From NCBI GenBank assembly GCA_018268675.1, contig JAFDWB010000081.1, positions 1 through 55,840 of the forward strand: 55,840 nt of DNA, given 5' to 3'. Made by a program: the position numbers and the translations under genes. Origin of the DNA: Actinomycetota bacterium. GTDB taxonomy: Bacteria > Actinomycetota > Thermoleophilia > Solirubrobacterales > 70-9. Below the pieces are notes generated by a model. The model had not been told where the DNA came from and ran no database searches. It saw only the letters and a program-made list of their open reading frames with translations. Every line of letters starts with the position of its first letter. Positions within the stretch are counted from its first letter, which is position 1. This document shows, piece after piece, positions 1 to 55,840 of the stretch.

Positions 1-1
1 G

Positions 2-124
2 GCACTATCCGGCTGGCTCGAGTTCTATAACTGGCACAGACCACACGGCTCACTCAGCCACAGGTCGCCCGGAGCCCGCCTCGGCGAGCTGAAGCGGAAC
101 AACGTGGTCGGGTCTTACACCTAG
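2..124 (+). CDS. C-terminal end of a DDE transposase, IS481-like (cut by window edge)
   Basis: The first 40 codons read in frame to a TAG stop and contain the YNWHRPHGSL block, followed by a short basic tail ending NNVVGSYT. A W-x-x-x-YN-x-x-RPH block near the C-terminus is typical of rve-fold transposases of the IS481/IS3 group, and the NNV-x-x-x-YT ending favours IS481. Only the tail is inside the window, so it cannot be judged whether the element is intact. No recognisable inverted terminal repeat was found in the 200 bases downstream. It is the only transposase trace in the window. Confidence 0.7.
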   Translation, partial: ALSGWLEFYNWHRPHGSLSHRSPGARLGELKRNNVVGSYT

Positions 125-345
125 GCGTCCAGTTCGACCCCGAAGCGCTCCCCTCCCACCAGGCGTCGATCTCGTGCCGGCGACGAGGCGGTTCATCGAG
201 GGCAGAGGCAGGCCAGCCTCGCACCCGCCCGTACCCAAGGCGCCCCAATGAGTTTTACCCCCTCGACTCTTCGCCCGCCGCTCAAGTCCCCCGCACCGCG
301 TGCCGAAGAGCGGGGGGACGCGCTTCGTAGGCGCCTTCAAACCAA
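125..345. other. Intergenic, no gene recognised
   Basis: About 220 bases between the transposase remnant and the GH18-like gene. Reading frames here are short and overlap on both strands, as expected from GC content. A weak GC hairpin lies near 287-313. I see no clear promoter and no IS end. Confidence 0.4.
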
Positions 346-1956
346 ATGGTCATCGTCAAGGAAAAGCCGAAGGCGCCGCTCGAGCCGCCGCCGCGGGAAC
401 TCTCGCCGCTGCGGGTGGTCGTGCTGCTGGCGGTGCTCTGCGCGATCGGGATCGGGGCCTGGCAGCTGATCAGCAAGGAAACGCCCGCGGCGAGCGCCAA
501 ATCGAACGCGGTGCCGGTCTACGCGCCTTATGTCGACGTGACGCAGACGCCGACCTACCCCTTCCAGCTGCCCTCCTCGAATCCGGTCTCGAGCGTGTAC
601 CTCGCCTTCGTCGTCAGCGACAAGGAAGAACCGTGCACGCCGTCCTGGGGCGCCTACTACACGCTCGAAGGTGCGGAGCAGAGCCTCGACCTCGACGCCC
701 GCACCGCCCAGCTCCGCGGCCAGGGCGGGACTGTGATGATCTCCTACGGCGGCCAGGCGAACACCGAGCTGGCGGTCGACTGCACCGACCCGGCGCGGCT
801 CCAAGAGGCCTACCTGGAACCGATCCAGCGCTACCACGCGGCGGCGATCGACCTCGACATCGAGGGCGCCAACCTCGCCGACGCCGCCGCGAACGCGCGC
901 CGGGCGACCGCGATCGCGGCGATCCAGAAGCGCCTGGCGAGGGAAGGGAAGCCGCTGAAGGTGTGGATGACGCTGCCGGTCTCGAGCGCCGGCCTCAGCC
1001 CGGAAGGGATCGCCGCGGTCCAGGCGATGCTGAAGAAGGGCGTCGCGCTCGCGGGCGTCAACGCGATGACGATGGACTTCGGCCCCGGCGAAGGGGCCGC
1101 CGGAGACATGGTCGGGACGATCGAGCGGGCGCTGGTCGCGACCCAGGCGCAGGTGCAGACCCTTTGGCGCGCAGCCGGCCTGCCGAGCAGCGCGAGCGCC
1201 GCCTGGGGCCACGTCGGCGTCACCCCGATGCTCGGCGTCAACGACGTCACCTCCCAGCGCTTCACCACGAAGGACGCGCGTGAGCTTGCCGCCTTCGTCA
1301 AGGCGCGCGGCATCCCCCGGGTCTCCGCCTGGTCGCTGAACCGCGACTCGCAGTGCGGCGGCGCGTTCGCCAAGGTCGGCGAACTCTCGAACACCTGCAG
1401 CGGGGTCGAACAGAAGCCGCTCGAATTCACCCACATCTTCAGCGCGCTGCGCGGGACCAAGACCGCCCACCGCGCCGCCGCCGCGGCGGCGTCCGCGCCG
1501 CAGACCCACGCCGCCCCGCGGACCGACAACCCGGCCACCAGCCCTTATCCGATCTGGCGCCCCGCCGCCGCCTACCCGAGCGGTTACAAGGTCGTCTGGC
1601 AGGGCCAGATCTACCAGGCCGGCTGGTGGAACCAGGGCACCCCGCCCGGCACCGCCGGCGCCGACTCGCCGCGCGGCCCATGGCAACCGATCGGCCCGGT
1701 CCCGCCCGGCAGCCACGCGCGCCCGCCGGTCAGCCTCGTCCGCGGCGGCTCCCCGCAGTGGTCGCCGACGACCGTCTACCAGGGTGGCGACAAGGTGACC
1801 TTCGAAGGCCTCCCCTACCGGGCCCGCTGGTACACGCAGGGCAACCAGCCGCTGCCCGAACTGCCGGCCGACCCGAGCGCGCCCTGGGAACCGCTCTTCA
1901 AGTACCCGGGCGAGCCGAACGCCACCGAACCGACCGCAGGAGCCGCCGCCCGATGA
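346..1956 (+). CDS. Membrane-anchored GH18-like glycosidase with two C-terminal chitin/cellulose-binding-type modules
   Basis: Predicted 536 aa. A short basic N-terminus is followed by one membrane segment (about residues 23-41), then an extracellular GH18 TIM-barrel. The barrel carries the DLDIE motif (residues 169-173), matching the family 18 D-x-D-x-E motif whose Glu is the acid catalyst. A low-complexity Ala/Pro linker leads to two similar W/Y-rich modules (about 400-447 and 469-515, each with a W-x-P start and a YxAxWxTQG or YQAGWWNQG core) resembling CBM5/12 modules that bind chitin-like polymers. It overlaps the next gene by ATGA, so the hydrolase and a membrane glycosyltransferase are translationally coupled. 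The likely role is trimming or releasing an N-acetylglucosamine-type or other beta-glycan at the cell surface. Glutamate codons are mostly GAA. The start has no strong Shine-Dalgarno and is less certain. Confidence 0.8.
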   Translation: MVIVKEKPKAPLEPPPRELSPLRVVVLLAVLCAIGIGAWQLISKETPAASAKSNAVPVYAPYVDVTQTPTYPFQLPSSNPVSSVYLAFVVSDKEEPCTPSWGAYYTLEGAEQSLDLDARTAQLRGQGGTVMISYGGQANTELAVDCTDPARLQEAYLEPIQRYHAAAIDLDIEGANLADAAANARRATAIAAIQKRLAREGKPLKVWMTLPVSSAGLSPEGIAAVQAMLKKGVALAGVNAMTMDFGPGEGAAGDMVGTIERALVATQAQVQTLWRAAGLPSSASAAWGHVGVTPMLGVNDVTSQRFTTKDARELAAFVKARGIPRVSAWSLNRDSQCGGAFAKVGELSNTCSGVEQKPLEFTHIFSALRGTKTAHRAAAAAASAPQTHAAPRTDNPATSPYPIWRPAAAYPSGYKVVWQGQIYQAGWWNQGTPPGTAGADSPRGPWQPIGPVPPGSHARPPVSLVRGGSPQWSPTTVYQGGDKVTFEGLPYRARWYTQGNQPLPELPADPSAPWEPLFKYPGEPNATEPTAGAAAR

Positions 1957-4325
1957 GCCTCTTCCGCCGCAAGCAGGACGGTCCGCGCCGCCAGTGGGGC
2001 GCCGACTCCCACAAGGACCCGATGCCGCAGGTGCCGCGGATCGCCGGGGACTGGACGATGGCCTTCGGCCGCGCCGCGGTCGTGCTCACCGTGGCCGCCT
2101 GGGCGGCGCTCCTGATCACCGTGCTGAACGGGCAGGTGGTCGAAGGGGTCGCGGGCCATGCGAGCCTGATCGAGACGGTCGGCTTCCTCACCGCGGTCAC
2201 CCTGCTCGCCGCCTCGGCGACCGCCTACCTCTTCGGCCGGCTCGGCTTCTACTATCGGACCAAGAGCGGCCGCCGCACGCCGCGGGCGATGCTCGACGCC
2301 TTCTTCGCCGAGCGCCGTCCCACGGTCACCGCGCTGATCCCCTCCTACCAGGAGGAGCCCGGCGTGGTGCTGATGACGCTGCTCTCGGTCGCGTTGCAGG
2401 AGTACCCGGACCTGCGCGCCGTGCTGCTCGTCGACGACCCGCCGAACCCGCGGTACGCCGGCCCGCGCCGCCTGCTCGACAGCGCCACCGCGCTCCCGGC
2501 CGAGGTCGAGCGCCTGCTCTCGGAGCCGCGCGGCCGCTTCGACCGCTCCCTCGCCGCCTTCGAGTCCGCCGTCGACCCGACCCAACCGACCGCCGCCGGC
2601 GAGGTGCACGCGCTGGCCGCCGAGTACGAGTACGCGGCTGCCTGGATCCGCTCGCTCAGCGACCGCTACCACGTCTCCGACCACAACGAGGCCTTCTTCG
2701 CCAACCAGGTGCTCGGCAAACTCGCCGCCGACCTGGCGGTGATCGGCGGCGCCCTGCGCAACGCCGGCGACGAGGCGCCGGAGAAGATCGACGCCGCCCG
2801 CATGGCGCAGCTCTACCGCCGCCTCGCCTGGACCTTCCGCTGCGAGGTGACGAGCTTCCAGCGCAAGCGCTTCGCCTCGCTCTCCGCCGAGCCGAACAAG
2901 GCGATGAACCTGAACAGCTACATCGGCCTGATGGGCGGCGCCTACCGCGAAGACGACACCCCCGCCGGGCTCTTCCTGGTGCCGGCGGAGGCGGGCGAGG
3001 CCGACCTCGTGGTGCCGGAATCCGACTATGTGCTGACGATCGACGCCGACAGCGTGATCATGCCCGAGTACTGCCTGCGGCTCGTCCACCTGATGGAGTG
3101 CGAGGAGCACGAGAAGGTCGCCGTCGCCCAGTCCCCCTACAGCGCCTTCCCCGGCGCGGCGACGCGGATCGAGCGGATCGCCGGCGCCACCACCGACCTC
3201 CAGCACATCATCCACCAGGGGATGACCTACCACGACGCGACCTTCTGGGTCGGCGCCAACGCGATCCTCCGCAAACGCGCCCTCGCCGACATCGAGCAGG
3301 TCGAGTTCCAGGGCCCATTCAAGATCTACCGCTACATCTCCGACCGCACGGTGATCGAGGACACCGAGTCGACGATCGACCTCGCGGCGGGCGGCTGGAG
3401 CCTCCACAACTACAACGAGCGGCTCGCCTTCAGCGCCACGCCGCCGGATTTCGGCTCGCTCTGCATCCAGCGCAACCGCTGGGCGAACGGCGGCCTGCTG
3501 ATCCTCCCGAACCTGTGGCGGGCGGTGCGCGCGCGGCGCAAGCGGGGAGAACGGACGAGCATCGGCGAGCTCCTCCTGCGACTCAACTACATGGGCTCGA
3601 TCTTCTGGGCCTCGCTGTTCGTGCTCTGCCTGATGATCATCCCCTTCAACGGGCACCTGGTCTCGCCGCTCACCTACGCGGTCGCCGTCCCCTACTTCCT
3701 GGCGATGGCGATCGACCTCAAGTACTGCGGCTACAAATACGTCGACGCCGCCCGCATCTACGGCTTCAACCTGCTGCTGCTGCCGGTCAACCTGGCGGGC
3801 AGCGTCAGCTCGATCGTCCAGTCCCTCACCGGCGCCAAGGGCAAGTTCATGCGCACGCCGAAGGTCCGCAACCGCACCGTGCCCGCCTTCATGTACGTGG
3901 TCCTGCCCTACCTGCTGGTCGGCTGGTCGATCTACACCTTCAAGGTCGCCTGGGACAACGGCCTCTGGTCGAATGCCGTCTTCGCCGCGATCAACGGCCT
4001 CCTCGGCGCCTACGCGATCGTCGCCTTCATCGGCGTCCGGACCTCCCTTGTCGACATCTGGGTCAACGTCGTCTCCTGGCTCTACAAGCCGCAGGGACCG
4101 AAGAAGATGGCGGCGCGCGCCCCGGCCGCGATCGAGCCGACCGCGGCCGGGACCGCCAACTGGGAACTGGTCCTCTACCTCGGCCACGCCGACCGCCGTC
4201 GGCGCCCGCGTGAGACCCCGGAGGCGCCGACCGACCTCGACCGTGCCCCCCTGACTCTCCCCGTCTCCGCCCCCGAAGTCGACCCGACCCTGCTCGGGCT
4301 CGACCTCGCCGCCGAGACGTCCTGA
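1953..4325 (+). CDS. Membrane family 2 glycosyltransferase, processive (cellulose/hyaluronan synthase-like)
   Basis: Predicted 790 aa, ATG start overlapping the preceding stop. Two N-terminal membrane segments (about 37-58 and 72-94) precede a cytosolic GT-A domain that begins VTALIPSYQEEPG. The domain carries an acidic DD near residue 160, DAD near 363 (nucleotide-sugar/metal site) and QRNRW near 505, matching the Q-x-x-RW motif of processive GT2 enzymes. Several membrane segments follow (about 540-690), as in BcsA-type synthases. An insertion of about 200 residues separates the first DD from DAD and is longer than usual. Pairing with a GH18/CBM protein suggests synthesis and editing of a secreted polysaccharide. 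The sugar is not determinable from sequence. Confidence 0.85.
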   Translation: MSLFRRKQDGPRRQWGADSHKDPMPQVPRIAGDWTMAFGRAAVVLTVAAWAALLITVLNGQVVEGVAGHASLIETVGFLTAVTLLAASATAYLFGRLGFYYRTKSGRRTPRAMLDAFFAERRPTVTALIPSYQEEPGVVLMTLLSVALQEYPDLRAVLLVDDPPNPRYAGPRRLLDSATALPAEVERLLSEPRGRFDRSLAAFESAVDPTQPTAAGEVHALAAEYEYAAAWIRSLSDRYHVSDHNEAFFANQVLGKLAADLAVIGGALRNAGDEAPEKIDAARMAQLYRRLAWTFRCEVTSFQRKRFASLSAEPNKAMNLNSYIGLMGGAYREDDTPAGLFLVPAEAGEADLVVPESDYVLTIDADSVIMPEYCLRLVHLMECEEHEKVAVAQSPYSAFPGAATRIERIAGATTDLQHIIHQGMTYHDATFWVGANAILRKRALADIEQVEFQGPFKIYRYISDRTVIEDTESTIDLAAGGWSLHNYNERLAFSATPPDFGSLCIQRNRWANGGLLILPNLWRAVRARRKRGERTSIGELLLRLNYMGSIFWASLFVLCLMIIPFNGHLVSPLTYAVAVPYFLAMAIDLKYCGYKYVDAARIYGFNLLLLPVNLAGSVSSIVQSLTGAKGKFMRTPKVRNRTVPAFMYVVLPYLLVGWSIYTFKVAWDNGLWSNAVFAAINGLLGAYAIVAFIGVRTSLVDIWVNVVSWLYKPQGPKKMAARAPAAIEPTAAGTANWELVLYLGHADRRRRPRETPEAPTDLDRAPLTLPVSAPEVDPTLLGLDLAAETS

Positions 4326-4417
4326 ACGGCGTCCCGCTGTTGACGCTCGACGCCGTCGACTTCAAGCTGATCGACGATCTGGTCGAGGTCCGTTCGCCGT
4401 AGGGCGCGCGGGACCGG

Positions 4418-4849
4418 TCAGCGCGGCGCGAGCCCGTAGTGACGGGCGGTGTCGGTGAGGAGCGTCTTCAGGATCGCGCGGTTGGCGGGGGCGCCGGCGC
4501 GGCCGAGGGCGCTCGGCTCGACGGCGATCGTCCAGGTGAAGCGGCAGGCGTCCTCGCCGCGGGGCTCGACCAGGTAGTCCTCGGCGAGCGCCTTGAAGAG
4601 GGGGCCGGTGGACTCGACGACGTGGAAGGAGTGACGGCGGCCCTCCTCCCAGCGGAAGTAGCGCTCGCGGAGGAAGTTGGCGCCCCAGAGCGCCTTGACC
4701 TCGCGGGTGGTGCCGACGCCGAAGGGGCGGGGCGAGGTCCAGCGCACGTCCTGGAGGATGCGGCACCAGTGCAGGGCATCGTCGGCGGTGAGGTCGGCCC
4801 AGACCGCCGCCGCCGGCCGGCCGATCTCGAAGCCGCCGCGCAGGCGCAT
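4418..4849 (-). CDS. SRPBCC (START/polyketide cyclase-like) family protein
   Basis: Predicted 143 aa, soluble. The pattern fits the SRPBCC fold: an N-terminal strand followed by a helix with AAVWADLTADDALHWCRIL, then alternating strands (YFRWEEGRRHSFHVV, ACRFTWTIAVEP), and a long C-terminal helix. These proteins bind hydrophobic ligands in a central cavity, and many are annotated only as polyketide cyclase/dehydrase-like. It is transcribed divergently from the exported protein at 5019. No partner gene indicates its ligand. Confidence 0.65.
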   Translation of the reverse strand: MRLRGGFEIGRPAAAVWADLTADDALHWCRILQDVRWTSPRPFGVGTTREVKALWGANFLRERYFRWEEGRRHSFHVVESTGPLFKALAEDYLVEPRGEDACRFTWTIAVEPSALGRAGAPANRAILKTLLTDTARHYGLAPR

Positions 4850-5018
4850 CGGCGCCGCGGAGAAAAAGCGCTCGTCGACCGGCCGGCAGGAGAACCAAGG
4901 TGCGATCGCCAGAGACTATCCGCGCCGAGGTGGATACATCGGCGGTATGCTCCCGAAAATTCCGCGGGCGGCAGGGGGACAGCCACCGGCTCCGCGGGCG
5001 ATGAGGAGGGAAAGTTCC

Positions 5019-5792
5019 ATGCGCAAACACGTGCTGATGGTTCTCGCGCTGGGGGCGTTGATCGCCGTCTCGGTCGTCGGGATCGCGACCGCGGCGGGGG
5101 GCGAAACCCCGGTCACGGTGAAAGTCGGCAACCTCGAACTGACGGCCAACGGCGGCTTCAGCCCGAAGGCGCTGTCGAAAACCAAACAGACGCCGATCGC
5201 CTTCAAAGCCTCGGGCGAAATCAAAGAGGCCGACGGCAGCCACCCGCCCGCGGTCCGCGAAGTGATCATCGAAGCCGACAAAGCAGGCGAAGTCCACCTC
5301 AAGGGCATCCCGACCTGCAAGCTGGGGCAGCTGCAGGCGACCGACACGGCGGCGGCCGAAAAGGCGTGCAAGTCGGCGCTGATCGGCAGCGGTCAGGCCA
5401 CCGCGGAAGTGGCGCTCGCAGAACAGCGGCCGATCAACGTCAACTCGAAGATCCTCGTGTTCAGCGGTGGCGAATCCGGCGGCAAGGCGACGCTGTACAT
5501 CCACGCCTTCTTTTCCAACCCGATCTCCGGCGCGATCGTCACCACGGTGACCATCTCGAAGATCCACAAAGGCCGCTACGGCACGCTCGCGGTGGCGAAG
5601 ATCCCGCAGCTCGTCGGCGGCAGCGGCTCGATCACCAAATTCAACCTGGAAATCATGAAGAGCGTGGCGGGCAAGAACCCGATCAGCTCCAAATGCGAAG
5701 ACGGCAAGCTGAAAGTCCACGTGCTCGGCAAGTTCGAAGACGGGACCCAGGCGCAGACGGAAATCATCCGCGCCTGCACGCCTAAACCGTAA
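5019..5792 (+). CDS. Secreted protein of unknown function
   Basis: Predicted 257 aa, beginning MRKHVLMVLALGAL. It has a clear Sec signal peptide, a hydrophobic core at residues 5-20 and a likely cut after an Ala-rich stretch near 24-26. The start at 5019 is chosen because GAGGAGG lies 8-16 bases upstream. An upstream in-frame ATG at 5001 would contain that ribosome site. The mature part looks all-beta, rich in T/V/K, with paired cysteines (C-K-L near 95, C near 112, two late ones). Glutamate is GAA 14 times and GAG once, unlike its neighbours. No family recognised. Confidence 0.75.
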   Translation: MRKHVLMVLALGALIAVSVVGIATAAGGETPVTVKVGNLELTANGGFSPKALSKTKQTPIAFKASGEIKEADGSHPPAVREVIIEADKAGEVHLKGIPTCKLGQLQATDTAAAEKACKSALIGSGQATAEVALAEQRPINVNSKILVFSGGESGGKATLYIHAFFSNPISGAIVTTVTISKIHKGRYGTLAVAKIPQLVGGSGSITKFNLEIMKSVAGKNPISSKCEDGKLKVHVLGKFEDGTQAQTEIIRACTPKP

Positions 5793-5801
5793 GGCGCCGG
5801 A

Positions 5802-6869
5802 TCACCGGCCCAGGCGTTGGAGAGCCAGCGCCTGGGCCTCGGCCAGCGGGGTGGTGCCGTTGCGGTCGGCCTCCTCGAGGACGAGGCCGACCGTCGCCCC
5901 GATGTGGTCGACCAGGTTCGTGACCGCCTCGTGGTCGAGCTGGTGGAGCTCGGCGTAGACGTTGATCAGGCCCCCGGCGTTGACGATGAAGTCGGGGGCG
6001 TAGACGATGCCGCGCCGCGCCAGGTCGACCGCGAGGCGCTCGTCGGCGAGCACGTTGTTGGCCGCGCCGCAGACGATCCGGCAGCGGAGGCGCCCGACCG
6101 TCGCCGCGTCGATCACGCCGCCGAGCGCGCAGGGGGCGAGGACGTCGCAATCGTCGAGGATCGCCTCGCCCGGCTCCAGCCAGTCGGCGCCGAGCTCCGC
6201 CGCGAGGGCGCGGCGCGCCGGGTCGACGTCGGACAGCGCCAGCTCGGCCCCGCCGTCGGCGAGCAGCCGCGCCAGTCGCCCGCCGACGTGGCCGGCGCCG
6301 ACGACGCAGACCCGCCGGCCCGCGGGCGAGGGGTCGCCGAAGCGGTGCTCGAGGCAGGCGCCGAGCGCCGCCAGCACCCCGCGCGCCGTCACCGGGCTGG
6401 GGTCGCCGCTGCCGCCGCGCTCGCCCGGCAGCCCGACCACGTGGGAGGTGCGCTCGGCGATCACCGCCATGTCGGCGGCGTCGGTGCCGACGTCCTCCGC
6501 GGTCACGTAGCGGCCGTCGAGCGAGGCGACCGCGTCGCCGAAATCGAGCAGCAGCGCCCGCCGCAGCTCGCCTTCCGGGCGGGCCGCCGTCGGCGCGCAG
6601 ATCACGCCCTTGCCGCCGCCCAGCCGGAGCCCCGCGGCGGCCGCCTTATAGGTCATCGCCCGGGCCAGCCGCAGGGCGTCCTCGATCCCCTCGCCCGCGG
6701 ACTCGTAGTGCCACAACCGCGCCCCGCCCAGGGCCGGGCCGAGCGCGGTCGAGTGCACGGCGATCGCGATCGTCGCCCCGCTCCGCGCCCCCTCCAGGAC
6801 CAGCAGGTCCTCGTACCCAGCCGCCGCCGCGGGCGGCGCCACCGTCTGAATTCCACCGTGAGCGCTCAT
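5802..6869 (-). CDS. Leucine/valine-type amino acid dehydrogenase (Glu/Leu/Phe/Val dehydrogenase family)
   Basis: Predicted 355 aa. It catalyses NAD-dependent oxidative deamination of branched-chain amino acids to 2-oxo acids. The dinucleotide-independent half carries GGGKGVI with the catalytic Lys at about 87. The Rossmann half carries GAGHVGG at about 191-197, followed by the acidic D of ALSDVD, consistent with NAD. Length matches leucine dehydrogenases. The ATG start overlaps the stop of the E2 gene by ATGA and sits behind a GGAAGGAGCGAG ribosome site. As last gene of the E1alpha-E1beta-E2 operon it feeds 2-oxo acids to the dehydrogenase complex. Phenylalanine or tyrosine specificity cannot be excluded. 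Confidence 0.85.
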   Translation of the reverse strand: MSAHGGIQTVAPPAAAAGYEDLLVLEGARSGATIAIAVHSTALGPALGGARLWHYESAGEGIEDALRLARAMTYKAAAAGLRLGGGKGVICAPTAARPEGELRRALLLDFGDAVASLDGRYVTAEDVGTDAADMAVIAERTSHVVGLPGERGGSGDPSPVTARGVLAALGACLEHRFGDPSPAGRRVCVVGAGHVGGRLARLLADGGAELALSDVDPARRALAAELGADWLEPGEAILDDCDVLAPCALGGVIDAATVGRLRCRIVCGAANNVLADERLAVDLARRGIVYAPDFIVNAGGLINVYAELHQLDHEAVTNLVDHIGATVGLVLEEADRNGTTPLAEAQALALQRLGR

Positions 6870-8182
6870 CACTCGCTCCTTCCTTGCTCGATCCCCTCGC
6901 GTAGCTCGCCGAGGAAGCGGGCCGCCTCGGCGCCGTCGAGCGCCCGGTGGTCCCACGACATGCAGAGGTAGGACATCGGCCGGATCGCGATCGCGTCCTC
7001 GCCGTCGCGCTCGACCACCACCGGCCGCTTGACCACCGCCTCGAGGTCGAGGATCGCCACCTGCGGCGAGTTGATGATCGGCGTCGCCAGCACCGCGCCG
7101 AACTGGCCCGGGTTGGTGATCGTGAACGTGCCGCCCTGGACCTCGTCGGGGTGCAGGCGCTTCTCCCGCGCCCGCGTCGCCAGGTCGCCGATCGCCGCCG
7201 CCATGCCCTCGAGGCTGAGCCGCTGCGCCTGCCGGATCACCGGCACGATCAGCCCGTCCTCGAGCGCCACGGCGATGCCGAGGTTGACGTCCCCGTGGTA
7301 GACGATCTCCCCGCCCTCGATCGACGCGTTCAGGATCGGGTGGCGCTCCAGCGCCGCCACCACCTCGCGGGCGACGAAGGCGAGGTAGGTGAGGTTCACG
7401 CCCCGCCCCGCCATCCGCGGCCGGAGCTCCTCGCGCCGGGCGACCAGGCGACCGAAGTCGACCTCGACCACCGTCGTGCAGTGCGCCGCGGTCCGCCTGC
7501 TCTCGACCATGTGCCTGGCGATCTGCGCCCGCATCGGCGACATCGCCTCCCGCCGCCTCGGCCCGACCAGGTCCCCGATCGTCCCGCCGCCCCCGACGCT
7601 TGTCTTCGTATCGAAGACAAGCGTCGGCTGTTCGGGCTCCGACTGGGGTGCCGGCTCGGGGCGGTAGGGGGATTCGGTGTGGAGCGGGCGGCCCTCGTGC
7701 TCGAGGAAGGCGAGGAGGTCGGCCTTGCGGACGCGGCCGCCGACGCCGTGGCCCTCGACCTGGTCGAGGTCGACGCCACGCTCCGCCGCCATCCGCCGCA
7801 CGATCGGGGAGTAGACGCGGGAGCGGTCGACCTCCTCGGCGCCGTCAGGCGCCTGCGCGTCCTCGCGGCGCGCGTCATCATCTGGCGACTCCTCGGGGTG
7901 CGCCTCGCCGGGTCGCGCGGCGGTGTCGAGCTCGGCCAACAGCGCGCCGACCTCCACCGTCTCCCCGGGGCCGACCACGATCCGCGCCAGGCGGCCCGCG
8001 GCGGGCGAGGGGATCTCGACGTCGACCTTGTCGGTGCTGACGTCGCAGAGCGGCTCGTCCGCGTCGACCCAGTCGCCGGGGCGCTTGCGCCACTCGACGA
8101 TCGTGCCCTCGGCGACCGAGATCCCCATCTGCGGCATCGCGATCGGCACCACGTTCGTGGTCTCAGTAGGCGAGGAGCTCAC
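6869..8182 (-). CDS. Dihydrolipoamide acyltransferase (E2) of a branched-chain 2-oxo acid dehydrogenase complex
   Basis: Predicted 437 aa, GTG start 20 bases inside the end of E1beta. Order of domains: one lipoyl domain with STDKVDVEIPSP (lipoylated Lys about 52); an acidic linker; a peripheral subunit-binding domain (about 124-160, YSPIVRRMAAERGVDL); a second linker; and the CAT-fold catalytic domain ending with HRALDG (His 412, Asp 416). It transfers the acyl group from E1 to CoA. The second linker contains PTLVFDTKTSVG (186-197), which is encoded entirely by a 35-bp palindrome also found in the gene at 18412. No E3 gene lies in this cluster. Confidence 0.92.
   Translation of the reverse strand: MSSSPTETTNVVPIAMPQMGISVAEGTIVEWRKRPGDWVDADEPLCDVSTDKVDVEIPSPAAGRLARIVVGPGETVEVGALLAELDTAARPGEAHPEESPDDDARREDAQAPDGAEEVDRSRVYSPIVRRMAAERGVDLDQVEGHGVGGRVRKADLLAFLEHEGRPLHTESPYRPEPAPQSEPEQPTLVFDTKTSVGGGGTIGDLVGPRRREAMSPMRAQIARHMVESRRTAAHCTTVVEVDFGRLVARREELRPRMAGRGVNLTYLAFVAREVVAALERHPILNASIEGGEIVYHGDVNLGIAVALEDGLIVPVIRQAQRLSLEGMAAAIGDLATRAREKRLHPDEVQGGTFTITNPGQFGAVLATPIINSPQVAILDLEAVVKRPVVVERDGEDAIAIRPMSYLCMSWDHRALDGAEAARFLGELREGIEQGRSE
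7593..7627 (-). repeat. Protein-coding palindromic element, copy 1
   Basis: Perfect 16-bp inverted repeat around a 3-base centre, core CGACGCTTGTC. It lies within the E2 reading frame, in the flexible linker between the E3-binding and catalytic domains. Read along the gene strand the centre is ATA. The same 35 bases, with one arm mismatch and the same orientation relative to the host gene, occur at 18920-18954 in a different reading frame. Confidence 0.85.
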
Positions 8183-9128
8183 GGCAGGCCTCCTTCATGT
8201 CCTCGAGCTGCGGCAGGACCGCCTGTTCGAGCGGCGGGCTGAACGGGATCGGCACGTCGGCGGCGGTGAGCCGGCGGATCGGCGCGTCGAGGTCCTCGAA
8301 GGCCTCGGCCCCGATCAGCGCCGCCACCTCGGCGCCGACCCCGCAGGCGCGCGTCGCCTCGTGGGCGATCAGCACCTTGCCGGTCTTGCGGACGCTGGCG
8401 AGGATCGCCTCGCGGTCGAGCGGCCAGAGGCTCCGCAGGTCGATCACCTCGATGTCCTCGCCGCGCTCCTCGCCCGCGGCGAGCGCCGCCGGCACCGCCG
8501 AGCCGTAGGCGATCACGGTCAGCTCGCCGCCCTCGCGCGCCACCCGCGCCTCGCCGATCGGCACCGTGTGCTCCCCCTCCGGGACCTCGCCGCGCACGTG
8601 CCGGTAGAGGCCCTTGTGCTCGAGGAAGCAGACCGGGTTGGGGTCGCGGATCGCGCTCGCCAGGAGGCCCTTGGCGTCGGCTGCGGTCGCCGGCGCCACC
8701 ACCTTCAGCCCCGGCGCCTGCAGGAACCACGCCTCCGGGTTCTGCGAGTGGAACGGGCCGCCGGAGAAGCCGCCGCCGGAGGGGAGCCGGACCACGATCG
8801 GCACCGCCTGCCCCTGCCGGTAGTGGAGCTTCGCCGCCACGTTGACGAGCTGGTCGAAGCCGCAGGCGATGAAGTCGGCGAACTGCATCTCGCAGACCGG
8901 TCGCATGCCCTCGATCGCCGCGCCCGTCGCGGCGCCGACGATCGCGTTCTCGGCCAGCGGCGTGTCCAGCACCCGTTCGGGGCCGAACTCCTCCGCGAAC
9001 CCCGCGGTCACCTTGAAGGCGCCGCCGAAGTGGCCGATGTCCTCGCCCAGGCAGAACACCGATTCGTCGCGCCGCATCTCGGTGCGCAGGCCGTCGGAGA
9101 TCGCCTCGAGGTAGGTCATCTCGGCCAT
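8163..9128 (-). CDS. 2-oxoisovalerate dehydrogenase E1 component, beta subunit
   Basis: Predicted 321 aa, the normal length for E1beta. The transketolase central domain starts MTYLEAISDGL and includes GEDIGHFGGAFKVT and the E-x-AIVGAATG block. The C-terminal domain carries VIDLRSLWPLD and HEATRACGVG. With E1alpha it forms the alpha2beta2 ThDP enzyme that decarboxylates branched-chain 2-oxo acids and acylates the lipoyl group of E2. The ATG start overlaps the E1alpha stop by ATGA, and its end overlaps the GTG start of E2. Confidence 0.92.
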   Translation of the reverse strand: MAEMTYLEAISDGLRTEMRRDESVFCLGEDIGHFGGAFKVTAGFAEEFGPERVLDTPLAENAIVGAATGAAIEGMRPVCEMQFADFIACGFDQLVNVAAKLHYRQGQAVPIVVRLPSGGGFSGGPFHSQNPEAWFLQAPGLKVVAPATAADAKGLLASAIRDPNPVCFLEHKGLYRHVRGEVPEGEHTVPIGEARVAREGGELTVIAYGSAVPAALAAGEERGEDIEVIDLRSLWPLDREAILASVRKTGKVLIAHEATRACGVGAEVAALIGAEAFEDLDAPIRRLTAADVPIPFSPPLEQAVLPQLEDMKEACRELLAY

Positions 9129-10240
9129 CAGGCGGCCCGCCTCTCGACCGCGGCGCCGACCGCCGCGCCGGCGCTCGCCTCGGCCCAGCCCGACCACGGC
9201 GCGGCGCCGTCGCCGAGCGGCTCCCAGCGGTCGGCGAAGACGCCCTCGAGCGCCGGCCCCGGCTCCGGCAGCGGCGAGGCGAGCGCCCGCTCGGCGCACG
9301 CGGCGACGTAGGCGGTCACCTCGGCGTCGATCCGCTCGACCTCCTCCGCGGCGAAGCCGAACTCTTCGATCAGCCGCGCCGCGTAGAGCTGGATCGGGTC
9401 GCGCGCCTCCCACTCGGCGAGCAGCTCGGGCGGCACGTAGCCCATGTCGTCGTGGGCGCCGTGGCCGTGCATGCGCATCGTCTGGCACTCGACCAGCGTC
9501 GGGCCACCGCCCGCCCGCGCCCGCTCGACCGCCTCGTGGACGGCCGCGAACACCGCCTCGACGTCGTTGCCGTCGACCTCCGCCCCGGCGAACCCGTACC
9601 CCTCCGCGCGGCGCGCCGGGTCGACGACGAACTCGAGCTCGTTCGGGGTCGAGTAGGCGTAGTGGTTGTTCTCCAGCACGAAGACGACCGGCAGCCGCTG
9701 CACCCCGGCGAAGTTCATCGCCTCGTGCCATTGGCCGTTGGCGGTCGAGCCGTCGCCGAAGAAGGTCAGCGCCACCCGCGGCTCGCCGCGCATCTTCATC
9801 GCCAGCGCCATCCCGTTGGCGACCAGCGCCATGTCGGGCAGCATCGACACCATCCCCACGCAGCCGAGCTCGCGGGCGCCGAAGTGGAGGTTGCCGTCCC
9901 GGCCGCCGGTCACGCCGCCGGCGCGCCCCATGTAGTTGGCGAGGTAGCGGTCCGGCGTCACCCCGCGGACGAAGTGCGCGCCGAGGTCCCGGTGCAGGAT
10001 GCAGAGCCGGTCGCGGGGCGAGAGCGCGAATGCCGCCCCCACCGAGATCGCCTCCTGCCCGCGGCCGTCGTAGAACGACCCGGGGACCTTGCCCTGCTTG
10101 TAGAGACTGAGGGCCCGCTCCTCGGCGGTCCTCATCATCGTCATGTACCTGAGCAGCTCGGCCCGGTCGGCCCGGGTCAGCAGCGCAGGGTCGAGCGGAA
10201 CGGCGGCACCCATCACCGCGCTCGCGTCGCTGAGCGTCAT
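9128..10240 (-). CDS. 2-oxoisovalerate dehydrogenase E1 component, alpha subunit
   Basis: Predicted 370 aa. The ThDP motif begins GDGSTANGQ at about 162 and ends NNHYA near 192. The segment HGHGAHDDMGY is the phosphorylation-loop-like region of E1alpha. Start chosen at MTLSDASAVM because GAGAGGCGAGAGAT directly precedes it. First gene of a four-gene unit (E1alpha, E1beta, E2, amino acid dehydrogenase). The coupled dehydrogenase points to Val/Leu/Ile catabolism rather than pyruvate. A separate acetoin or pyruvate role is less likely but not excluded. Confidence 0.9.
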   Translation of the reverse strand: MTLSDASAVMGAAVPLDPALLTRADRAELLRYMTMMRTAEERALSLYKQGKVPGSFYDGRGQEAISVGAAFALSPRDRLCILHRDLGAHFVRGVTPDRYLANYMGRAGGVTGGRDGNLHFGARELGCVGMVSMLPDMALVANGMALAMKMRGEPRVALTFFGDGSTANGQWHEAMNFAGVQRLPVVFVLENNHYAYSTPNELEFVVDPARRAEGYGFAGAEVDGNDVEAVFAAVHEAVERARAGGGPTLVECQTMRMHGHGAHDDMGYVPPELLAEWEARDPIQLYAARLIEEFGFAAEEVERIDAEVTAYVAACAERALASPLPEPGPALEGVFADRWEPLGDGAAPWSGWAEASAGAAVGAAVERRAA

Positions 10241-10382
10241 ATCTCTCGCCTCTCGGTTCTGGCCCCGCTTCGGGATCGCCTCCGCCGGGCCGGTTGTCGC
10301 GGCTCCGGGATCACCGGGGCACCGCGCCTCTGGCGAGGGAGTCGAGGGATCCCCCCTCCTCCCCTTATGTGTCATTTGAAGC

Positions 10383-11066
10383 TTACGCCTGCGAGAGGCG
10401 CGCCGCCAGTTCTTTCGCGGCGAGGGCCGGCGACCCGGCACCGGTGCCGCGCAGGTGCATGAAGGGCACCGTCAGGCGCGCCGCCAGCTCGCCCGCCACC
10501 CGGTCGCTCCGCGCGCCGGCGCCGACCAGCGCGACGCGGCTCGCCGGGTACCCGGCGACGGTGTCGGCGACCGCCTGGACCGGGTCCTCGTCGCCGATCC
10601 GGCCGCCCGCCGCGGCGCCCGCCCGACGCAGGATCGCCATCGCCTCGACGATCCGCGCCTGCGCGCGCCGGCGCGGCGGGCCGACTTCTTCGGACCAGCG
10701 CTCGACGAAGGTCTTCACGAGCGGCACCAGGATCAGGATCTCGAGCCCGCCGTCGCACTCCGACGCGGCCAGCGCCGCCGCGGTGAGGATCGCCTCGGCG
10801 TCGGGCTCCTGGACCACCATCAGCAGCCGGCTGCGCGCGTCGGCGACGGCGCGGGGCACGATCGGCGGGCGCGGCGGATGCGAGGAGGCGAAGAACAGGA
10901 CCGCGACGACGGCCAGCGCCCCGACGGCCAGCCCGAGCCCCGGGCCGCCGACGTAGAAGCCGCCGACGATCGAGCAGGCGAGCGCGGCGATGATCAGCGG
11001 CAGCTTCCAGGCCGCGATCACATAGAGGTCCGACTCCGGCGTCTGCTGCGCGGCTCGAGCATCCAT
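10383..11066 (-). CDS. Two-TM membrane protein with cytosolic UspA-like domain
   Basis: Predicted 227 aa. A short N-terminus is followed by a hairpin of two hydrophobic helices (about 22-40 and 44-60). The soluble domain carries alternating strands and helices (RSRLLMVVQEPDAEAILTAA, LEILILVP, RVALVGAGARSDRVAGELA, VPFMHLRGTG), which resembles a universal-stress/nucleotide-binding-like alpha/beta fold. Start chosen at MDARAAQQ behind GGGAGTTGG. It diverges from the gene at 11203 across a perfect 8-bp inverted repeat. Function unknown. Confidence 0.6.
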   Translation of the reverse strand: MDARAAQQTPESDLYVIAAWKLPLIIAALACSIVGGFYVGGPGLGLAVGALAVVAVLFFASSHPPRPPIVPRAVADARSRLLMVVQEPDAEAILTAAALAASECDGGLEILILVPLVKTFVERWSEEVGPPRRRAQARIVEAMAILRRAGAAAGGRIGDEDPVQAVADTVAGYPASRVALVGAGARSDRVAGELAARLTVPFMHLRGTGAGSPALAAKELAARLSQA

Positions 11067-11098
11067 TTCCCAACTCCCTTCGCGGTCGCCTGACGAGC

Positions 11099-11121
11099 TT
11101 TGCACATCCAGGCTGTGCAAA
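11099..11121. promoter_or_regulatory. Perfect inverted repeat TTTGCACA-N7-TGTGCAAA between divergent genes
   Basis: Eight-bp perfect arms separated by seven bases, 32 bases before one start and 81 before the other. Size and position suit a dimeric repressor operator. No regulator is tied to it in this window. Confidence 0.45.
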
Positions 11122-11202
11122 CAAGGGCCGCCCGGCTTCATGTTTGGATCGCCGGTGGGCGGGGAGCCTTCAGGGACCGAGCAATCTCAGGAAGGAGTTG
11201 CC

Positions 11203-11493
11203 ATGTTGGCGATCACCGACGACGCAGCGACCGCGATCGACGAGCTTCTGAACGCACGGGAGATGCCCGAGGAGGCGGGGGTGCGCATCAGCACCGACTT
11301 CGGGCTCCCCGGCGACGGTGCGGGCGGGCCGACGCTGCGGCTCGAGATCGCGCCGAAGCCGGAGGCCGAGGACCAGGTGCTGGGCGGCGCGCACGTGTTC
11401 ATCGAGTCGGAGACGGCCCAACTGCTCGACGAGAAGCTGCTGGACGCGGAACGGTCCGGCGACGCCCTGCAGTTCACCTTGCGCGACCAGTAG
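11203..11493 (+). CDS. HesB/IscA-like small protein without cysteines
   Basis: Predicted 96 aa, ATG behind GGAAGGAG. Starting MLAITDDAATAIDELL and continuing EEAGVRISTDFG, it follows the A-type iron-sulfur carrier fold pattern (ITDDA-x-x-x-I, GVRI). However, it contains no cysteine at all, so the three Cys that bind the cluster in IscA/ErpA are missing. Actinobacterial relatives are often annotated adhesin or HesB-like. It probably does not carry iron-sulfur clusters. The exporter gene follows after about 80 bases. Confidence 0.6.
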   Translation: MLAITDDAATAIDELLNAREMPEEAGVRISTDFGLPGDGAGGPTLRLEIAPKPEAEDQVLGGAHVFIESETAQLLDEKLLDAERSGDALQFTLRDQ

Positions 11494-11575
11494 GCACAGA
11501 TTTCGAGCACCCGGCGGTCACATCTCGGCCGCCGGATTCGTCTACCTCCCAGAACGAGATTTCGAGGAGGTAGTG

Positions 11576-13168
11576 ATGCAACGCAAGTGGTGGACCCTGC
11601 TCGCCGTCACGGTGGCGACGTTCATGCTGCTGCTCGACATCACGGTGGTGAACGTGGCGCTGCCGTCGATCCGTTCGAGCCTGCACGCGAGCTTCGGCGA
11701 CCTGCAGTGGGTGGTCGACGCCTACTCGCTGACCCTGGCGGCGCTGGTGCTGACCGCCGGCTCGCTCGCCGACCGCTTCGGCAGGCGGCGGGTCTTCGAG
11801 ATCGGGTTGGGGATCTTCTCGCTCGCCTCGCTGCTCTGCGCGCTCGCCCCGGATCCGACCTTCCTCAACCTCTCGCGGGCGCTGCAGGGGGTGGGCGGCG
11901 CGATCATGTTCGCCGTCTCCCTGGCGCTGGTCGCGCAGGAGTTCCCGGCGGGGCGGGAGCGCGGGACCGCGATGGGGATCTACGGCGCCTCGATCGGGGT
12001 CGCGGTCGCGGTCGGGCCGCTGGTCGGCGGTGCCCTCACCGACGGGCTCGGCTGGGAGTCGATCTTCCTGATCAACGTGCCGATCGGCATCGCCGCGATC
12101 GCGATCAGCCGCCTGCGGCTGCGCGAGACCCGCGATCCCGACGCCGGGCGGGTCGACTGGCCCGGCGTCGCCACCTTCACCGCGGCGCTCTTCATGCTCG
12201 TGCTGGCGCTGGTGCGCGGCAACGACGAGGGCTGGGGCAGCCCGCTGATCGTCTCGCTGCTGGCCGGGTCGGGCGTGCTGATTGCCGCCTTCCTCGCGAT
12301 CGAGAGCCGCGTCGCCGCGCCGATGCTGCCGCTCGGCCTCTTCCGCCGGCCCGCCTTCACCGGCGTCCAGCTGTCGGCCTTCGCCGTCTCGGCCTCGATC
12401 TTCGCCCTCTTCCTCTACGTCACCCTCTACCTGCAGAACTACCTCGGCTACTCGCCCTTCCAGGCGGGCCTGCGGTACCTGCCGATCACGATCGTCAGCT
12501 TCTTCTTCGCCCCGCTGGCGGGGGCGCTGCTCTCGCGCGTCCCGGCGCGGCTGATGCTGGGCGGCAGCCTTGCGGTGATCGGCGGCGGGCTGCTGCTGAT
12601 GACCGGGGTCGAGGCCGGCGACGGTTGGACCGCGATGCTCGCCGGGCTGCTCGTGGTCGGCGCCGGGGTCGGCTTCCTGAACCCGGTCGTCGCCGACGTC
12701 GCCCTCAGCGTGGTGCCGAAGGAGCGCAGCGGCATGGCGGCGGGGATCAACGACACCTTCCGCCAGGTCGGGGTCGCGGTGGGCGTCGCCGTCTGGGGGG
12801 CCGTCTTCGTCGGCCGTGGCGCCGAAAAGGTCTCCGAGCTGGCGGCGGGGACGCCGGCGGCGAGCGGCGATCACCCGCGCCAGCTGGTCGAAGCGGCCTC
12901 CTCCGGGGCGCTGCCGCAGGCGCTCGCCCAGGTGCCGCCGGGGGTGCGCGGGGCGGTCGGGAGCGCCGCCCGGGAAGGCTTCCTCGCCGGCTTCAACGAC
13001 GTGCTGACCCTCGGCGCCCTGGTCGCCTTCGCCGGCGCGGTCGCCGCCTTCGCCCTGGTCCGCGAGCGCGACATCGAGCGCGGCGAGGAGAGCGCGGGGG
13101 AGGTGTCCGCGCCCGCTCCCTACGCGGACGCCGCCGCGTCGGCCCCGACCCTCACCCCGTCGCGATGA
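11576..13168 (+). CDS. DHA2-family (EmrB/QacA) multidrug MFS exporter, 14 TM
   Basis: Predicted 530 aa. Start chosen at MQRKWWTLLAVTVA behind GAGGAGGTAG. It shows the DHA2 motif LDITVVNVALPSI in TM1, motif A GSLADRFGRRRVF after TM2, and ESIFLINVPIG before TM6. Fourteen hydrophobic helices can be counted, with a periplasm-facing loop rich in Gly/Ala (about 425-475) before TM14. It uses the proton gradient to export hydrophobic or cationic compounds. It shares an ATGA overlap with a sigma factor gene, so the two are co-expressed. Confidence 0.9.
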   Translation: MQRKWWTLLAVTVATFMLLLDITVVNVALPSIRSSLHASFGDLQWVVDAYSLTLAALVLTAGSLADRFGRRRVFEIGLGIFSLASLLCALAPDPTFLNLSRALQGVGGAIMFAVSLALVAQEFPAGRERGTAMGIYGASIGVAVAVGPLVGGALTDGLGWESIFLINVPIGIAAIAISRLRLRETRDPDAGRVDWPGVATFTAALFMLVLALVRGNDEGWGSPLIVSLLAGSGVLIAAFLAIESRVAAPMLPLGLFRRPAFTGVQLSAFAVSASIFALFLYVTLYLQNYLGYSPFQAGLRYLPITIVSFFFAPLAGALLSRVPARLMLGGSLAVIGGGLLLMTGVEAGDGWTAMLAGLLVVGAGVGFLNPVVADVALSVVPKERSGMAAGINDTFRQVGVAVGVAVWGAVFVGRGAEKVSELAAGTPAASGDHPRQLVEAASSGALPQALAQVPPGVRGAVGSAAREGFLAGFNDVLTLGALVAFAGAVAAFALVRERDIERGEESAGEVSAPAPYADAAASAPTLTPSR

Positions 13169-14070
13169 TCTCGCTGATGATGCACCCGGTGGAGGAGCCC
13201 GAGATCCTGGCCGAGCGCTTCGAGGCCTCGCGCCCGCGGCTCGAGGCGGTCGCCTACCGGATGCTCGGCTCGGTGGCGGAGGCCGAGGACGCGGTCCAGG
13301 AGTCGTGGCTGCGGCTGAGTCGCTCCGAGGAGGGGGCGATCGAGGACCTGCAGCGCTGGCTTACCACCGTAGTCGCCCGCGTCTGCCTCGACCAGCTGCG
13401 GGCGCGCCGCGCTCGTCGCGAGGAGGCGTTCGGGCCGTGGGTGCCGGAGCCGGTGGTCGCCGCCGAAGGCGAGGGCGACCCGGCGCACGAGGCGGAGCTC
13501 GCCGACTCGGTCGGGCTGGCGTTGCTGGTGGTGCTGGAGACGCTGCCGCCGGCGGAGCGGCTGGCCTTCGTCCTCCACGACATGTTCGCGGTGCCGTTCG
13601 ACGAGATCGCCCCGATCGTCGACCGCAGCCCCGACGCCGCGCGACAGCTCGCCAGCCGCGGCCGCCGGCGGGTGCGCGGCTCGGTCCCCGATGCGGACCC
13701 CGACCGGGCGCGCCGGCGGGAGGTGATCGACGCCTTCGTCGCCGCCGCCCGTGAGGGCGACTTCGAAGCGCTCCTCGCCGTCCTCGACCCCGACGTCGTC
13801 TTCCGCATCGACCGCGGCGATCTCCCCGGCCCGCCCTCGCGCGAGCTGCGCGGCGCCCAGGTCGTGGCGGAGAACGCGGTCACCTTCGGCGCCCCGTTCG
13901 CCCCCTTCATGCGCCCCGCCCTGGTCAACGGCAGCCCCGGCGTCGTCGTCGCCCCGGGCGGGACGCCGACCTCGGTGGCGGGCTTCGTCGTCCGCGACGG
14001 CCGCATCGTCGAGATCGACCTGCTGGCCGACCCGCGCCGGCTGCGCCACGTGGACCTCGCGGCGCTGTAG
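13165..14070 (+). CDS. ECF sigma factor with SnoaL-like C-terminal domain (ECF41/SigJ type)
   Basis: Predicted 301 aa. Sigma2 (about 12-80, RLEAVAYRMLGSVAEAEDAVQ), a linker with GPWVPEP that matches the W-x-PEP signature of ECF41, sigma4 (about 118-165, LPPAERLAFVLHDMFAV), then a SnoaL-like domain from about 178 that regulates this class in place of an anti-sigma factor. The DGGG[K/R] motif usual in the tail of ECF41 is not present. The corresponding stretch reads RGDLPGPP. The start overlaps the exporter stop. ECF41 genes usually sit beside oxidoreductase or carboxymuconolactone decarboxylase genes, so linkage to a drug exporter is unusual. Confidence 0.85.
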   Translation: MISLMMHPVEEPEILAERFEASRPRLEAVAYRMLGSVAEAEDAVQESWLRLSRSEEGAIEDLQRWLTTVVARVCLDQLRARRARREEAFGPWVPEPVVAAEGEGDPAHEAELADSVGLALLVVLETLPPAERLAFVLHDMFAVPFDEIAPIVDRSPDAARQLASRGRRRVRGSVPDADPDRARRREVIDAFVAAAREGDFEALLAVLDPDVVFRIDRGDLPGPPSRELRGAQVVAENAVTFGAPFAPFMRPALVNGSPGVVVAPGGTPTSVAGFVVRDGRIVEIDLLADPRRLRHVDLAAL

Positions 14071-14236
14071 CGGGGGAAGCTGGCGCCCGAGGTCCGTCAC
14101 CCTTCCTCCCGTTTTCTTCAACCGGCTGAGGCGCGCTGCAGCGATTGGTGTCGCTATGGCGACCAAAATCCTTGCAGCGCGTCCCGGGGCCTCGGTCCCG
14201 CCCCCTCACGTCCAGGACGCAACTCGGACGGCCGCC
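14071..14236 (+). repeat. Multi-box intergenic element, copy A
   Basis: It begins directly after the sigma factor stop. Box 1 (14071-14092, GAAGCTGGCGCCCGAGG) matches 43471-43492 at 19 of 22 bases. Box 2 (14096-14120, CCTTCCTCCCGTTTTCTTCA) recurs at 43728-43752 and, reversed, at 22531-22555. A stem-loop follows (14131-14182, arms GCGCTGCA/TGCAGCGC). The end box is CCTCACGTCC plus CTCGGACGGCCGCC (14204-14236), found again at 43915-43951. Ends CCGAG and CTCGG are complementary, so the whole may fold or be a small mobile element. Confidence 0.6.
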
Positions 14237-14447
14237 CACCACAAATCCACCGGCTGAAGCATTTTGGTTGTCACGGCACCACCAGGCTTCAGCGGACGAG
14301 GCCGCGGCGCTTTGCGGGGACCGGCGTCCGACAGCGCCGCCAGGGCGAGGAGGGCGGTCGCGATGGTCGTCGTCTCATCGGGGCGGGCTACCCACGGAGG
14401 GGGATGGCCACACCCGGCCGAGGCGGTCGCCGGCAGACTCCGGGATC
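14237..14447. other. Upstream region of the MarR gene
   Basis: A stem-loop with arms GCTGAAGC/GCTTCAGC lies at about 14253-14295. The rest is GC-rich with no convincing gene or promoter. It separates the repeat element from the MarR start. Confidence 0.35.
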
Positions 14448-14969
14448 GTGGCGGAACCGTCACTTCCATTCGACCCGATCGAGGAGGCGCGTCGCCATTG
14501 GGCGGCGCGCTGGCCTGGGGATGCGGCGGGGGAGATGGTCGCGGTGACCTCGGTGATGCGGGCGCACCAGATCCTGATGGCGCGGCTGAACGCGCTGCTG
14601 GAGCCGTTCGGGCTCACCTTCCCCCGCTACGAGGCGCTGATGCTGTTGCACTTCTCGGGCCGCGGGTCGCTGCCGCTGGGGAAGATCGGCGAGCGGCTGC
14701 AGGTCCACCGGACCAGCGTCACCAACACGATCGACGGGCTCGAGCGCCAGAAGCTGGTGCGCCGGGTCCCGCACGCGACCGACCGCCGCGCGGTGCTCGC
14801 CGCGATCACCCCGGCGGGCCGGCGGGTCGCCGAGCGGGCGAGTGAGGCGCTGAACGAGGCCCGCTTCGCCACCGAGCCGCTGTCGGACGGGGAGCTCGAG
14901 GGGCTGTCGGCGATCCTGCGCTCGATGCGGGAGGGAGCGGGCGATTTCGCTTGTGCCGGCGAGAAATAG
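14448..14969 (+). CDS. MarR-family transcriptional regulator
   Basis: Predicted 173 aa, GTG start giving MAEPSLPFDPIEEARRHW. This leader is characteristic of a common actinobacterial MarR group, which is why the GTG rather than the internal ATG is chosen. The winged helix runs about 75-140, with recognition region GERLQVHRTSVTNTIDGLERQKLV and wing DRRAVLAAITPAGRR. It binds DNA as a dimer, usually releasing it on small-molecule binding. Its stop lies within an inverted repeat ahead of icmF, which suggests control of icmF or of itself. Confidence 0.85.
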   Translation: MAEPSLPFDPIEEARRHWAARWPGDAAGEMVAVTSVMRAHQILMARLNALLEPFGLTFPRYEALMLLHFSGRGSLPLGKIGERLQVHRTSVTNTIDGLERQKLVRRVPHATDRRAVLAAITPAGRRVAERASEALNEARFATEPLSDGELEGLSAILRSMREGAGDFACAGEK

Positions 14970-15000
14970 GTGCTATTCCTACTATCTGTGATCCACCTAT
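14966..15000 (+). promoter_or_regulatory. Inverted repeat ATAGGTG/CACCTAT around a possible -10, upstream of icmF
   Basis: Perfect 7-bp arms flank 21 bases that contain TACTAT (14980-14985), a reasonable -10 hexamer, about 40 bases before the icmF start. No good -35 is visible at the usual distance. The position directly after the MarR gene suggests an operator. Confidence 0.4.
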
Positions 15001-15028
15001 CTTCTGAGGCCGCGGCGAGGGAGGCTCG

Positions 15029-18000
15029 ATGACGGAGGCGCTCGAGCGTCGGGCGGCGCCTGCCGAGCGGGCCGGCGAGGAGGTGCCGCTGCGGTTCGTC
15101 ACCGCCGCCTCGCTCTTCGACGGCCACGACGCGGCGATCAACGTGATGCGCCGGCTGATCCAGGACGCCGGCGCCGAGGTCGTCCACCTCGGCCACAATC
15201 GCAGCGTCCGCGACGTGGTCCGGGCGGCGATCCAGGAGGACGCCGACGGGATCGCGATCAGCTCATACCAGGGCGGCCACACCGAGTACTTCCGCTACGC
15301 GGTCGAGATGCTCGGCGAGCTGGGGGCCGACCACATCCGCGTCTTCGGCGGCGGCGGCGGGACGATCACGGCGGAGGAGATCGCCGACCTCGAGGGCGCC
15401 GGGGTGGAGCGCATCTACAGCCCGGGCGACGGCATGGACCTCGGCCTGGTCGGGATGATCGACGACCTGGTCGAGCGGGCGCGGGCGCAGCAGCGGGCCT
15501 CGGCGATCCCCGAGGAGGGGCGCACCGACGACCTCGGCGTGGCGCGGATGATCTCCGCGCTCGAGGACGGGGTGATCGGCGCCGACGACCTCGAGCGCCT
15601 CCGCGCCGAGTGGATCGTGAAGGGCACGGGCGTCCCCGTGGTCGGCGTCACCGGAACCGGCGGCGCGGGCAAGTCGACGGTCACCGATGAGCTCCTCTCC
15701 CGCTTCGCCGCCCACCTGCCCGACCTGCGGATCGCCGTGCTCGCCGTCGACCCGACCCGCCGGCGAACCGGCGGCGCCCTGCTCGGCGACCGGATCCGGA
15801 TGAACAGCCTGCGCCACGAGCAGCTCTACATGCGTTCGATGGCCACCCGCCGCCAGAACCTCTCGACCAGCGCGGTGCTCGCCGACGCGATCGCCTTCCT
15901 GCGCGCCGCCGAGTTCGACCTCGTCATCGTCGAGACCGCCGGCATCGGCCAGAGCGACTCGGAGATCGTCGACCTCGTCGACCTCCCCGTATATGTGATG
16001 ACCAGCGAGTTCGGCGCCGCCTCGCAGCTGGAGAAGATCGACATGCTGGACCTCGCCGAGATCGTCGTCATCAACAAGTTCGACAAGCAGGGCGCCGCCG
16101 ACGCGCTCCGCGACGTGCGCAAACAGTGGCGCCGCAACCGCGCCGCCTTCGAGCTCGCCGACGACGAGGTGCCGGTGTACCCGACGATCGCCAGCCAGTT
16201 CGCCGACCCCGGCGTCACCTGGGTGTTCGTCAAGCTCTGCGCGGCGCTGGCCGAGCGCGCGGGCGGCGACGACCCCGAGCGCTTCGACCCCGGCCTCGAC
16301 CCGGCCGAGCACGAGCCGCGCGGCAACGCCCTGATCCCGGGGAGGCGGGCCCGCTATCTCGCCGAGATCGCCGAGCAGGGGCGGGGGATCAACGCCGAGG
16401 TGGAGCGCCTCGCCGGCCTCGCGGCCCAGGCGCAGCACCTGTATGAGGCGATGAAGATCGATCCCGGCAACGAGGTGCTGACCAAGGCCTATGAGGAGGC
16501 CCGCGTCGCGCTCGGGCCGGAGGCGCTGTCGCTGCTGGAGAACTGGGACGCGCGGATCGAGGCGATCACCGCCGAGACCTTCAGCTACGAGGTGCGGGGG
16601 CGGGAGATCACCGGGTCGAACTACCGCGAGTCGCTCTCCCGCCGGCAGATCCCGAAGATCGCGCCGCCCCCATATAAGGACTGGGGGGAGCGGCTGCGCT
16701 TTCTGATGAAGGAGAACCTGCCCGGGTCCTACCCGTTCACCGGCGGCGTCTTCCCCTACCGGCGGGCGGGCGAGGACCCGACCCGGATGTTCGCCGGCGA
16801 GGGCCCGCCGGAGCGGACCAATCGTCGCTTCCACTACCTCTCGCAGGGGCAGCCGGCGGCGCGGCTCTCGACCGCCTTCGACTCGGTCACCCTCTACGGC
16901 GAGGACCCCGACGAGCGCCCCGACATCTACGGCAAGGTCGGCAACTCGGGCGTCTCGATCGCCACCCTCGACGACGCGAAGAAGCTCTACTCGGGCTTCG
17001 ACCTCTGCCGGCCGACCACCTCGGTCTCGATGACGATCAACGGCCCGGCGCCGATCATCCTCGCCTTCTTCATGAACGCGGCGATCGACCAGCAGGTGGA
17101 AAGGCACCTGAAGGCGAGCGGGCGGTGGGAGGCGACCGAGCGGCGGCTCGAGGAGATCTTCGCGGGGCGGGAGCGCCCCCGGTACAAAGGCGAGCTGCCG
17201 CCGGGGAACGACGGTCTCGGTCTCGGCCTCCTCGGGGTCGGCGGTGCCGACGTCCTCGACGCCGAGACCTACGGGCGGATCAGGGCGGAGACGCTGAGCA
17301 AGGTGCGCGGCACCGTGCAGGCCGACATCCTCAAGGAGGATCAGGCGCAGAACACCTGCATCTTCTCGACCGAGTTCGCGCTGAAGATGATGGGCGACGT
17401 GCAGGAGTTCTTCGTCGCCAACCGGGTGCGGAACTTCTACAGCGTCTCGATCAGCGGATACCACATCGCCGAGGCGGGGGCGAACCCGATCTCCCAGCTC
17501 GCCTTCACCCTCGCCAACGGCTTCACGATCGTCGAGTACTACCTCGCCCGCGGCATGGACGTCGACGACTTCGCCCCCAACCTGAGCTTCTTCTTCTCCA
17601 ACGGGATGGACCCCGAGTACGCGGTGATCGGGCGGGTGGCGCGGCGGATCTGGGCGCGGGCGATGCGCGAGCGCTACGGGGCCTCGGAGCGCAGCCAGAT
17701 GCTCAAGTACCACGTGCAGACGAGCGGCCGCAGCCTGCACGCGCAGGAGATCAGCTTCAACGACATCCGCACCACTTTGCAGGCGCTCTACGCGATCTTC
17801 GACAACTGCAACAGCCTGCACACGAACGCCTACGACGAGGCGATCACCACGCCGACCGAGGAGTCGGTGCGCCGCGCGGTCGCGATCCAGCTGATCATCA
17901 ACCGGGAGCTCGGCCTCAACTTCACCGAGAACCCCTGGCAGGGCTCGTTCGCGATCGAGGCGCTGACCGACCTGGTCGAGGCCGCCGTCTACGAGGAGTT

Positions 18001-18409
18001 CGACCGTCTTTCGGAGCGCGGCGGCGTGCTCGGCGCGATGGACACGATGTACCAGCGGGGGAAGATCCAGGAGGAGTCGATGTACTACGAGCGCCTCAAG
18101 CACGACGGGACGCTGCCGCTGATCGGCGTCAACACGTTCCTGCCGAAGGAGGGGGAGGGGGAGCGGACCGACACGCTCGAGCTGATGCGCTCGACCGCGA
18201 CCGAGAAGGACGACCAGATCGCCGCCACCCGGCTCTTCCAGGCGCTCGGCGAGGAGCGGCGCGAGGCGTCGCTGGCCCGCCTGCGGGAGGTGGCGCGGGA
18301 GCGCGGCAACGTGTTCGAGGCGCTGATGGAGGCGGTCCGCTTCGCCTCGCTCGGCCAGGTCTCGGCGGCGCTCTACCAGGTCGGGGGCGAGTACAGGCGG
18401 AACATGTAG
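15029..18409 (+). CDS. icmF: Fused isobutyryl-CoA mutase, coenzyme B12-dependent
   Basis: Predicted 1126 aa, ATG behind GAGGGAGG. Three parts in IcmF order: an N-terminal B12-binding domain with DGHDAAIN (His about 33, lower axial ligand) and HLGHNRSV; a MeaI-type P-loop GTPase chaperone with GTGGAGKST near 208-216; and the substrate-binding TIM barrel from about 560, with [20 protein letters not shown]. It interconverts isobutyryl-CoA and n-butyryl-CoA, and the GTPase loads and protects the cofactor. Isobutyryl-CoA is the valine product of the dehydrogenase complex encoded at 6869-10240, giving a route into the butyryl-CoA pool. Glutamate codons are nearly all GAG. Confidence 0.95.
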
Positions 18410-18411
18410 GC

Positions 18412-19164
18412 GTGCGAATCGTCTGCCTTGTCCCCAGCGTCACCGAGCTGCTCTGCGACCTCGGCCTGTCCGAGGAGATCGTCGGGAGGACCGGCTTCTG
18501 CATCCATCCCTGGGAGACGGTGCGGACGATCCCGAAGGTGGGCGGGACCAAGGACGTGAAGCTTGACCGCGTCCGCGAGCTGGCGCCGACGCACGTCGTC
18601 GTCAACGTCGAGGAGAACCGCAAGGAGGACGCCGAGGCGCTCGCCGAGTTCGTCCCCGACGTGGTCGTCACCCACCCCCGGGCGCCGCGCGACAACCTCG
18701 ACCTCTATCGCCAGATGGGCGCCGCGTTCGATCGCGAGCGCGAGGCGGAGGAGCTGTGCTGGCGCTTCGAGGAGGCCTACGAGCGCGCTGCGGCGAGCGC
18801 CGGCGAGCCCCGCGACGTCCTCTACCTGATCTGGCGCGACCCCTGGATGACGGTCGCGCCCGACACGTACATCTCGCAGACCCTGGCGCTCTTCAACTGG
18901 CACACCGTCCAGCCCCTTCCCGACGCTTGTCCTCGATACGAAGACAAGCGTCGGTACCCCGAGGTCGACCTGGCGGACTTCGCCGGGGTCGACGAGGTGT
19001 TGCTGAGCTCCGAGCCCTTCCACTTCAAGGACCGCCACCGGGACGAGGTGGCGAGCCTCGTCCCGGGTGCGGCGGTCTCTCTGATCGACGGGGAGATGAC
19101 CTCTTGGTATGGCTCCCGCGCGATCGCCGGCCTCGACTATCTGGCCGGCTTCACCGCCCGTTGA
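18412..19164 (+). CDS. Cytosolic BtuF/TroA-like helical-backbone metal-receptor protein
   Basis: Predicted 250 aa, GTG start two bases after the icmF stop. It begins MRIVCLVPSVTELLCDLGL and continues GRTGFCIHPWE and VGGTKDVKLDRV, the pattern of periplasmic B12/haem/siderophore-binding proteins (BtuF, FhuD). It has neither a signal peptide nor a lipobox, so it should stay in the cytosol. Immediate coupling to a B12 enzyme suggests a role in cobalamin handling, which is inference. Residues near 171-182 (DACPRYEDKRR) are encoded by the 35-bp palindrome described separately. Its 3' end overlaps the convergent phosphoesterase gene by 14 bases. Confidence 0.75.
   Translation: MRIVCLVPSVTELLCDLGLSEEIVGRTGFCIHPWETVRTIPKVGGTKDVKLDRVRELAPTHVVVNVEENRKEDAEALAEFVPDVVVTHPRAPRDNLDLYRQMGAAFDREREAEELCWRFEEAYERAAASAGEPRDVLYLIWRDPWMTVAPDTYISQTLALFNWHTVQPLPDACPRYEDKRRYPEVDLADFAGVDEVLLSSEPFHFKDRHRDEVASLVPGAAVSLIDGEMTSWYGSRAIAGLDYLAGFTAR
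18920..18954 (+). repeat. Protein-coding palindromic element, copy 2
   Basis: Sixteen-bp arms with one mismatch around ATA. It is identical to the gene-sense strand of the copy at 7593-7627 except for one base. Here it is read in another frame, giving DACPRYEDKRR, between LFNWHTVQPLP and RYPEVDL, a surface loop position in this family. Confidence 0.85.
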
Positions 19165-20884
19165 CGGCGAGCGTTTCCGTCCCTTCGATCTGGACCGCTT
19201 CGAGGGCGCCCGGATCGAGGCCGAGCAGGCTCAGGATCGTCGGCGCGATCTGGGTCGTCTCGACCGTTTCGTCGTGCACCGCCGGGTGGCTGACCGGGCC
19301 GCCCGAGATCAGCAGCGGGACGTTGCGGTCGTCGCCGGCGGCGCCACCGTGCTCGGCGATCTTCGACTTCTTGCTGGTGTAGACGACGCCGTACTGGGCG
19401 ATCCCGAAGATGTCGGGGACCCGCGGGTCGGTGACCGAGGTGCCGAAGTATTCGGCCGCTTCTTCACCGGCGTAGATCTTCGACAGGCCGGAACTGGTGT
19501 AGGGCTTCGGCGCGCCGTTGATGTCGTTGCCGGTCCCGTTCTGGGCCAGCAGGTACTGCTTGGCGAAGGCCAGCGCTTCCGGCGTGCGGTAGTGCAGCCA
19601 GAGGATCATGCCGTCGTCGTCCATCGAGAAGGCCACCAGCGGTTCGGTGTCTTCCGGGTGGGCGGCAGCCCACGCTTCGTCCATCCCTTCGAGGATGGGC
19701 CCGTCCGCGATCCGGGTCAGCGCCGACGGCTTGGTCGGTGACTGGCCGTGCTTGGCCGAGAGGATCACCACCGTGGAGGAGGCGAGGCCCTTCGCGTGCA
19801 GGGCGGCGAGCATCGAGCCGACCTTGGTGTTGACGTATTCGAGGGCGCGGCGGAGGAGCGGCCCGGGGGTGGTGCCGTTCGCTTCGTAGCCCCCTTTCAG
19901 GCCGTCCGATTCGGGCAGCTTCTCGGCCGTCGAGACGGTCTGGAAGTTCATCCCGAAGATCCCCGGCGTGCCGACCTTTTCGGTGCCGCTGTGGTCGTAC
20001 CCCTTGATCTCGTTGATCACCGCCTGGACCTTGTAGGAGTCGTACTGCTCGGTCAGCGCGTTGTCGGTGGTCCAGTCGTTGGTGTCACCTTCCTGCGGCG
20101 CGTCGCTGTTGATCTCCGGGGTGAAGAGGTCGTCGATCCCTTCGCCGCTCGGGCCCTGGAGCAGGTCGTAGGCGGCGTGCTTGTCCACCCAGGCCGTGCG
20201 CAGGCCCGCTTCCTTCGCGACTTCGAAGATCGTGTTGACGCGGAGGTAGGAGTGCGGGTAGACCGGTTCGCAGGTGGTCGGGTCGACCGGCAGCGCGGCC
20301 GGGTTCAGCAGCGTCGCCGGGTTGCCGGTCATGTTCAGGATGTTGCCCGGCAGGCCGGGCAGGCCCTGGCCGGCGTCGATCGAGTGCAGGTTCTTGTCGG
20401 CTTCCTCGGTGAACAGGACTTCGGCGCCGGGCTTCGCGCCTTCGCAGTTGGTGGTGCCGGCCGGCAGCAGTTCCCGGTTGTACTCTTCGTCGTAGTAGAT
20501 GCCGGTGGTGCCGGGGTTCCCGCCGGTCACCTGGGCGACCATGCCGGGGAAGGAGTCGGAGGGCACCGGGGTCTGCGCGTGCGTGTACTGGACGCCGTGG
20601 TCGACGAGCGAGGCGAGCGCCGAGTGCGGGTGCTTGGTGACGTACCAGTGCAGGTCGGACTGATGCATGCCGTCGACCGAGAGCAGCAGCACGTGTTCGG
20701 CGTGGTGGGGCGCTTGCGGCCGGCCGCCCTGTTCGCCCTGTTCGTTCTGATTGCCCTGACCGCCTTCGTGGCTCGCGGCCACGGCGATCGAGGCGACCAC
20801 GAGCATCATCGCGGCGATCGCGGCCGCCACCAGGACGCCACGTCGCGAACGGGATAGCTTGGTCCTCATTCGGTTCCTTTCCAT
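19151..20884 (-). CDS. Secreted alkaline-phosphatase-superfamily phosphodiesterase/phosphatase
   Basis: Predicted 577 aa with an Arg-rich twin-type N-terminus (SRSRRGVLVAAAIAAMMLV) and a signal cut near ASHEG. The superfamily metal site is visible as VDGMHQSDL (first Asp), PSDSFPG (nucleophile Ser, where NPP enzymes have Thr/Ser), AKHGQSP and AEHGGAAGDDRNVPLL (late His and Asp). This matches type I phosphodiesterase/nucleotide pyrophosphatase relatives that release phosphate outside the cell. A second in-frame ATG at 20869 (MRTKLSRS) could also be the start. Glu codons are nearly all GAA. Confidence 0.8.
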   Translation of the reverse strand: MERNRMRTKLSRSRRGVLVAAAIAAMMLVVASIAVAASHEGGQGNQNEQGEQGGRPQAPHHAEHVLLLSVDGMHQSDLHWYVTKHPHSALASLVDHGVQYTHAQTPVPSDSFPGMVAQVTGGNPGTTGIYYDEEYNRELLPAGTTNCEGAKPGAEVLFTEEADKNLHSIDAGQGLPGLPGNILNMTGNPATLLNPAALPVDPTTCEPVYPHSYLRVNTIFEVAKEAGLRTAWVDKHAAYDLLQGPSGEGIDDLFTPEINSDAPQEGDTNDWTTDNALTEQYDSYKVQAVINEIKGYDHSGTEKVGTPGIFGMNFQTVSTAEKLPESDGLKGGYEANGTTPGPLLRRALEYVNTKVGSMLAALHAKGLASSTVVILSAKHGQSPTKPSALTRIADGPILEGMDEAWAAAHPEDTEPLVAFSMDDDGMILWLHYRTPEALAFAKQYLLAQNGTGNDINGAPKPYTSSGLSKIYAGEEAAEYFGTSVTDPRVPDIFGIAQYGVVYTSKKSKIAEHGGAAGDDRNVPLLISGGPVSHPAVHDETVETTQIAPTILSLLGLDPGALEAVQIEGTETLAVNGR

Positions 20885-20977
20885 CGATGGACGCGTCGGA
20901 CTTGACTGCGGACGAGGGGTCGAACGCTTCCGCCGCCGGGCCGGGGTGGCGTTACCGCGCTGTTACTCCGGGGTGAA
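20885..20977. promoter_or_regulatory. Divergent promoter region, phosphoesterase and mannosyltransferase
   Basis: Ninety-three bases between two divergent starts. It contains two GTTAC-type half sites 11-12 bases apart (GCGTTACCGCGCTGTTACTCC near 20950-20970), which could serve a response regulator. No clear -35/-10 pair. Confidence 0.3.
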
Positions 20978-22405
20978 ATGGACGTGGATCCAGGTCACAA
21001 TCGTGAGAACGAGATGAGCAACCGGACACAGAGCTCTAATCCAGGTTTAAACCTGCGCGGCGATCGTGTCGGCGTGTCCATCTCCGTTCCGGGCTTGCCG
21101 CGGGTCGCGGACGGGCCCGCAGATGCGCCGGCGTCGGACCCGTCGCGGCTGACGGCATGGATCGGGCTGGGCGGGCTCCTCGCTGCCAGCTTCCTGATCT
21201 GCGTCTCGGCGACGCGCAGCGAACTGCTCCTGCCGAGCACCCTGCGCCCGCTCCCCGGCTGGCTCGCCGGGCCGCTGGCGGGGGCCGGCGCCAGCCTCGG
21301 CCTCGCCGAGCTCGTCGTCGTCTTCATCGTCCTCTTCGTCTCCTACGCGGTCACCGCCAACACCTCCCAGCGGCTCTCCGCCCGCGTCGTCCTGGTCGCG
21401 ATCCTCGCGCTCCATGCGATGGCGCTGCTGGCGCCGCCGCTCTTCTCCAGCGACGTCTTCAGCTACGCCGCCTACGCCAAGATCGGCACCGTCTACGGGG
21501 CCAACCCCTACCTGCACGGACCCGACGCGTTCCCGCTGGAAGCGCTCCACCCGCTGATCGGGGTCGAGTGGTCGAGCACGCCGACCGTCTACGGGCCGGT
21601 CTTCACCGTGCTCAGCTACCTGCTGGTCCCGCTCGGGATCGCCGCCAACGTGCTTGCCTACAAGGCCGTCGCGGCCGCCTCGAGCCTCGCCCTCTGCTTC
21701 CTCATCTGGCGCGCCGCGCAACTCCGCGGGCTCGACCCGGTGAAGGCGGCCGCGCTCGTCGGCCTCAACCCGATCATCGTCCTCTTCGGCGTCGGTGGCG
21801 GCCACAACGACCTGCTGATGCTGGCGCTGCTCGCCGCCGGCCTGTACGTGCTCCTGCAGGAACGGGCGATGCCGAGCGGGGCGCTGATGGTGACGGCGAC
21901 CGCGGTGAAGCTGACCGCGGGCCTGATGCTGCCGTTCGCCCTGATCGCCGAGCGGCGGATGACGGAGCGCTCGGCCCGCTACCGGCTGCTCCTCGGCGCC
22001 ACGATCGCCGCCAGCGTGGTCCTGCTGCTCGCCTTCGCGCTCTGGGGCACCGGCCCGCTGCAGATGCTCGGCACCCTGCAGGGCATCCAGGCCAAAGGCG
22101 GCCCCCACAGCCTGGTCGGCTTCACGGCCACCGAGCTCGGCGCCCCGGGCCTGACCGGCCCCCTCGACAGCGCGCTCACGGTCGTCTTCGCCGTCACCCT
22201 CGTCTGGCTCCTGCATGCCGTCTGGATCGGGCGGATCGACTGGATCGCCGGCGCCGGCTGGGCCACCGCGGTGCTCCTGCTGACGACCGGCTTCCTCGTC
22301 CCCTGGTACATCGGCTGGCTGATCCCCCTCGCCGCCCTCGGCCGCGACCGCCGGTTGCTGGGCGTCGCGATCTTCCTCACGGGGGTGGGGCTGACGACGC
22401 TGTGA
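20978..22405 (+). CDS. GT-C polyprenol-phosphate mannosyltransferase-like membrane protein (MptB/GT87 type)
   Basis: Predicted 475 aa (or 463 from ATG at 21014, MSNRTQSS). At least ten membrane segments. The first extracytoplasmic loop has SSDVFSYAAYAKIGTVYG followed by ANPYLHGPDAF, the acidic loop typical of GT-C enzymes that use polyprenyl-phosphate mannose. GGGHNDLLML and VPWYIGWLIPLA are conserved in MptB-like proteins. The expected role is extension of a mannan/lipomannan-type glycan on the outer face of the membrane. The sugar donor is inferred from family only. Confidence 0.75.
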   Translation: MDVDPGHNRENEMSNRTQSSNPGLNLRGDRVGVSISVPGLPRVADGPADAPASDPSRLTAWIGLGGLLAASFLICVSATRSELLLPSTLRPLPGWLAGPLAGAGASLGLAELVVVFIVLFVSYAVTANTSQRLSARVVLVAILALHAMALLAPPLFSSDVFSYAAYAKIGTVYGANPYLHGPDAFPLEALHPLIGVEWSSTPTVYGPVFTVLSYLLVPLGIAANVLAYKAVAAASSLALCFLIWRAAQLRGLDPVKAAALVGLNPIIVLFGVGGGHNDLLMLALLAAGLYVLLQERAMPSGALMVTATAVKLTAGLMLPFALIAERRMTERSARYRLLLGATIAASVVLLLAFALWGTGPLQMLGTLQGIQAKGGPHSLVGFTATELGAPGLTGPLDSALTVVFAVTLVWLLHAVWIGRIDWIAGAGWATAVLLLTTGFLVPWYIGWLIPLAALGRDRRLLGVAIFLTGVGLTTL

Positions 22406-22472
22406 CGGTGGGTGGGGGTCGCGACGGCCTCGGGTCCGGGTCCGGGCGGCCCGATACCAGGCCCCCGGGAAG

Positions 22473-22517
22473 CGCGCCGCATATCGGGGCGCCCTGAGCG
22501 CCCCGATATTCGGCGCG
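22473..22517 (+). terminator. Long hairpin after the mannosyltransferase gene, terminator-like
   Basis: Arms CGCGCCG-c-ATATCGGGGCGC and its complement with one mismatch around a 5-base loop, followed by TCTTTCT. The stem of 19 pairs is far longer than random. It also sits directly before the box-2 repeat, as do hairpins beside box 2 in the other copies, so it may belong to that element. Confidence 0.55.
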
Positions 22518-22530
22518 TCTTTCTGACCAA

Positions 22531-22555
22531 TGAGGAAGACGGGAGGAAGGGTGAC
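22531..22555 (-). repeat. Box 2 of the intergenic element, copy C (reversed)
   Basis: TGAGGAAGACGGGAGGAAGG plus GTGAC matches the reverse complement of 14096-14120 at 23 of 25 bases and of 43728-43752 at 22 of 25. Boxes 1 and 4 were not found nearby. The rest of this 320-base gap (22406-22725) holds the hairpin listed separately and the response-regulator promoter region. Confidence 0.6.
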
Positions 22556-22725
22556 GTCCCCGGCATCGTCCTCACGAGGTCCCACTTCGGTGACGGACCC
22601 ATGCCGCTCCCGTGCCCGTCCCTTGTCCCATCTGTGGCCGCCGATCTGCGGCCCCAATCTGACAGGCTCCGGCCCACGGGCCGCGATCTCATCCCAGCTT
22701 CATCTAGGCGGCGGATCTTGGGTTC

Positions 22726-23442
22726 ATGCGTGTGCTCGTGATCGAGGACGAAACGAAGATGGCGGCGTTGCTGCGGCGAGGGCTGACCGAGGACGGGCTC
22801 ACCGTCGATGTCGCCGAGGACGGCGAGCACGGGCTGCCGATGGCGGGCTCGGTGCCCTACGACGCCGTCGTGCTCGACGTGATGCTGCCCGGGATCGACG
22901 GGATCGAGACCTGTCGCCGGCTGCGCCAGGACGGGGTCTGGGCGCCGGTCCTGATGCTGACCGCGCGGGGGTCGCTGGACGACCGGGTCGCCGGGCTCGA
23001 CGGCGGCGCCGACGACTATCTGGTCAAGCCGTTCGCCTTCGCCGAGCTCCTGGCCCGCCTGCGCGCCCTGGTCCGCCGCGGCTCGATCGAACGCCCGCCG
23101 GTGATCGAGGTCGGTGACCTGCGCCTCGACCCCGGTACCCGCCAGGTCTGGCGCGGAGACACCGAGATCGAGTTGTCCTCGAAGGAATTCACCCTGCTGG
23201 AAATCTTCATGCGCCACCCCGGTTACGTGCTCTCGCGCACGCAGATCCTCGAGCAGGCCTGGGAGTATGACTTCGAGCGCCGCTCCAACGTGGTCGAGGT
23301 GTACGTCCGGTACCTACGCAAAAAGATCGATCTCCCGTTCGAACGAACGTCGATCGAGACGGTGCGGGGCGCCGGCTATCGCCTGCGAAAAGACGGCGGC
23401 AGTGGAGATTCGTCCACTTCGCCGACTTTTAGTGGCGAATAA
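22726..23442 (+). CDS. OmpR/PhoB-family response regulator, orphan
   Basis: Predicted 238 aa. Receiver domain with acidic pocket E7/D8, phospho-acceptor Asp 51 ([12 protein letters not shown]) and K in [12 protein letters not shown], then a winged-helix DNA-binding domain (about 125-225, VRYLRKKID and [10 protein letters not shown]). No histidine kinase gene adjoins it. It is followed by two membrane proteins of unknown function that it may regulate. The nearest kinase in the window (29278) is coupled to another regulator. Confidence 0.9.
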
Positions 23443-23488
23443 GAGAATTCTCACGTTGGTCCAATCAGCACACTCCACCCTGCCCGCC

Positions 23489-24706
23489 ATGAACTCATCC
23501 CAGGCAATCATCAGCCCGGCGCCGAGCTACGGACGCCGCATGCTCAACAAGGTTCCCGAGATCACCCTGTACTTCTGGATCATCAAGATCCTCTGTACCA
23601 CTGTCGGCGAGACGTTCGCCGACAACCTGAACGAAAATCTCGGCCTCGGCCTCACCAACACCTCCTACATCATGGGCGCGGTCCTGATCGCGGTCATGGT
23701 CGCGCAATTCCGCTCCCGCCGGTACATCCCGGGCATCTACTGGTTGGCGGTGGTGCTGATCAGCGTCGTCGGCACCTTGATCAGCGACAACCTGGTCGAA
23801 AACTACGGCGTCACGTTGGAAACCACGACGGCAGCCTTCAGCATCTGTCTGATCAGTGTGTTTGCCGTCTGGTTCTGGAGTGAGCGCACCCTCTCCGTTC
23901 ACACGATCGTGACCAGCAAACGAGAGGTCTTCTACTGGCTGACGATCCTCTTCACCTTCGCCCTCGGCACCTCGGCGGGCGACCTGATCTCGGAGAAGCT
24001 CGCCCTCGGCTACCTGCCGACGGTCGGGATCTTCGCGGGCATCATCGCGCTGGTCGCCTTCTGCCACTTCGCCCTGAGGATGAACGCGATCCTCTCCTTC
24101 TGGCTCGCCTACATCATGACCCGGCCGCTCGGCGCCTCGATCGGCGACTATCTCGCCTCGCCGAAGGCGGCGGGGGGCCTCGGCCTCGGCACCACCATGA
24201 CCTCGATCCTGTTCCTCTCGACGATCCTCGCCCTGGTCATCTTCCTTGCGGTCTCGAAGCGGGACGTGATCCTTTCCGGAGCCGCCGCCGCACCCTCGGG
24301 AGCCGATCCGGCGGTGCTCGTGGTGCTGAACAAGGTGGCGCCGACGGAGTCGCTGCTCGACGCGGTCCGCCGGCACGCGGCGCACGCACCGGCCGCGTTC
24401 CGGGTGCTCATCCCGAACCCTCACAACCTCGGCTTCGACCACGGCGAGCCGCACAGCGCGAGCGGCGAAGCGCTGCTTGCCGGTGCGATCCCGCCGCTCA
24501 GCGAGGCGGCCGCCGGAGAGGTCACCGGGAGGGTCGCGAACAGTCCCAACGCCTACGATGACATCGTCGAAGAGCTCGACCTCGGCAGCTACACTCACAT
24601 CATTCTGGAGACGCCGCCGACGCACCTGTCGCACTGGCTCCACGTCGATCTGCCGCACCGTGTCGCGCAGCTGGGAGTGCCGATCGAGGCGGTCGCCGCG
24701 GCGTGA
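23489..24706 (+). CDS. COG4705-type repeat membrane protein with C-terminal soluble domain
   Basis: Predicted 405 aa. The first 270 residues hold eight hydrophobic helices built from four similar units, each with a G-x-x-x-(A/S/G)D-x-L core: GETFADNL, GTLISDNL, GTSAGDLI and GASIGDYL. This gives one acidic residue per repeat inside the membrane region, a layout expected of an ion or metal translocator. The rest (about 275-405) is a soluble alpha/beta domain beginning DPAVLVVLNKVAPTESLLDAVRRHA that resembles a UspA-like module. The start chosen follows no strong ribosome site, and ATG at 23540 is an alternative. It overlaps the next gene by GTGA. Confidence 0.65.
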   Translation: MNSSQAIISPAPSYGRRMLNKVPEITLYFWIIKILCTTVGETFADNLNENLGLGLTNTSYIMGAVLIAVMVAQFRSRRYIPGIYWLAVVLISVVGTLISDNLVENYGVTLETTTAAFSICLISVFAVWFWSERTLSVHTIVTSKREVFYWLTILFTFALGTSAGDLISEKLALGYLPTVGIFAGIIALVAFCHFALRMNAILSFWLAYIMTRPLGASIGDYLASPKAAGGLGLGTTMTSILFLSTILALVIFLAVSKRDVILSGAAAAPSGADPAVLVVLNKVAPTESLLDAVRRHAAHAPAAFRVLIPNPHNLGFDHGEPHSASGEALLAGAIPPLSEAAAGEVTGRVANSPNAYDDIVEELDLGSYTHIILETPPTHLSHWLHVDLPHRVAQLGVPIEAVAAA

Positions 24707-25497
24707 CCCGTCGGTCGTCACTCGGTTCGAGGCACACCTACTCGAAGGTGCCTGAAGTCACCGCCTGGTTCTGGGTGGTGAAGGCACTGACCACCGCGAT
24801 GGGCGAGTCAACGTCAGATTGGCTCGTCCACGCGATGGTTCCGCAGATCGCGGTCGTGCTCGGCGCGATCGCGTTCACCGTCGCGATCTACATCCAGTTC
24901 ACCAAGGACCGCTACATCCCGTCCTGTTACTGGTTCGCGGTGGCGATGGTAGGTGTCTTCGGGACGATGGCGGCCGATGTCCTCCACGTGGGGTTCGGCG
25001 TTCCCTATATCGCCTCGACGATCTTCTTCGCGATCGCTCTCTTCGTGGTATTCCGCACCTGGTACCGGGTCGAGGGGACGCTGTCCATCCACAGCATCCA
25101 CACACCGCGCCGGGAGATGTTCTACTGGGCGGCGGTGCTCGCCACCTTCGCCCTCGGCACCGCCGCGGGGGATCTCACCGCCTACACCCTCGGGATCGGC
25201 TACTTCGGCTCGATCCTTCTCTTCGCCGCGATCATCCTGATCCCGACGGTCGGTTACTACTACTTCACCATGGGCTCGATCCTCGCCTTCTGGTTCGCCT
25301 ACGTGGTCACCCGGCCGCTCGGCGCCTCGGTCGCCGACTGGCTCTCGAAACCGGAGGGCGCCGGCCTCGGTGCCGGTCTGGTCAGCTTCGTCTTCGCCGC
25401 CGCGATCGTCCTGATCGTCCGCCACCTGGCGATCACCCGCAAGGACACGCCCTACGACCAGCTGCCCGACCCGGTCCTCGCCGCCGAGAGCGGCTGA
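24703..25497 (+). CDS. COG4705-type repeat membrane protein
   Basis: Predicted 264 aa, GTG start overlapping the previous stop. It is paralogous to the membrane half of the upstream gene and again shows four repeats with GESTSDWL, GTMAADVL, GTAAGDLT and GASVADWL. It lacks the soluble C-terminal domain. Paired expression suggests a hetero-oligomer. Substrate unknown. Confidence 0.65.
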   Translation: MTRRSSLGSRHTYSKVPEVTAWFWVVKALTTAMGESTSDWLVHAMVPQIAVVLGAIAFTVAIYIQFTKDRYIPSCYWFAVAMVGVFGTMAADVLHVGFGVPYIASTIFFAIALFVVFRTWYRVEGTLSIHSIHTPRREMFYWAAVLATFALGTAAGDLTAYTLGIGYFGSILLFAAIILIPTVGYYYFTMGSILAFWFAYVVTRPLGASVADWLSKPEGAGLGAGLVSFVFAAAIVLIVRHLAITRKDTPYDQLPDPVLAAESG

Positions 25498-25533
25498 GCG
25501 GGCCCGCCTTGGGCGGCCGGCGGGCCGCAACTG

Positions 25534-25550
25534 TCAGAGTTCTTTCAGAG
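25534..25550 (+). promoter_or_regulatory. Direct repeat TCAGAG-N5-TCAGAG, candidate response-regulator site
   Basis: Two TCAGAG hexamers spaced 11 bases start to start, about 47 bases before the TTG start at 25597. An 11-bp direct repeat is the usual layout for OmpR-family regulators, and such a regulator is the fourth gene of the downstream unit. A GC inverted repeat at about 25499-25529 precedes it and may end the upstream operon. Confidence 0.45.
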
Positions 25551-25596
25551 AGCGTGCCTACGCTCGAACGGTCCCAAGTTTCGCCAGGAGGCCGCT

Positions 25597-26790
25597 TTGA
25601 ACTTTCTTCGCCGTATCTCGACCCGTCGACTGATCGCGATCTGCGCGCTTGCGCTGGTGCTGGTGATCGGCGGCACGACGGTTGCGCTCGCCACCTCCGG
25701 GGGTGGACCGAAGCCGCCCGCCAAGCCGCTGGCCAACGCCGTGCACGATGCGCTCGAAGCGCCGAGCGTGCCCGGGATCAGCGCCGAAGTGCACTTCACC
25801 AACAACCTGATCGACGCGTCGAGCCTCGAAGGCAAAGACCCGATCCTGGCCGGGGCCAGCGGTCGGCTCTGGGCCTCGCCCGCCGGGGAAGGCAAGCTGC
25901 GGCTCGAGCTGCAGGCCGAAGAAGGCGGCAACGACAGCCAGGTGCTGGTCGAAGGTCACCACTTCCAGGTGTATGACGGGACCTCGGAAACGGTCTACGA
26001 AGGCACGCTGCCGGAGGAAAAGGGCGGACAGGGCGAAGAAGCCGAAGCGGGAACGCCCTCGGTCGAAGACATCGAAAAGGCGATCGGCAACGCCGAACAG
26101 CACGTCAACCTGAGCGGCGCGATCCCCTCCGACGTCGCCGGCAAGGCCACCTACACGCTGCAGGCGTCGCCGAGCCACGACGGCGGGCTGCTCGGCCGGG
26201 TGGAGTTCGCCTGGGACGCCGCCAACGGCATCCCGCTGCGGGCCGCCGTGTACTCGAGCGAAAGCTCCTCGCCGGTGCTCGAACTGGCCGCCGAAAACGT
26301 CAGCTTCGAAGCGGTGCCGGAATCGGTGTTCGAAATCTCGCCGCCCGCGGAAGCGAAAGTGGTGAACTTCTCGCCCGCCGAACTGGAAGGCCCGCACGGG
26401 CACGCGACCGAAGTGGTCGGGTCCCAGGCGGTCTCGCAGGCGGTCGACTTCCCGCTCACCGCACCGGCGAGCCTCGCCGGCCTGCCCCAGTCCGAAGTCC
26501 GGGCGATCGAAGTCGGCGGCCACACCGCGGCGCTCGTCACCTACGGCAAGGGCCTCGGCGGGATCGCCGTGATCGAGTCGAAGAGCGAACCGGGCGGCGA
26601 AGGCGGCTCGCCGATGGGCGGCGGCGAAGGCGCGCCCAGCCTGCCGAAGGTCGTGATCGGCAACGTGAAGGGCGAAGAGCTCGACACGGCGCTCGGCTCG
26701 GCCCTCTGGTTCAGCCGCGGCGGGGTCGACTATGCGGTGCTCGGCTCGGTGCCGCCGGCCGCGGTGGAGGCGGCGGCGCGAGGCCTCTGA
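25597..26790 (+). CDS. Exported LolA/RseB-like protein
   Basis: Predicted 397 aa from a TTG start, chosen because CCAGGAGGCC lies at the right distance. N-terminus MNFLRRISTRRLIAICALAL is a signal peptide or anchor. The body alternates beta strands typical of the LolA/RseB half-barrel that binds lipid or senses envelope stress (KATYTLQASP, LLGRVEFAWDAANGIPLRAAVY, FEISPPAEAKV). Glu codons are GAA throughout. It lies 25 bases before an ABC transporter gene pair and two-component genes, suggesting an envelope lipid or stress function. Confidence 0.65.
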   Translation: MNFLRRISTRRLIAICALALVLVIGGTTVALATSGGGPKPPAKPLANAVHDALEAPSVPGISAEVHFTNNLIDASSLEGKDPILAGASGRLWASPAGEGKLRLELQAEEGGNDSQVLVEGHHFQVYDGTSETVYEGTLPEEKGGQGEEAEAGTPSVEDIEKAIGNAEQHVNLSGAIPSDVAGKATYTLQASPSHDGGLLGRVEFAWDAANGIPLRAAVYSSESSSPVLELAAENVSFEAVPESVFEISPPAEAKVVNFSPAELEGPHGHATEVVGSQAVSQAVDFPLTAPASLAGLPQSEVRAIEVGGHTAALVTYGKGLGGIAVIESKSEPGGEGGSPMGGGEGAPSLPKVVIGNVKGEELDTALGSALWFSRGGVDYAVLGSVPPAAVEAAARGL

Positions 26791-26815
26791 GGCCCCGCGG
26801 ACCGCGGTGGAGGCG

Positions 26816-27799
26816 ATGCCGGACACGTCCCCGATCGAGGTCAGGGGCCTGGTCAAGCGGTACGGCGACCTGGTCGCCGTCGACCAGGTCGACCTGACCG
26901 TCGAGGCCGGGGACGTCTTCGGCTACCTCGGCCCGAACGGGGCCGGGAAGACGACGTCGCTGCGGATGATGCTCGGGCTGATCCGCCCGAGCGCCGGGAC
27001 GGTGCGGCTGTTCGGACGCGACCCGCAGCTGAGCGTGAAGGCGCTCGAGGGCGTCGCCGGGTTCGTCGAAGCGCCGTCCTTCTACCCCTACCTCAGCGGG
27101 CGGGAGAACCTGCGCCTGTTCGCCGCCCTCGACGGCGGCGAGGCGGCGGCGCGGATCGAGGAGTCGCTCGCCACCGTCGGGCTCGCCGACCGTGCCAAGG
27201 ACCGCGTCGGCGGCTACTCGCACGGGATGCGCCAGCGGCTCGGGATCGCCGCCGCGCTGCTGCGCGAGCCGCGCCTGCTGATGCTCGACGAGCCGGCCAC
27301 CGGCCTCGACCCGGGCGGCATGCGCGACATGCGCGACCTGATCCGGCAGCTGTCGGCCTCGGGCATGACCGTGCTGCTCTCCAGCCACCTCCTCGCCGAG
27401 GTCGAAGAACTCTGCAACCGGGTCGCGATCGTGCGCTCCGGGCGGGTCGCCTACCAAGGGTCGCTGGCCGAGCTGCGGGCGCAGGCGGGGGAGAGCTACC
27501 GGCTGCGCAGCCCCGACGAAGAGCGCGCCCGGGCGGTCGCCGGCGCCCAGCCCGGGATCGCGGACGTCACCGCCGAGGACGGCGGGACCCGCTTCGCGGC
27601 GCGCGACGAGGAGGCGGTCGGGGCGCTGTCGCTGGCGCTGACCGAGGCGGGCGTGCCGATCCTCGAGCTCGCCCGCCGCCACGCGACCCTCGAGGACCTG
27701 TTCTTCAGCCTCACCGAGGGCGACACCGTGGTGGAGACGCGGCGGGCGTCCGCCGACGGCGGCGACCCCACGGCGCCCGCCCCCGTGGAGGCGGCGTGA
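26816..27799 (+). CDS. ABC transporter ATP-binding protein (ABC-2 exporter type)
   Basis: Predicted 327 aa. Walker A GPNGAGKTT near 40-48, signature YSHGMRQRL (variant of LSGGQ), Walker B LLMLDEPATGLD, and H-loop SSHLLAE. The C-terminal extension is of the type seen in DrrA/CcmA-like exporter ATPases. It overlaps the permease gene by GTGA. With the LolA-like protein and the two-component genes it forms one unit. Confidence 0.9.
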   Translation: MPDTSPIEVRGLVKRYGDLVAVDQVDLTVEAGDVFGYLGPNGAGKTTSLRMMLGLIRPSAGTVRLFGRDPQLSVKALEGVAGFVEAPSFYPYLSGRENLRLFAALDGGEAAARIEESLATVGLADRAKDRVGGYSHGMRQRLGIAAALLREPRLLMLDEPATGLDPGGMRDMRDLIRQLSASGMTVLLSSHLLAEVEELCNRVAIVRSGRVAYQGSLAELRAQAGESYRLRSPDEERARAVAGAQPGIADVTAEDGGTRFAARDEEAVGALSLALTEAGVPILELARRHATLEDLFFSLTEGDTVVETRRASADGGDPTAPAPVEAA

Positions 27800-28614
27800 A
27801 CCCCGGCGTCCTCACCATCTACCGCTGGGAGCTGCGCAAGCTGCGGGCGCAGAAGCGCACCTACCTCGGCCTCGGCGCGGCGGCGATCGTGCCGATCATC
27901 TTCGTCGTCGCGCTCGTCACCCAGGGCGGCCAGCCCAACGACGTCGCCTTCGGCCGTTACCTGCACGACACCGGCCTCGCCGTGCCGCTGGTGCTGCTGC
28001 TCTTCGGCTCGGTCTGGATGTTCCCGCTGATCACCGCGCTGGTCGCCGGGGACATCGTCGCCGCCGAGGACCGCCACGACACGCTGAAGACGATCCTCAC
28101 CCGCTCGGTCGAGCGCCAGCAGGTCTTCGCCGGCAAGGCGCTCGCCACCTTCACCTACGCGGTCCTCGTGATCGCGATCACCGGCGCCGTCGCGCTCGTC
28201 GCCGGCATCCTCGCCTCCGGCTTCAACTCGATCGTCAGCCTGTCCGGCACGCGTGTCTCGGCGACCGAAGGGCTCGGGCTGGTCGGGCTCAGCCTGTTCT
28301 TCTACCTCGTCCCGATCCTCGCGATCGCCTCGATCGGCCTGCTCCTCTCGACCGTCTTCCGCAACAGCGCCGCGGCGATCGTCGGCACGCTCATGTTCTC
28401 CCTGCTCGTCCAGCTGATCGGGATCCTGCCCGGGCTCGGCGCCCTCCACCCCTACCTGCTGAGCACCCAGTTCAGCGCCTGGCAGGGGTTCCTGCGCTCG
28501 CCGATCGACTGGACGCCGGTGATCCGCGCGCTCTGGGTCTGCGCCCTCTACGCGGCCCCGGCGCTCTTCGTCGCCATCCTGGTCTTCCTCCGCCGCGACG
28601 TCGCCGGCGACTGA
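27796..28614 (+). CDS. ABC-2 type permease
   Basis: Predicted 272 aa with six membrane segments: an early amphipathic region WELRKLRAQKRTYLGLG, then TM1 near 28-48, a central block with DRHDTLKTILTRSVERQQVF, the coupling segment of ABC-2 permeases, and four later helices. Partner of the ATPase encoded immediately upstream. Cargo unknown; drug, lipid or antimicrobial peptide export are all possible. Confidence 0.85.
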   Translation: MNPGVLTIYRWELRKLRAQKRTYLGLGAAAIVPIIFVVALVTQGGQPNDVAFGRYLHDTGLAVPLVLLLFGSVWMFPLITALVAGDIVAAEDRHDTLKTILTRSVERQQVFAGKALATFTYAVLVIAITGAVALVAGILASGFNSIVSLSGTRVSATEGLGLVGLSLFFYLVPILAIASIGLLLSTVFRNSAAAIVGTLMFSLLVQLIGILPGLGALHPYLLSTQFSAWQGFLRSPIDWTPVIRALWVCALYAAPALFVAILVFLRRDVAGD

Positions 28615-28618
28615 CGCC

Positions 28619-29281
28619 GTGACCGCGGAGCGGGTCTTGGTGGTGGAGGACGACGCCTCGGTGCGGCGGATGCTCGAGCGCACGCTCGGGGCGGAGGGCT
28701 TCGCGGTGACCGGGGCGGCGGACGGGGGCGCGGCGCTCGCCGCGGCGGAGGGGCAGGCGCCGGACCTGGTGGTGCTCGACGTGGCGATGCCGGGGATGGA
28801 CGGCTTCGAGGTCTGCCGGCGGCTCCGCGCCAAGGGCCTCACCGGCGGCATCCTGATGCTGACCGCCCGCGACTCGGTGGAGGACCGCGTGCGCGGGCTC
28901 GAGGCCGGGGCCGACGATTACGTGGTCAAGCCGTTCGCGATCGCCGAGGTCGTCGCCCGGATGCGGGCGCTGACCCGGCGCGGCTCCGATCGCTCGGAGC
29001 TGCTCGCTCACGGCGAGATCGTCCTCGACACCGTGCAGGGGACGGTGACGAGCGGCGGCGGCGCTCCGGTCGCGCTGACCACGCGCGAGGCGCAGCTGCT
29101 CGAGCTGCTGCTCCGCGACCCGCGCGCGGTGGTCTCCCGCGACGCCGCGATCGAGGCGATCTGGGGTGGCGCCGCGACCGACAACATCGTCGACCGCTAC
29201 GTGGCGCGGCTGCGGCGCAAGCTCGGCGACCCGGATTCGATCCGGACGGTGCGGGGGGTCGGCTTCATACTCGGCCCGTGA
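28619..29281 (+). CDS. OmpR-family response regulator (MprA-like)
   Basis: Predicted 220 aa, GTG start four bases after the permease. Receiver Asp 54 in VVLDVAMPGMDG, Lys in DDYVVKPFAIAE, winged helix with AIWGGAATDNIVDRYVARL and TVRGVGFIL. It overlaps the kinase gene by GTGA, so regulator and sensor are coupled to the exporter they presumably control. Confidence 0.92.
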   Translation: MTAERVLVVEDDASVRRMLERTLGAEGFAVTGAADGGAALAAAEGQAPDLVVLDVAMPGMDGFEVCRRLRAKGLTGGILMLTARDSVEDRVRGLEAGADDYVVKPFAIAEVVARMRALTRRGSDRSELLAHGEIVLDTVQGTVTSGGGAPVALTTREAQLLELLLRDPRAVVSRDAAIEAIWGGAATDNIVDRYVARLRRKLGDPDSIRTVRGVGFILGP

Positions 29282-30606
29282 GGGGCCGCAGTCTCAGCTT
29301 CCGTCTCGCGATCGCCTCTGTCGCGGCGGTAGCCCTCGCCGTGCTCGTCTTCGGCATCGCCGCGCGGATCGTCGTCACCGACCGGCTCAGCGCCTCGCTC
29401 GACGAAAGCCTGCGGCGGCGCGCCACCGACATCGCCCGCCTCGCCGTCTCGGCGCCGGCGCTGCTGCACTCGCCGGGGGCGCTCGAATCGCCGCTCTCCG
29501 GGCACCAGCTGAGCGTCGAGGTGCTCGACCGCGAAGGCGCGATCGTCGCCCGCTCCCTCTCGCTCGGGGCGAAGCTACTGCCGCCGACCCCGGCCACCGC
29601 GGCCGCGCAGCGCGGCGGCACCGGTTTCGCCGACGCGCGGCTCGACGGCGAATCGATCCGGATCTTCGCCGCGCCGATCGCCGATGCCGGCGGGCCGGCC
29701 GCGGGCGGCGTCGTGATCGTTGCGGGCAGTAACGCCGACATCGAATCGACCGAGCACCAGCTCGGCCTGCTGCTGATCCTCTGCGGGATCGGCGCGGTGA
29801 TCGTCGGCGGGGCGCTGGCCGCGTTCCTCACCCGCCGCGGCACCCGGCCGCTGCGCGACCTCACCTCCTCCGCGGCGAGGATCGCGCGCACCGAGGACCC
29901 GGCGGGGCGGATCGAGGAGGCGCGCGGGCCCGCCGAGGTGGAGGAGTTGGCGGCGACGCTCAACGCGATGCTCGAGTCCCTGGCCGCGGCGCGCGCCCGC
30001 GAACGGCGCTTCCTTGCCGACGCCAGCCACGAGCTGCGCACCCCCCTCACCAGCCTGCGCGGCAACGTCGACTTCGTCGCCCGCCACGGCGCCGACCCCG
30101 AGGTGATCGCCGATCTCGAAGCCGACGCCGCGCGCCTGGGCCGGCTGGTCGACGACCTTCTCGCCTTGGAGCGCCAGTCCGGCGCCGAGCGCCGCCCCGA
30201 GCCGGTCCGGCTCGACGAGCTGGTGCGCGACGCGGCCTCGGGGCGCGCCGGTGTCGTCCTCGAGTCCGACGGCCCGGTGACCGTGGACGCCGACCCCGAG
30301 GCGCTTGCCCGCGCGGTCGAGAACCTCCTCGACAACGCCGAACGCCACGGCCCCGCCGGCGGCGAGGTGCACCTGCGCCTCCGCCATGGCGCCTCCGAGG
30401 CCGAGGTCTCGGTCACCGACTCCGGCCCCGGCTTCGCTCCCGGCACCGAGGAGGCCGCCTTCGGCCGCTTCTGGCGCGGCGAGGGAGTCGACGCCCCCGG
30501 CTCGGGCCTCGGCCTCTCGATCGTCCGCGCCACCGCCGAGCGCCACGGCGGGCGAGCGTGGGCCGAGGGCTCGACCGTGACGATCGCGCTGCCGCTTGCC
30601 GGCTGA
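29278..30606 (+). CDS. Membrane sensor histidine kinase
   Basis: Predicted 442 aa. TM1 about 5-32, an extracytoplasmic sensor of about 130 residues, TM2 about 160-182, HAMP, then the phospho-acceptor in DASHELRTPL near residue 250. The N-box is ENLLDNAERHG, and the G-boxes are DSGPGFAPG and GSGLGLSIV. The architecture is that of MprB-like envelope-stress kinases. The upstream exported LolA-like protein could act as ligand sensor, which is inference. Confidence 0.92.
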   Translation: MRGRSLSFRLAIASVAAVALAVLVFGIAARIVVTDRLSASLDESLRRRATDIARLAVSAPALLHSPGALESPLSGHQLSVEVLDREGAIVARSLSLGAKLLPPTPATAAAQRGGTGFADARLDGESIRIFAAPIADAGGPAAGGVVIVAGSNADIESTEHQLGLLLILCGIGAVIVGGALAAFLTRRGTRPLRDLTSSAARIARTEDPAGRIEEARGPAEVEELAATLNAMLESLAAARARERRFLADASHELRTPLTSLRGNVDFVARHGADPEVIADLEADAARLGRLVDDLLALERQSGAERRPEPVRLDELVRDAASGRAGVVLESDGPVTVDADPEALARAVENLLDNAERHGPAGGEVHLRLRHGASEAEVSVTDSGPGFAPGTEEAAFGRFWRGEGVDAPGSGLGLSIVRATAERHGGRAWAEGSTVTIALPLAG

Positions 30607-30615
30607 CGCCCCGTC

Positions 30616-30668
30616 GGCGCGCCCGTCCCCCTCATCCTTCGGGCAGTTATAAGGGCGACGGGCGCGCC
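30616..30668 (+). repeat. Covarying hairpin, copy 1
   Basis: Perfect 12-bp outer stem GGCGCGCCCGTC/GACGGGCGCGCC, then CCCCT facing AGGG with a conserved C bulge. The loop region contains CTCATC and TTATAA. It matches 51449-51500 in layout, with two stem positions changed on both sides. Short distance after the kinase stop would allow a terminator role, but no U-run follows. Confidence 0.65.
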
Positions 30669-30700
30669 TCGGTCTGCGCTGGGATCAGGGAGCCCGGCCT

Positions 30701-30745
30701 TGCGGTGTGAGCTATCCGTCCATATGGCGGATTTCTCACACCGCA
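30701..30745 (+). repeat. Perfect 11-bp stem-loop TGCGGTGTGAG/CTCACACCGCA
   Basis: Perfect outer arms with an inner ATCCG/CGGAT stem and CATATG in the loop. It lies between the covarying hairpin and the long palindrome in the 324-base gap 30607-30930. No second copy was found in the window. Confidence 0.55.
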
Positions 30746-30786
30746 GGAGGAGACCCCCACCCGTGGTCAGGCGGGCCGGGGCCTGA

Positions 30787-30831
30787 TGCGTTCGCAGTTA
30801 TCTACAACTGTTGTGGCCAACTGCGAACGCA
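30787..30831 (+). repeat. Long palindrome with DnaA-box-like halves, copy 1
   Basis: Perfect 13-bp arms TGCGTTCGCAGTT/AACTGCGAACGCA around ATCTACAACTGTTGTGGCC. The central 37 bases are identical, in reverse orientation, to those at 51600-51636. Each half holds a 9-mer near the DnaA consensus (TTATCTACA and, on the other strand, TTGGCCACA). Confidence 0.75.
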
Positions 30832-30930
30832 CCGGCGTGCCGTCGTGCGGTGCGCGGGCCGAGCGTGCAACGGAATCACCGGCTAGGGCCGGTTCAGGGG
30901 GCGTTTAGGGCGGCCGCGGATCATCGGGGG

Positions 30931-31125
30931 ATGATCGATGTCGCGTTCTTGAGCGTCGGACAGCTGGTCGCGATCGTGCTGGCGGTGCCGGTGGCCGCGA
31001 TCCTGGTCGTGGCGCTGTTGATCGCGGTGGTCGCGATCGGGCTCGGCGTGGCCGCGCTCGCCAGCTGGGCTTTGACCCGGGCGAGCGCCGCGGTGCTCGG
31101 CGAGCCGGGCGAGATCTGGCGCTGA
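30931..31125 (+). CDS. Small single-span membrane protein
   Basis: Predicted 64 aa, ATG at 30931. One long hydrophobic stretch (about residues 8-46), possibly two helices, ending in a short polar tail GEPGEIWR. No family recognised and no cysteine. The reading frame is supported mainly by hydrophobic composition and clean start-stop limits. The ribosome site is weak (CGGGGG). It lies alone between a repeat-rich gap and a convergent transporter gene. Confidence 0.45.
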   Translation: MIDVAFLSVGQLVAIVLAVPVAAILVVALLIAVVAIGLGVAALASWALTRASAAVLGEPGEIWR

Positions 31126-31132
31126 GTCGCGC

Positions 31133-31984
31133 TCAGGACGCGCCGAGGCTGACCAGGACGACGGCGACGACGGCGGCGCCGAGGCCGACCTTCTGGTGAC
31201 GGGCCCAGCGCTCGTCGAGGAGGAGGCGGGCGAGGATCGCGGTGACGCCTGGGTAGAGGGAGGTGAGGACGGCGACGATCGCCAGCTCGCCGCCGTTCGT
31301 GGCGGCGAGGACGCCGAGGATGGCGAGTCCTCCGAGGAGTCCCGAGACGGCGGCCGTGCCGACCGCCGAGCGGGAGCGCGGCAGGCCGTCGGCGAGCAGC
31401 GACCACAGCGTGACCGGCGCCACGACGAGGAACGCGGCGGCGTCGGCGGCGGCGATCGGCCACGCGCCGGAGGCCGTCCCCGCTTCGTTGATCGCGATGA
31501 AGAAGACGCCGAACCCGATCCCGCCGAGCAGTCCCCAGATCGCGCCGTGGCCCTTGCCGGCCGCGCCGCCGCCGGGCTCCGACTGCCAGGAGACGAGGGC
31601 GATCGACGGGATCGCGATCAACACCCCGAGCGCCGCCGCGGTCGAGAGCGAGTTGCCGCGCAGGAGCCCGAAGCAGACCGGGATCACCGCGGTGAGGAGC
31701 CCCGAGAGCGTGGCGACGAGGCTCATCGTCCCGACCATCAGCCCGTAGTAGAGGAACCCGGCGCCGAACAGGTCGCCCAACCCGGCGATCGCGCCCCAGA
31801 AGAGGACGTTGCCGGTCGGCCCGTCGCCGGGGAAGAGGAGCACCGCGACACCCGCGCAGAGGACCCCGATTGCGAACCCGATCCCGATCACGAGGACGAC
31901 CCCGAGCCGCCGCCCCGCGATCCCGCCGAGGAAGTCCGCGGAACCGAACGAGAGCGCCGCCAGCATCGCGAGGACGACCGACAT
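31133..31984 (-). CDS. EamA/DMT-family transporter
   Basis: Predicted 283 aa with ten hydrophobic helices in two repeated halves (first starting MSVVLAMLAALSFGSADFLGG, second GLLGGIGFGVFFIAIN), the DMT arrangement of two five-helix EamA units. It probably moves a metabolite or amino acid. It diverges from the oxidoreductase gene at 32034 across the first regulon operator, so it may be co-controlled as the uptake or efflux partner. Confidence 0.85.
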   Translation of the reverse strand: MSVVLAMLAALSFGSADFLGGIAGRRLGVVLVIGIGFAIGVLCAGVAVLLFPGDGPTGNVLFWGAIAGLGDLFGAGFLYYGLMVGTMSLVATLSGLLTAVIPVCFGLLRGNSLSTAAALGVLIAIPSIALVSWQSEPGGGAAGKGHGAIWGLLGGIGFGVFFIAINEAGTASGAWPIAAADAAAFLVVAPVTLWSLLADGLPRSRSAVGTAAVSGLLGGLAILGVLAATNGGELAIVAVLTSLYPGVTAILARLLLDERWARHQKVGLGAAVVAVVLVSLGAS

Positions 31985-31998
31985 GGCGGCAGAGTCTA

Positions 31999-32027
31999 TT
32001 GATCACCGACCGATCGGTATGTAGGGT
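31999..32027 (+). promoter_or_regulatory. Regulon operator O1 and promoter of the 32034 gene
   Basis: TTGATC (31999-32004), 17 bases, TAGGGT (32022-32027). The operator TCACCGAC-CG-ATCGGTAT (32003-32020) fills the spacer. The start codon GTG lies seven bases after the -10, so the transcript should begin at or next to the start codon (leaderless). Confidence 0.65.
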
Positions 32028-32033
32028 GCGGGT

Positions 32034-32459
32034 GTGCCGCTCGACCCGCGGATCCAGGCTCTCCTCGAAGGCCCCAATCTCGCCCACGTGGCGATCGTGA
32101 TGCCGGACGGCTCCCCCCGCGTCGCCGCGGTCTGGATCGGGGTCGAGGACGGACGGGCGCTGTTCGTCAAGCGCGAGGCGACGGTCGAGGCGAGCGGCCT
32201 GCGCGCGGACCCGCGCCTCGCGATCTCGGTCGTCTCGGTCGAGAACCCCTACGAAGAGGCGCACATGCGGGGCCGCGTGGTCGAGTTCCGGGGCGAACCC
32301 GAGGCGCGCGCGTGGTCACAGGCCATCGCCCCTTCCTACCTCGGCCCGCAGCCCCACGACCCCGGCCCCGAACCTTTCGTCCTGCTCGTGGTCGAGATCG
32401 ATCACGCCGCCTTCCACCACTTTCTCGACGCAGTTACATACCGACGGGCCGGTTTGTAA
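32034..32459 (+). CDS. PPOX-class (Rv1155-like) F420/FMN-dependent oxidoreductase
   Basis: Predicted 141 aa, GTG start. The split-barrel pattern begins LLEGPNLAHVAIVMPDGSPRVAAVWIG and continues RADPRLAISVV and GRVVEF, as in the pyridoxamine oxidase-like F420 family. Typical length is 130-150. Its last codons and stop lie inside operator O2 of the next gene. A redox role in the flavin/F420 regulon is likely. The substrate is unknown. Confidence 0.8.
   Translation: MPLDPRIQALLEGPNLAHVAIVMPDGSPRVAAVWIGVEDGRALFVKREATVEASGLRADPRLAISVVSVENPYEEAHMRGRVVEFRGEPEARAWSQAIAPSYLGPQPHDPGPEPFVLLVVEIDHAAFHHFLDAVTYRRAGL
32438..32455 (+). promoter_or_regulatory. Regulon operator O2, upstream of the LLM gene at 32479
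   Basis: ATACCGAC-GG-GCCGGTTT, extended symmetric context TACAT...TTGTA. It overlaps the end of the preceding gene. A -10 TAGGGT lies at 32466-32471, eight bases before the GTG start, again predicting a leaderless message. No clear -35. Confidence 0.65.
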
Positions 32460-32478
32460 CTTTGCTAGGGTCTCCGCG

Positions 32479-33309
32479 GTGGAGTTCGGCATCGGGTACT
32501 ACCCCACCCACGACTCGCTCCCGCCGGCCGAGGTCGCGCGGATCGCCGAGCAGCGGGGCTACACCTCGCTCTTCTTCGCCGAGCACACGCATATCCCGGT
32601 CTCCTGCGGCGACGAGGTGCAGCGGCGGATCAGCCATCTGTACGAGCTCTTCGTCGCGATCATGTCGGCGGTCGGGGCGACCTCGCGCCTGCGCGTCGGC
32701 AGCGGCGTCTGCCTGGTCGGCGTCCGCGACCCGATCATCACCGCGAAGCAGGTCGCCTCGGTCGACGACCTCTCCGGCGGACGCTTCGAGTTCGGCGTCG
32801 GTGCCGGCTGGATCCGCGAGGAAATGCGCAACCACGGCACCGACCCGCGCACGCGCATGCGGCTGATCGGCGAGCGGGTCGCGGCGATGAAGGCGATCTG
32901 GGCCGCCGACGAGGCCGCCTTCGCGGGCGACTTCGTCAACTTCGACCCGCTCTGGTCGTGGCCGAAGCCGGTGCAGCGTCCACACCCGCCGATCCTGGTC
33001 GGCGGCAACGGCCCGAAGGTGGTCGAGCGGGTGCTCGAGTACGGCGACGCCTGGATGCCGAACCTGCTGCTCGACAAGGCCGGGGGCGACGACATCCTCG
33101 GCCGCGCCAAGGAGATGTGGGCCCGCGCCGAGCGGCCGATCGACCTCTTTGTGGTGCGCGCGCCCGCCGATCCCGCCGTCCTCGAGCAGCTCCGCGGCGG
33201 CGGCTGCAGGCGGGCGATCCACTGGCTCCAGTCGGGTGGACGCGACCAGGTCGAAGCCGCCCTGGATGCCTGGGACGGGGCGATCGCCGAGTTCACCGGC
33301 GAGGCCTGA
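32479..33309 (+). CDS. LLM-class F420-dependent oxidoreductase
   Basis: Predicted 276 aa, GTG start. Luciferase-like TIM barrel beginning MEFGIGYYPTHDSLPPAEVA, with FFAEHTHIPVS near 35 (the EHTHIP block of the TIGR03619 F420 group), SGGRFEFGVGAGW near 96-108 and PPILVGGNGPKVVERVLEYGDAW. It probably uses F420H2 rather than FMNH2. First of four luciferase-like enzymes in the regulon, separately promoted from O2. Confidence 0.85.
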   Translation: MEFGIGYYPTHDSLPPAEVARIAEQRGYTSLFFAEHTHIPVSCGDEVQRRISHLYELFVAIMSAVGATSRLRVGSGVCLVGVRDPIITAKQVASVDDLSGGRFEFGVGAGWIREEMRNHGTDPRTRMRLIGERVAAMKAIWAADEAAFAGDFVNFDPLWSWPKPVQRPHPPILVGGNGPKVVERVLEYGDAWMPNLLLDKAGGDDILGRAKEMWARAERPIDLFVVRAPADPAVLEQLRGGGCRRAIHWLQSGGRDQVEAALDAWDGAIAEFTGEA

Positions 33310-33363
33310 CGGTGGCGCCCGGCTGCCGCGAGGACCATCGGGCCGACAGCTTTCCGGATGGCA

Positions 33364-33412
33364 TTGACAAGGATGCGAAGACCTCTATAGTCTCATCAAA
33401 CCGACCGGTTTG
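33364..33412 (+). promoter_or_regulatory. Promoter and operator O3 of the ABC importer operon
   Basis: TTGACA (33364-33369), 16 bases, TATAGT (33386-33391), the best promoter in the window. CAAACCG-AC-CGGTTTG (33397-33412) follows, a palindrome with the same ACCG/CGGT half sites but two rather than six bases between them, placed over the expected transcription start. About 100 bases of leader remain before the first gene. Confidence 0.7.
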
Positions 33413-33505
33413 TATCTCGCCGTTGACGCGGGCTGAAGGCGCCCGGGACCGGAGGGAAGGGATGCGCCGGGCGGGAGCCCCCCACCTTAGGGAGACGATG
33501 GTCCG

Positions 33506-34459
33506 TTGAAAAAAATGATCCCGGTTCGACTCGCCTACGCGGCGCTGTCGCTGCTGGTCGTCTCGATCCTCGTCTTCGTCGCCACCCAGGCGCTCCCCGG
33601 CGACGCCGCTGTCGCCAAGCTCGGCAAAAACGCGACCCCGGAAGCGCTGGAAAGCTTCCGCAACCTCTACCACCTGAACGAATCGATGCCGGCCCAGTAC
33701 ATCCACTGGCTCGGCAACATCCTCCAGGGGGAACTGGGCAATTCGCTCGCCACCGGCGGCTCGGTCAGCACCTTGATCAGCCAGCACGTCGTGAACTCTC
33801 TGGTCCTCCTGCTCTTCACCGGGATCATCTCTATCCCGATCGCGATCGCGATCGGGATCTTCACCGCGATCCGCCGCGGCCGGGCCAGCGACCACGTCAC
33901 CTCGATCACCCTCCTGGTGGTCACCGCGCTGCCGGAATTCGTCCTCGGCGTCGCCCTGATCGTGCTGCTGGCGACCTCGATCTTCCACCTCTTCCCCGCC
34001 GTGTCACCGCTCGACCCCTCGCGGTCGGTCTTCAGCCAGCTCGAACTCACCGTGCTCCCGACCCTCACCCTGGTGCTCCTGGTCCTCCCCTACATCGCGC
34101 GGACGGTGCGCGCCTGCATGGTCGAGGCGCTCGACAGCGAGTACGTGTCGATGGCCCGCCTCAAGGGCATGCCGGAGCGCCGCGTCGTCCTCCGCCACGC
34201 GCTGCCGAACATCGCCGGCCCGACCTTCCAGGTGATCGCCCAGTCGCTCGCCTTCCTCGCCGGCGGCATCGTCGTGGTCGAGGCCGTCTTCCAGTACCCC
34301 GGCATCGGCGAGGCGTTCGTCTCCGCCGTGCAGAGTCGTGATCTGCCGGTGATCCAGGCGCTCGCCCTCCTCCTCGCCGCCTTCTACGTGATCGTCAACC
34401 TCTTCGCCGACGTCGGCACCGTGGCGATGACCCCGACCCTGCGGAAGGGGGCGCGCTGA
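33506..34459 (+). CDS. Oligopeptide-type ABC transporter permease (DppB-like)
   Basis: Predicted 317 aa. TTG start selected because AGGGAGA lies 10 bases upstream. ATG at 33515 is an alternative. Six membrane helices. The C-terminal EAA loop DSEYVSMARLKGMPERRVVLRHALPN contacts the ATPase. It forms the channel with the 34459 product. Glutamate codons change from only GAA in the first 180 codons to only GAG afterwards. Confidence 0.92.
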   Translation: MKKMIPVRLAYAALSLLVVSILVFVATQALPGDAAVAKLGKNATPEALESFRNLYHLNESMPAQYIHWLGNILQGELGNSLATGGSVSTLISQHVVNSLVLLLFTGIISIPIAIAIGIFTAIRRGRASDHVTSITLLVVTALPEFVLGVALIVLLATSIFHLFPAVSPLDPSRSVFSQLELTVLPTLTLVLLVLPYIARTVRACMVEALDSEYVSMARLKGMPERRVVLRHALPNIAGPTFQVIAQSLAFLAGGIVVVEAVFQYPGIGEAFVSAVQSRDLPVIQALALLLAAFYVIVNLFADVGTVAMTPTLRKGAR

Positions 34460-35394
34460 TGCAGATCGAGCCGACCGCCGAGGCGCCGGTCGTCCCCGCG
34501 CCGGTCGAGGAGGCGCCGCTGGCGCCGGTCAAGTCGCTCGCCGGCAAGGGCGGCTTCCGTGAACTTCTGCGCAACACCCTGCGCCTGCGCGAAGGCAAGA
34601 TCGGGCTCGCCCTCGTGCTCTTCGTCCTCGCGGTTGCCTTCCTCGGTCCCTTCTTCGCCCCGCACGACCCCTCCACCGTCATCGCCGCCCCTTACACCTC
34701 GCCGAACTCCAACGCCCTGCTCGGCACCGACAACCTCGGCCGCGACGTGCTCAGCCGCTTCCTCCACGGCGGCGCGGTCCTCCTCCTCCTCGCCTTCGCG
34801 GCGACCGTGGTCGGCGTCGGCACCGGCACCCTGCTCGGCCTCATCGCCGGCTACCGGCGCGGCTTCCGCGGCGAATTCATCATGCGCTCGCTGGACGTGG
34901 TGCTCTCCTTCCCGTCGCTGCTCCTGGCGTTGCTCTTCCTCTCGCTGCTCGGCCCGAAGCTGTGGCTGATCGTCCTCGTCGTCGCCGCCTCCCACACCCC
35001 CTACGTCGCCCGCGTGGTGGAGAGCTCCACCCTCGGCTTGACCGGGCGCGGCTTCGTCCGCTACACCGAGATGATCGGCCTCTCCCGCTGGCGGATCATG
35101 TCCGGCGAGATCCTGCCGAACATCCTCGCCCCGCTGACCGTCCAGTTCGGCCTCCGGCTCACCTACTCGATCGCGCTGATCGCCTCCCTTGCCTACCTCG
35201 GCTTCGGCCGCCCGGCGCCCGCGGTCGACTGGGGGATGATGATCAACGAGAACCAGGCGAACATCGTCGCCAGCCCGCTGCCGGTGGTGGTCCCGATCAT
35301 CGCCATCGCGATCATCACGATCGGCTCCAACCTGCTCACCGACGCCTTCGGCCGCGCCGGCGGCATCGATCTCGGAAGGGAAGGAGAGGCGTGA
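34459..35394 (+). CDS. Oligopeptide-type ABC transporter permease (DppC-like)
   Basis: Predicted 311 aa, ATG overlapping the previous stop. A Pro/Glu/Ala-rich cytosolic N-terminus (about 1-45) is longer than in DppC. Then TM1, the periplasmic block HDPSTVIAAPYTSPN with LLGTDNLGRDVLSRF (DppC/OppC hallmark), and the EAA loop GFVRYTEMIGLSRWRIMSGEILPN. It overlaps the ATPase gene by GTGA. Confidence 0.92.
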   Translation: MQIEPTAEAPVVPAPVEEAPLAPVKSLAGKGGFRELLRNTLRLREGKIGLALVLFVLAVAFLGPFFAPHDPSTVIAAPYTSPNSNALLGTDNLGRDVLSRFLHGGAVLLLLAFAATVVGVGTGTLLGLIAGYRRGFRGEFIMRSLDVVLSFPSLLLALLFLSLLGPKLWLIVLVVAASHTPYVARVVESSTLGLTGRGFVRYTEMIGLSRWRIMSGEILPNILAPLTVQFGLRLTYSIALIASLAYLGFGRPAPAVDWGMMINENQANIVASPLPVVVPIIAIAIITIGSNLLTDAFGRAGGIDLGREGEA

Positions 35395-37202
35395 GCGCGA
35401 CCGTCCCGAAGCCGGCCGCGAGCACCTACGCGATCGAGGTGCAGGACCTCCGCGTGGACCTGCCGCGGCGCAACCTGAACGTGGTCAAGGACGTCAGCTT
35501 CAGGCTCCGCCCGGGCGAGATCCTCGGCCTGATCGGCGAATCGGGCTCGGGCAAGACGACGGTCGCCTCGGCGCTCCTCGGCTATGTCCGCAAGGGCGGC
35601 GAGATCACCGGCGGCTCGGTGGTGATCGACGGCGTCGACGTCCTCTCCCTGGACGAGCGCAAGCAGCGCACCTACCGCGGCGGCGTCATCTCCTACGTGC
35701 CCCAGGACCCGGGCGGCTCGCTCAACCCGGTGATGCGGATCGGCGCCCAACTCGACGAGACGCTCGCCTACCACGGGGTCGGCAAGAAGGACGAGCGGGC
35801 GGCGCGGATCGGCGAGATCCTGGACGAGGTCAAGCTGCCCGGCGACGCCGACTTCCTGCACCGCTGCCCGCACGAGCTCTCCGGCGGCCAGCAGCAGCGG
35901 ATCGCGATCGCGATGGCCTTCCTCTGCCGCCCGCGGGTCGTCGTCCTCGACGAGCCGACCACCGGCCTCGACGTGACCACCCAGGCCTATGTGTTGCAGA
36001 TGGTCCGCACCCTCTGCCGCGAGCACAAGACGGCCGGCGTGTACGCCAGCCACGACCTCGCCGTGGTCGCCGACATCGCCGACGAGATCGCGGTGATGTA
36101 TTTCGGCCGCCTGGTCGAGTTCGGCCCGGCGCGGGCGATCATGTCCGGCGCCGGGCACCCCTACAGCCGCGGCCTCGTGCGCGTCATCCCCGACCCGAGT
36201 CGGCGGCGCCCGCTGGAGGCGATCCGCGGCCGCGTCCCCTCGCTCGACGAGCGCGGCGAGGGCTGCGTCTTTGCCGACCGCTGCGACTTCGTCGAAGCGC
36301 GCTGCCGGGCGGCGGAGATCGAGCCGGTCCAGGTGGGCGCCGACCACGTGGTCCGCTGCCTGCGGGTCGAGGCGGTGCGCGGCACAAGCGCCCGCGCGCC
36401 GGTCGAGGAGGTCACGGCCGAGGCGGGTGGGGCGACTGCGACCGGTTACCTGAACGTGCGGGAGCTGGTCGCCTCCTACGACGGGCACGACGTCCTCCAC
36501 GGGATCGACCTGGCGGTGCCGAAGGGCCTGGTGACGGCGCTGGTCGGCGAGTCGGGCAGCGGCAAGACCACCCTGGCCCGCTGCATCGCCGGCCTGCACG
36601 AGGAGGCGCGCGGCGACATCGAGGTGGCCGGCGAGCGGCTCAAGTTCGGTTCCCACCGGCGCACCGTCGACCAGCGCAAGGCGATCCAGTACATCTTCCA
36701 GAACGCCACCGAGGCGCTCAACCCGCGGCGCACCGTCGGCCACGCGATCGCCCAGCCGCTGCGGGTGCTCGAAAACGGCAAGGGTGAGCGCTCACTCGAC
36801 GAGCGGGTCGTCGCCCTGCTCGACGAAGTCTCGCTCAACCCCTATCTGGCCGGACGCTACCCGTCGCAGCTCAGCGGCGGCGAGCGGCAGCGGGTGACGA
36901 TCGCCCGCGCCCTGGCGACCGGCCCGAGCGTCCTGATCTGCGACGAGATCACCTCCGCCCTCGACGTCTCCGTGCAGGCGGCGATTCTGATGCTGCTCAA
37001 GCGGCTGCGGGCGGAAAGCGACCTCACCCTCTTGTTCGTCACCCACAACCTGGCAGTGGTGCGGGCGATCGCTGATCGCGTAGCCGTGCTCAACGAAGGC
37101 CGGATCGTCGAGGAGGGTCCGGTCGAACAGGTGTTGGACTCTCCTCGCGATCCATACACCAGGCAGCTCCTCCATGACACCCCGGCTTTGGTCAACTCCT
37201 AG
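35391..37202 (+). CDS. Fused double ATPase of oligopeptide ABC transporter (DppD-DppF in one chain)
   Basis: Predicted 603 aa, GTG start. First ATPase: Walker A GESGSGKTT near 46-54, LSGGQQQR near 163, VVVLDEPTTGLD. It ends with the oligopeptide-type tail containing cysteines in CVFADRCDFVEARCRAAE, which bind an iron-sulfur cluster in some DppD proteins. Second ATPase: Walker A near 387, LSGGERQR near 493, LICDEITSALD. Usually two genes encode these halves. Fusion guarantees a 1:1 heterodimer. It energises uptake of the ligand bound by the 37232 lipoprotein. Confidence 0.93.
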   Translation: MSATVPKPAASTYAIEVQDLRVDLPRRNLNVVKDVSFRLRPGEILGLIGESGSGKTTVASALLGYVRKGGEITGGSVVIDGVDVLSLDERKQRTYRGGVISYVPQDPGGSLNPVMRIGAQLDETLAYHGVGKKDERAARIGEILDEVKLPGDADFLHRCPHELSGGQQQRIAIAMAFLCRPRVVVLDEPTTGLDVTTQAYVLQMVRTLCREHKTAGVYASHDLAVVADIADEIAVMYFGRLVEFGPARAIMSGAGHPYSRGLVRVIPDPSRRRPLEAIRGRVPSLDERGEGCVFADRCDFVEARCRAAEIEPVQVGADHVVRCLRVEAVRGTSARAPVEEVTAEAGGATATGYLNVRELVASYDGHDVLHGIDLAVPKGLVTALVGESGSGKTTLARCIAGLHEEARGDIEVAGERLKFGSHRRTVDQRKAIQYIFQNATEALNPRRTVGHAIAQPLRVLENGKGERSLDERVVALLDEVSLNPYLAGRYPSQLSGGERQRVTIARALATGPSVLICDEITSALDVSVQAAILMLLKRLRAESDLTLLFVTHNLAVVRAIADRVAVLNEGRIVEEGPVEQVLDSPRDPYTRQLLHDTPALVNS

Positions 37203-37231
37203 CGCGGGTCACCTACGAGAAAGGTTTCGAG

Positions 37232-38821
37232 ATGAGTGATGTGATCTCTTCGCCGCTGACCCGCCGGTCTTTGCTCGGCTCCGCCGTCGTCGGGGGGTTG
37301 GTCCTGGCCGGTTGCGGCGGCAGCTCCTCCAGCAGCACCCCCGCCGCCACCACCGGCGCCGCCGCGGGCACGCCGAAAAAAGGCGGCACGTTCCGCTTCG
37401 CCCCGTCCGACTTCTCGAGTGCGGTGGTCACCGACCCGCAGGCCTCGGGCGGGACGACCTTCAACCTTGCCGCCGCGTTCACCGACGGCCTGGTCGAACG
37501 TGATCACCAGTGGCGAATCAAGAACGCCCTGGCTGAATCCTTCGAACCGAACAAGGACTTCACCGCCTGGACGGTGCGGCTGATCCCGGAAGTCGAATTC
37601 CAGAACGGGAAAACGCTCGAAGCCGAGGATGTCATCTACTCGATCAAACGGAACGTCAACCCGAAGGCGCCGGGCTTCACCTCGGGCCTGATGCAATCGA
37701 TCGACACCAGCAAGTTCGAAAAGCTCGACAAGCGCACCGTCCGGATCAACCTCAAATACCCGAACTCGCAGCTCCTCGACGGCTTCACCGAAATCCCGTC
37801 CTGCATCATCCCGGTCGGCTTCGACCCCAACAACCCGATCGGCACCGGGCCGTTCAAACAGAAGAGCTTCGCGCCTGGCCAGCAGTGGGTCGGGGAACGG
37901 TTCAAGAACTACTGGCGCCCGAACATGCCCTACCTCGACAGCCTCGTGCTGGTCGGCTTCAGCAACCCGAACGTGGCGCGGATGAACGCGTTGACCACCA
38001 ACCAGGTCGACGGTGTCGACCACGTCCTGCCGACCCAGGTGGCCGAACTCGAACAGCGTGGCAACATCCAGGTGATCGTCTCGGAAACCGGCGCGTTCGA
38101 GTTCACCTCGATGAACCTCGGGAAGGGCTACCCGTTCGAAGACCCCAACGCGCGGATGGCGGTGAAGCTGATGGCCAACCGCGAACAGCTGATCCAGTCC
38201 GTGTACGACGGGTTCGGCGGCCTCGGCAACGACACCGGCGGCTGGCACCAGTTCGACCCGAGCTACCCGGCGAAGCTGCCGCAGCGCGAAGTCGACATCG
38301 AAAAAGCCAAATCGCTGGCCAAGGAATCCGGGCTCGCCGGCCAGACCGTGACGATGCGGGTCGCCGAACTCGTGCCCGGCATCATCCCCGCCGCCGAACT
38401 CATGATCCAGTACGCGAAGGAAGTCGGCTTCACGATCAAGCTCGACGAAGTGACGGACCTCGCCCAGTGGTACACGTCGAGTGCCTACTACACGGCGCAG
38501 ATGAAGACCGACTACGACTACACCCAGACGGTCTACCAGAATATGAACAACTGCTGGGCGAAGACCGCGCCCTACAACAGCGTCAACTTCTACAACGCGA
38601 AGCTCGAATCGCTCTACAAACAGGCGCTTCGGGTGAGTGGCCAGAAATACAACGAACTGGCAGGAGAAATGGCGAAAATCATCTACGAAGAAGGCCCGTG
38701 GCTGGTGTGGGGGCGCCGCAACATCCCCGACGCCTACACCTCCCAGTTCACCGGTGCGTCCCCGGACGCGGCCGGTACCGGCTTCAACGGGTACAAGTGG
38801 TTCGAGATCGGACTCGCATGA
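37232..38821 (+). CDS. Extracellular solute-binding lipoprotein, family 5 (peptide/opine/nickel type)
   Basis: Predicted 529 aa. N-terminal RRSLLGSAVVGGLVLAGC combines a twin-arginine-like motif with a lipobox (Cys near 28), so it is a lipid-anchored protein possibly exported folded by Tat. The mature part starts with a Ser/Thr/Ala linker, then KKGGTFRFAPSDF, the usual start of SBP_bac_5. It determines the substrate of the operon, which is probably the compound degraded by the neighbouring enzymes. Glu codons are GAA about nine times in ten. The end overlaps the LLM gene by ATGA. Confidence 0.92.
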   Translation: MSDVISSPLTRRSLLGSAVVGGLVLAGCGGSSSSSTPAATTGAAAGTPKKGGTFRFAPSDFSSAVVTDPQASGGTTFNLAAAFTDGLVERDHQWRIKNALAESFEPNKDFTAWTVRLIPEVEFQNGKTLEAEDVIYSIKRNVNPKAPGFTSGLMQSIDTSKFEKLDKRTVRINLKYPNSQLLDGFTEIPSCIIPVGFDPNNPIGTGPFKQKSFAPGQQWVGERFKNYWRPNMPYLDSLVLVGFSNPNVARMNALTTNQVDGVDHVLPTQVAELEQRGNIQVIVSETGAFEFTSMNLGKGYPFEDPNARMAVKLMANREQLIQSVYDGFGGLGNDTGGWHQFDPSYPAKLPQREVDIEKAKSLAKESGLAGQTVTMRVAELVPGIIPAAELMIQYAKEVGFTIKLDEVTDLAQWYTSSAYYTAQMKTDYDYTQTVYQNMNNCWAKTAPYNSVNFYNAKLESLYKQALRVSGQKYNELAGEMAKIIYEEGPWLVWGRRNIPDAYTSQFTGASPDAAGTGFNGYKWFEIGLA

Positions 38822-39981
38822 GGGTAGACATCCTCCATGCGTTGAGGACCATCCGGGCGTCGACCTCCTGGTCGGAACTGCTGGACGAGACCCGAGAAGT
38901 AGCGGTGCTCGCCGACGAGCTCGGCTTCGACGGCTTCTGGCTCGGCGAGCACCACTTCGACTCCTACGGGACCGACCAGTGCCCGAACCCGGTGATGCTC
39001 GCCGCCGACCTGGCGGCGCGCACGGAGCGGCTGCGGCTGGGGATGGCGGCGGTGACGCTGCCGCTCTGGCACCCGGTGCGGCTGGCGGAGGATCTGGCGA
39101 TGCTCGACCAGTTCTCCGCCGGACGCCTCGACGTGGCGTTCAGCCGCGGCATCCTGCAGCCGGAGATCGTCAACTTCAACGCCGAGGCGGACCGCCGCAA
39201 CGACGAGGCGAGCCGGGCGATCTTCGCCGAGAATCTGAACGTCCTGAAGCGGGCCTGGACCGAGGACCCGTTCAGCTGGAAGGGCGAGCGCCACGAGTTC
39301 CCCCACCCGACCACGAAGTGGCCGAAGGGGAGCGCGGACCGCTATCGCGACGAGGAGGGGAACGCGCTCGGCCTGCCGATCATCCCGGGGACGGTGCAGA
39401 AGCCGACGCCGCCGCTCTTCACCGTCACCGAGAGCCGCGAGGGCTTCATCTCGGGCGCCCAGGAGGGCATCGGGGTGATCACCTGGTACCCGACCGGGGG
39501 TGTGCTGCGGGGCCTGATCGACGCCTACGTCGAGGAGGCCGAGCGAGCCGGGACCGCGGTCCCGGGCGAGCCGCCGCGGGTCGCCCTGCTGCGCGGCTGC
39601 TGCGTCGCCCCCACCGACGAGGAGGCGCGGCGGATGATCGAGCCGATCGTCGACGAGCAGGTCCGCTTCATCACCAGCGTCCGCGGGCTCAAGGTGTGGC
39701 TGGACGAGGGCGAGGACCCGGAGGACCCGGAGCTGACCTCGATGCCACCCTTCGACCTGCTGCTCGAGCGCGACCACCTGCTGGTCGGCTCGCCGGAGTC
39801 GGTGGCCGAGCGGATGATCCGGATGATGGGCACGTTCGGCGTCGACCACTGGCTGCTCTCCTTCTACAGCGGCAAGGGCGACGAGCAGGCCGAACGGACG
39901 ATGCAGCTGCTCGCGGCGGAGGTGCTGCCGGAGGTGCGCCGCGCCGCCGAGAGGCTGACCACCGGACAAGGCACGCGATAG
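38818..39981 (+). CDS. LLM-class flavin-dependent monooxygenase (LuxA-like)
   Basis: Predicted 387 aa, start coupled to the binding-protein stop. Barrel hallmarks: VLADELGFDGFWLGEHHFDSY near 30-50, RLRLGMAAVTLPLWHPVRLAEDLAMLD, and SAGRLDVAFSRGI. The EHHF block and length match bacterial luciferase-like FMNH2 monooxygenases. Being the first enzyme after the importer genes, it may start attack on the imported compound. Reduced flavin could come from the reductase at 55023. Confidence 0.88.
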   Translation: MRVDILHALRTIRASTSWSELLDETREVAVLADELGFDGFWLGEHHFDSYGTDQCPNPVMLAADLAARTERLRLGMAAVTLPLWHPVRLAEDLAMLDQFSAGRLDVAFSRGILQPEIVNFNAEADRRNDEASRAIFAENLNVLKRAWTEDPFSWKGERHEFPHPTTKWPKGSADRYRDEEGNALGLPIIPGTVQKPTPPLFTVTESREGFISGAQEGIGVITWYPTGGVLRGLIDAYVEEAERAGTAVPGEPPRVALLRGCCVAPTDEEARRMIEPIVDEQVRFITSVRGLKVWLDEGEDPEDPELTSMPPFDLLLERDHLLVGSPESVAERMIRMMGTFGVDHWLLSFYSGKGDEQAERTMQLLAAEVLPEVRRAAERLTTGQGTR

Positions 39982-39995
39982 CGAGGAGGACGGAG

Positions 39996-40394
39996 ATGGA
40001 GAAGAGCTACCTCAACTTCGAGGGGTCCGACCCCGGGCAGTACGGGCTCTCGGCCGGTGCCGTCGCCGGCGAAGTGGTGTTCGCCGGCGCGATGGCGATC
40101 GACATGCAGACGCTGAAGCGGCCCGTCGCGGCGGACACGATCGCGGCCGAGACGCGGCTCTGCATCGAGGACCTGGCGGCGACGCTGAGGCTCGGTGGCT
40201 GCGGCCTCGAGGACCTGGTGAAAGTGAACTGCTACCTCTCCGAGGACTCCTACCGGGGCGAGTTCTGGGCCACCTGGGACGAGGTCTTCGCCGAGGTCGA
40301 TGCGAAGATCGTGCGCCTCACCCAGGTCGTCGGGATCGCGGGCGACTGCCGGGTCGAGCTCGACGGCGTCGCGATCCGCCCGGCCGCGGGCTGA
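39996..40394 (+). CDS. RidA/RutC-family protein
   Basis: Predicted 132 aa, ATG behind GAGGAGGACGGAG. It begins MEKSYLNFEGSDPGQYGLSAG and retains the catalytic Arg (IVRLTQVVGI) and the Glu of RVELDGVA that correspond to R105 and E120 of E. coli RidA. The family hydrolyses enamine/imine intermediates, and RutC acts on aminoacrylate in pyrimidine breakdown. First of three such genes in the regulon, each resembling the others more than typical RidA. Confidence 0.85.
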   Translation: MEKSYLNFEGSDPGQYGLSAGAVAGEVVFAGAMAIDMQTLKRPVAADTIAAETRLCIEDLAATLRLGGCGLEDLVKVNCYLSEDSYRGEFWATWDEVFAEVDAKIVRLTQVVGIAGDCRVELDGVAIRPAAG

Positions 40395-40415
40395 GCGCTC
40401 GGGGGGGGCGAGGCG

Positions 40416-41993
40416 ATGAGCGAAGCGCCGCGCGGCTTCGACTTCGTCGTGGTCGGCGGCGGCTCGGCGGGCTGCGTCCTCGCCACGCGCCTCAGCGAGG
40501 ACCCGGGCGCCGCGGTGCTGCTGCTCGAGGCGGGCGGGGACGAGCGCCGACCCGACGTCGAACTCCCGGAGCGGTGGGCGGAGCTGCTCGGCGGCGACGC
40601 CGACTGGGCCTACGAGACGACGGCCCAGCCCCAGACCGGCCACCGGTACCCCGCCCACCGCGGCAAGGTGCTCGGCGGCTCGGGGTCGATCAACAACATG
40701 GCGCACCTCCGCGGCCACCGCGACGACTTCGACCGCTGGGCCCGCGAAGGGGCCGCCGGCTGGGACCACACGGGCGTGCTGCCGTACTTCATGCGCTGCG
40801 AGGACGTGCCCGACGGCGACCCGCGCTTCCGCGGCCGCGGCGGCCCGCTGCACCCGCGGCCCGTGGCGCCGCACCCCTTCTCGCTCGCCTTTCTCGAGGG
40901 CGCCTACCGCGCCGGCCACCCGGCGCTCGAGGACCTGAACGCGGCCGAGATCGTCGGCGCCGGCCTCGGCGACGCGCTGATCGTGGACGGCAGGCGCGAG
41001 AGCACCGCCACCGCCTACCTGCGCCCGGCGATAGAGCGTCCCAACCTCACCGTGCTGACCTACGCGGTGGCCGAGCGGCTGGTCTTCGAGGGCGAGCGCT
41101 GCACCGGGGTCGAGTACGTCCGCGACGGCGGGCGCGGGCTGGCGACGGCGAGCGCCGAGGTCGTCCTCTGCACCGGCGCGGTCGGCTCGCCGGCGCTCCT
41201 GATGCGGAGCGGGATCGGCGCCGCCGCGGAGCTCGCCGGGCTCGGCATCGAGAGCCGCGTCGACAGCCCCGGGGTCGGCGGCAACCTGCAGGACCACCTG
41301 CTGCTCGCCGGGGTCCGCTACCTCGCCGACCGGCCGACCGCCGACCCGCGCGGCTGGGGCGACGCCTCGCTCTTCATGCGCACCGCCGGCGGCGCCGGCG
41401 CCCCCGAGATCCACATCTTCGCGATGGAGGGCGATTACCACGTGCCCTGGGGGTCGCCGCGAGAGAACGCCTTCACCTTCTGCGTCGGCCAGATGCGCCC
41501 GCGCAGCCGCGGCACCGTGCGGCTAGCCTCGGCCGACCCGTCGGCGGCCCCGATCATCGACCCGCGCTACCTCACCGGCGAGGGCGAGATGGACGACCTG
41601 ATCGCCGGGCTCGAGGCGGTCGGGGAGATCGTCGCCGCGGGCGACTTCGAGGAGTGGGGCGGGGAGTCGGAGACGACGGCGCTGCTGGCGCTCGACCGTC
41701 CTGCGCTCGAACGGGCGGTGCGCGAGAGGGTCGGCAGCTACTTCCACCTCGCCGGCACCTGCCGGATGGGGGGCGACGCCGAGGCCGTGGTCGACCCGGA
41801 GCTGCGGGTGAACGGCGTCGCCGGCCTGCGGGTCGCCGACGCCTCGGTGATGCCGACGATCGTCTCCGCCAACACCAACGCGGCCACGGTGATGATCGCC
41901 GAGAAGGCCGCCGACCTGATCCGCGGCCGGCGCCCGCCCGCCACGGAGGACTTCGCCGACCTGACCGGGGTCGGCCACGACGAGAGGAGCTGA
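40416..41993 (+). CDS. GMC-family FAD-dependent oxidoreductase (choline/alcohol dehydrogenase-like)
   Basis: Predicted 525 aa. FAD-binding VVVGGGSAGCVLA near 12-24, GMC signature region HRGKVLGGSGSINNM near 83-97, LCTGAVGSPALLMRSGIG, and C-terminal YFHLAGTCRMGG with SANTNAATVMIAEKAADLI supplying the active-site His and Asn. It oxidises an alcohol to an aldehyde. An aldehyde dehydrogenase gene follows after four bases, giving an alcohol-to-acid pair. Confidence 0.92.
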   Translation: MSEAPRGFDFVVVGGGSAGCVLATRLSEDPGAAVLLLEAGGDERRPDVELPERWAELLGGDADWAYETTAQPQTGHRYPAHRGKVLGGSGSINNMAHLRGHRDDFDRWAREGAAGWDHTGVLPYFMRCEDVPDGDPRFRGRGGPLHPRPVAPHPFSLAFLEGAYRAGHPALEDLNAAEIVGAGLGDALIVDGRRESTATAYLRPAIERPNLTVLTYAVAERLVFEGERCTGVEYVRDGGRGLATASAEVVLCTGAVGSPALLMRSGIGAAAELAGLGIESRVDSPGVGGNLQDHLLLAGVRYLADRPTADPRGWGDASLFMRTAGGAGAPEIHIFAMEGDYHVPWGSPRENAFTFCVGQMRPRSRGTVRLASADPSAAPIIDPRYLTGEGEMDDLIAGLEAVGEIVAAGDFEEWGGESETTALLALDRPALERAVRERVGSYFHLAGTCRMGGDAEAVVDPELRVNGVAGLRVADASVMPTIVSANTNAATVMIAEKAADLIRGRRPPATEDFADLTGVGHDERS

Positions 41994-41997
41994 GCAG

Positions 41998-43461
41998 ATG
42001 AGCGTGACCAGGAGCGGGATCGAGGCCGAGCTGCTGATCGGCGGCGCCGGCGGCGCGCCGGAGCGCGAGCGCCAGACCGCGGTGAGCCCGGCGAGCGGCG
42101 AGGAGCTCGGCTCCTTCCCGCTCGGGCAGGCCGAGGACGTCGAGCGGGCGGTCGCGGCGGCCGTCGCGGCGTTCGAGGACTGGGCGGCGCGCACGGTCTT
42201 CGAACGGGCCGAGGCGCTCGAACGGGTGCTCGCGGTCGCCGAAGGCCGGCGCGAGGAGATCGGCCGGCTGCTGGCGCTCGAGCAGGGCAAGCCGTTCCGC
42301 CGCGAAGCGCTCCCCGAGGTCGACGAGGCGATCGTCTTCATGCGCTACGCGATCGAGATCGCCAAGCAGCTCGAAGGCGCGATGCCGGCGCCGAGCTCGC
42401 GCGCGCGGCGCATCCTCGTCTACCGGGCGCCGCGCGGCGTGGTCGGCGCGATCCAGCCGTGGAACTACCCGCTGGGGACGCTCGGCGGCCAGATCGGGCC
42501 GGCGCTGGTTTGCGGCAACACGGTCGTCTCGATCCCGGCCCCCTCGACCACCCTGGCCGCCTACGAGTTCTGCCGCTGCTTCGAGGAAGCCGACTTCCCG
42601 GCGGGCGTCCACAACCTCGTCACCGGCCTCGGCGCGGTGGTCGGCGACGCCCTCACCGGGCACCCCGACGTGCAGGTCGTCACCTTCGCCGGCTCGGTCC
42701 CGACCGGCCGGCGGATCGCCGAACGGGCGGCGGGGAAGGCGCAGCTGATCGAGCTCGGCGGCAACGGCCCGACCGTGGTCTTCGACGACGCCGACCTCGA
42801 CCTGGTCGTGCCCGACGCGATTCGCGCGACCTACTCGCTGGCCGGGCAGAACTGCCTCGCGGCGGGCCGCTTCCTGGTCATGGACTCGATCTACGACGAG
42901 TTCGCCGAGCGCCTCACCGCGAGCGTCGCCCGCGAGGTGAAGCTGGGCGATCCGCTCGACGAAGCCTCGACGATGGGCCCGCTGAACAACGCGACCCTGG
43001 CCGAGAAGGTCGACCGCCACGTTGCCGACGCGGTCGCGGCCGGCGCCACCGTCACCCTGGGGGGCTCCCGCGCGAGCGGCTTCCCGACCGACCTCTACTG
43101 GGAACCCACGGTGCTCACCGGGGTCGAGGAGTCGATGTCGGTGGCGACCGAGGAGACCTTCGGGCCCGTCGCCCCCCTCCAGCGGATCGCCTCCGAGGCC
43201 GAGGCGCTCGAGATCATGCGCGCCTCCAGCTACGGCCTCTCCTCGGCTGTCTACACCCGCGATCTCGCCCGCGGCCTCAAGTTCGCCGAGCGCGCCCCCG
43301 CCGGCACCGTCGGCCTCAACTCGAGCACCACCGACATCGAGATGAACGTCCCCGTCGGCGGCCGCGCCGGCAAGTCGAGCGGCATCGGCCGCACCCAAGG
43401 CCGCTACCCGATGGAAGAGGTCTACACCGAGCTGAAGACCATGATCGTGAACCTGGGCTGA
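41998..43461 (+). CDS. NAD(P)-dependent aldehyde dehydrogenase
   Basis: Predicted 487 aa. Catalytic Cys about 285 in GQNCLAAGR (the usual GQ-x-C context), general-base Glu about 251 in ELGGNGPT, cofactor motif FAGSVPTGRRIAERA, and the substrate-channel block EETFGPVAPLQRI. Length and motifs match the succinate-semialdehyde/betaine-aldehyde type. Last gene of the operon that starts at O3. Confidence 0.92.
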   Translation: MSVTRSGIEAELLIGGAGGAPERERQTAVSPASGEELGSFPLGQAEDVERAVAAAVAAFEDWAARTVFERAEALERVLAVAEGRREEIGRLLALEQGKPFRREALPEVDEAIVFMRYAIEIAKQLEGAMPAPSSRARRILVYRAPRGVVGAIQPWNYPLGTLGGQIGPALVCGNTVVSIPAPSTTLAAYEFCRCFEEADFPAGVHNLVTGLGAVVGDALTGHPDVQVVTFAGSVPTGRRIAERAAGKAQLIELGGNGPTVVFDDADLDLVVPDAIRATYSLAGQNCLAAGRFLVMDSIYDEFAERLTASVAREVKLGDPLDEASTMGPLNNATLAEKVDRHVADAVAAGATVTLGGSRASGFPTDLYWEPTVLTGVEESMSVATEETFGPVAPLQRIASEAEALEIMRASSYGLSSAVYTRDLARGLKFAERAPAGTVGLNSSTTDIEMNVPVGGRAGKSSGIGRTQGRYPMEEVYTELKTMIVNLG

Positions 43462-43470
43462 GGGTTGGGG

Positions 43471-43951
43471 CCGGGAAAGCCGGCGCCCGAGGATGGACGG
43501 GCCGTCTCGTCCACGACCTGGCGGCTGTGGCCGTGGCCGAGACGGCCGGGTCCATGGGGAGAGGAAGGGCCGGCACGACCCACCAGGTGTGCCCGCCCGG
43601 GGACGGGGGCGCCCAGGATCGAGTTCGCAGAAACCCGCGGATAGCGCGGTGAAGTGCGAACTCATCGGGGGCGGGACGCCGGGTGCGGAGGAAGGTCGCG
43701 GGGGCGCGTCGGGGAAAGGGGAGGTCGGGCACGGTTCCTCCCGTCTTCCTCATGCCTTCCCATCGGTCAGGACATTGCTGTGGAGAGAAACTCGCTCTAT
43801 ACGCGAGTAAGTCACCACAGGCGCCCTGCCGCTGCCGTCCCCGGCCTCCTTTCCGCACGGGACCGTCACGAAGTCCGACGTCGCGACGTCCCCGTGCCGA
43901 CTCCCCGACGAACGCCTCACGTCCGCCCGGGACACACCTCGGACGGCCGCC
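43471..43951 (+). repeat. Multi-box intergenic element, copy B, with internal hairpins
   Basis: It starts nine bases after the aldehyde dehydrogenase stop. Box 1 is 43471-43492. Then a long stem-loop (43495-43553, core GGCCGTCTCG/CGAGACGGCC), a two-part hairpin with GAGTTCGCA/TGCGAACTC arms (43621-43663), box 2 (43728-43752), a nested stem-loop (about 43779-43820, CTGTGG/CCACAG outside ACTCGC/GCGAGT), and the end box (43915-43951). Relative to copy A about 240 bases are added between boxes 1 and 2. No convincing gene fills the 538-base gap 43462-43999. Confidence 0.6.
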
Positions 43952-43999
43952 GGGGCCGGAACCCCCACCCGTCCCTCCCCAACGCCGATCCGACCGCAC

Positions 44000-45238
44000 T
44001 CAGACCCGGTTCAACCCCCGCTCCCGCAGGCGCGGGATGACGTGCTCGCCCATCTGCTGGACGCCGCGGTGGGGATCGAAGAAGCAGAGGGCTACCTGTT
44101 CGACGCCGGCTTCGTAGAGGCCCGCGAGTTGGTCGGCTACGGAGTCGTAGGAGCCGAAGAGGCGGTAGGCGCCCATGCCGAGGCCGAGCTCGTTGTAGTA
44201 CTCCTCGCCGATCCCGAGGTAGGGGTCGTCGGAGGTGTCGGCGCGATCTTCGCCGATCTGGTCGTCGGCGAGGACCTTTTTTTCACTGTTCATCACGTGG
44301 CCGCTGCGGATCAGCCAGTTTTCGATCGCGTCGCGGTCGATTTCCTCGCGGATCCAGTCGACGGTGGCCTCCGCCTTGGCGTCGGTCTCGTCCATGACCA
44401 CGTAGACCATCGCGCATACGCGTACCTCGCGATCGAACTTGGCGGCCATGTCGTGGAGCTTCTTGGCGCGGCCGGCGTAGGCCTCGATGCTCGAGTCGTT
44501 GGCGGTGACGAAGAGGCAGTCGCACTGCTTGCAGGCGTATTCGAGGCCCCGGTCGGAGCCCGCCGCGTTCATCAGCAGCGGGCGGGGGTTCGCCGCCGGC
44601 CGCGGGTTGATCTGGGCGCCGTGGGCCTGAAAGTACTGGCCGTCGAAGTCGATCGGCTCGTCGGAGCTCCAGAGGTACTTGAGCAGGGTGGTGAACTCGT
44701 CGGCGATGTCGTAGCGGACGTCCGAGGAGGGCACCTCGTCGAAGCCGAACTGGTGGAAGTCGCCGACGTTCTGGGCGGCGACGAGGTTGACCGCGAGCCG
44801 CCCGCCGGAGATGTAGTCGGTCGCCCCGGTGATCTTCGCGATCAGCAGCGGGTGGAATTCGTAGCCGACGTGGATCGTGGTGAAGAGGCCGAGCTTCTCG
44901 GTGGTAGCGGCGGCCGCGGCGGCGCCGGTGGCGAAGTCGAGGCTCGCGTCGTTCCAGCCGGTGGCGCCGCCGTAGCCGCTCCACATCCCGTACTGGATCT
45001 CGCTGTCGAAGCCCGCCGCCTCGGTCTCCTTCAGGAGCTTGGCGGCCGAGGGCCAGCGCCAGAAGTCGCGGTAGCGGTCGGGGTCGGCGAGCACGGCTTT
45101 GCTGGCGGAGAGGCCGGAGCGGACGTTCCAGGCGAACAGCGAGAGGTGCATGTGGTCCTTCTGCTTGAGCGCCGGCTGACCGCCCGGGTCGAACGGGCCC
45201 CGCAGCACGTCGGCCTTGATCGTCGTCTGTTGCATCAT
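44000..45238 (-). CDS. LLM-class FMNH2-dependent monooxygenase (RutA/SfnG-like)
   Basis: Predicted 412 aa, ATG behind GGAGGAAG. Luciferase barrel with LSLFAWNVRSGLSASKAVL at the start, HPLLIAKITGATDYISGGRLAVNLVAAQN near 125-155 and PLLMNAAGSDRGLEYACKQCDC. These fit the RutA/dimethylsulfone-monooxygenase branch. An N-terminal extension of about 30 residues and an inserted acidic segment near the C-terminus (GEDRADTSDDPYLGIGEEYY) are distinctive. Transcribed from O4 divergently to the hydrolase. Confidence 0.85.
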   Translation of the reverse strand: MMQQTTIKADVLRGPFDPGGQPALKQKDHMHLSLFAWNVRSGLSASKAVLADPDRYRDFWRWPSAAKLLKETEAAGFDSEIQYGMWSGYGGATGWNDASLDFATGAAAAAATTEKLGLFTTIHVGYEFHPLLIAKITGATDYISGGRLAVNLVAAQNVGDFHQFGFDEVPSSDVRYDIADEFTTLLKYLWSSDEPIDFDGQYFQAHGAQINPRPAANPRPLLMNAAGSDRGLEYACKQCDCLFVTANDSSIEAYAGRAKKLHDMAAKFDREVRVCAMVYVVMDETDAKAEATVDWIREEIDRDAIENWLIRSGHVMNSEKKVLADDQIGEDRADTSDDPYLGIGEEYYNELGLGMGAYRLFGSYDSVADQLAGLYEAGVEQVALCFFDPHRGVQQMGEHVIPRLRERGLNRV

Positions 45239-45299
45239 CTTCCTCCGGTTTCCCAAGCTGTCCGTTCGCCTGCCCTTGACTGACGGGGGCCGGTAAGGG

Positions 45300-45328
45300 A
45301 CCATACCGTCCGGTTGGTTTCTAGTCAA
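45300..45328 (-). promoter_or_regulatory. Divergent promoter with operator O4
   Basis: On the minus strand TTGACT (45328-45323), 17 bases, TATGGT (45305-45300) drives the monooxygenase. ATACCGTC-CG-GTTGGTTT (45303-45320) occupies the spacer and also lies upstream of the hydrolase start at 45346. One bound dimer could silence both directions. Confidence 0.7.
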
Positions 45329-45345
45329 CGAGGGAGGTTCGCCAG

Positions 45346-46110
45346 ATGCTGCTGAAGACCTATGAGTGGGGCGACGCCGATGCCCCGGCGCTCGTCTGCA
45401 TCCACGGGGTCGGCAGCCACCACGCCGAATTCCGCCACGTCGCCGAAGACCGCTGGTCGAAGCAGTTCCGGGTCATCGCCTTCGACCTCCGCGGCCACGG
45501 GTACTCCGGCTGGGAGCCGCCGTGGGACCACGCCACCTACCTCGACGACATCATCGAGACGGTCGACTCGCTAGGGCTCGAGGCGCCGAACTGGGTCGGC
45601 CACTCGTTCGGCGGCCGCCTCGTCTTCGACCTGATCGCGCGGGCGCCGGAGCGGGTCCGCCGCGGTGTGTCGATGGAGCCGGTGATCGAGGTCTCGCCGG
45701 AGCTGGCCATGCACCGGGCCCAGCAGGAGCTGACCGGCGACGTCTGGGACTCGCTCGACGCCTTCGTCGCCAGCCGCGAGAACACCGGCACCGACATCGA
45801 CGTCGAGCTCTACAAGGAGAAGCTGGCCGACCACTTCGAGGAGCTGCCGGACGGCCGCGTGCGCCGGCGCACCTGCCAGCCTGCCGTCGTCGCGATCTTC
45901 AGCGAGTTCGCCAAACCGTGCGCGCCACCGGAGACGATCACGGTGCCGACGATGCTCCTCTACTCGCCTGCCTTCGGCCTCGTCACGCCGGAGCAGCGCG
46001 CCGCCTACGAGCCCTACGTCGCCGAGGTGGTCGAGGTCCCGGGCCTCCACGACGTCTTCAACACCGCCTACGAGGAGACGGCCTCCGCAGTCGAGCGCTT
46101 CTGCGCCTGA
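45346..46110 (+). CDS. Alpha/beta hydrolase (RutD-like position)
   Basis: Predicted 254 aa, ATG behind GGGAGGTTCG. Oxyanion loop HGVGSHH near 19-25, nucleophile Ser about 86 in GHSFGG, DLRGHGYSG, and catalytic His in PGLHDVF near 231. In the Rut pathway RutD, also an alpha/beta hydrolase, speeds aminoacrylate hydrolysis. Here the presence beside a RutA homologue and RidA-type genes suggests an analogous step or ester/amide hydrolysis. Tail-to-tail with the RidA gene, ten bases apart. Confidence 0.85.
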   Translation: MLLKTYEWGDADAPALVCIHGVGSHHAEFRHVAEDRWSKQFRVIAFDLRGHGYSGWEPPWDHATYLDDIIETVDSLGLEAPNWVGHSFGGRLVFDLIARAPERVRRGVSMEPVIEVSPELAMHRAQQELTGDVWDSLDAFVASRENTGTDIDVELYKEKLADHFEELPDGRVRRRTCQPAVVAIFSEFAKPCAPPETITVPTMLLYSPAFGLVTPEQRAAYEPYVAEVVEVPGLHDVFNTAYEETASAVERFCA

Positions 46111-46120
46111 GCGGCGGCGG

Positions 46121-46450
46121 TCAGGCCGTCGGGGAGGTCTCGGCGACCGCCTCGATCTGGACGCGGCAGTCGCCGGCGAGGCCGAGGACGACGGTGCAGC
46201 GGGCGGGGTAGGGACCGTCGCCGAAGTGCTCCTTGTAGGCGCCGACGAACTCCATCCGGTGCGACTCGTCGCTGAGGTAGCAGGTCGTCTTGACGATGTC
46301 CTTGCGGGCGAGGCCGGCGGCCGCCAGCTGCGCTTCGATTTTTTCCATCACGATCCGCGTCTCGGCGGCGACGGTATCGGCCTCGGGCAGGCGCCTCACC
46401 GTCTCGATGTCGATCGCGAGGCTCGATGCGTAGACGAACGGACCGGTCAT
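46121..46450 (-). CDS. RidA-family protein with altered catalytic site
   Basis: Predicted 109 aa, ATG behind GAGAGAGGAATC. About 20 residues shorter at the N-terminus than its neighbour encoded at 46546, to which its second half is very similar (KDIVKTTCYLSDESHRMEF and FGDGPYPARC). The Arg of PARC is kept, but the position of E120 in E. coli RidA is Gln (CRVQIEAVA). Loss of both the first strand and the Glu suggests a non-deaminating or regulatory partner. It has its own promoter sharing O5. Confidence 0.8.
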   Translation of the reverse strand: MTGPFVYASSLAIDIETVRRLPEADTVAAETRIVMEKIEAQLAAAGLARKDIVKTTCYLSDESHRMEFVGAYKEHFGDGPYPARCTVVLGLAGDCRVQIEAVAETSPTA

Positions 46451-46498
46451 TGACGATTCCTCTCTCTCCAGGCGCGCGGCCGGCGTGGACTTGCCTGG

Positions 46499-46528
46499 TA
46501 TAGTACCGGCCAGTTGGTACGTTGCCAA
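46499..46528. promoter_or_regulatory. Divergent promoter with operator O5
   Basis: GTACCGGC-CA-GTTGGTAC (46503-46520). On the minus strand TTGGCA (46528-46523), 17 bases, TACTAT (46505-46500). On the plus strand an extended -10 TGGTATAGT ends at 46504. The operator lies between the boxes, as at O4. Confidence 0.7.
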
Positions 46529-46545
46529 CACGAAAGGGAGCGTAG

Positions 46546-46938
46546 ATGCCGAAGTTCCTCAACGCGCCGGGCAACCCCGGTGCCCAGTACGGACTCTCCT
46601 CCGCCGCCGTCAGCGGCGACTACATGTTCGCCGCGGGTATGGCCCTCGACTTCGACACCCTCCAGCGCAGCGCGGACGCGGTCGAGGTCGCCGACGAGAC
46701 GCGTATCTGCCTGGCCGGCATCGAGGCGAAGCTCAAGGAGGGCGGGTTCGCCCTGAAGGACATCGTCAAGACGACGTGCTGGATCAGTGACGAGTCCCAC
46801 AGGATGGAGTTCATCCAGGCCTACCGCGACTACTTCGGCGACGGTCCCTACCCGGCCCGCTGCTCCTTCGTCGCCGGCCTGGCGGGCGGCTGCCGGGTCG
46901 AGATCGACGCCGTCGCCTACCGCGCCGCCGCCGCGTAG
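46546..46938 (+). CDS. RidA/RutC-family deaminase
   Basis: Predicted 130 aa, ATG behind AAAGGGAGCG. Full-length RidA fold beginning MPKFLNAPGNPGAQYGLSSA, with catalytic Arg in YPARCSFV and Glu in CRVEIDAVA. It probably hydrolyses an enamine/imine or peracid intermediate made by the monooxygenases. Close paralogue of the 46121 product, apparently by an inverted duplication around O5. Confidence 0.88.
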   Translation: MPKFLNAPGNPGAQYGLSSAAVSGDYMFAAGMALDFDTLQRSADAVEVADETRICLAGIEAKLKEGGFALKDIVKTTCWISDESHRMEFIQAYRDYFGDGPYPARCSFVAGLAGGCRVEIDAVAYRAAAA

Positions 46939-46970
46939 CAGGCTGCCGCCCGGGACCGCGGCCCTCGGCG

Positions 46971-48581
46971 TCAGGCGAGCCCGGGCCGGAGGTGCACGAA
47001 GGTGCGGCGGGCGGGTGGGGCGGCGAGGAGGTCGCTCAGGCCGGCGAGGTCCTCGGGGCGCCGGTAGGTGAAGCCGTGGGAGCGGGCGAGGAGGTCGAAG
47101 TCGGGGTTCTGGAGGTCGACCGAGGTCGGCGGGATGCCGGCGGCGACCATGTCTTCGCGGATCTGGCCGAGGGCGTCGTTGTCCCAGAGGATGACGGTGA
47201 GCTCGAGGTCGAGTTCGGTGGCGGTCATCAGCTCGCTCGCGGTGTAGAGGAGGCCGCCGTCCCCGACCACGGCGTATGATCGGGCGCTCGGATCGGCGAC
47301 CGCGCCGCCGATCGCCGCCGGGACCGCGTAGCCGAGGCTGCCGAAGCCGGCCGGGAAGAGGAAGCGGCCGGGACGGTCGGCGGTGAAGCGCCAGCAGCCG
47401 ACGTAGGCGAGCTGGGTCATGTCGGCGAAGACGCGCGCCGCGGGTGGGATCGACGCGCGGATCGTGTCGACGATCGCGATCAGCTCGGCCTCGCCGTCGC
47501 CGAGCGGGCGCGCCGCCGCCGGGCGCAGGGCGGCGACCTCGGCCACCGCCTCGCCGCGGTCCCGGGCGGCCGCCCCCGCGCCCGGCCCGTCCTCGGGCCC
47601 GGCCGCCGCGAGCAGGGCGCGGGCGAACGCACCCGCGTCGGCCCGCACCGCGACGTCCGCCCCGTAGGGCCCGCGCAGCACCTCGTCATCGATGTCCACG
47701 TGGACCACCGGCCCGCCCAGCTCGACCGGCGTGACGGTGTCGGTCTCCGACAGCTCGGTGCCGAGGAGGAGGACGAGGTCGCGCTCCGCCAACCAGGCGT
47801 GCGCCGCCGGGCGCGAGAGCAGGGCGCCCGCCAGCAGCTCGTGGCCGGCGGGGACGACCCCGATGCCCGCGGTGGTGGTCAGGACCGGGAGCCCGAAGCG
47901 CTCCGCCAGGGCCGTCTGGCCGGCCGGCGACCACCGTGTCCCGCCGCCGAGCACCAGCACGGGCCGCCGCGCTTCGCGCAAACGTCCCAGCACCGCCTCT
48001 ACCTCAACCGCCGGCGGGTCCGGGGCGGGCGCCGCCGCCGGCACCTCCGCGAGACCGTCGAGCGCGTCGTCGGCAAGCACCGCGCGGAGCACGTCGGTCG
48101 GTACCTCGAGCCCGACCGGCCGCGGCCGTCCCTCGCCCAGCTCCCCGAGCAGCGCCCGCAGGGAGAGCACCGCGTCGCGCGGATCGTCCGCGTGCCGCGC
48201 CGCCTTCGTCACCTGCGCGAGCACGTCGAGCTGGCGCTGCAGCTCGTGGAGGAGCCCCCAGCCGCGCCCGGCGCTCGTCGCCGGCGTCGTGCTCGCCAGC
48301 ACCACCATCGGCACCGAGTCGCTCCGCGCCTGGCCGATCCCGGTCGACGCGTTGGTCAGCCCCGGCCCGGTGATCACGCAGCAGGCCGCGGGCTCGCCTG
48401 ACGCCCGCGCGTGGCCGTCGGCCATGAACGCCGCGCCACCCTCGTGCCGCGCCGCCACGGTGCGGATGCCGGCCGCCGCGAAGCCGCGGTAGTACTCGAG
48501 CGTGTGCACCCCGGGGATCCCGTAGACGACCCGGATGCCGTGGTCCCGCAGCGTTCGCGCCAGCGCCTCGCCGGTCTTCAT
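46971..48581 (-). CDS. Thiamine-diphosphate-dependent decarboxylase/synthase (acetolactate-synthase-like)
   Basis: Predicted 536 aa from ATG at 48581 (MKTGEALARTL). PYR domain with GIPGVHTLEYYRG and catalytic Glu in RHEGGAAFMADGHAR near 46. Central FAD/nucleotide-like domain with VLVLGGGTRWSP. C-terminal PP domain with VVGDGGLLYTASEL and ILWDND, the ThDP motif. The overall pattern resembles enzymes annotated 5-guanidino-2-oxopentanoate decarboxylase and other 2-oxo acid decarboxylases more than true acetolactate synthase, from memory. Operator O6 covers its start region. An upstream ATG at 48593 would lie inside that operator. Confidence 0.8.
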   Translation of the reverse strand: MKTGEALARTLRDHGIRVVYGIPGVHTLEYYRGFAAAGIRTVAARHEGGAAFMADGHARASGEPAACCVITGPGLTNASTGIGQARSDSVPMVVLASTTPATSAGRGWGLLHELQRQLDVLAQVTKAARHADDPRDAVLSLRALLGELGEGRPRPVGLEVPTDVLRAVLADDALDGLAEVPAAAPAPDPPAVEVEAVLGRLREARRPVLVLGGGTRWSPAGQTALAERFGLPVLTTTAGIGVVPAGHELLAGALLSRPAAHAWLAERDLVLLLGTELSETDTVTPVELGGPVVHVDIDDEVLRGPYGADVAVRADAGAFARALLAAAGPEDGPGAGAAARDRGEAVAEVAALRPAAARPLGDGEAELIAIVDTIRASIPPAARVFADMTQLAYVGCWRFTADRPGRFLFPAGFGSLGYAVPAAIGGAVADPSARSYAVVGDGGLLYTASELMTATELDLELTVILWDNDALGQIREDMVAAGIPPTSVDLQNPDFDLLARSHGFTYRRPEDLAGLSDLLAAPPARRTFVHLRPGLA

Positions 48582-48591
48582 CGCGGACAAC

Positions 48592-48605
48592 ATACCGCTC
48601 GGTCT
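48592..48605 (-). promoter_or_regulatory. Short-spaced operator O6 at the ThDP gene start
   Basis: ATACCG-CT-CGGTCT has the same ACCG/CGGT half sites as the regulon operators but only two bases between them, like O3. It lies ten bases upstream of the chosen start on the minus strand. Confidence 0.45.
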
Positions 48606-48614
48606 GGGGAGGGC

Positions 48615-48663
48615 TTGACTCCTGCCGGGAGCCTCTATACGGTCCATACCGACTAGTCGGAGT
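48615..48663 (+). promoter_or_regulatory. Promoter and operator O7 of the RutA-like operon
   Basis: TTGACT (48615-48620) and TATACG (48636-48641, spacer 15) followed by ATACCGACTAGTCGGAGT (48646-48663), whose centre CCGACTAGTCGG is a perfect 12-bp palindrome. CCTCTATA before the operator is shared with the O3 promoter. Confidence 0.7.
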
Positions 48664-48732
48664 GTTGCGGGTCGCGCCGCGGGCGCGATTCCCGCGCGCC
48701 TCGTGGAACCCGAGAAGAAGGATTGGTCGGCA

Positions 48733-49803
48733 ATGGATTTCGGCATTTTCATGCCCAGCGCCCGCAACGGCTACATCGTCTCCGAGGCAGCGCCGCAGTA
48801 CTCGCCCTCCTACCGGTTGATGAACGAGATCACCGACGCGGGGGAGGAGAACGGGTTCAAGTTCGCGCTCTCGCTGGTCACCCTGCGCGGCTTCGGCGGC
48901 CCGACCCGGACCTGGGACGACGCCCTCGAGTCCTTCACCCTGATGTCGGCGCTGGCGCCGGCCACCGAGAACATGCGCCTCTACGCCTCGGTCGCGCAGC
49001 TGACCCAGCACCCGGCGGTGATCGCGCGGATGGCGATGACGATCGACGACATCTCCGGCGGTCGTTTCGGCGTCAACATGGTGACCGGCTGGCAGCGGAC
49101 CGAGTTCGCCGCGATGGGCCTCTGGCCCGGCGACGAGTACTACTCGACCCGGTACGACTACTGCCGCGAGTACGTGACGATCATGAAGGAGCTCTGGCGC
49201 GACGGCGTCAGCAGCTTCAAGGGCCGCTACTTCCAGCTCGAGGACTGCCGCCTGGGGCCGCTGCCCGAGCACCACATCGAGATCGTCTCCGCCGGGCTCT
49301 CCGACAAGGGCGTCGAGTTCATCGGCGAGCACGCCGACTACTCCTTCCGGCTCGGCGAAGGCGGGCTCGACGGGATCGCGGCGAACACCCGCAAGGTGGT
49401 CGAGGCGGGCCGCCGCAACGGTCGTGAGGTCGGCACCCACGCCGCCTACTACGTCTTCGTCGAGGACACCGACGAGGAGGCGCGGCGGACGGTCGAGCGC
49501 TACCGCGACGCCGCCGACACGGTCGCGATCCGCACCATGCAGGGCGAGGCGGGCGCGGACACCGCGGGGACGACGGCGAAGGCGATCGTCGATCGCGACG
49601 GGACCTTCATGTCGACCGACGTGATCGCGGGCTCGCCCGAAACCGTCGCTGCCTACTTCGACCGCCTCGCCGAGATCGAGGGCCTCGATGGCGTGATGCT
49701 CTGCTTCGACGACTACGTCCGCGGGATCAACCGGATCGGCAAAGAGGTCGCGCCGCTGATGAAATCCCGCGCCGCGGCGGACCCGGCGGGGACGCCGGCG
49801 TGA
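48733..49803 (+). CDS. rutA: Pyrimidine-type flavin monooxygenase, RutA homologue
   Basis: Predicted 356 aa. ATG preferred over GTG at 48703 because MDFGIFMPSARNGYI matches the RutA core start and GAGAAGAAGGA lies upstream. It shares with E. coli RutA, as I recall that sequence, the blocks APQYSPSY, FALSLVTLRGFGG, ESFTLMSALA, ARMAMTIDDISGGRFGVN, VTGWQ, LWPGDEYYSTRYDY and EDCR. RutA uses FMNH2 and O2 to open the uracil ring between N3 and C4. The match is strong enough to infer chemistry on a cyclic amide, but the true substrate may differ. It overlaps the SDR gene by GTGA. Confidence 0.88.
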   Translation: MDFGIFMPSARNGYIVSEAAPQYSPSYRLMNEITDAGEENGFKFALSLVTLRGFGGPTRTWDDALESFTLMSALAPATENMRLYASVAQLTQHPAVIARMAMTIDDISGGRFGVNMVTGWQRTEFAAMGLWPGDEYYSTRYDYCREYVTIMKELWRDGVSSFKGRYFQLEDCRLGPLPEHHIEIVSAGLSDKGVEFIGEHADYSFRLGEGGLDGIAANTRKVVEAGRRNGREVGTHAAYYVFVEDTDEEARRTVERYRDAADTVAIRTMQGEAGADTAGTTAKAIVDRDGTFMSTDVIAGSPETVAAYFDRLAEIEGLDGVMLCFDDYVRGINRIGKEVAPLMKSRAAADPAGTPA

Positions 49804-50564
49804 GCGGCGGGCGGCTCGACGGTCGGGTCGCCATCGTCACCGGCGGGGCCCGCGGCCAGGGCGCGTCGCACGGTGAGCTGCTGGCGGGGGAGGGCGCCCG
49901 AGTGGTCCTCGCCGACGTGCTCGACGCGGAGGGGGAGGCGACGGCGGCGCGCCTGCGCGAGCGCGGCCTCGTGGTCGAGTACCGCCACCTCGACGTGACC
50001 AGCCCGGCGGAGTGGCGGGCGCTGGTCGAGGCGACCGAGGCGGCGCACGGCAAGCTCGACGTGCTCGTCAACAACGCCGGGGTCGTCGGCTTCGCCGGCG
50101 TCGCCGAGTGCGCCGACGAGGAGTGGGAGCGGGTCCTCGCCGTCAACCAGACCGGCGTCTTCTACGGCATCCGCGCCGCGGTCCCGGCGCTGCGCCGGGC
50201 GGGCGGCGGCAGCATCGTCAACACCGCGTCGGTGCTCGGTCTCGACGGCGCCGACGGGTACGCCGCCTACATCGCGAGCAAGGCGGCGGTGATCGGGCTG
50301 ACCAAGAGCGTCGCCCTGACCCACGGCCGCGACAACATCCGCGCCAACGTGATCTGCCCCGGGGTGGTCGAGACGCCGATGCTCGAACAGGAGGTGGCGA
50401 CGGTGGGGCGCGAGGGGCTCGAGGAGTTCGTCGGCCGCCAGCCGATCCCGCGCACCGGCAGGCCGGAGGAGGTCTCGCGCGCGGTGCTCTACCTGGCGAG
50501 CGAGGACTCGAGCTATGTCACCGGGGCGGTGCTGGTGGTCGACGGCGGCTTCCACGCGGGCTGA
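49800..50564 (+). CDS. Short-chain dehydrogenase/reductase (classical SDR)
   Basis: Predicted 254 aa, GTG start overlapping the monooxygenase stop. Cofactor motif TGGARGQGASHG, an acidic residue in VVLADVLD suggesting NAD(H), NNAGV, catalytic Ser/Tyr/Lys in TASVLG and YIASK near 157-161, and C-terminal DGGFHAG. In the Rut pathway malonic semialdehyde is reduced by RutE. An SDR could take that step here, which is inference. Confidence 0.9.
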   Translation: MSGGRLDGRVAIVTGGARGQGASHGELLAGEGARVVLADVLDAEGEATAARLRERGLVVEYRHLDVTSPAEWRALVEATEAAHGKLDVLVNNAGVVGFAGVAECADEEWERVLAVNQTGVFYGIRAAVPALRRAGGGSIVNTASVLGLDGADGYAAYIASKAAVIGLTKSVALTHGRDNIRANVICPGVVETPMLEQEVATVGREGLEEFVGRQPIPRTGRPEEVSRAVLYLASEDSSYVTGAVLVVDGGFHAG

Positions 50565-50615
50565 CGGCGGCGGTGGCGGCGCGAACTTGGCAAGCAGCGA
50601 GTGAGGAGGAGTGAG

Positions 50616-51419
50616 ATGGAGGGAGCGAGTGAGCAGAGCGTCTATTCCCTGCCGGGGCTGAGCGGGAAGGTGGCGCTGGTGACCGGCGGCGGTTCCGGAA
50701 TCGGCGCGGCGAGCGCCCTCTGCCTCGGCGCCTCGGGTGCGCGGACGATCGTCGTCGGCCGCAACCGCGAGCGGCTCGAGGCCAGCGTTGCGGCGATCCG
50801 CGCGGCGGGCGGCGAGGCCGACCTGCTCGTCTGCGACGTCGACGAGGACGGCGCCGCGGCGCTCCTGGTCGAGGAAGCCGTGGCGCTTGCCGGGCGGATC
50901 GACGTCCTCCTCCTCTCCGCCGGCCGCTACGAGGCGGAGCCGCTGGAGGAGGCGGGCGTCGGCAGCCTCGACCGCCAATACCGGACCAACGTCCGCGCGC
51001 CCTACGAACTGATCGCGGCGGCCCTGCCGCAGCTGCGCGACGGCGGCGCGGTGGTCGTGATCAGCTCGATCGTCGCCTTCGCCGGGTTCCCAGGATCGGC
51101 CGCCTACTGCGCCTCGAAGGGCGCCGTGGATGCGCTGGTCAGGGCGCTCGCGGGGGAGCTCGGCCCGCAGGGCGTGCGCGTCAACGCGATCGCGCCGGGG
51201 GAGACGGAAACGTTGATGAACCAGGCCTACTACGCCGAAGACCCCGACTACCTCCCCCGTATGGCCGCGGTCACCCCGGCCGGCCGCGCCGCGAAGCCCG
51301 CCGACATCGGCCCGGTCGCCGCCTTCCTCGCCTCCGACGCGGCGGGCTGGGTGCACGGCGAGACCGTGGTGGTGGACGGCGGGCTGACGGCATCGATCCC
51401 AGGGTCGATCCCGCAGTAG
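50616..51419 (+). CDS. Short-chain dehydrogenase/reductase (classical SDR)
   Basis: Predicted 267 aa, ATG behind GAGGAGGAGTGAG. TGGGSGIGAASA, Arg in GRNRERLEA suggesting NADP(H), LSAGRYE (in place of the usual NNAG), catalytic SSIVAFAG and YCASK near 163-167, and DGGLTASIPG at the end. Second SDR in the O7 operon, not a close copy of the first, so probably acting on another intermediate. Confidence 0.9.
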   Translation: MEGASEQSVYSLPGLSGKVALVTGGGSGIGAASALCLGASGARTIVVGRNRERLEASVAAIRAAGGEADLLVCDVDEDGAAALLVEEAVALAGRIDVLLLSAGRYEAEPLEEAGVGSLDRQYRTNVRAPYELIAAALPQLRDGGAVVVISSIVAFAGFPGSAAYCASKGAVDALVRALAGELGPQGVRVNAIAPGETETLMNQAYYAEDPDYLPRMAAVTPAGRAAKPADIGPVAAFLASDAAGWVHGETVVVDGGLTASIPGSIPQ

Positions 51420-51448
51420 GACGGGGCGCCGCCGGCTGCCGCCCGGGC

Positions 51449-51500
51449 GGCGCGGCCATCCCCCTCATCGACGGCTGGCTATGAGGGCGATGGCCGCGCC
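51449..51500 (+). repeat. Covarying hairpin, copy 2
   Basis: Perfect 12-bp outer stem GGCGCGGCCATC/GATGGCCGCGCC, then CCCTCAT/ATGAGGG around a 12-base loop, with the same unpaired C on the 3' side as in 30616-30668. Two base pairs of the outer stem differ from copy 1, and both are changed on both strands. Confidence 0.65.
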
Positions 51501-51592
51501 TTGGCGTGCCCCGGCCCGGGCGTCGCCGCCACAGAGGTCGCGCGGCGCCCAGAGGGGAGCGCGGTCGACCTTTACCGCGGTGGCCCCCACGC

Positions 51593-51643
51593 CGGTGAGT
51601 TCGCAGTTGGCCACAACAGTTGTAGATAACTGCGAACTCACCG
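51593..51643 (-). repeat. Long palindrome with DnaA-box-like halves, copy 2
   Basis: Perfect 16-bp arms CGGTGAGTTCGCAGTT and complement. The 37-base centre is the exact reverse complement of that at 30791-30827, while the outer arm bases differ yet still pair. It lies about 90 bases after the covarying hairpin. The remainder of the 372-base gap 51420-51791 holds GC-rich imperfect hairpins and the ribBA promoter. Confidence 0.75.
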
Positions 51644-51714
51644 CGGGCGCGCCGAGAGGCGTCAGCCGGCGATGCTCGCAGGTCATTCCCAAGAGCTGGT
51701 CGCTGGCAGAGCAA

Positions 51715-51740
51715 AGACCGACTGGTTGGTATGATACTAT
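51715..51740 (+). promoter_or_regulatory. Operator O8 and extended -10 of ribBA
   Basis: AGACCGAC-TG-GTTGGTAT (51715-51732) runs into an extended -10, TGATACTAT (51732-51740). No -35 is recognisable, as expected for an extended -10 promoter. The leader to the GTG start would be about 45 bases. Confidence 0.7.
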
Positions 51741-51791
51741 CCTCGCGGATGATGTGTGCGTGTCGTGTCTGACCGTTGGGAGGTGATCGGG

Positions 51792-53060
51792 GTGGACGAT
51801 CGGGAAAGTGTGAAGAGGGCGCTTCGGGCAGTTGCGGCCGGGGGAATGGTGGTCGTGGTCGACGACGAGGACCGCGAGAACGAGGGCGACCTGGTGATGG
51901 CCGCCGATCTGGTGCGGGCCGAGGACATCAACTTCATGGCGCGATACGGGCGCGGGCTGATCTGCGTGGCGATCGACGAGCGGCGGGCGGCGCAACTGGC
52001 GCTGCCGCCGATGGCGCGGGAGGCGGACGCGCTCCACGGCACCGCCTTCACCGTCTCCGTCGACCTGCGGGGGGAGGGTCGGACCGGGATCAGCGCCGCC
52101 GACCGGGCCGACACGATCGCCGCCCTCTGCGATCCCGCCACGGCGCCGCAGGACCTCGCCCGGCCCGGGCACGTCTTCCCGCTCGCCGCCCGCCCCGGCG
52201 GCGTGCTGCGGCGCCGCGGCCACACCGAGGCCGCCCGCGACCTCGCCGAGCTCGCCGGGCGCGCCCCCGCCGGGGTGCTGGTCGAGATCCTCGACGACGA
52301 CGGGACGATGGCGCGCCGCTTGCGGCTCGAGCGCTTCGCCGCCGAGCACGGGCTGCCGATCGTCTCGGTCGCCGCGCTGGTCGAGTTCCGCGAGGCCGAA
52401 GGCCGCCAGGTCGTGAAGGTCGCCGAGGCCTCGATGCCGACCGGCGCGGGCGCCGGCACCGTGTCGGTGTACGAGTCGCTCGCCGACGGTGGCGAGCTGG
52501 TCGCCACCGTGGTCGGCGAGATCGACGACGGCGAGGACGTCCTCGTCCGCCTCCACTCAGAGTGCCTCACCGGCGACGTGCTCGGCTCCGCCCGCTGTGA
52601 CTGCGGCGCCCAGCTGCGGCTCGCGCAGGAGCGGATCGCGGCCGCCGGCCGCGGCGTCCTCGTCTACGTGCGCGGCGACGAGGGGCGGGCGATCGGCCTC
52701 ACGCAGAAGGTGCGCGCCTACGCGCTGCAGGACCGCGGTTACGACACCGTCGACGCCAACCTCGCCCTCGGCCATCCCGCCGACGGCCGCGACTACGCCG
52801 CCGCCGCGGCCGTCCTCGACGACCTCGGGGTGCGCTCGGTGCGCCTCCTCACCAACAACCCGGACAAGTGCGCCCAGCTGGCCGAGCACGGCATCGAGAT
52901 CAGCGCCCGGCTCGGGCTCGAGGCCCCGGCGACCGCCGGCAACCTCACCTACCTGGACACCAAGCGCGAGCGGATGGGGCACCTGCTCGGCGCCGCGGCG
53001 GAGGCCCTCCGCCCGTCGCCCGCCGCTCCCCAGGTAACCGACCAACTCGTCGGTCTCTAG
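51792..53060 (+). CDS. ribBA: Bifunctional DHBP synthase / GTP cyclohydrolase II (riboflavin synthesis)
   Basis: Predicted 422 aa. GTG at 51792 chosen because GGGAGGTGATC sits at ideal distance and the N-terminus then matches RibB length. An in-frame GTG at 51756 would leave almost no leader. RibB half: DDEDRENEGD near 20-29, HGTAFTVSVD, RPGHVFPL and GGVLRRRGHTEAA. RibA half: HSECLTGDVLGSARCDCG near 254-271 (zinc cysteines) and RGDEGRAIGL. It makes both riboflavin precursors. Control by O8 ties flavin supply to the flavin-monooxygenase regulon. Confidence 0.93.
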   Translation: MDDRESVKRALRAVAAGGMVVVVDDEDRENEGDLVMAADLVRAEDINFMARYGRGLICVAIDERRAAQLALPPMAREADALHGTAFTVSVDLRGEGRTGISAADRADTIAALCDPATAPQDLARPGHVFPLAARPGGVLRRRGHTEAARDLAELAGRAPAGVLVEILDDDGTMARRLRLERFAAEHGLPIVSVAALVEFREAEGRQVVKVAEASMPTGAGAGTVSVYESLADGGELVATVVGEIDDGEDVLVRLHSECLTGDVLGSARCDCGAQLRLAQERIAAAGRGVLVYVRGDEGRAIGLTQKVRAYALQDRGYDTVDANLALGHPADGRDYAAAAAVLDDLGVRSVRLLTNNPDKCAQLAEHGIEISARLGLEAPATAGNLTYLDTKRERMGHLLGAAAEALRPSPAAPQVTDQLVGL

Positions 53061-53067
53061 TTAGGAT
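53039..53067 (+). promoter_or_regulatory. Operator O9 and -10 of the acyl-CoA dehydrogenase operon
   Basis: CGACCAAC-TC-GTCGGTCT (53039-53056) overlaps the last codons of ribBA. TAGGAT (53062-53067) ends ten bases before the ATG at 53078, so the transcript has little or no leader. No clear -35. Confidence 0.6.
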
Positions 53068-53077
53068 CAGGGGCGCG

Positions 53078-54172
53078 ATGGCCGCCGAAGAGATCACCGC
53101 CCCCGCCGGCGCCGACGAGGAGCTGCAGCTCCTCCGCGGCGTCCTCGGCGAAGCGATGGCGGCCCGCTTCCCGGCCGACTGGGAGCCGGGCGCCCCGGGC
53201 GACATCGACGCCGACGCCTGGGCCGAGGCGACGGAGCTCGGCTGGGACCAGGTCGCGCTGCCCGAGGACCAGGGCGGCTTCGGCAGCGGCATCGTCGCCC
53301 TGATGACGCTGGCCGAGATGGCCGGCCGCCACCGCCTCCCGCTGCCGCTGGTGGAGACGGCGCTCGCCCGCGGGATCCTCGCCGCGGCGGGTATCGAGCA
53401 GCCCGAGCCCGGCGCGGTCCTCACCGTGGCGCCGCTCCTGCTCGACTCCAGCCTCGCCCTCACCAGCGCCCCGAGCGGCCTCTTCCTCAACGGCACCGCC
53501 CGCCGCCTTCCCTGGGCGCGGGCCGCGAGCCACGCCGTCGTCGGCGGCTCCGAAGGCGTCGTCCTCGCCGACCTGCGCAGCGACGGGATCCGGGTCGTCC
53601 CCAGCGAGAGCCTGGCCCGCGAGCCTCGCGACGACGTCCGCTTCGACGGCGCCCAGGTCGTCGCCCACGCCGCCGACCCGGCGCTCGCCGAGGACCTGGC
53701 GGCGCGCGCGGGCCTCGTCCGCTGCGCCCAGATCCACGGGGCGCTGGTCGCGGCCCTCGCCCTGACCCGCGAGCACACCGCCTCCCGCCGGCAGTTCGGC
53801 CGCACCCTCGACAGCTTTCAGATGGTCGGCGCCCACCTCGCCCAGATGGCCGCCCACCTCGCCCTGGTCGAGGCCTCGCTGCGCGACGCCACGGCCGCCC
53901 ACGGCGGCCCGGCGGGACCGACGGCGCGCACCGCGCTCAAGGTCATCGCCGCGGAAGCGGCCGGCGCGGCGGCCCGCTCGGCGCACCAATGCCACGGCGC
54001 GATCGGGGTCACCGCCGAGTACCGCCTCGGCCACTACACGACGCGGCTGTGGTCGTGGCGGGAGGAGTTCGGGGACGAGTTCGAGGCCCGCGCGGCGCTC
54101 GGCCGCGAGGCACTCCGCGCCGCCGGCCCGGGACTCTGGGCACTGAGCGAGCCGCGCCTGGAGGCGGCATGA
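53078..54172 (+). CDS. Acyl-CoA dehydrogenase family protein
   Basis: Predicted 364 aa. The N-terminal helical domain has LGWDQVALPEDQGGFGSG, the middle beta domain is shortened, and the C-terminal domain has ALVAALALTREHTASRRQFGRTLDSFQ and ARSAHQCHGAIGVTAEYRLG. This is the FadE/CaiA-like actinobacterial type that often forms heteromers with a second subunit. None is present here. FAD-dependent, so it also depends on the co-regulated RibBA. The start is at or near the 5' end of the message. It overlaps the next gene by ATGA. Confidence 0.87.
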   Translation: MAAEEITAPAGADEELQLLRGVLGEAMAARFPADWEPGAPGDIDADAWAEATELGWDQVALPEDQGGFGSGIVALMTLAEMAGRHRLPLPLVETALARGILAAAGIEQPEPGAVLTVAPLLLDSSLALTSAPSGLFLNGTARRLPWARAASHAVVGGSEGVVLADLRSDGIRVVPSESLAREPRDDVRFDGAQVVAHAADPALAEDLAARAGLVRCAQIHGALVAALALTREHTASRRQFGRTLDSFQMVGAHLAQMAAHLALVEASLRDATAAHGGPAGPTARTALKVIAAEAAGAAARSAHQCHGAIGVTAEYRLGHYTTRLWSWREEFGDEFEARAALGREALRAAGPGLWALSEPRLEAA

Positions 54173-54951
54173 CCGAGAAGCGCGAGTTCCAGATGCTGCG
54201 GCTGGAGCGGCGCGCCGACGGCGTCCGCAACCTGATCCTCGACGACCCCGACAAACGCAACGCGATCGGGCCGGTGATGCGGGAGGAGCTGCTCGCCGCG
54301 GTGAGCGACCTGCGCGCCGACGCCGAGGCCCGGGTGCTGGTCGTCTCCGGCGCCGGCAAGGCCTTCTGCGCCGGCGCCGACCTGGGCGCGATCTTCGACT
54401 CCGGCGGCCGCACGCCGGCCGAGATGCGCGACCGCCAGCTCGCCTACTACGAGAGCTTCCTCGGGATCGGCGACCTGCCGTTCCCGACCGTCGCCGCGGT
54501 CGACGGGGCGGCGATCGGCGCGGGGCTCAACCTCGCCCTCGTCTGCGACATCACCCTCGCCGGCCCGCACGCGAAGTTCGGCGTCACCTTCGCGAAACTG
54601 GGCCTGCACCCGGGCGGCGGCTGCACCTACTTCCTCACCCGCGCGGTCGGGCCGGGGCGGGCGCTGCGGGCGATGCTGCTCGGCTCGGTGATCGGCGGCG
54701 AGGAGGCGGCGCGGATCGGCCTCGCCGACGACTACTCCGAGGACCCGCTCGCCGCCGCCGAGGAGCTGGCGACGGCGGTCGCGCAGCTCGAGCCGAGCCT
54801 CGCCCGCGACATGAAGAAAGCGGTGGCGATCGCCGCCGCCGACAGCCTCGAGGCGGCGGTGGGCTTCGAATCCTGGGCCCAGACCGCCTCCGCCTTCTAC
54901 CCTGGCGTGGTCGAGGGGATCCGCGCCGCCGGCCGCAGCACCGCCAGGTGA
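54169..54951 (+). CDS. Crotonase-superfamily protein lacking the hydratase glutamates
   Basis: Predicted 260 aa. Crotonase fold with oxyanion-hole segment AFCAGADLGAIFD near 62-74 and DGAAIGAGLNLALVCDITLAG near 105-125. Compared with rat enoyl-CoA hydratase, the positions of both catalytic Glu (E144, E164) are Phe in FGVTFAKLG and Arg in PGRALRAMLLG. Ordinary water addition is therefore doubtful. Isomerase, thioesterase or C-C bond chemistry on a CoA ester is possible. Coupled to the acyl-CoA dehydrogenase by ATGA. Confidence 0.82.
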   Translation: MTEKREFQMLRLERRADGVRNLILDDPDKRNAIGPVMREELLAAVSDLRADAEARVLVVSGAGKAFCAGADLGAIFDSGGRTPAEMRDRQLAYYESFLGIGDLPFPTVAAVDGAAIGAGLNLALVCDITLAGPHAKFGVTFAKLGLHPGGGCTYFLTRAVGPGRALRAMLLGSVIGGEEAARIGLADDYSEDPLAAAEELATAVAQLEPSLARDMKKAVAIAAADSLEAAVGFESWAQTASAFYPGVVEGIRAAGRSTAR

Positions 54952-54963
54952 GCGCCGCTCCCG

Positions 54964-55008
54964 TTGAATCGGCGCCGCCCGGCAACTAACATACCGACCA
55001 GTCCGTCT
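54964..55008 (+). promoter_or_regulatory. Promoter and operator O10 of the flavin reductase-tetR unit
   Basis: TTGAAT (54964-54969), 17 bases, TAACAT (54987-54992), overlapped by ATACCGAC-CA-GTCCGTCT (54991-55008) at the expected start point. The unit contains the TetR gene, so this would give autoregulation. Confidence 0.7.
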
Positions 55009-55022
55009 TATAACGAGGAGCC

Positions 55023-55544
55023 ATGACCAGCGCGACCATCGATCCGGAGACCTTCAAGGCGATAATGGCGAACGCGCCGGGCCCGGCGACCGTCGTCACC
55101 GCCTTCGACGCGGCGGGCGAGCCGCACGGCCTCACCGTCTCCGCCGTGTGCTCGGTGTCGCTCGATCCGCCGCTCGCGCTCGCCTGCCTCGACCTCGGCT
55201 CGAACACCCTCGCCGCGCTGCGCGAAAGCGGCGGCTTCACGATCAACTATCTGGCCGATGGCCGCCACCAGGTCGCGCTCGGCTTCGCCACCAAGTCGGG
55301 GGCGAAGTTCGAAGGCCACTCCTGGGTCGCCCCCGAGGGCAAGGTCGGCGGCCCGATCCTGATCGAGCACGTCGCCGCCCACGCCGCCTGCGAGACGGAG
55401 CGGCTGATCGACGCCGGCGACCACGTGATCGCGGTCGGCCGCGTGGTCGAGGGCGGCGCCCACGAGGTCCTGCACGCGATGGCCTACGCGCGGCGCCAGT
55501 TCTTCACCGGCCGCGACGTCGTGATCGAGAGAAGCGAGGGGTGA
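55023..55544 (+). CDS. NAD(P)H:flavin reductase (RutF/HpaC-like)
   Basis: Predicted 173 aa, ATG behind GAGGAGCC. Flavin-reductase split barrel: FKAIMANAPGPATVVTAF, GLTVSAVCSVSLDPPLALACLD, FTINYLADGRHQVALGFA and AYARRQFFTG. It supplies reduced FMN to the luciferase-type monooxygenases, the role of RutF in the Rut system. Seven bases separate it from the TetR gene. Confidence 0.9.
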   Translation: MTSATIDPETFKAIMANAPGPATVVTAFDAAGEPHGLTVSAVCSVSLDPPLALACLDLGSNTLAALRESGGFTINYLADGRHQVALGFATKSGAKFEGHSWVAPEGKVGGPILIEHVAAHAACETERLIDAGDHVIAVGRVVEGGAHEVLHAMAYARRQFFTGRDVVIERSEG

Positions 55545-55551
55545 CGCGGCC

Positions 55552-55840
55552 GTGGCGGTGAACCGCGCTGTCGGGGGACGGAAACCCGCCCGGGCGACCA
55601 CCCGCAGGCGCGGGCGCGTCTCGCGCGACCCCGACGGCACCCGCCGCGCCCTGGTCGAGACCGCCCTCGGCCTCTTCGAGGCCCACGGCTACGCCGGCAC
55701 CCCGGTCCAGCGCATCGTCGACCAGGCGGGCCTCACCAAGGGCGCCTTCTACCACCACTTCGAGACCAAGGAGGATCTCCTCTACGAGATCCACGACGAG
55801 TTCATCGACGACCAGCTCTCCCGCGCCCGCGAGGTCATGG
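55552..55840 (+). CDS. TetR-family repressor (runs off the window)
   Basis: GTG at 55552 (an in-frame GTG also at 55558), behind GAGGGGTGA. The visible 96 codons include an Arg-rich arm RRRGRVSRD, then the TetR HTH (about 33-80): RRALVETALGLFEAHGYAGT, VQRIVDQAGLTKGAFYHHF and ETKEDLLYEI. The ligand-binding domain lies beyond the window. Position inside the O10 unit, and the fact that TetR proteins bind palindromes of this size, make it the best candidate to recognise all the ACCGAC operators. E. coli RutR is also TetR-type, though its site differs. Confidence 0.88.
   Translation, partial: MAVNRAVGGRKPARATTRRRGRVSRDPDGTRRALVETALGLFEAHGYAGTPVQRIVDQAGLTKGAFYHHFETKEDLLYEIHDEFIDDQLSRAREVM

Follow-up and report, generated by a model that had tools for sequence, protein, structure and literature searches.

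A putative TetR-controlled catabolic regulon containing a RutA-like monooxygenase from outside the Rut-operon clade

One TetR-type repressor appears to govern a group of 20 or more genes which, within the window analysed (the whole of contig C79, 55.8 kb, from a host genome of 4.2 Mb with 71% GC), extends from 32,005 rightward to the contig end. Judged from the sequence, this would be an inducible, TetR-repressed catabolic regulon in which a RutA-like enzyme cleaves a C-N bond of a nitrogenous substrate and the carbon exits via acyl-CoA, a reading to which we give roughly even credence. The substrate is probably a cyclic amide or a heteroaromatic compound. The genes, including several luciferase-type monooxygenases (LLMs), are listed below.

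32034-32459, +, PNPOx_N family flavin/F420 protein (Pfam PF01243)
32479-33309, +, F420-type LLM oxidoreductase (TIGR03619 above cut-off)
33506-34459, +, dipeptide-type ABC permease, DppB-like
34459-35394, +, second ABC permease, DppC-like as judged by position and sequence
34962-37202, +, fused dipeptide-type ABC ATPases, two ABC domains; actual start probably near 35,390
37232-38821, +, family 5 solute-binding protein
38818-39981, +, LLM1, module core monooxygenase
39996-40394, +, Rid-family protein 1
40416-41993, +, GMC oxidoreductase
41998-43461, +, aldehyde dehydrogenase
44000-45238, -, LLM2; longest ORF starts at 45328, likely start near 45238
45346-46110, +, alpha/beta hydrolase, not RutD
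46121-46495, -, Rid-family protein 2, catalytic Arg kept; start approximate
46546-46938, +, Rid-family protein 3, catalytic Arg kept
46971-48590, -, ThDP-dependent enzyme, nearest to 5-guanidino-2-oxopentanoate decarboxylase (458.5 bits, cut-off 500)
48733-49803, +, RutA-like flavin monooxygenase, non-Rut clade
49800-50564, +, SDR 1
50601-51419, +, SDR 2
51756-53060, +, RibBA (DHBP synthase / GTP cyclohydrolase II), probable FMN supply
53078-54172, +, acyl-CoA dehydrogenase-like protein; start taken from sequence
54169-54951, +, enoyl-CoA hydratase, sharing 60-62% identity with L059 and L075
55023-55544, +, flavin reductase, HsaB-like
55552-55840, +, TetR regulator, 5' part, truncated by contig end
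C25:168014-168139, -, TetR regulator, 3' part

The earlier note on this DNA did not mention the LLMs at 38818 and 32479, the ThDP enzyme (46971), RibBA (51756) or the TetR gene, and it did not cover the left-hand stretch of the regulon, from 32,005 onward, or the continuation on contig C25.

Operator and extent of the regulon

The TetR-type operator TACCRACYRGTYGGW is present in at least nine copies in the window, between 32,005 and 55,006; those below are given without strand.

32005-32018, copy 1, ahead of PNPOx-like gene
32440-32453, copy 2, ahead of F420-type LLM
33400-33413, copy 3, ahead of ABC importer operon
45305-45318, copy 4, divergent LLM2 / hydrolase promoter
46505-46518, copy 5, divergent Rid2 / Rid3 promoter
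48648-48661, copy 6, divergent ThDP / RutA-like promoter
51717-51730, copy 7, ahead of RibBA
53041-53054, copy 8, ahead of acyl-CoA dehydrogenase
54993-55006, copy 9, ahead of flavin reductase

The genes preceded by operators thus include the RutA-like monooxygenase, other LLMs, Rid proteins, RibBA, acyl-CoA enzymes, the ABC importer and the flavin reductase. The cluster has both marks of a TetR regulon, its own TetR gene and a palindromic operator repeated in its promoters, and the repressor presumably binds the operator copies. That the genes share a common operator had been proposed before and was borne out: the sequence ACCGACYRGTYGGTNTG, allowing one mismatch, has six sites in the genome, five of them in C79 and the sixth on C25, adjoining the second half of the repressor gene. 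The 14-mer ACCGACYRGTCGGT gave 32 matches against 14.5 expected from shuffles, a number that none of 100 shuffles reached. Allowing one mismatch and taking both strands together, the window has 9 occurrences of TACCRACYRGTYGGW, each of the four actinobacterial loci with the module, all of which have kept the operator, has 3-8, and 75 other RutA-bearing loci (1.37 Mb) have one between them.

The TetR gene is broken at the end of C79 and its remaining end sits at the terminus of C25; about 80 residues are absent between the two pieces. Beyond the TetR end, C25 carries one further operator, LLM3, a CoA-acylating (methyl)malonate-semialdehyde dehydrogenase (MMSDH), which passes the curated cut-off of TIGR01722 (479.7 against 448.5), and a thiolase. 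The resulting order, flavin reductase-TetR-LLM3-MMSDH-thiolase, matches that in relatives, and the window TetR is 62% identical to the module TetR of Antrihabitans; C79 and C25 are probably adjacent. The regulon of PfmR (TTHB023) from Thermus is similar in having a TetR repressor, fatty-acid-related targets and a similar operator, TACCGACCGNTNGGTN (PMC7022988), but it belongs to another organism and comprises other genes.

The RutA-like enzyme and its companions

RutA is the model enzyme of flavin-N5 amide cleavage, and its characterised substrates are pyrimidines. The earlier note saw a clear RutA homologue at 48733; the match is indeed strong (395.8 bits to TIGR03612) but falls below the equivalog cut-off of 498.3. 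Along its full length the protein shares about 40% identity with E. coli RutA, and the structures closest to its predicted model are the RutA crystal structures (TM 0.88-0.89, 40-42% identity). The oxygen-pocket residues L65, N134, V136, W139, E143 and F224 are retained, with Ser in place of T105. Full-length homology and this pocket place it in the broad RutA family, and the residue conservation suggests use of a flavin-N5 oxygen adduct. Like RutA, DszA and HcbA1, LLMs that form flavin-N5-oxide or peroxide, it has the group C two-component monooxygenase fold and keeps N134, L65, V136 and F224 of RutA, and it is unlike them in its Ser at the T105 position. The RutA relatives of the module nevertheless form their own clade (100/98), outside all the RutAs of Rut operons (the rutB-linked clade, 100/99), with clade-specific N-terminal changes (I28S, G29A, N30R, M67L) and loss of Q146.

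The LLM2 gene at 44000 had been described as a second RutA/SfnG-like enzyme. It does encode an LLM, but one equally near to NtaA/DmoA (133.9 bits), RutA (130.9) and SfnG (125.2), every score being far under its cut-off. LLM1, whose predicted structure is poor (pLDDT 61.5), matches luciferase and diketocamphane monooxygenase. Both LLM1 and LLM3 are closer to luciferase and type II Baeyer-Villiger types than to RutA, and so part of the pathway may target C-C rather than C-N bonds.

The proteins at 39996, 46121 and 46546 were taken previously for RutC-like. They belong to the Rid family, but the RutC model TIGR03610 (cut-off 169.1) does not list the first and scores the other two at 25.5 and 20.8 bits; scores so far below the cut-off mean that they are not RutC. 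Two to three of the three keep the catalytic Arg, which makes a RutC-related deaminase activity possible. The alpha/beta hydrolase at 45346 is present as described, and is not RutD (36 bits against 238.5). The reductase at 55023 is a flavin reductase, but it scores higher with HsaB (89.7) than with RutF (56.8, cut-off 254.75). Profile annotation of the regulon proteins found none of the RutB, RutE or RutG types, as the earlier note had said. The genome contains five isochorismatase-fold proteins, all on contigs other than C79, and no match to the uracil permease family (Xan_ur_permease, PF00860), for which 11 of 14 control genomes were positive.

The idea of a Rut pathway with swapped parts is not supported, as the RutA-like enzyme branches apart from the Rut-operon clade and the Rid proteins, hydrolase and reductase are not RutC, RutD and RutF. 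What the window shares with the E. coli rut operon (RutA-G, RutR) is a RutA-family monooxygenase with its oxygen pocket, T105S excepted, a flavin reductase, Rid-family proteins and TetR-type control. It differs in the clade of its RutA-like enzyme, in the lack of RutB, RutE and RutG, in its Rid and HsaB-like proteins and in having several more LLMs; furthermore, the E. coli route ends in excretion of 3-hydroxypropionate, whereas this regulon has MMSDH, thiolase and acyl-CoA enzymes.

Recurrence in other genomes

The earlier note suggested looking for the gene set and operator elsewhere, and the module was found in five genomes of soil bacteria unrelated to the host (Amycolatopsis, Nocardia, two Antrihabitans and Sphingosinicella), with the operator in the four actinobacteria. 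Its recurring core is LLM1, the RutA-like enzyme, Rid and GMC, to which most loci add flavin reductase, LLM3, MMSDH, thiolase and RibBA. Across all five, identity to the window is 50-52% for the RutA-like protein, 49-52% for LLM1 and 58-63% for GMC, among the best conserved parts; it is 66-68% for the flavin reductase and 71-74% for LLM3 (each in three of the five), and 61-64% for MMSDH and 61-73% for thiolase (each in four). Several relatives have two Rid types. An Amt ammonium transporter lies beside the RutA relative in three related loci and an amidohydrolase is also near in related loci; the window itself has neither, and the genome has a weak amidohydrolase match only. No E. coli RutB match was found in the module relatives.

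The importer, SDRs and GMC/aldehyde dehydrogenases to which the earlier note gave weight are all present, but in the examined loci of the five relatives there is no close match to the dipeptide importer, nor to the ThDP enzyme, LLM2 or the hydrolase, and no SDR match above 34% identity.

Searches with the RutA-like protein found no copy in the 60 nearest genomes (E 1e-60) or in the remaining 398 genomes sampled from the class (E 1e-90). When LLM1 was searched for in the orders of Amycolatopsis and Sphingosinicella and in the phylum of the window, a single new, distant hit emerged, and public plasmids gave none; plasmid matches at the DNA level were short pieces, chiefly of ABC transporter genes. 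The regulon is rare and has probably spread horizontally. A plasmid cluster of Rhodococcus PD04 / GD02 resembles it in having a RutA relative (46% identical), a dipeptide-type ABC importer, a flavin reductase and a second LLM, but has a GntR regulator, acetamidase/formamidase, amidase and amidohydrolase, and no LLM1 match, GMC match or operator was found there. The literature on clusters for pyridine-type and other N-heterocycles yielded no module matching that of the window. Identity with the progesterone LLM/BVMO cluster was rejected, as the BVMO is absent and the context differs.

Proposed function and alternatives

In the scheme we propose, the repressor would be freed by an inducer that is probably a pathway intermediate such as an acyl-CoA, and the cell would then produce the importer, flavin (through RibBA), flavin reductase and several LLMs dependent on reduced flavin. 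The RutA-like enzyme would cut an amide-like C-N bond of a likely cyclic nitrogenous substrate, probably through its flavin-N5 oxygen adduct, while LLM1 and LLM3 could act on flanking carbons by oxidation or cleavage. Rid proteins would deaminate enamine or imine products, yielding ammonia and carbonyl compounds. Alcohol and aldehyde groups would be oxidised by GMC and aldehyde dehydrogenases, and MMSDH, enoyl-CoA hydratase, acyl-CoA dehydrogenase and thiolase would carry the carbon to acetyl- or propionyl-CoA. The order of steps is conjectural, as is the nitrogenous nature of the substrate, although the Rid proteins with their catalytic Arg, and Amt and amidohydrolase in related loci, make the latter likely, in line with the earlier note. 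The CoA-linked exit that it envisaged is likewise supported, by MMSDH and thiolase on C25 and the two acyl-CoA enzymes of the window; its "cyclic amide" that is "larger than uracil" is a guess.

A bolder reading, to which we give somewhat less than an even chance, is a second, non-pyrimidine pathway built on the distinct RutA clade. In it an N-heterocycle or cyclic amide would be opened oxidatively at a C-N bond by the RutA-like enzyme, LLM1 and LLM3, Rid proteins would deaminate the products, and the carbon would leave by way of (methyl)malonate semialdehyde and reach acetyl- or propionyl-CoA; the whole would travel as a TetR regulon among Actinomycetota and, under another regulator, Sphingomonadales. 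A deep RutA clade with a different conserved gene set offers a defined place to seek novel flavin-N5 chemistry for C-N cleavage; the gene list follows from the operator, and the culturable hosts Amycolatopsis jejuensis, Antrihabitans and Sphingosinicella soli make a substrate screen practical.

Alternatively, this could be a divergent uracil/thymine pathway, in which the RutA-like enzyme opens the pyrimidine, a hydrolase other than RutB takes off the carbamoyl group, Rid action yields (methyl)malonate semialdehyde, and MMSDH, standing in for RutE, sends the carbon to acetyl- or propionyl-CoA. The retained oxygen pocket and the nearest solved structure, RutA, agree with this, as does an MMSDH over its cut-off, whose substrate, malonate semialdehyde, is the RutC product (PMC8113886). 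We think it unlikely given the separate clade with its N-terminal changes and lost Q146, the missing RutB/C/D/E/F/G partners and uracil permease, and the conserved LLM1, LLM3, GMC and thiolase, which have no part in known pyrimidine breakdown.

General degradation of xenobiotics, terpenoids or organosulfur compounds, with Baeyer-Villiger or desulfurising LLMs and Rid merely protecting from reactive imines, seems to us similarly doubtful. It would account for the near-equal SfnG and NtaA/DmoA scores of LLM2 and the matches of LLM1, and LLM-type Baeyer-Villiger enzymes are known from progesterone side-chain breakdown (PMC12239570); it fits poorly with three Rid genes in the window and two Rid types in several relatives, with the Amt gene that adjoins the RutA relative at three loci, and with scanned proteins that include no sulfonate importer or sulfur-regulator gene. 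A biosynthetic cluster for a secondary metabolite, with LLM and GMC as tailoring enzymes, is very improbable: there are LLMs that resemble PDB 7BIP, a luciferase-like monooxygenase, but PKS, NRPS and terpene cyclase are all missing among the scanned proteins, and the importer, MMSDH, thiolase and acyl-CoA enzymes indicate catabolism.

An operator shared across the gene block

The block runs from about 32,000 as far as the window end. The window spans contig C79 in full. Nine palindromic operator sites were found in it, each placed between divergent genes or else at, or just 5' of, the start of a gene.

Operator sites and gene order of the block (LLM, luciferase-type monooxygenase)
32005, 32440, 33400, 45305, 46505, 48648, 51717, 53041, 54993: operator sites, common form ACCGACYRGTYGGT
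Left part, from ~32,000: PNPOx-family protein, then F420-type LLM, then dipeptide-type ABC importer
After the importer: LLM1, Rid protein, GMC, ALDH
After ALDH, minus strand: LLM2
After LLM2: alpha/beta hydrolase, then two divergent Rid genes
Between the Rid genes and the RutA-like LLM, minus strand: ThDP enzyme
After the ThDP enzyme: RutA-like LLM, two SDRs, RibBA
After RibBA: acyl-CoA dehydrogenase-like protein, enoyl-CoA hydratase, flavin reductase
Last in window: TetR gene, first part only, cut by the contig end

At no more than one mismatch, five of the six places in the whole genome fall in this contig, C79, which is one of 95 and makes up 1.3% of the 4.2 Mb. When two mismatches are allowed, the total on the remaining contigs is about that of the reversed control pattern. 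Within the window the operator 14-mer, at up to three mismatches, gave 32 matches against 14.5 expected, and none of 100 shuffles was as high. The shared operator proposed in the earlier note is thus confirmed.

Near-identical intergenic hairpins of the GAGTTCGCAG...CTGCGAACTC type lie at 30787-30839, 51588-51640 and 43620-43667, the first two being 96% complementary over 53 nt; they could be terminators or members of a palindromic repeat family. The window also encodes an adjacent pair of DUF347 repeat proteins of unknown function (23114-24706 and 24703-25497).

The RutA relative and the missing Rut partners

In a tree of 84 RutA-family proteins, first built with a distant outgroup, the window enzyme and its five module relatives group together with support 100/98.2. 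A separate clade (100/99.4) holds 39 Rut-operon members, and the two differ at positions 28-30, 67 and 146. The oxygen-pocket residues L65, N134, V136 and F224 are kept, as are W139 and E143; T105 is replaced by Ser, as in most non-Rut members (PMC10005588 and PMC7662398 describe what T105, N134 and the pocket do). The AlphaFold2 model (pLDDT 85.7) has RutA crystal structures as its nearest matches. Tree, residues and model together place the enzyme in the RutA family by descent; it probably works like RutA, yet it is not a Rut-pathway RutA; the "clear RutA homologue" previously described stands as to family but lies outside the Rut-operon clade.

RutB, RutE and RutG are absent among the regulon proteins scanned, as the earlier note had held, and a genome search found no uracil permease. 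The earlier note's RutC-like and RutF-like labels carry a caveat: the Rid proteins fail the RutC model and the flavin reductase the RutF model. The alpha/beta hydrolase likewise fails the RutD model.

Members of a further RutA-family clade, mostly from Acidimicrobiales MAGs (loci L036-L045, L047-L049, L054, L062), are encoded beside an isochorismatase-like protein that is only distantly related to RutB (25-31% identity); the surrounding DNA examined gave no match to the remaining rut genes.

Distribution of the module and its probable continuation

Scanning 84,980 species genomes with the RutA relatives gave at least 80 loci, among them module members in Amycolatopsis jejuensis (L052), Antrihabitans (L057, L075), Nocardia cyriacigeorgica (L059) and Sphingosinicella soli (L061). 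LLM1, Rid proteins and GMC adjoin the RutA relative in all five; most also carry several of LLM3, methylmalonate-semialdehyde dehydrogenase (MMSDH), thiolase, flavin reductase, RibBA and enoyl-CoA hydratase. Four of the five have an amidohydrolase and three an Amt ammonium transporter. The gene set recurs with the operator in the four actinobacterial loci; in L061 a search did not find the operator. A search of the other 398 genomes sampled from the window's class did not find the RutA relative. In three samples of about 400 genomes, LLM1 occurs in one or two genomes per sample, counting the centre genome. The module is rare, and its patchy spread suggests horizontal transfer.

By sequence the divergent version is that of the window: its RutA relative shares 50-52% identity with the five others, whereas they share 69-90% with the Amycolatopsis protein. 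No close match was seen among these relatives for the importer, LLM2, ThDP enzyme, SDRs, alpha/beta hydrolase, acyl-CoA dehydrogenase, F420-LLM and PNPOx protein.

The sixth near-exact operator lies on contig C25, 400 bases from its end. Searching with the Antrihabitans TetR found a C-terminal fragment running off C25, where operator, LLM3, CoA-acylating MMSDH (479.7 bits; cut-off 448.5) and thiolase follow; the N-terminal part stands at the C79 end. The Amycolatopsis order is LLM3, flavin reductase, TetR, MMSDH. The split TetR gene, the C25 operator and gene content, and this order make it likely that the two contigs are adjacent. The C25 end also bears a hairpin of similar look to those of the window.

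Elsewhere in the genome (L123, G000:C7:60000-72000) a TetR paralogue, 33% identical, adjoins an operator-like site beside apparent LLM, aldehyde dehydrogenase and hydrolase genes, possibly a second regulon of the same style.

A possible pathway

RibBA and the flavin reductase would set up two-component flavin chemistry, with which the RutA-like enzyme may break a C-N bond; the Rid proteins would deaminate the enamines left by this cleavage, for which RutC and RidA are precedents (PMC8113886), and MMSDH and thiolase could take the carbon to acyl-CoA. The Rid catalytic Arg is kept in the window proteins, an E. coli RidA sequence having served only to place its alignment column; E. coli RutC (from L115), in that alignment too, gives the same column. 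The likeness of the operator to that of PfmR (PMC7022988) makes an acyl-CoA-type inducer possible. Searches of open-licence articles turned up no described pathway matching this gene set.

On Rhodococcus plasmids (L033, L034; one strain from coking-plant wastewater) genes for an acetamidase/formamidase, an amidase, a flavin reductase and a dipeptide-type ABC importer accompany a RutA relative, which makes this a further candidate for a RutA pathway with a non-pyrimidine substrate.
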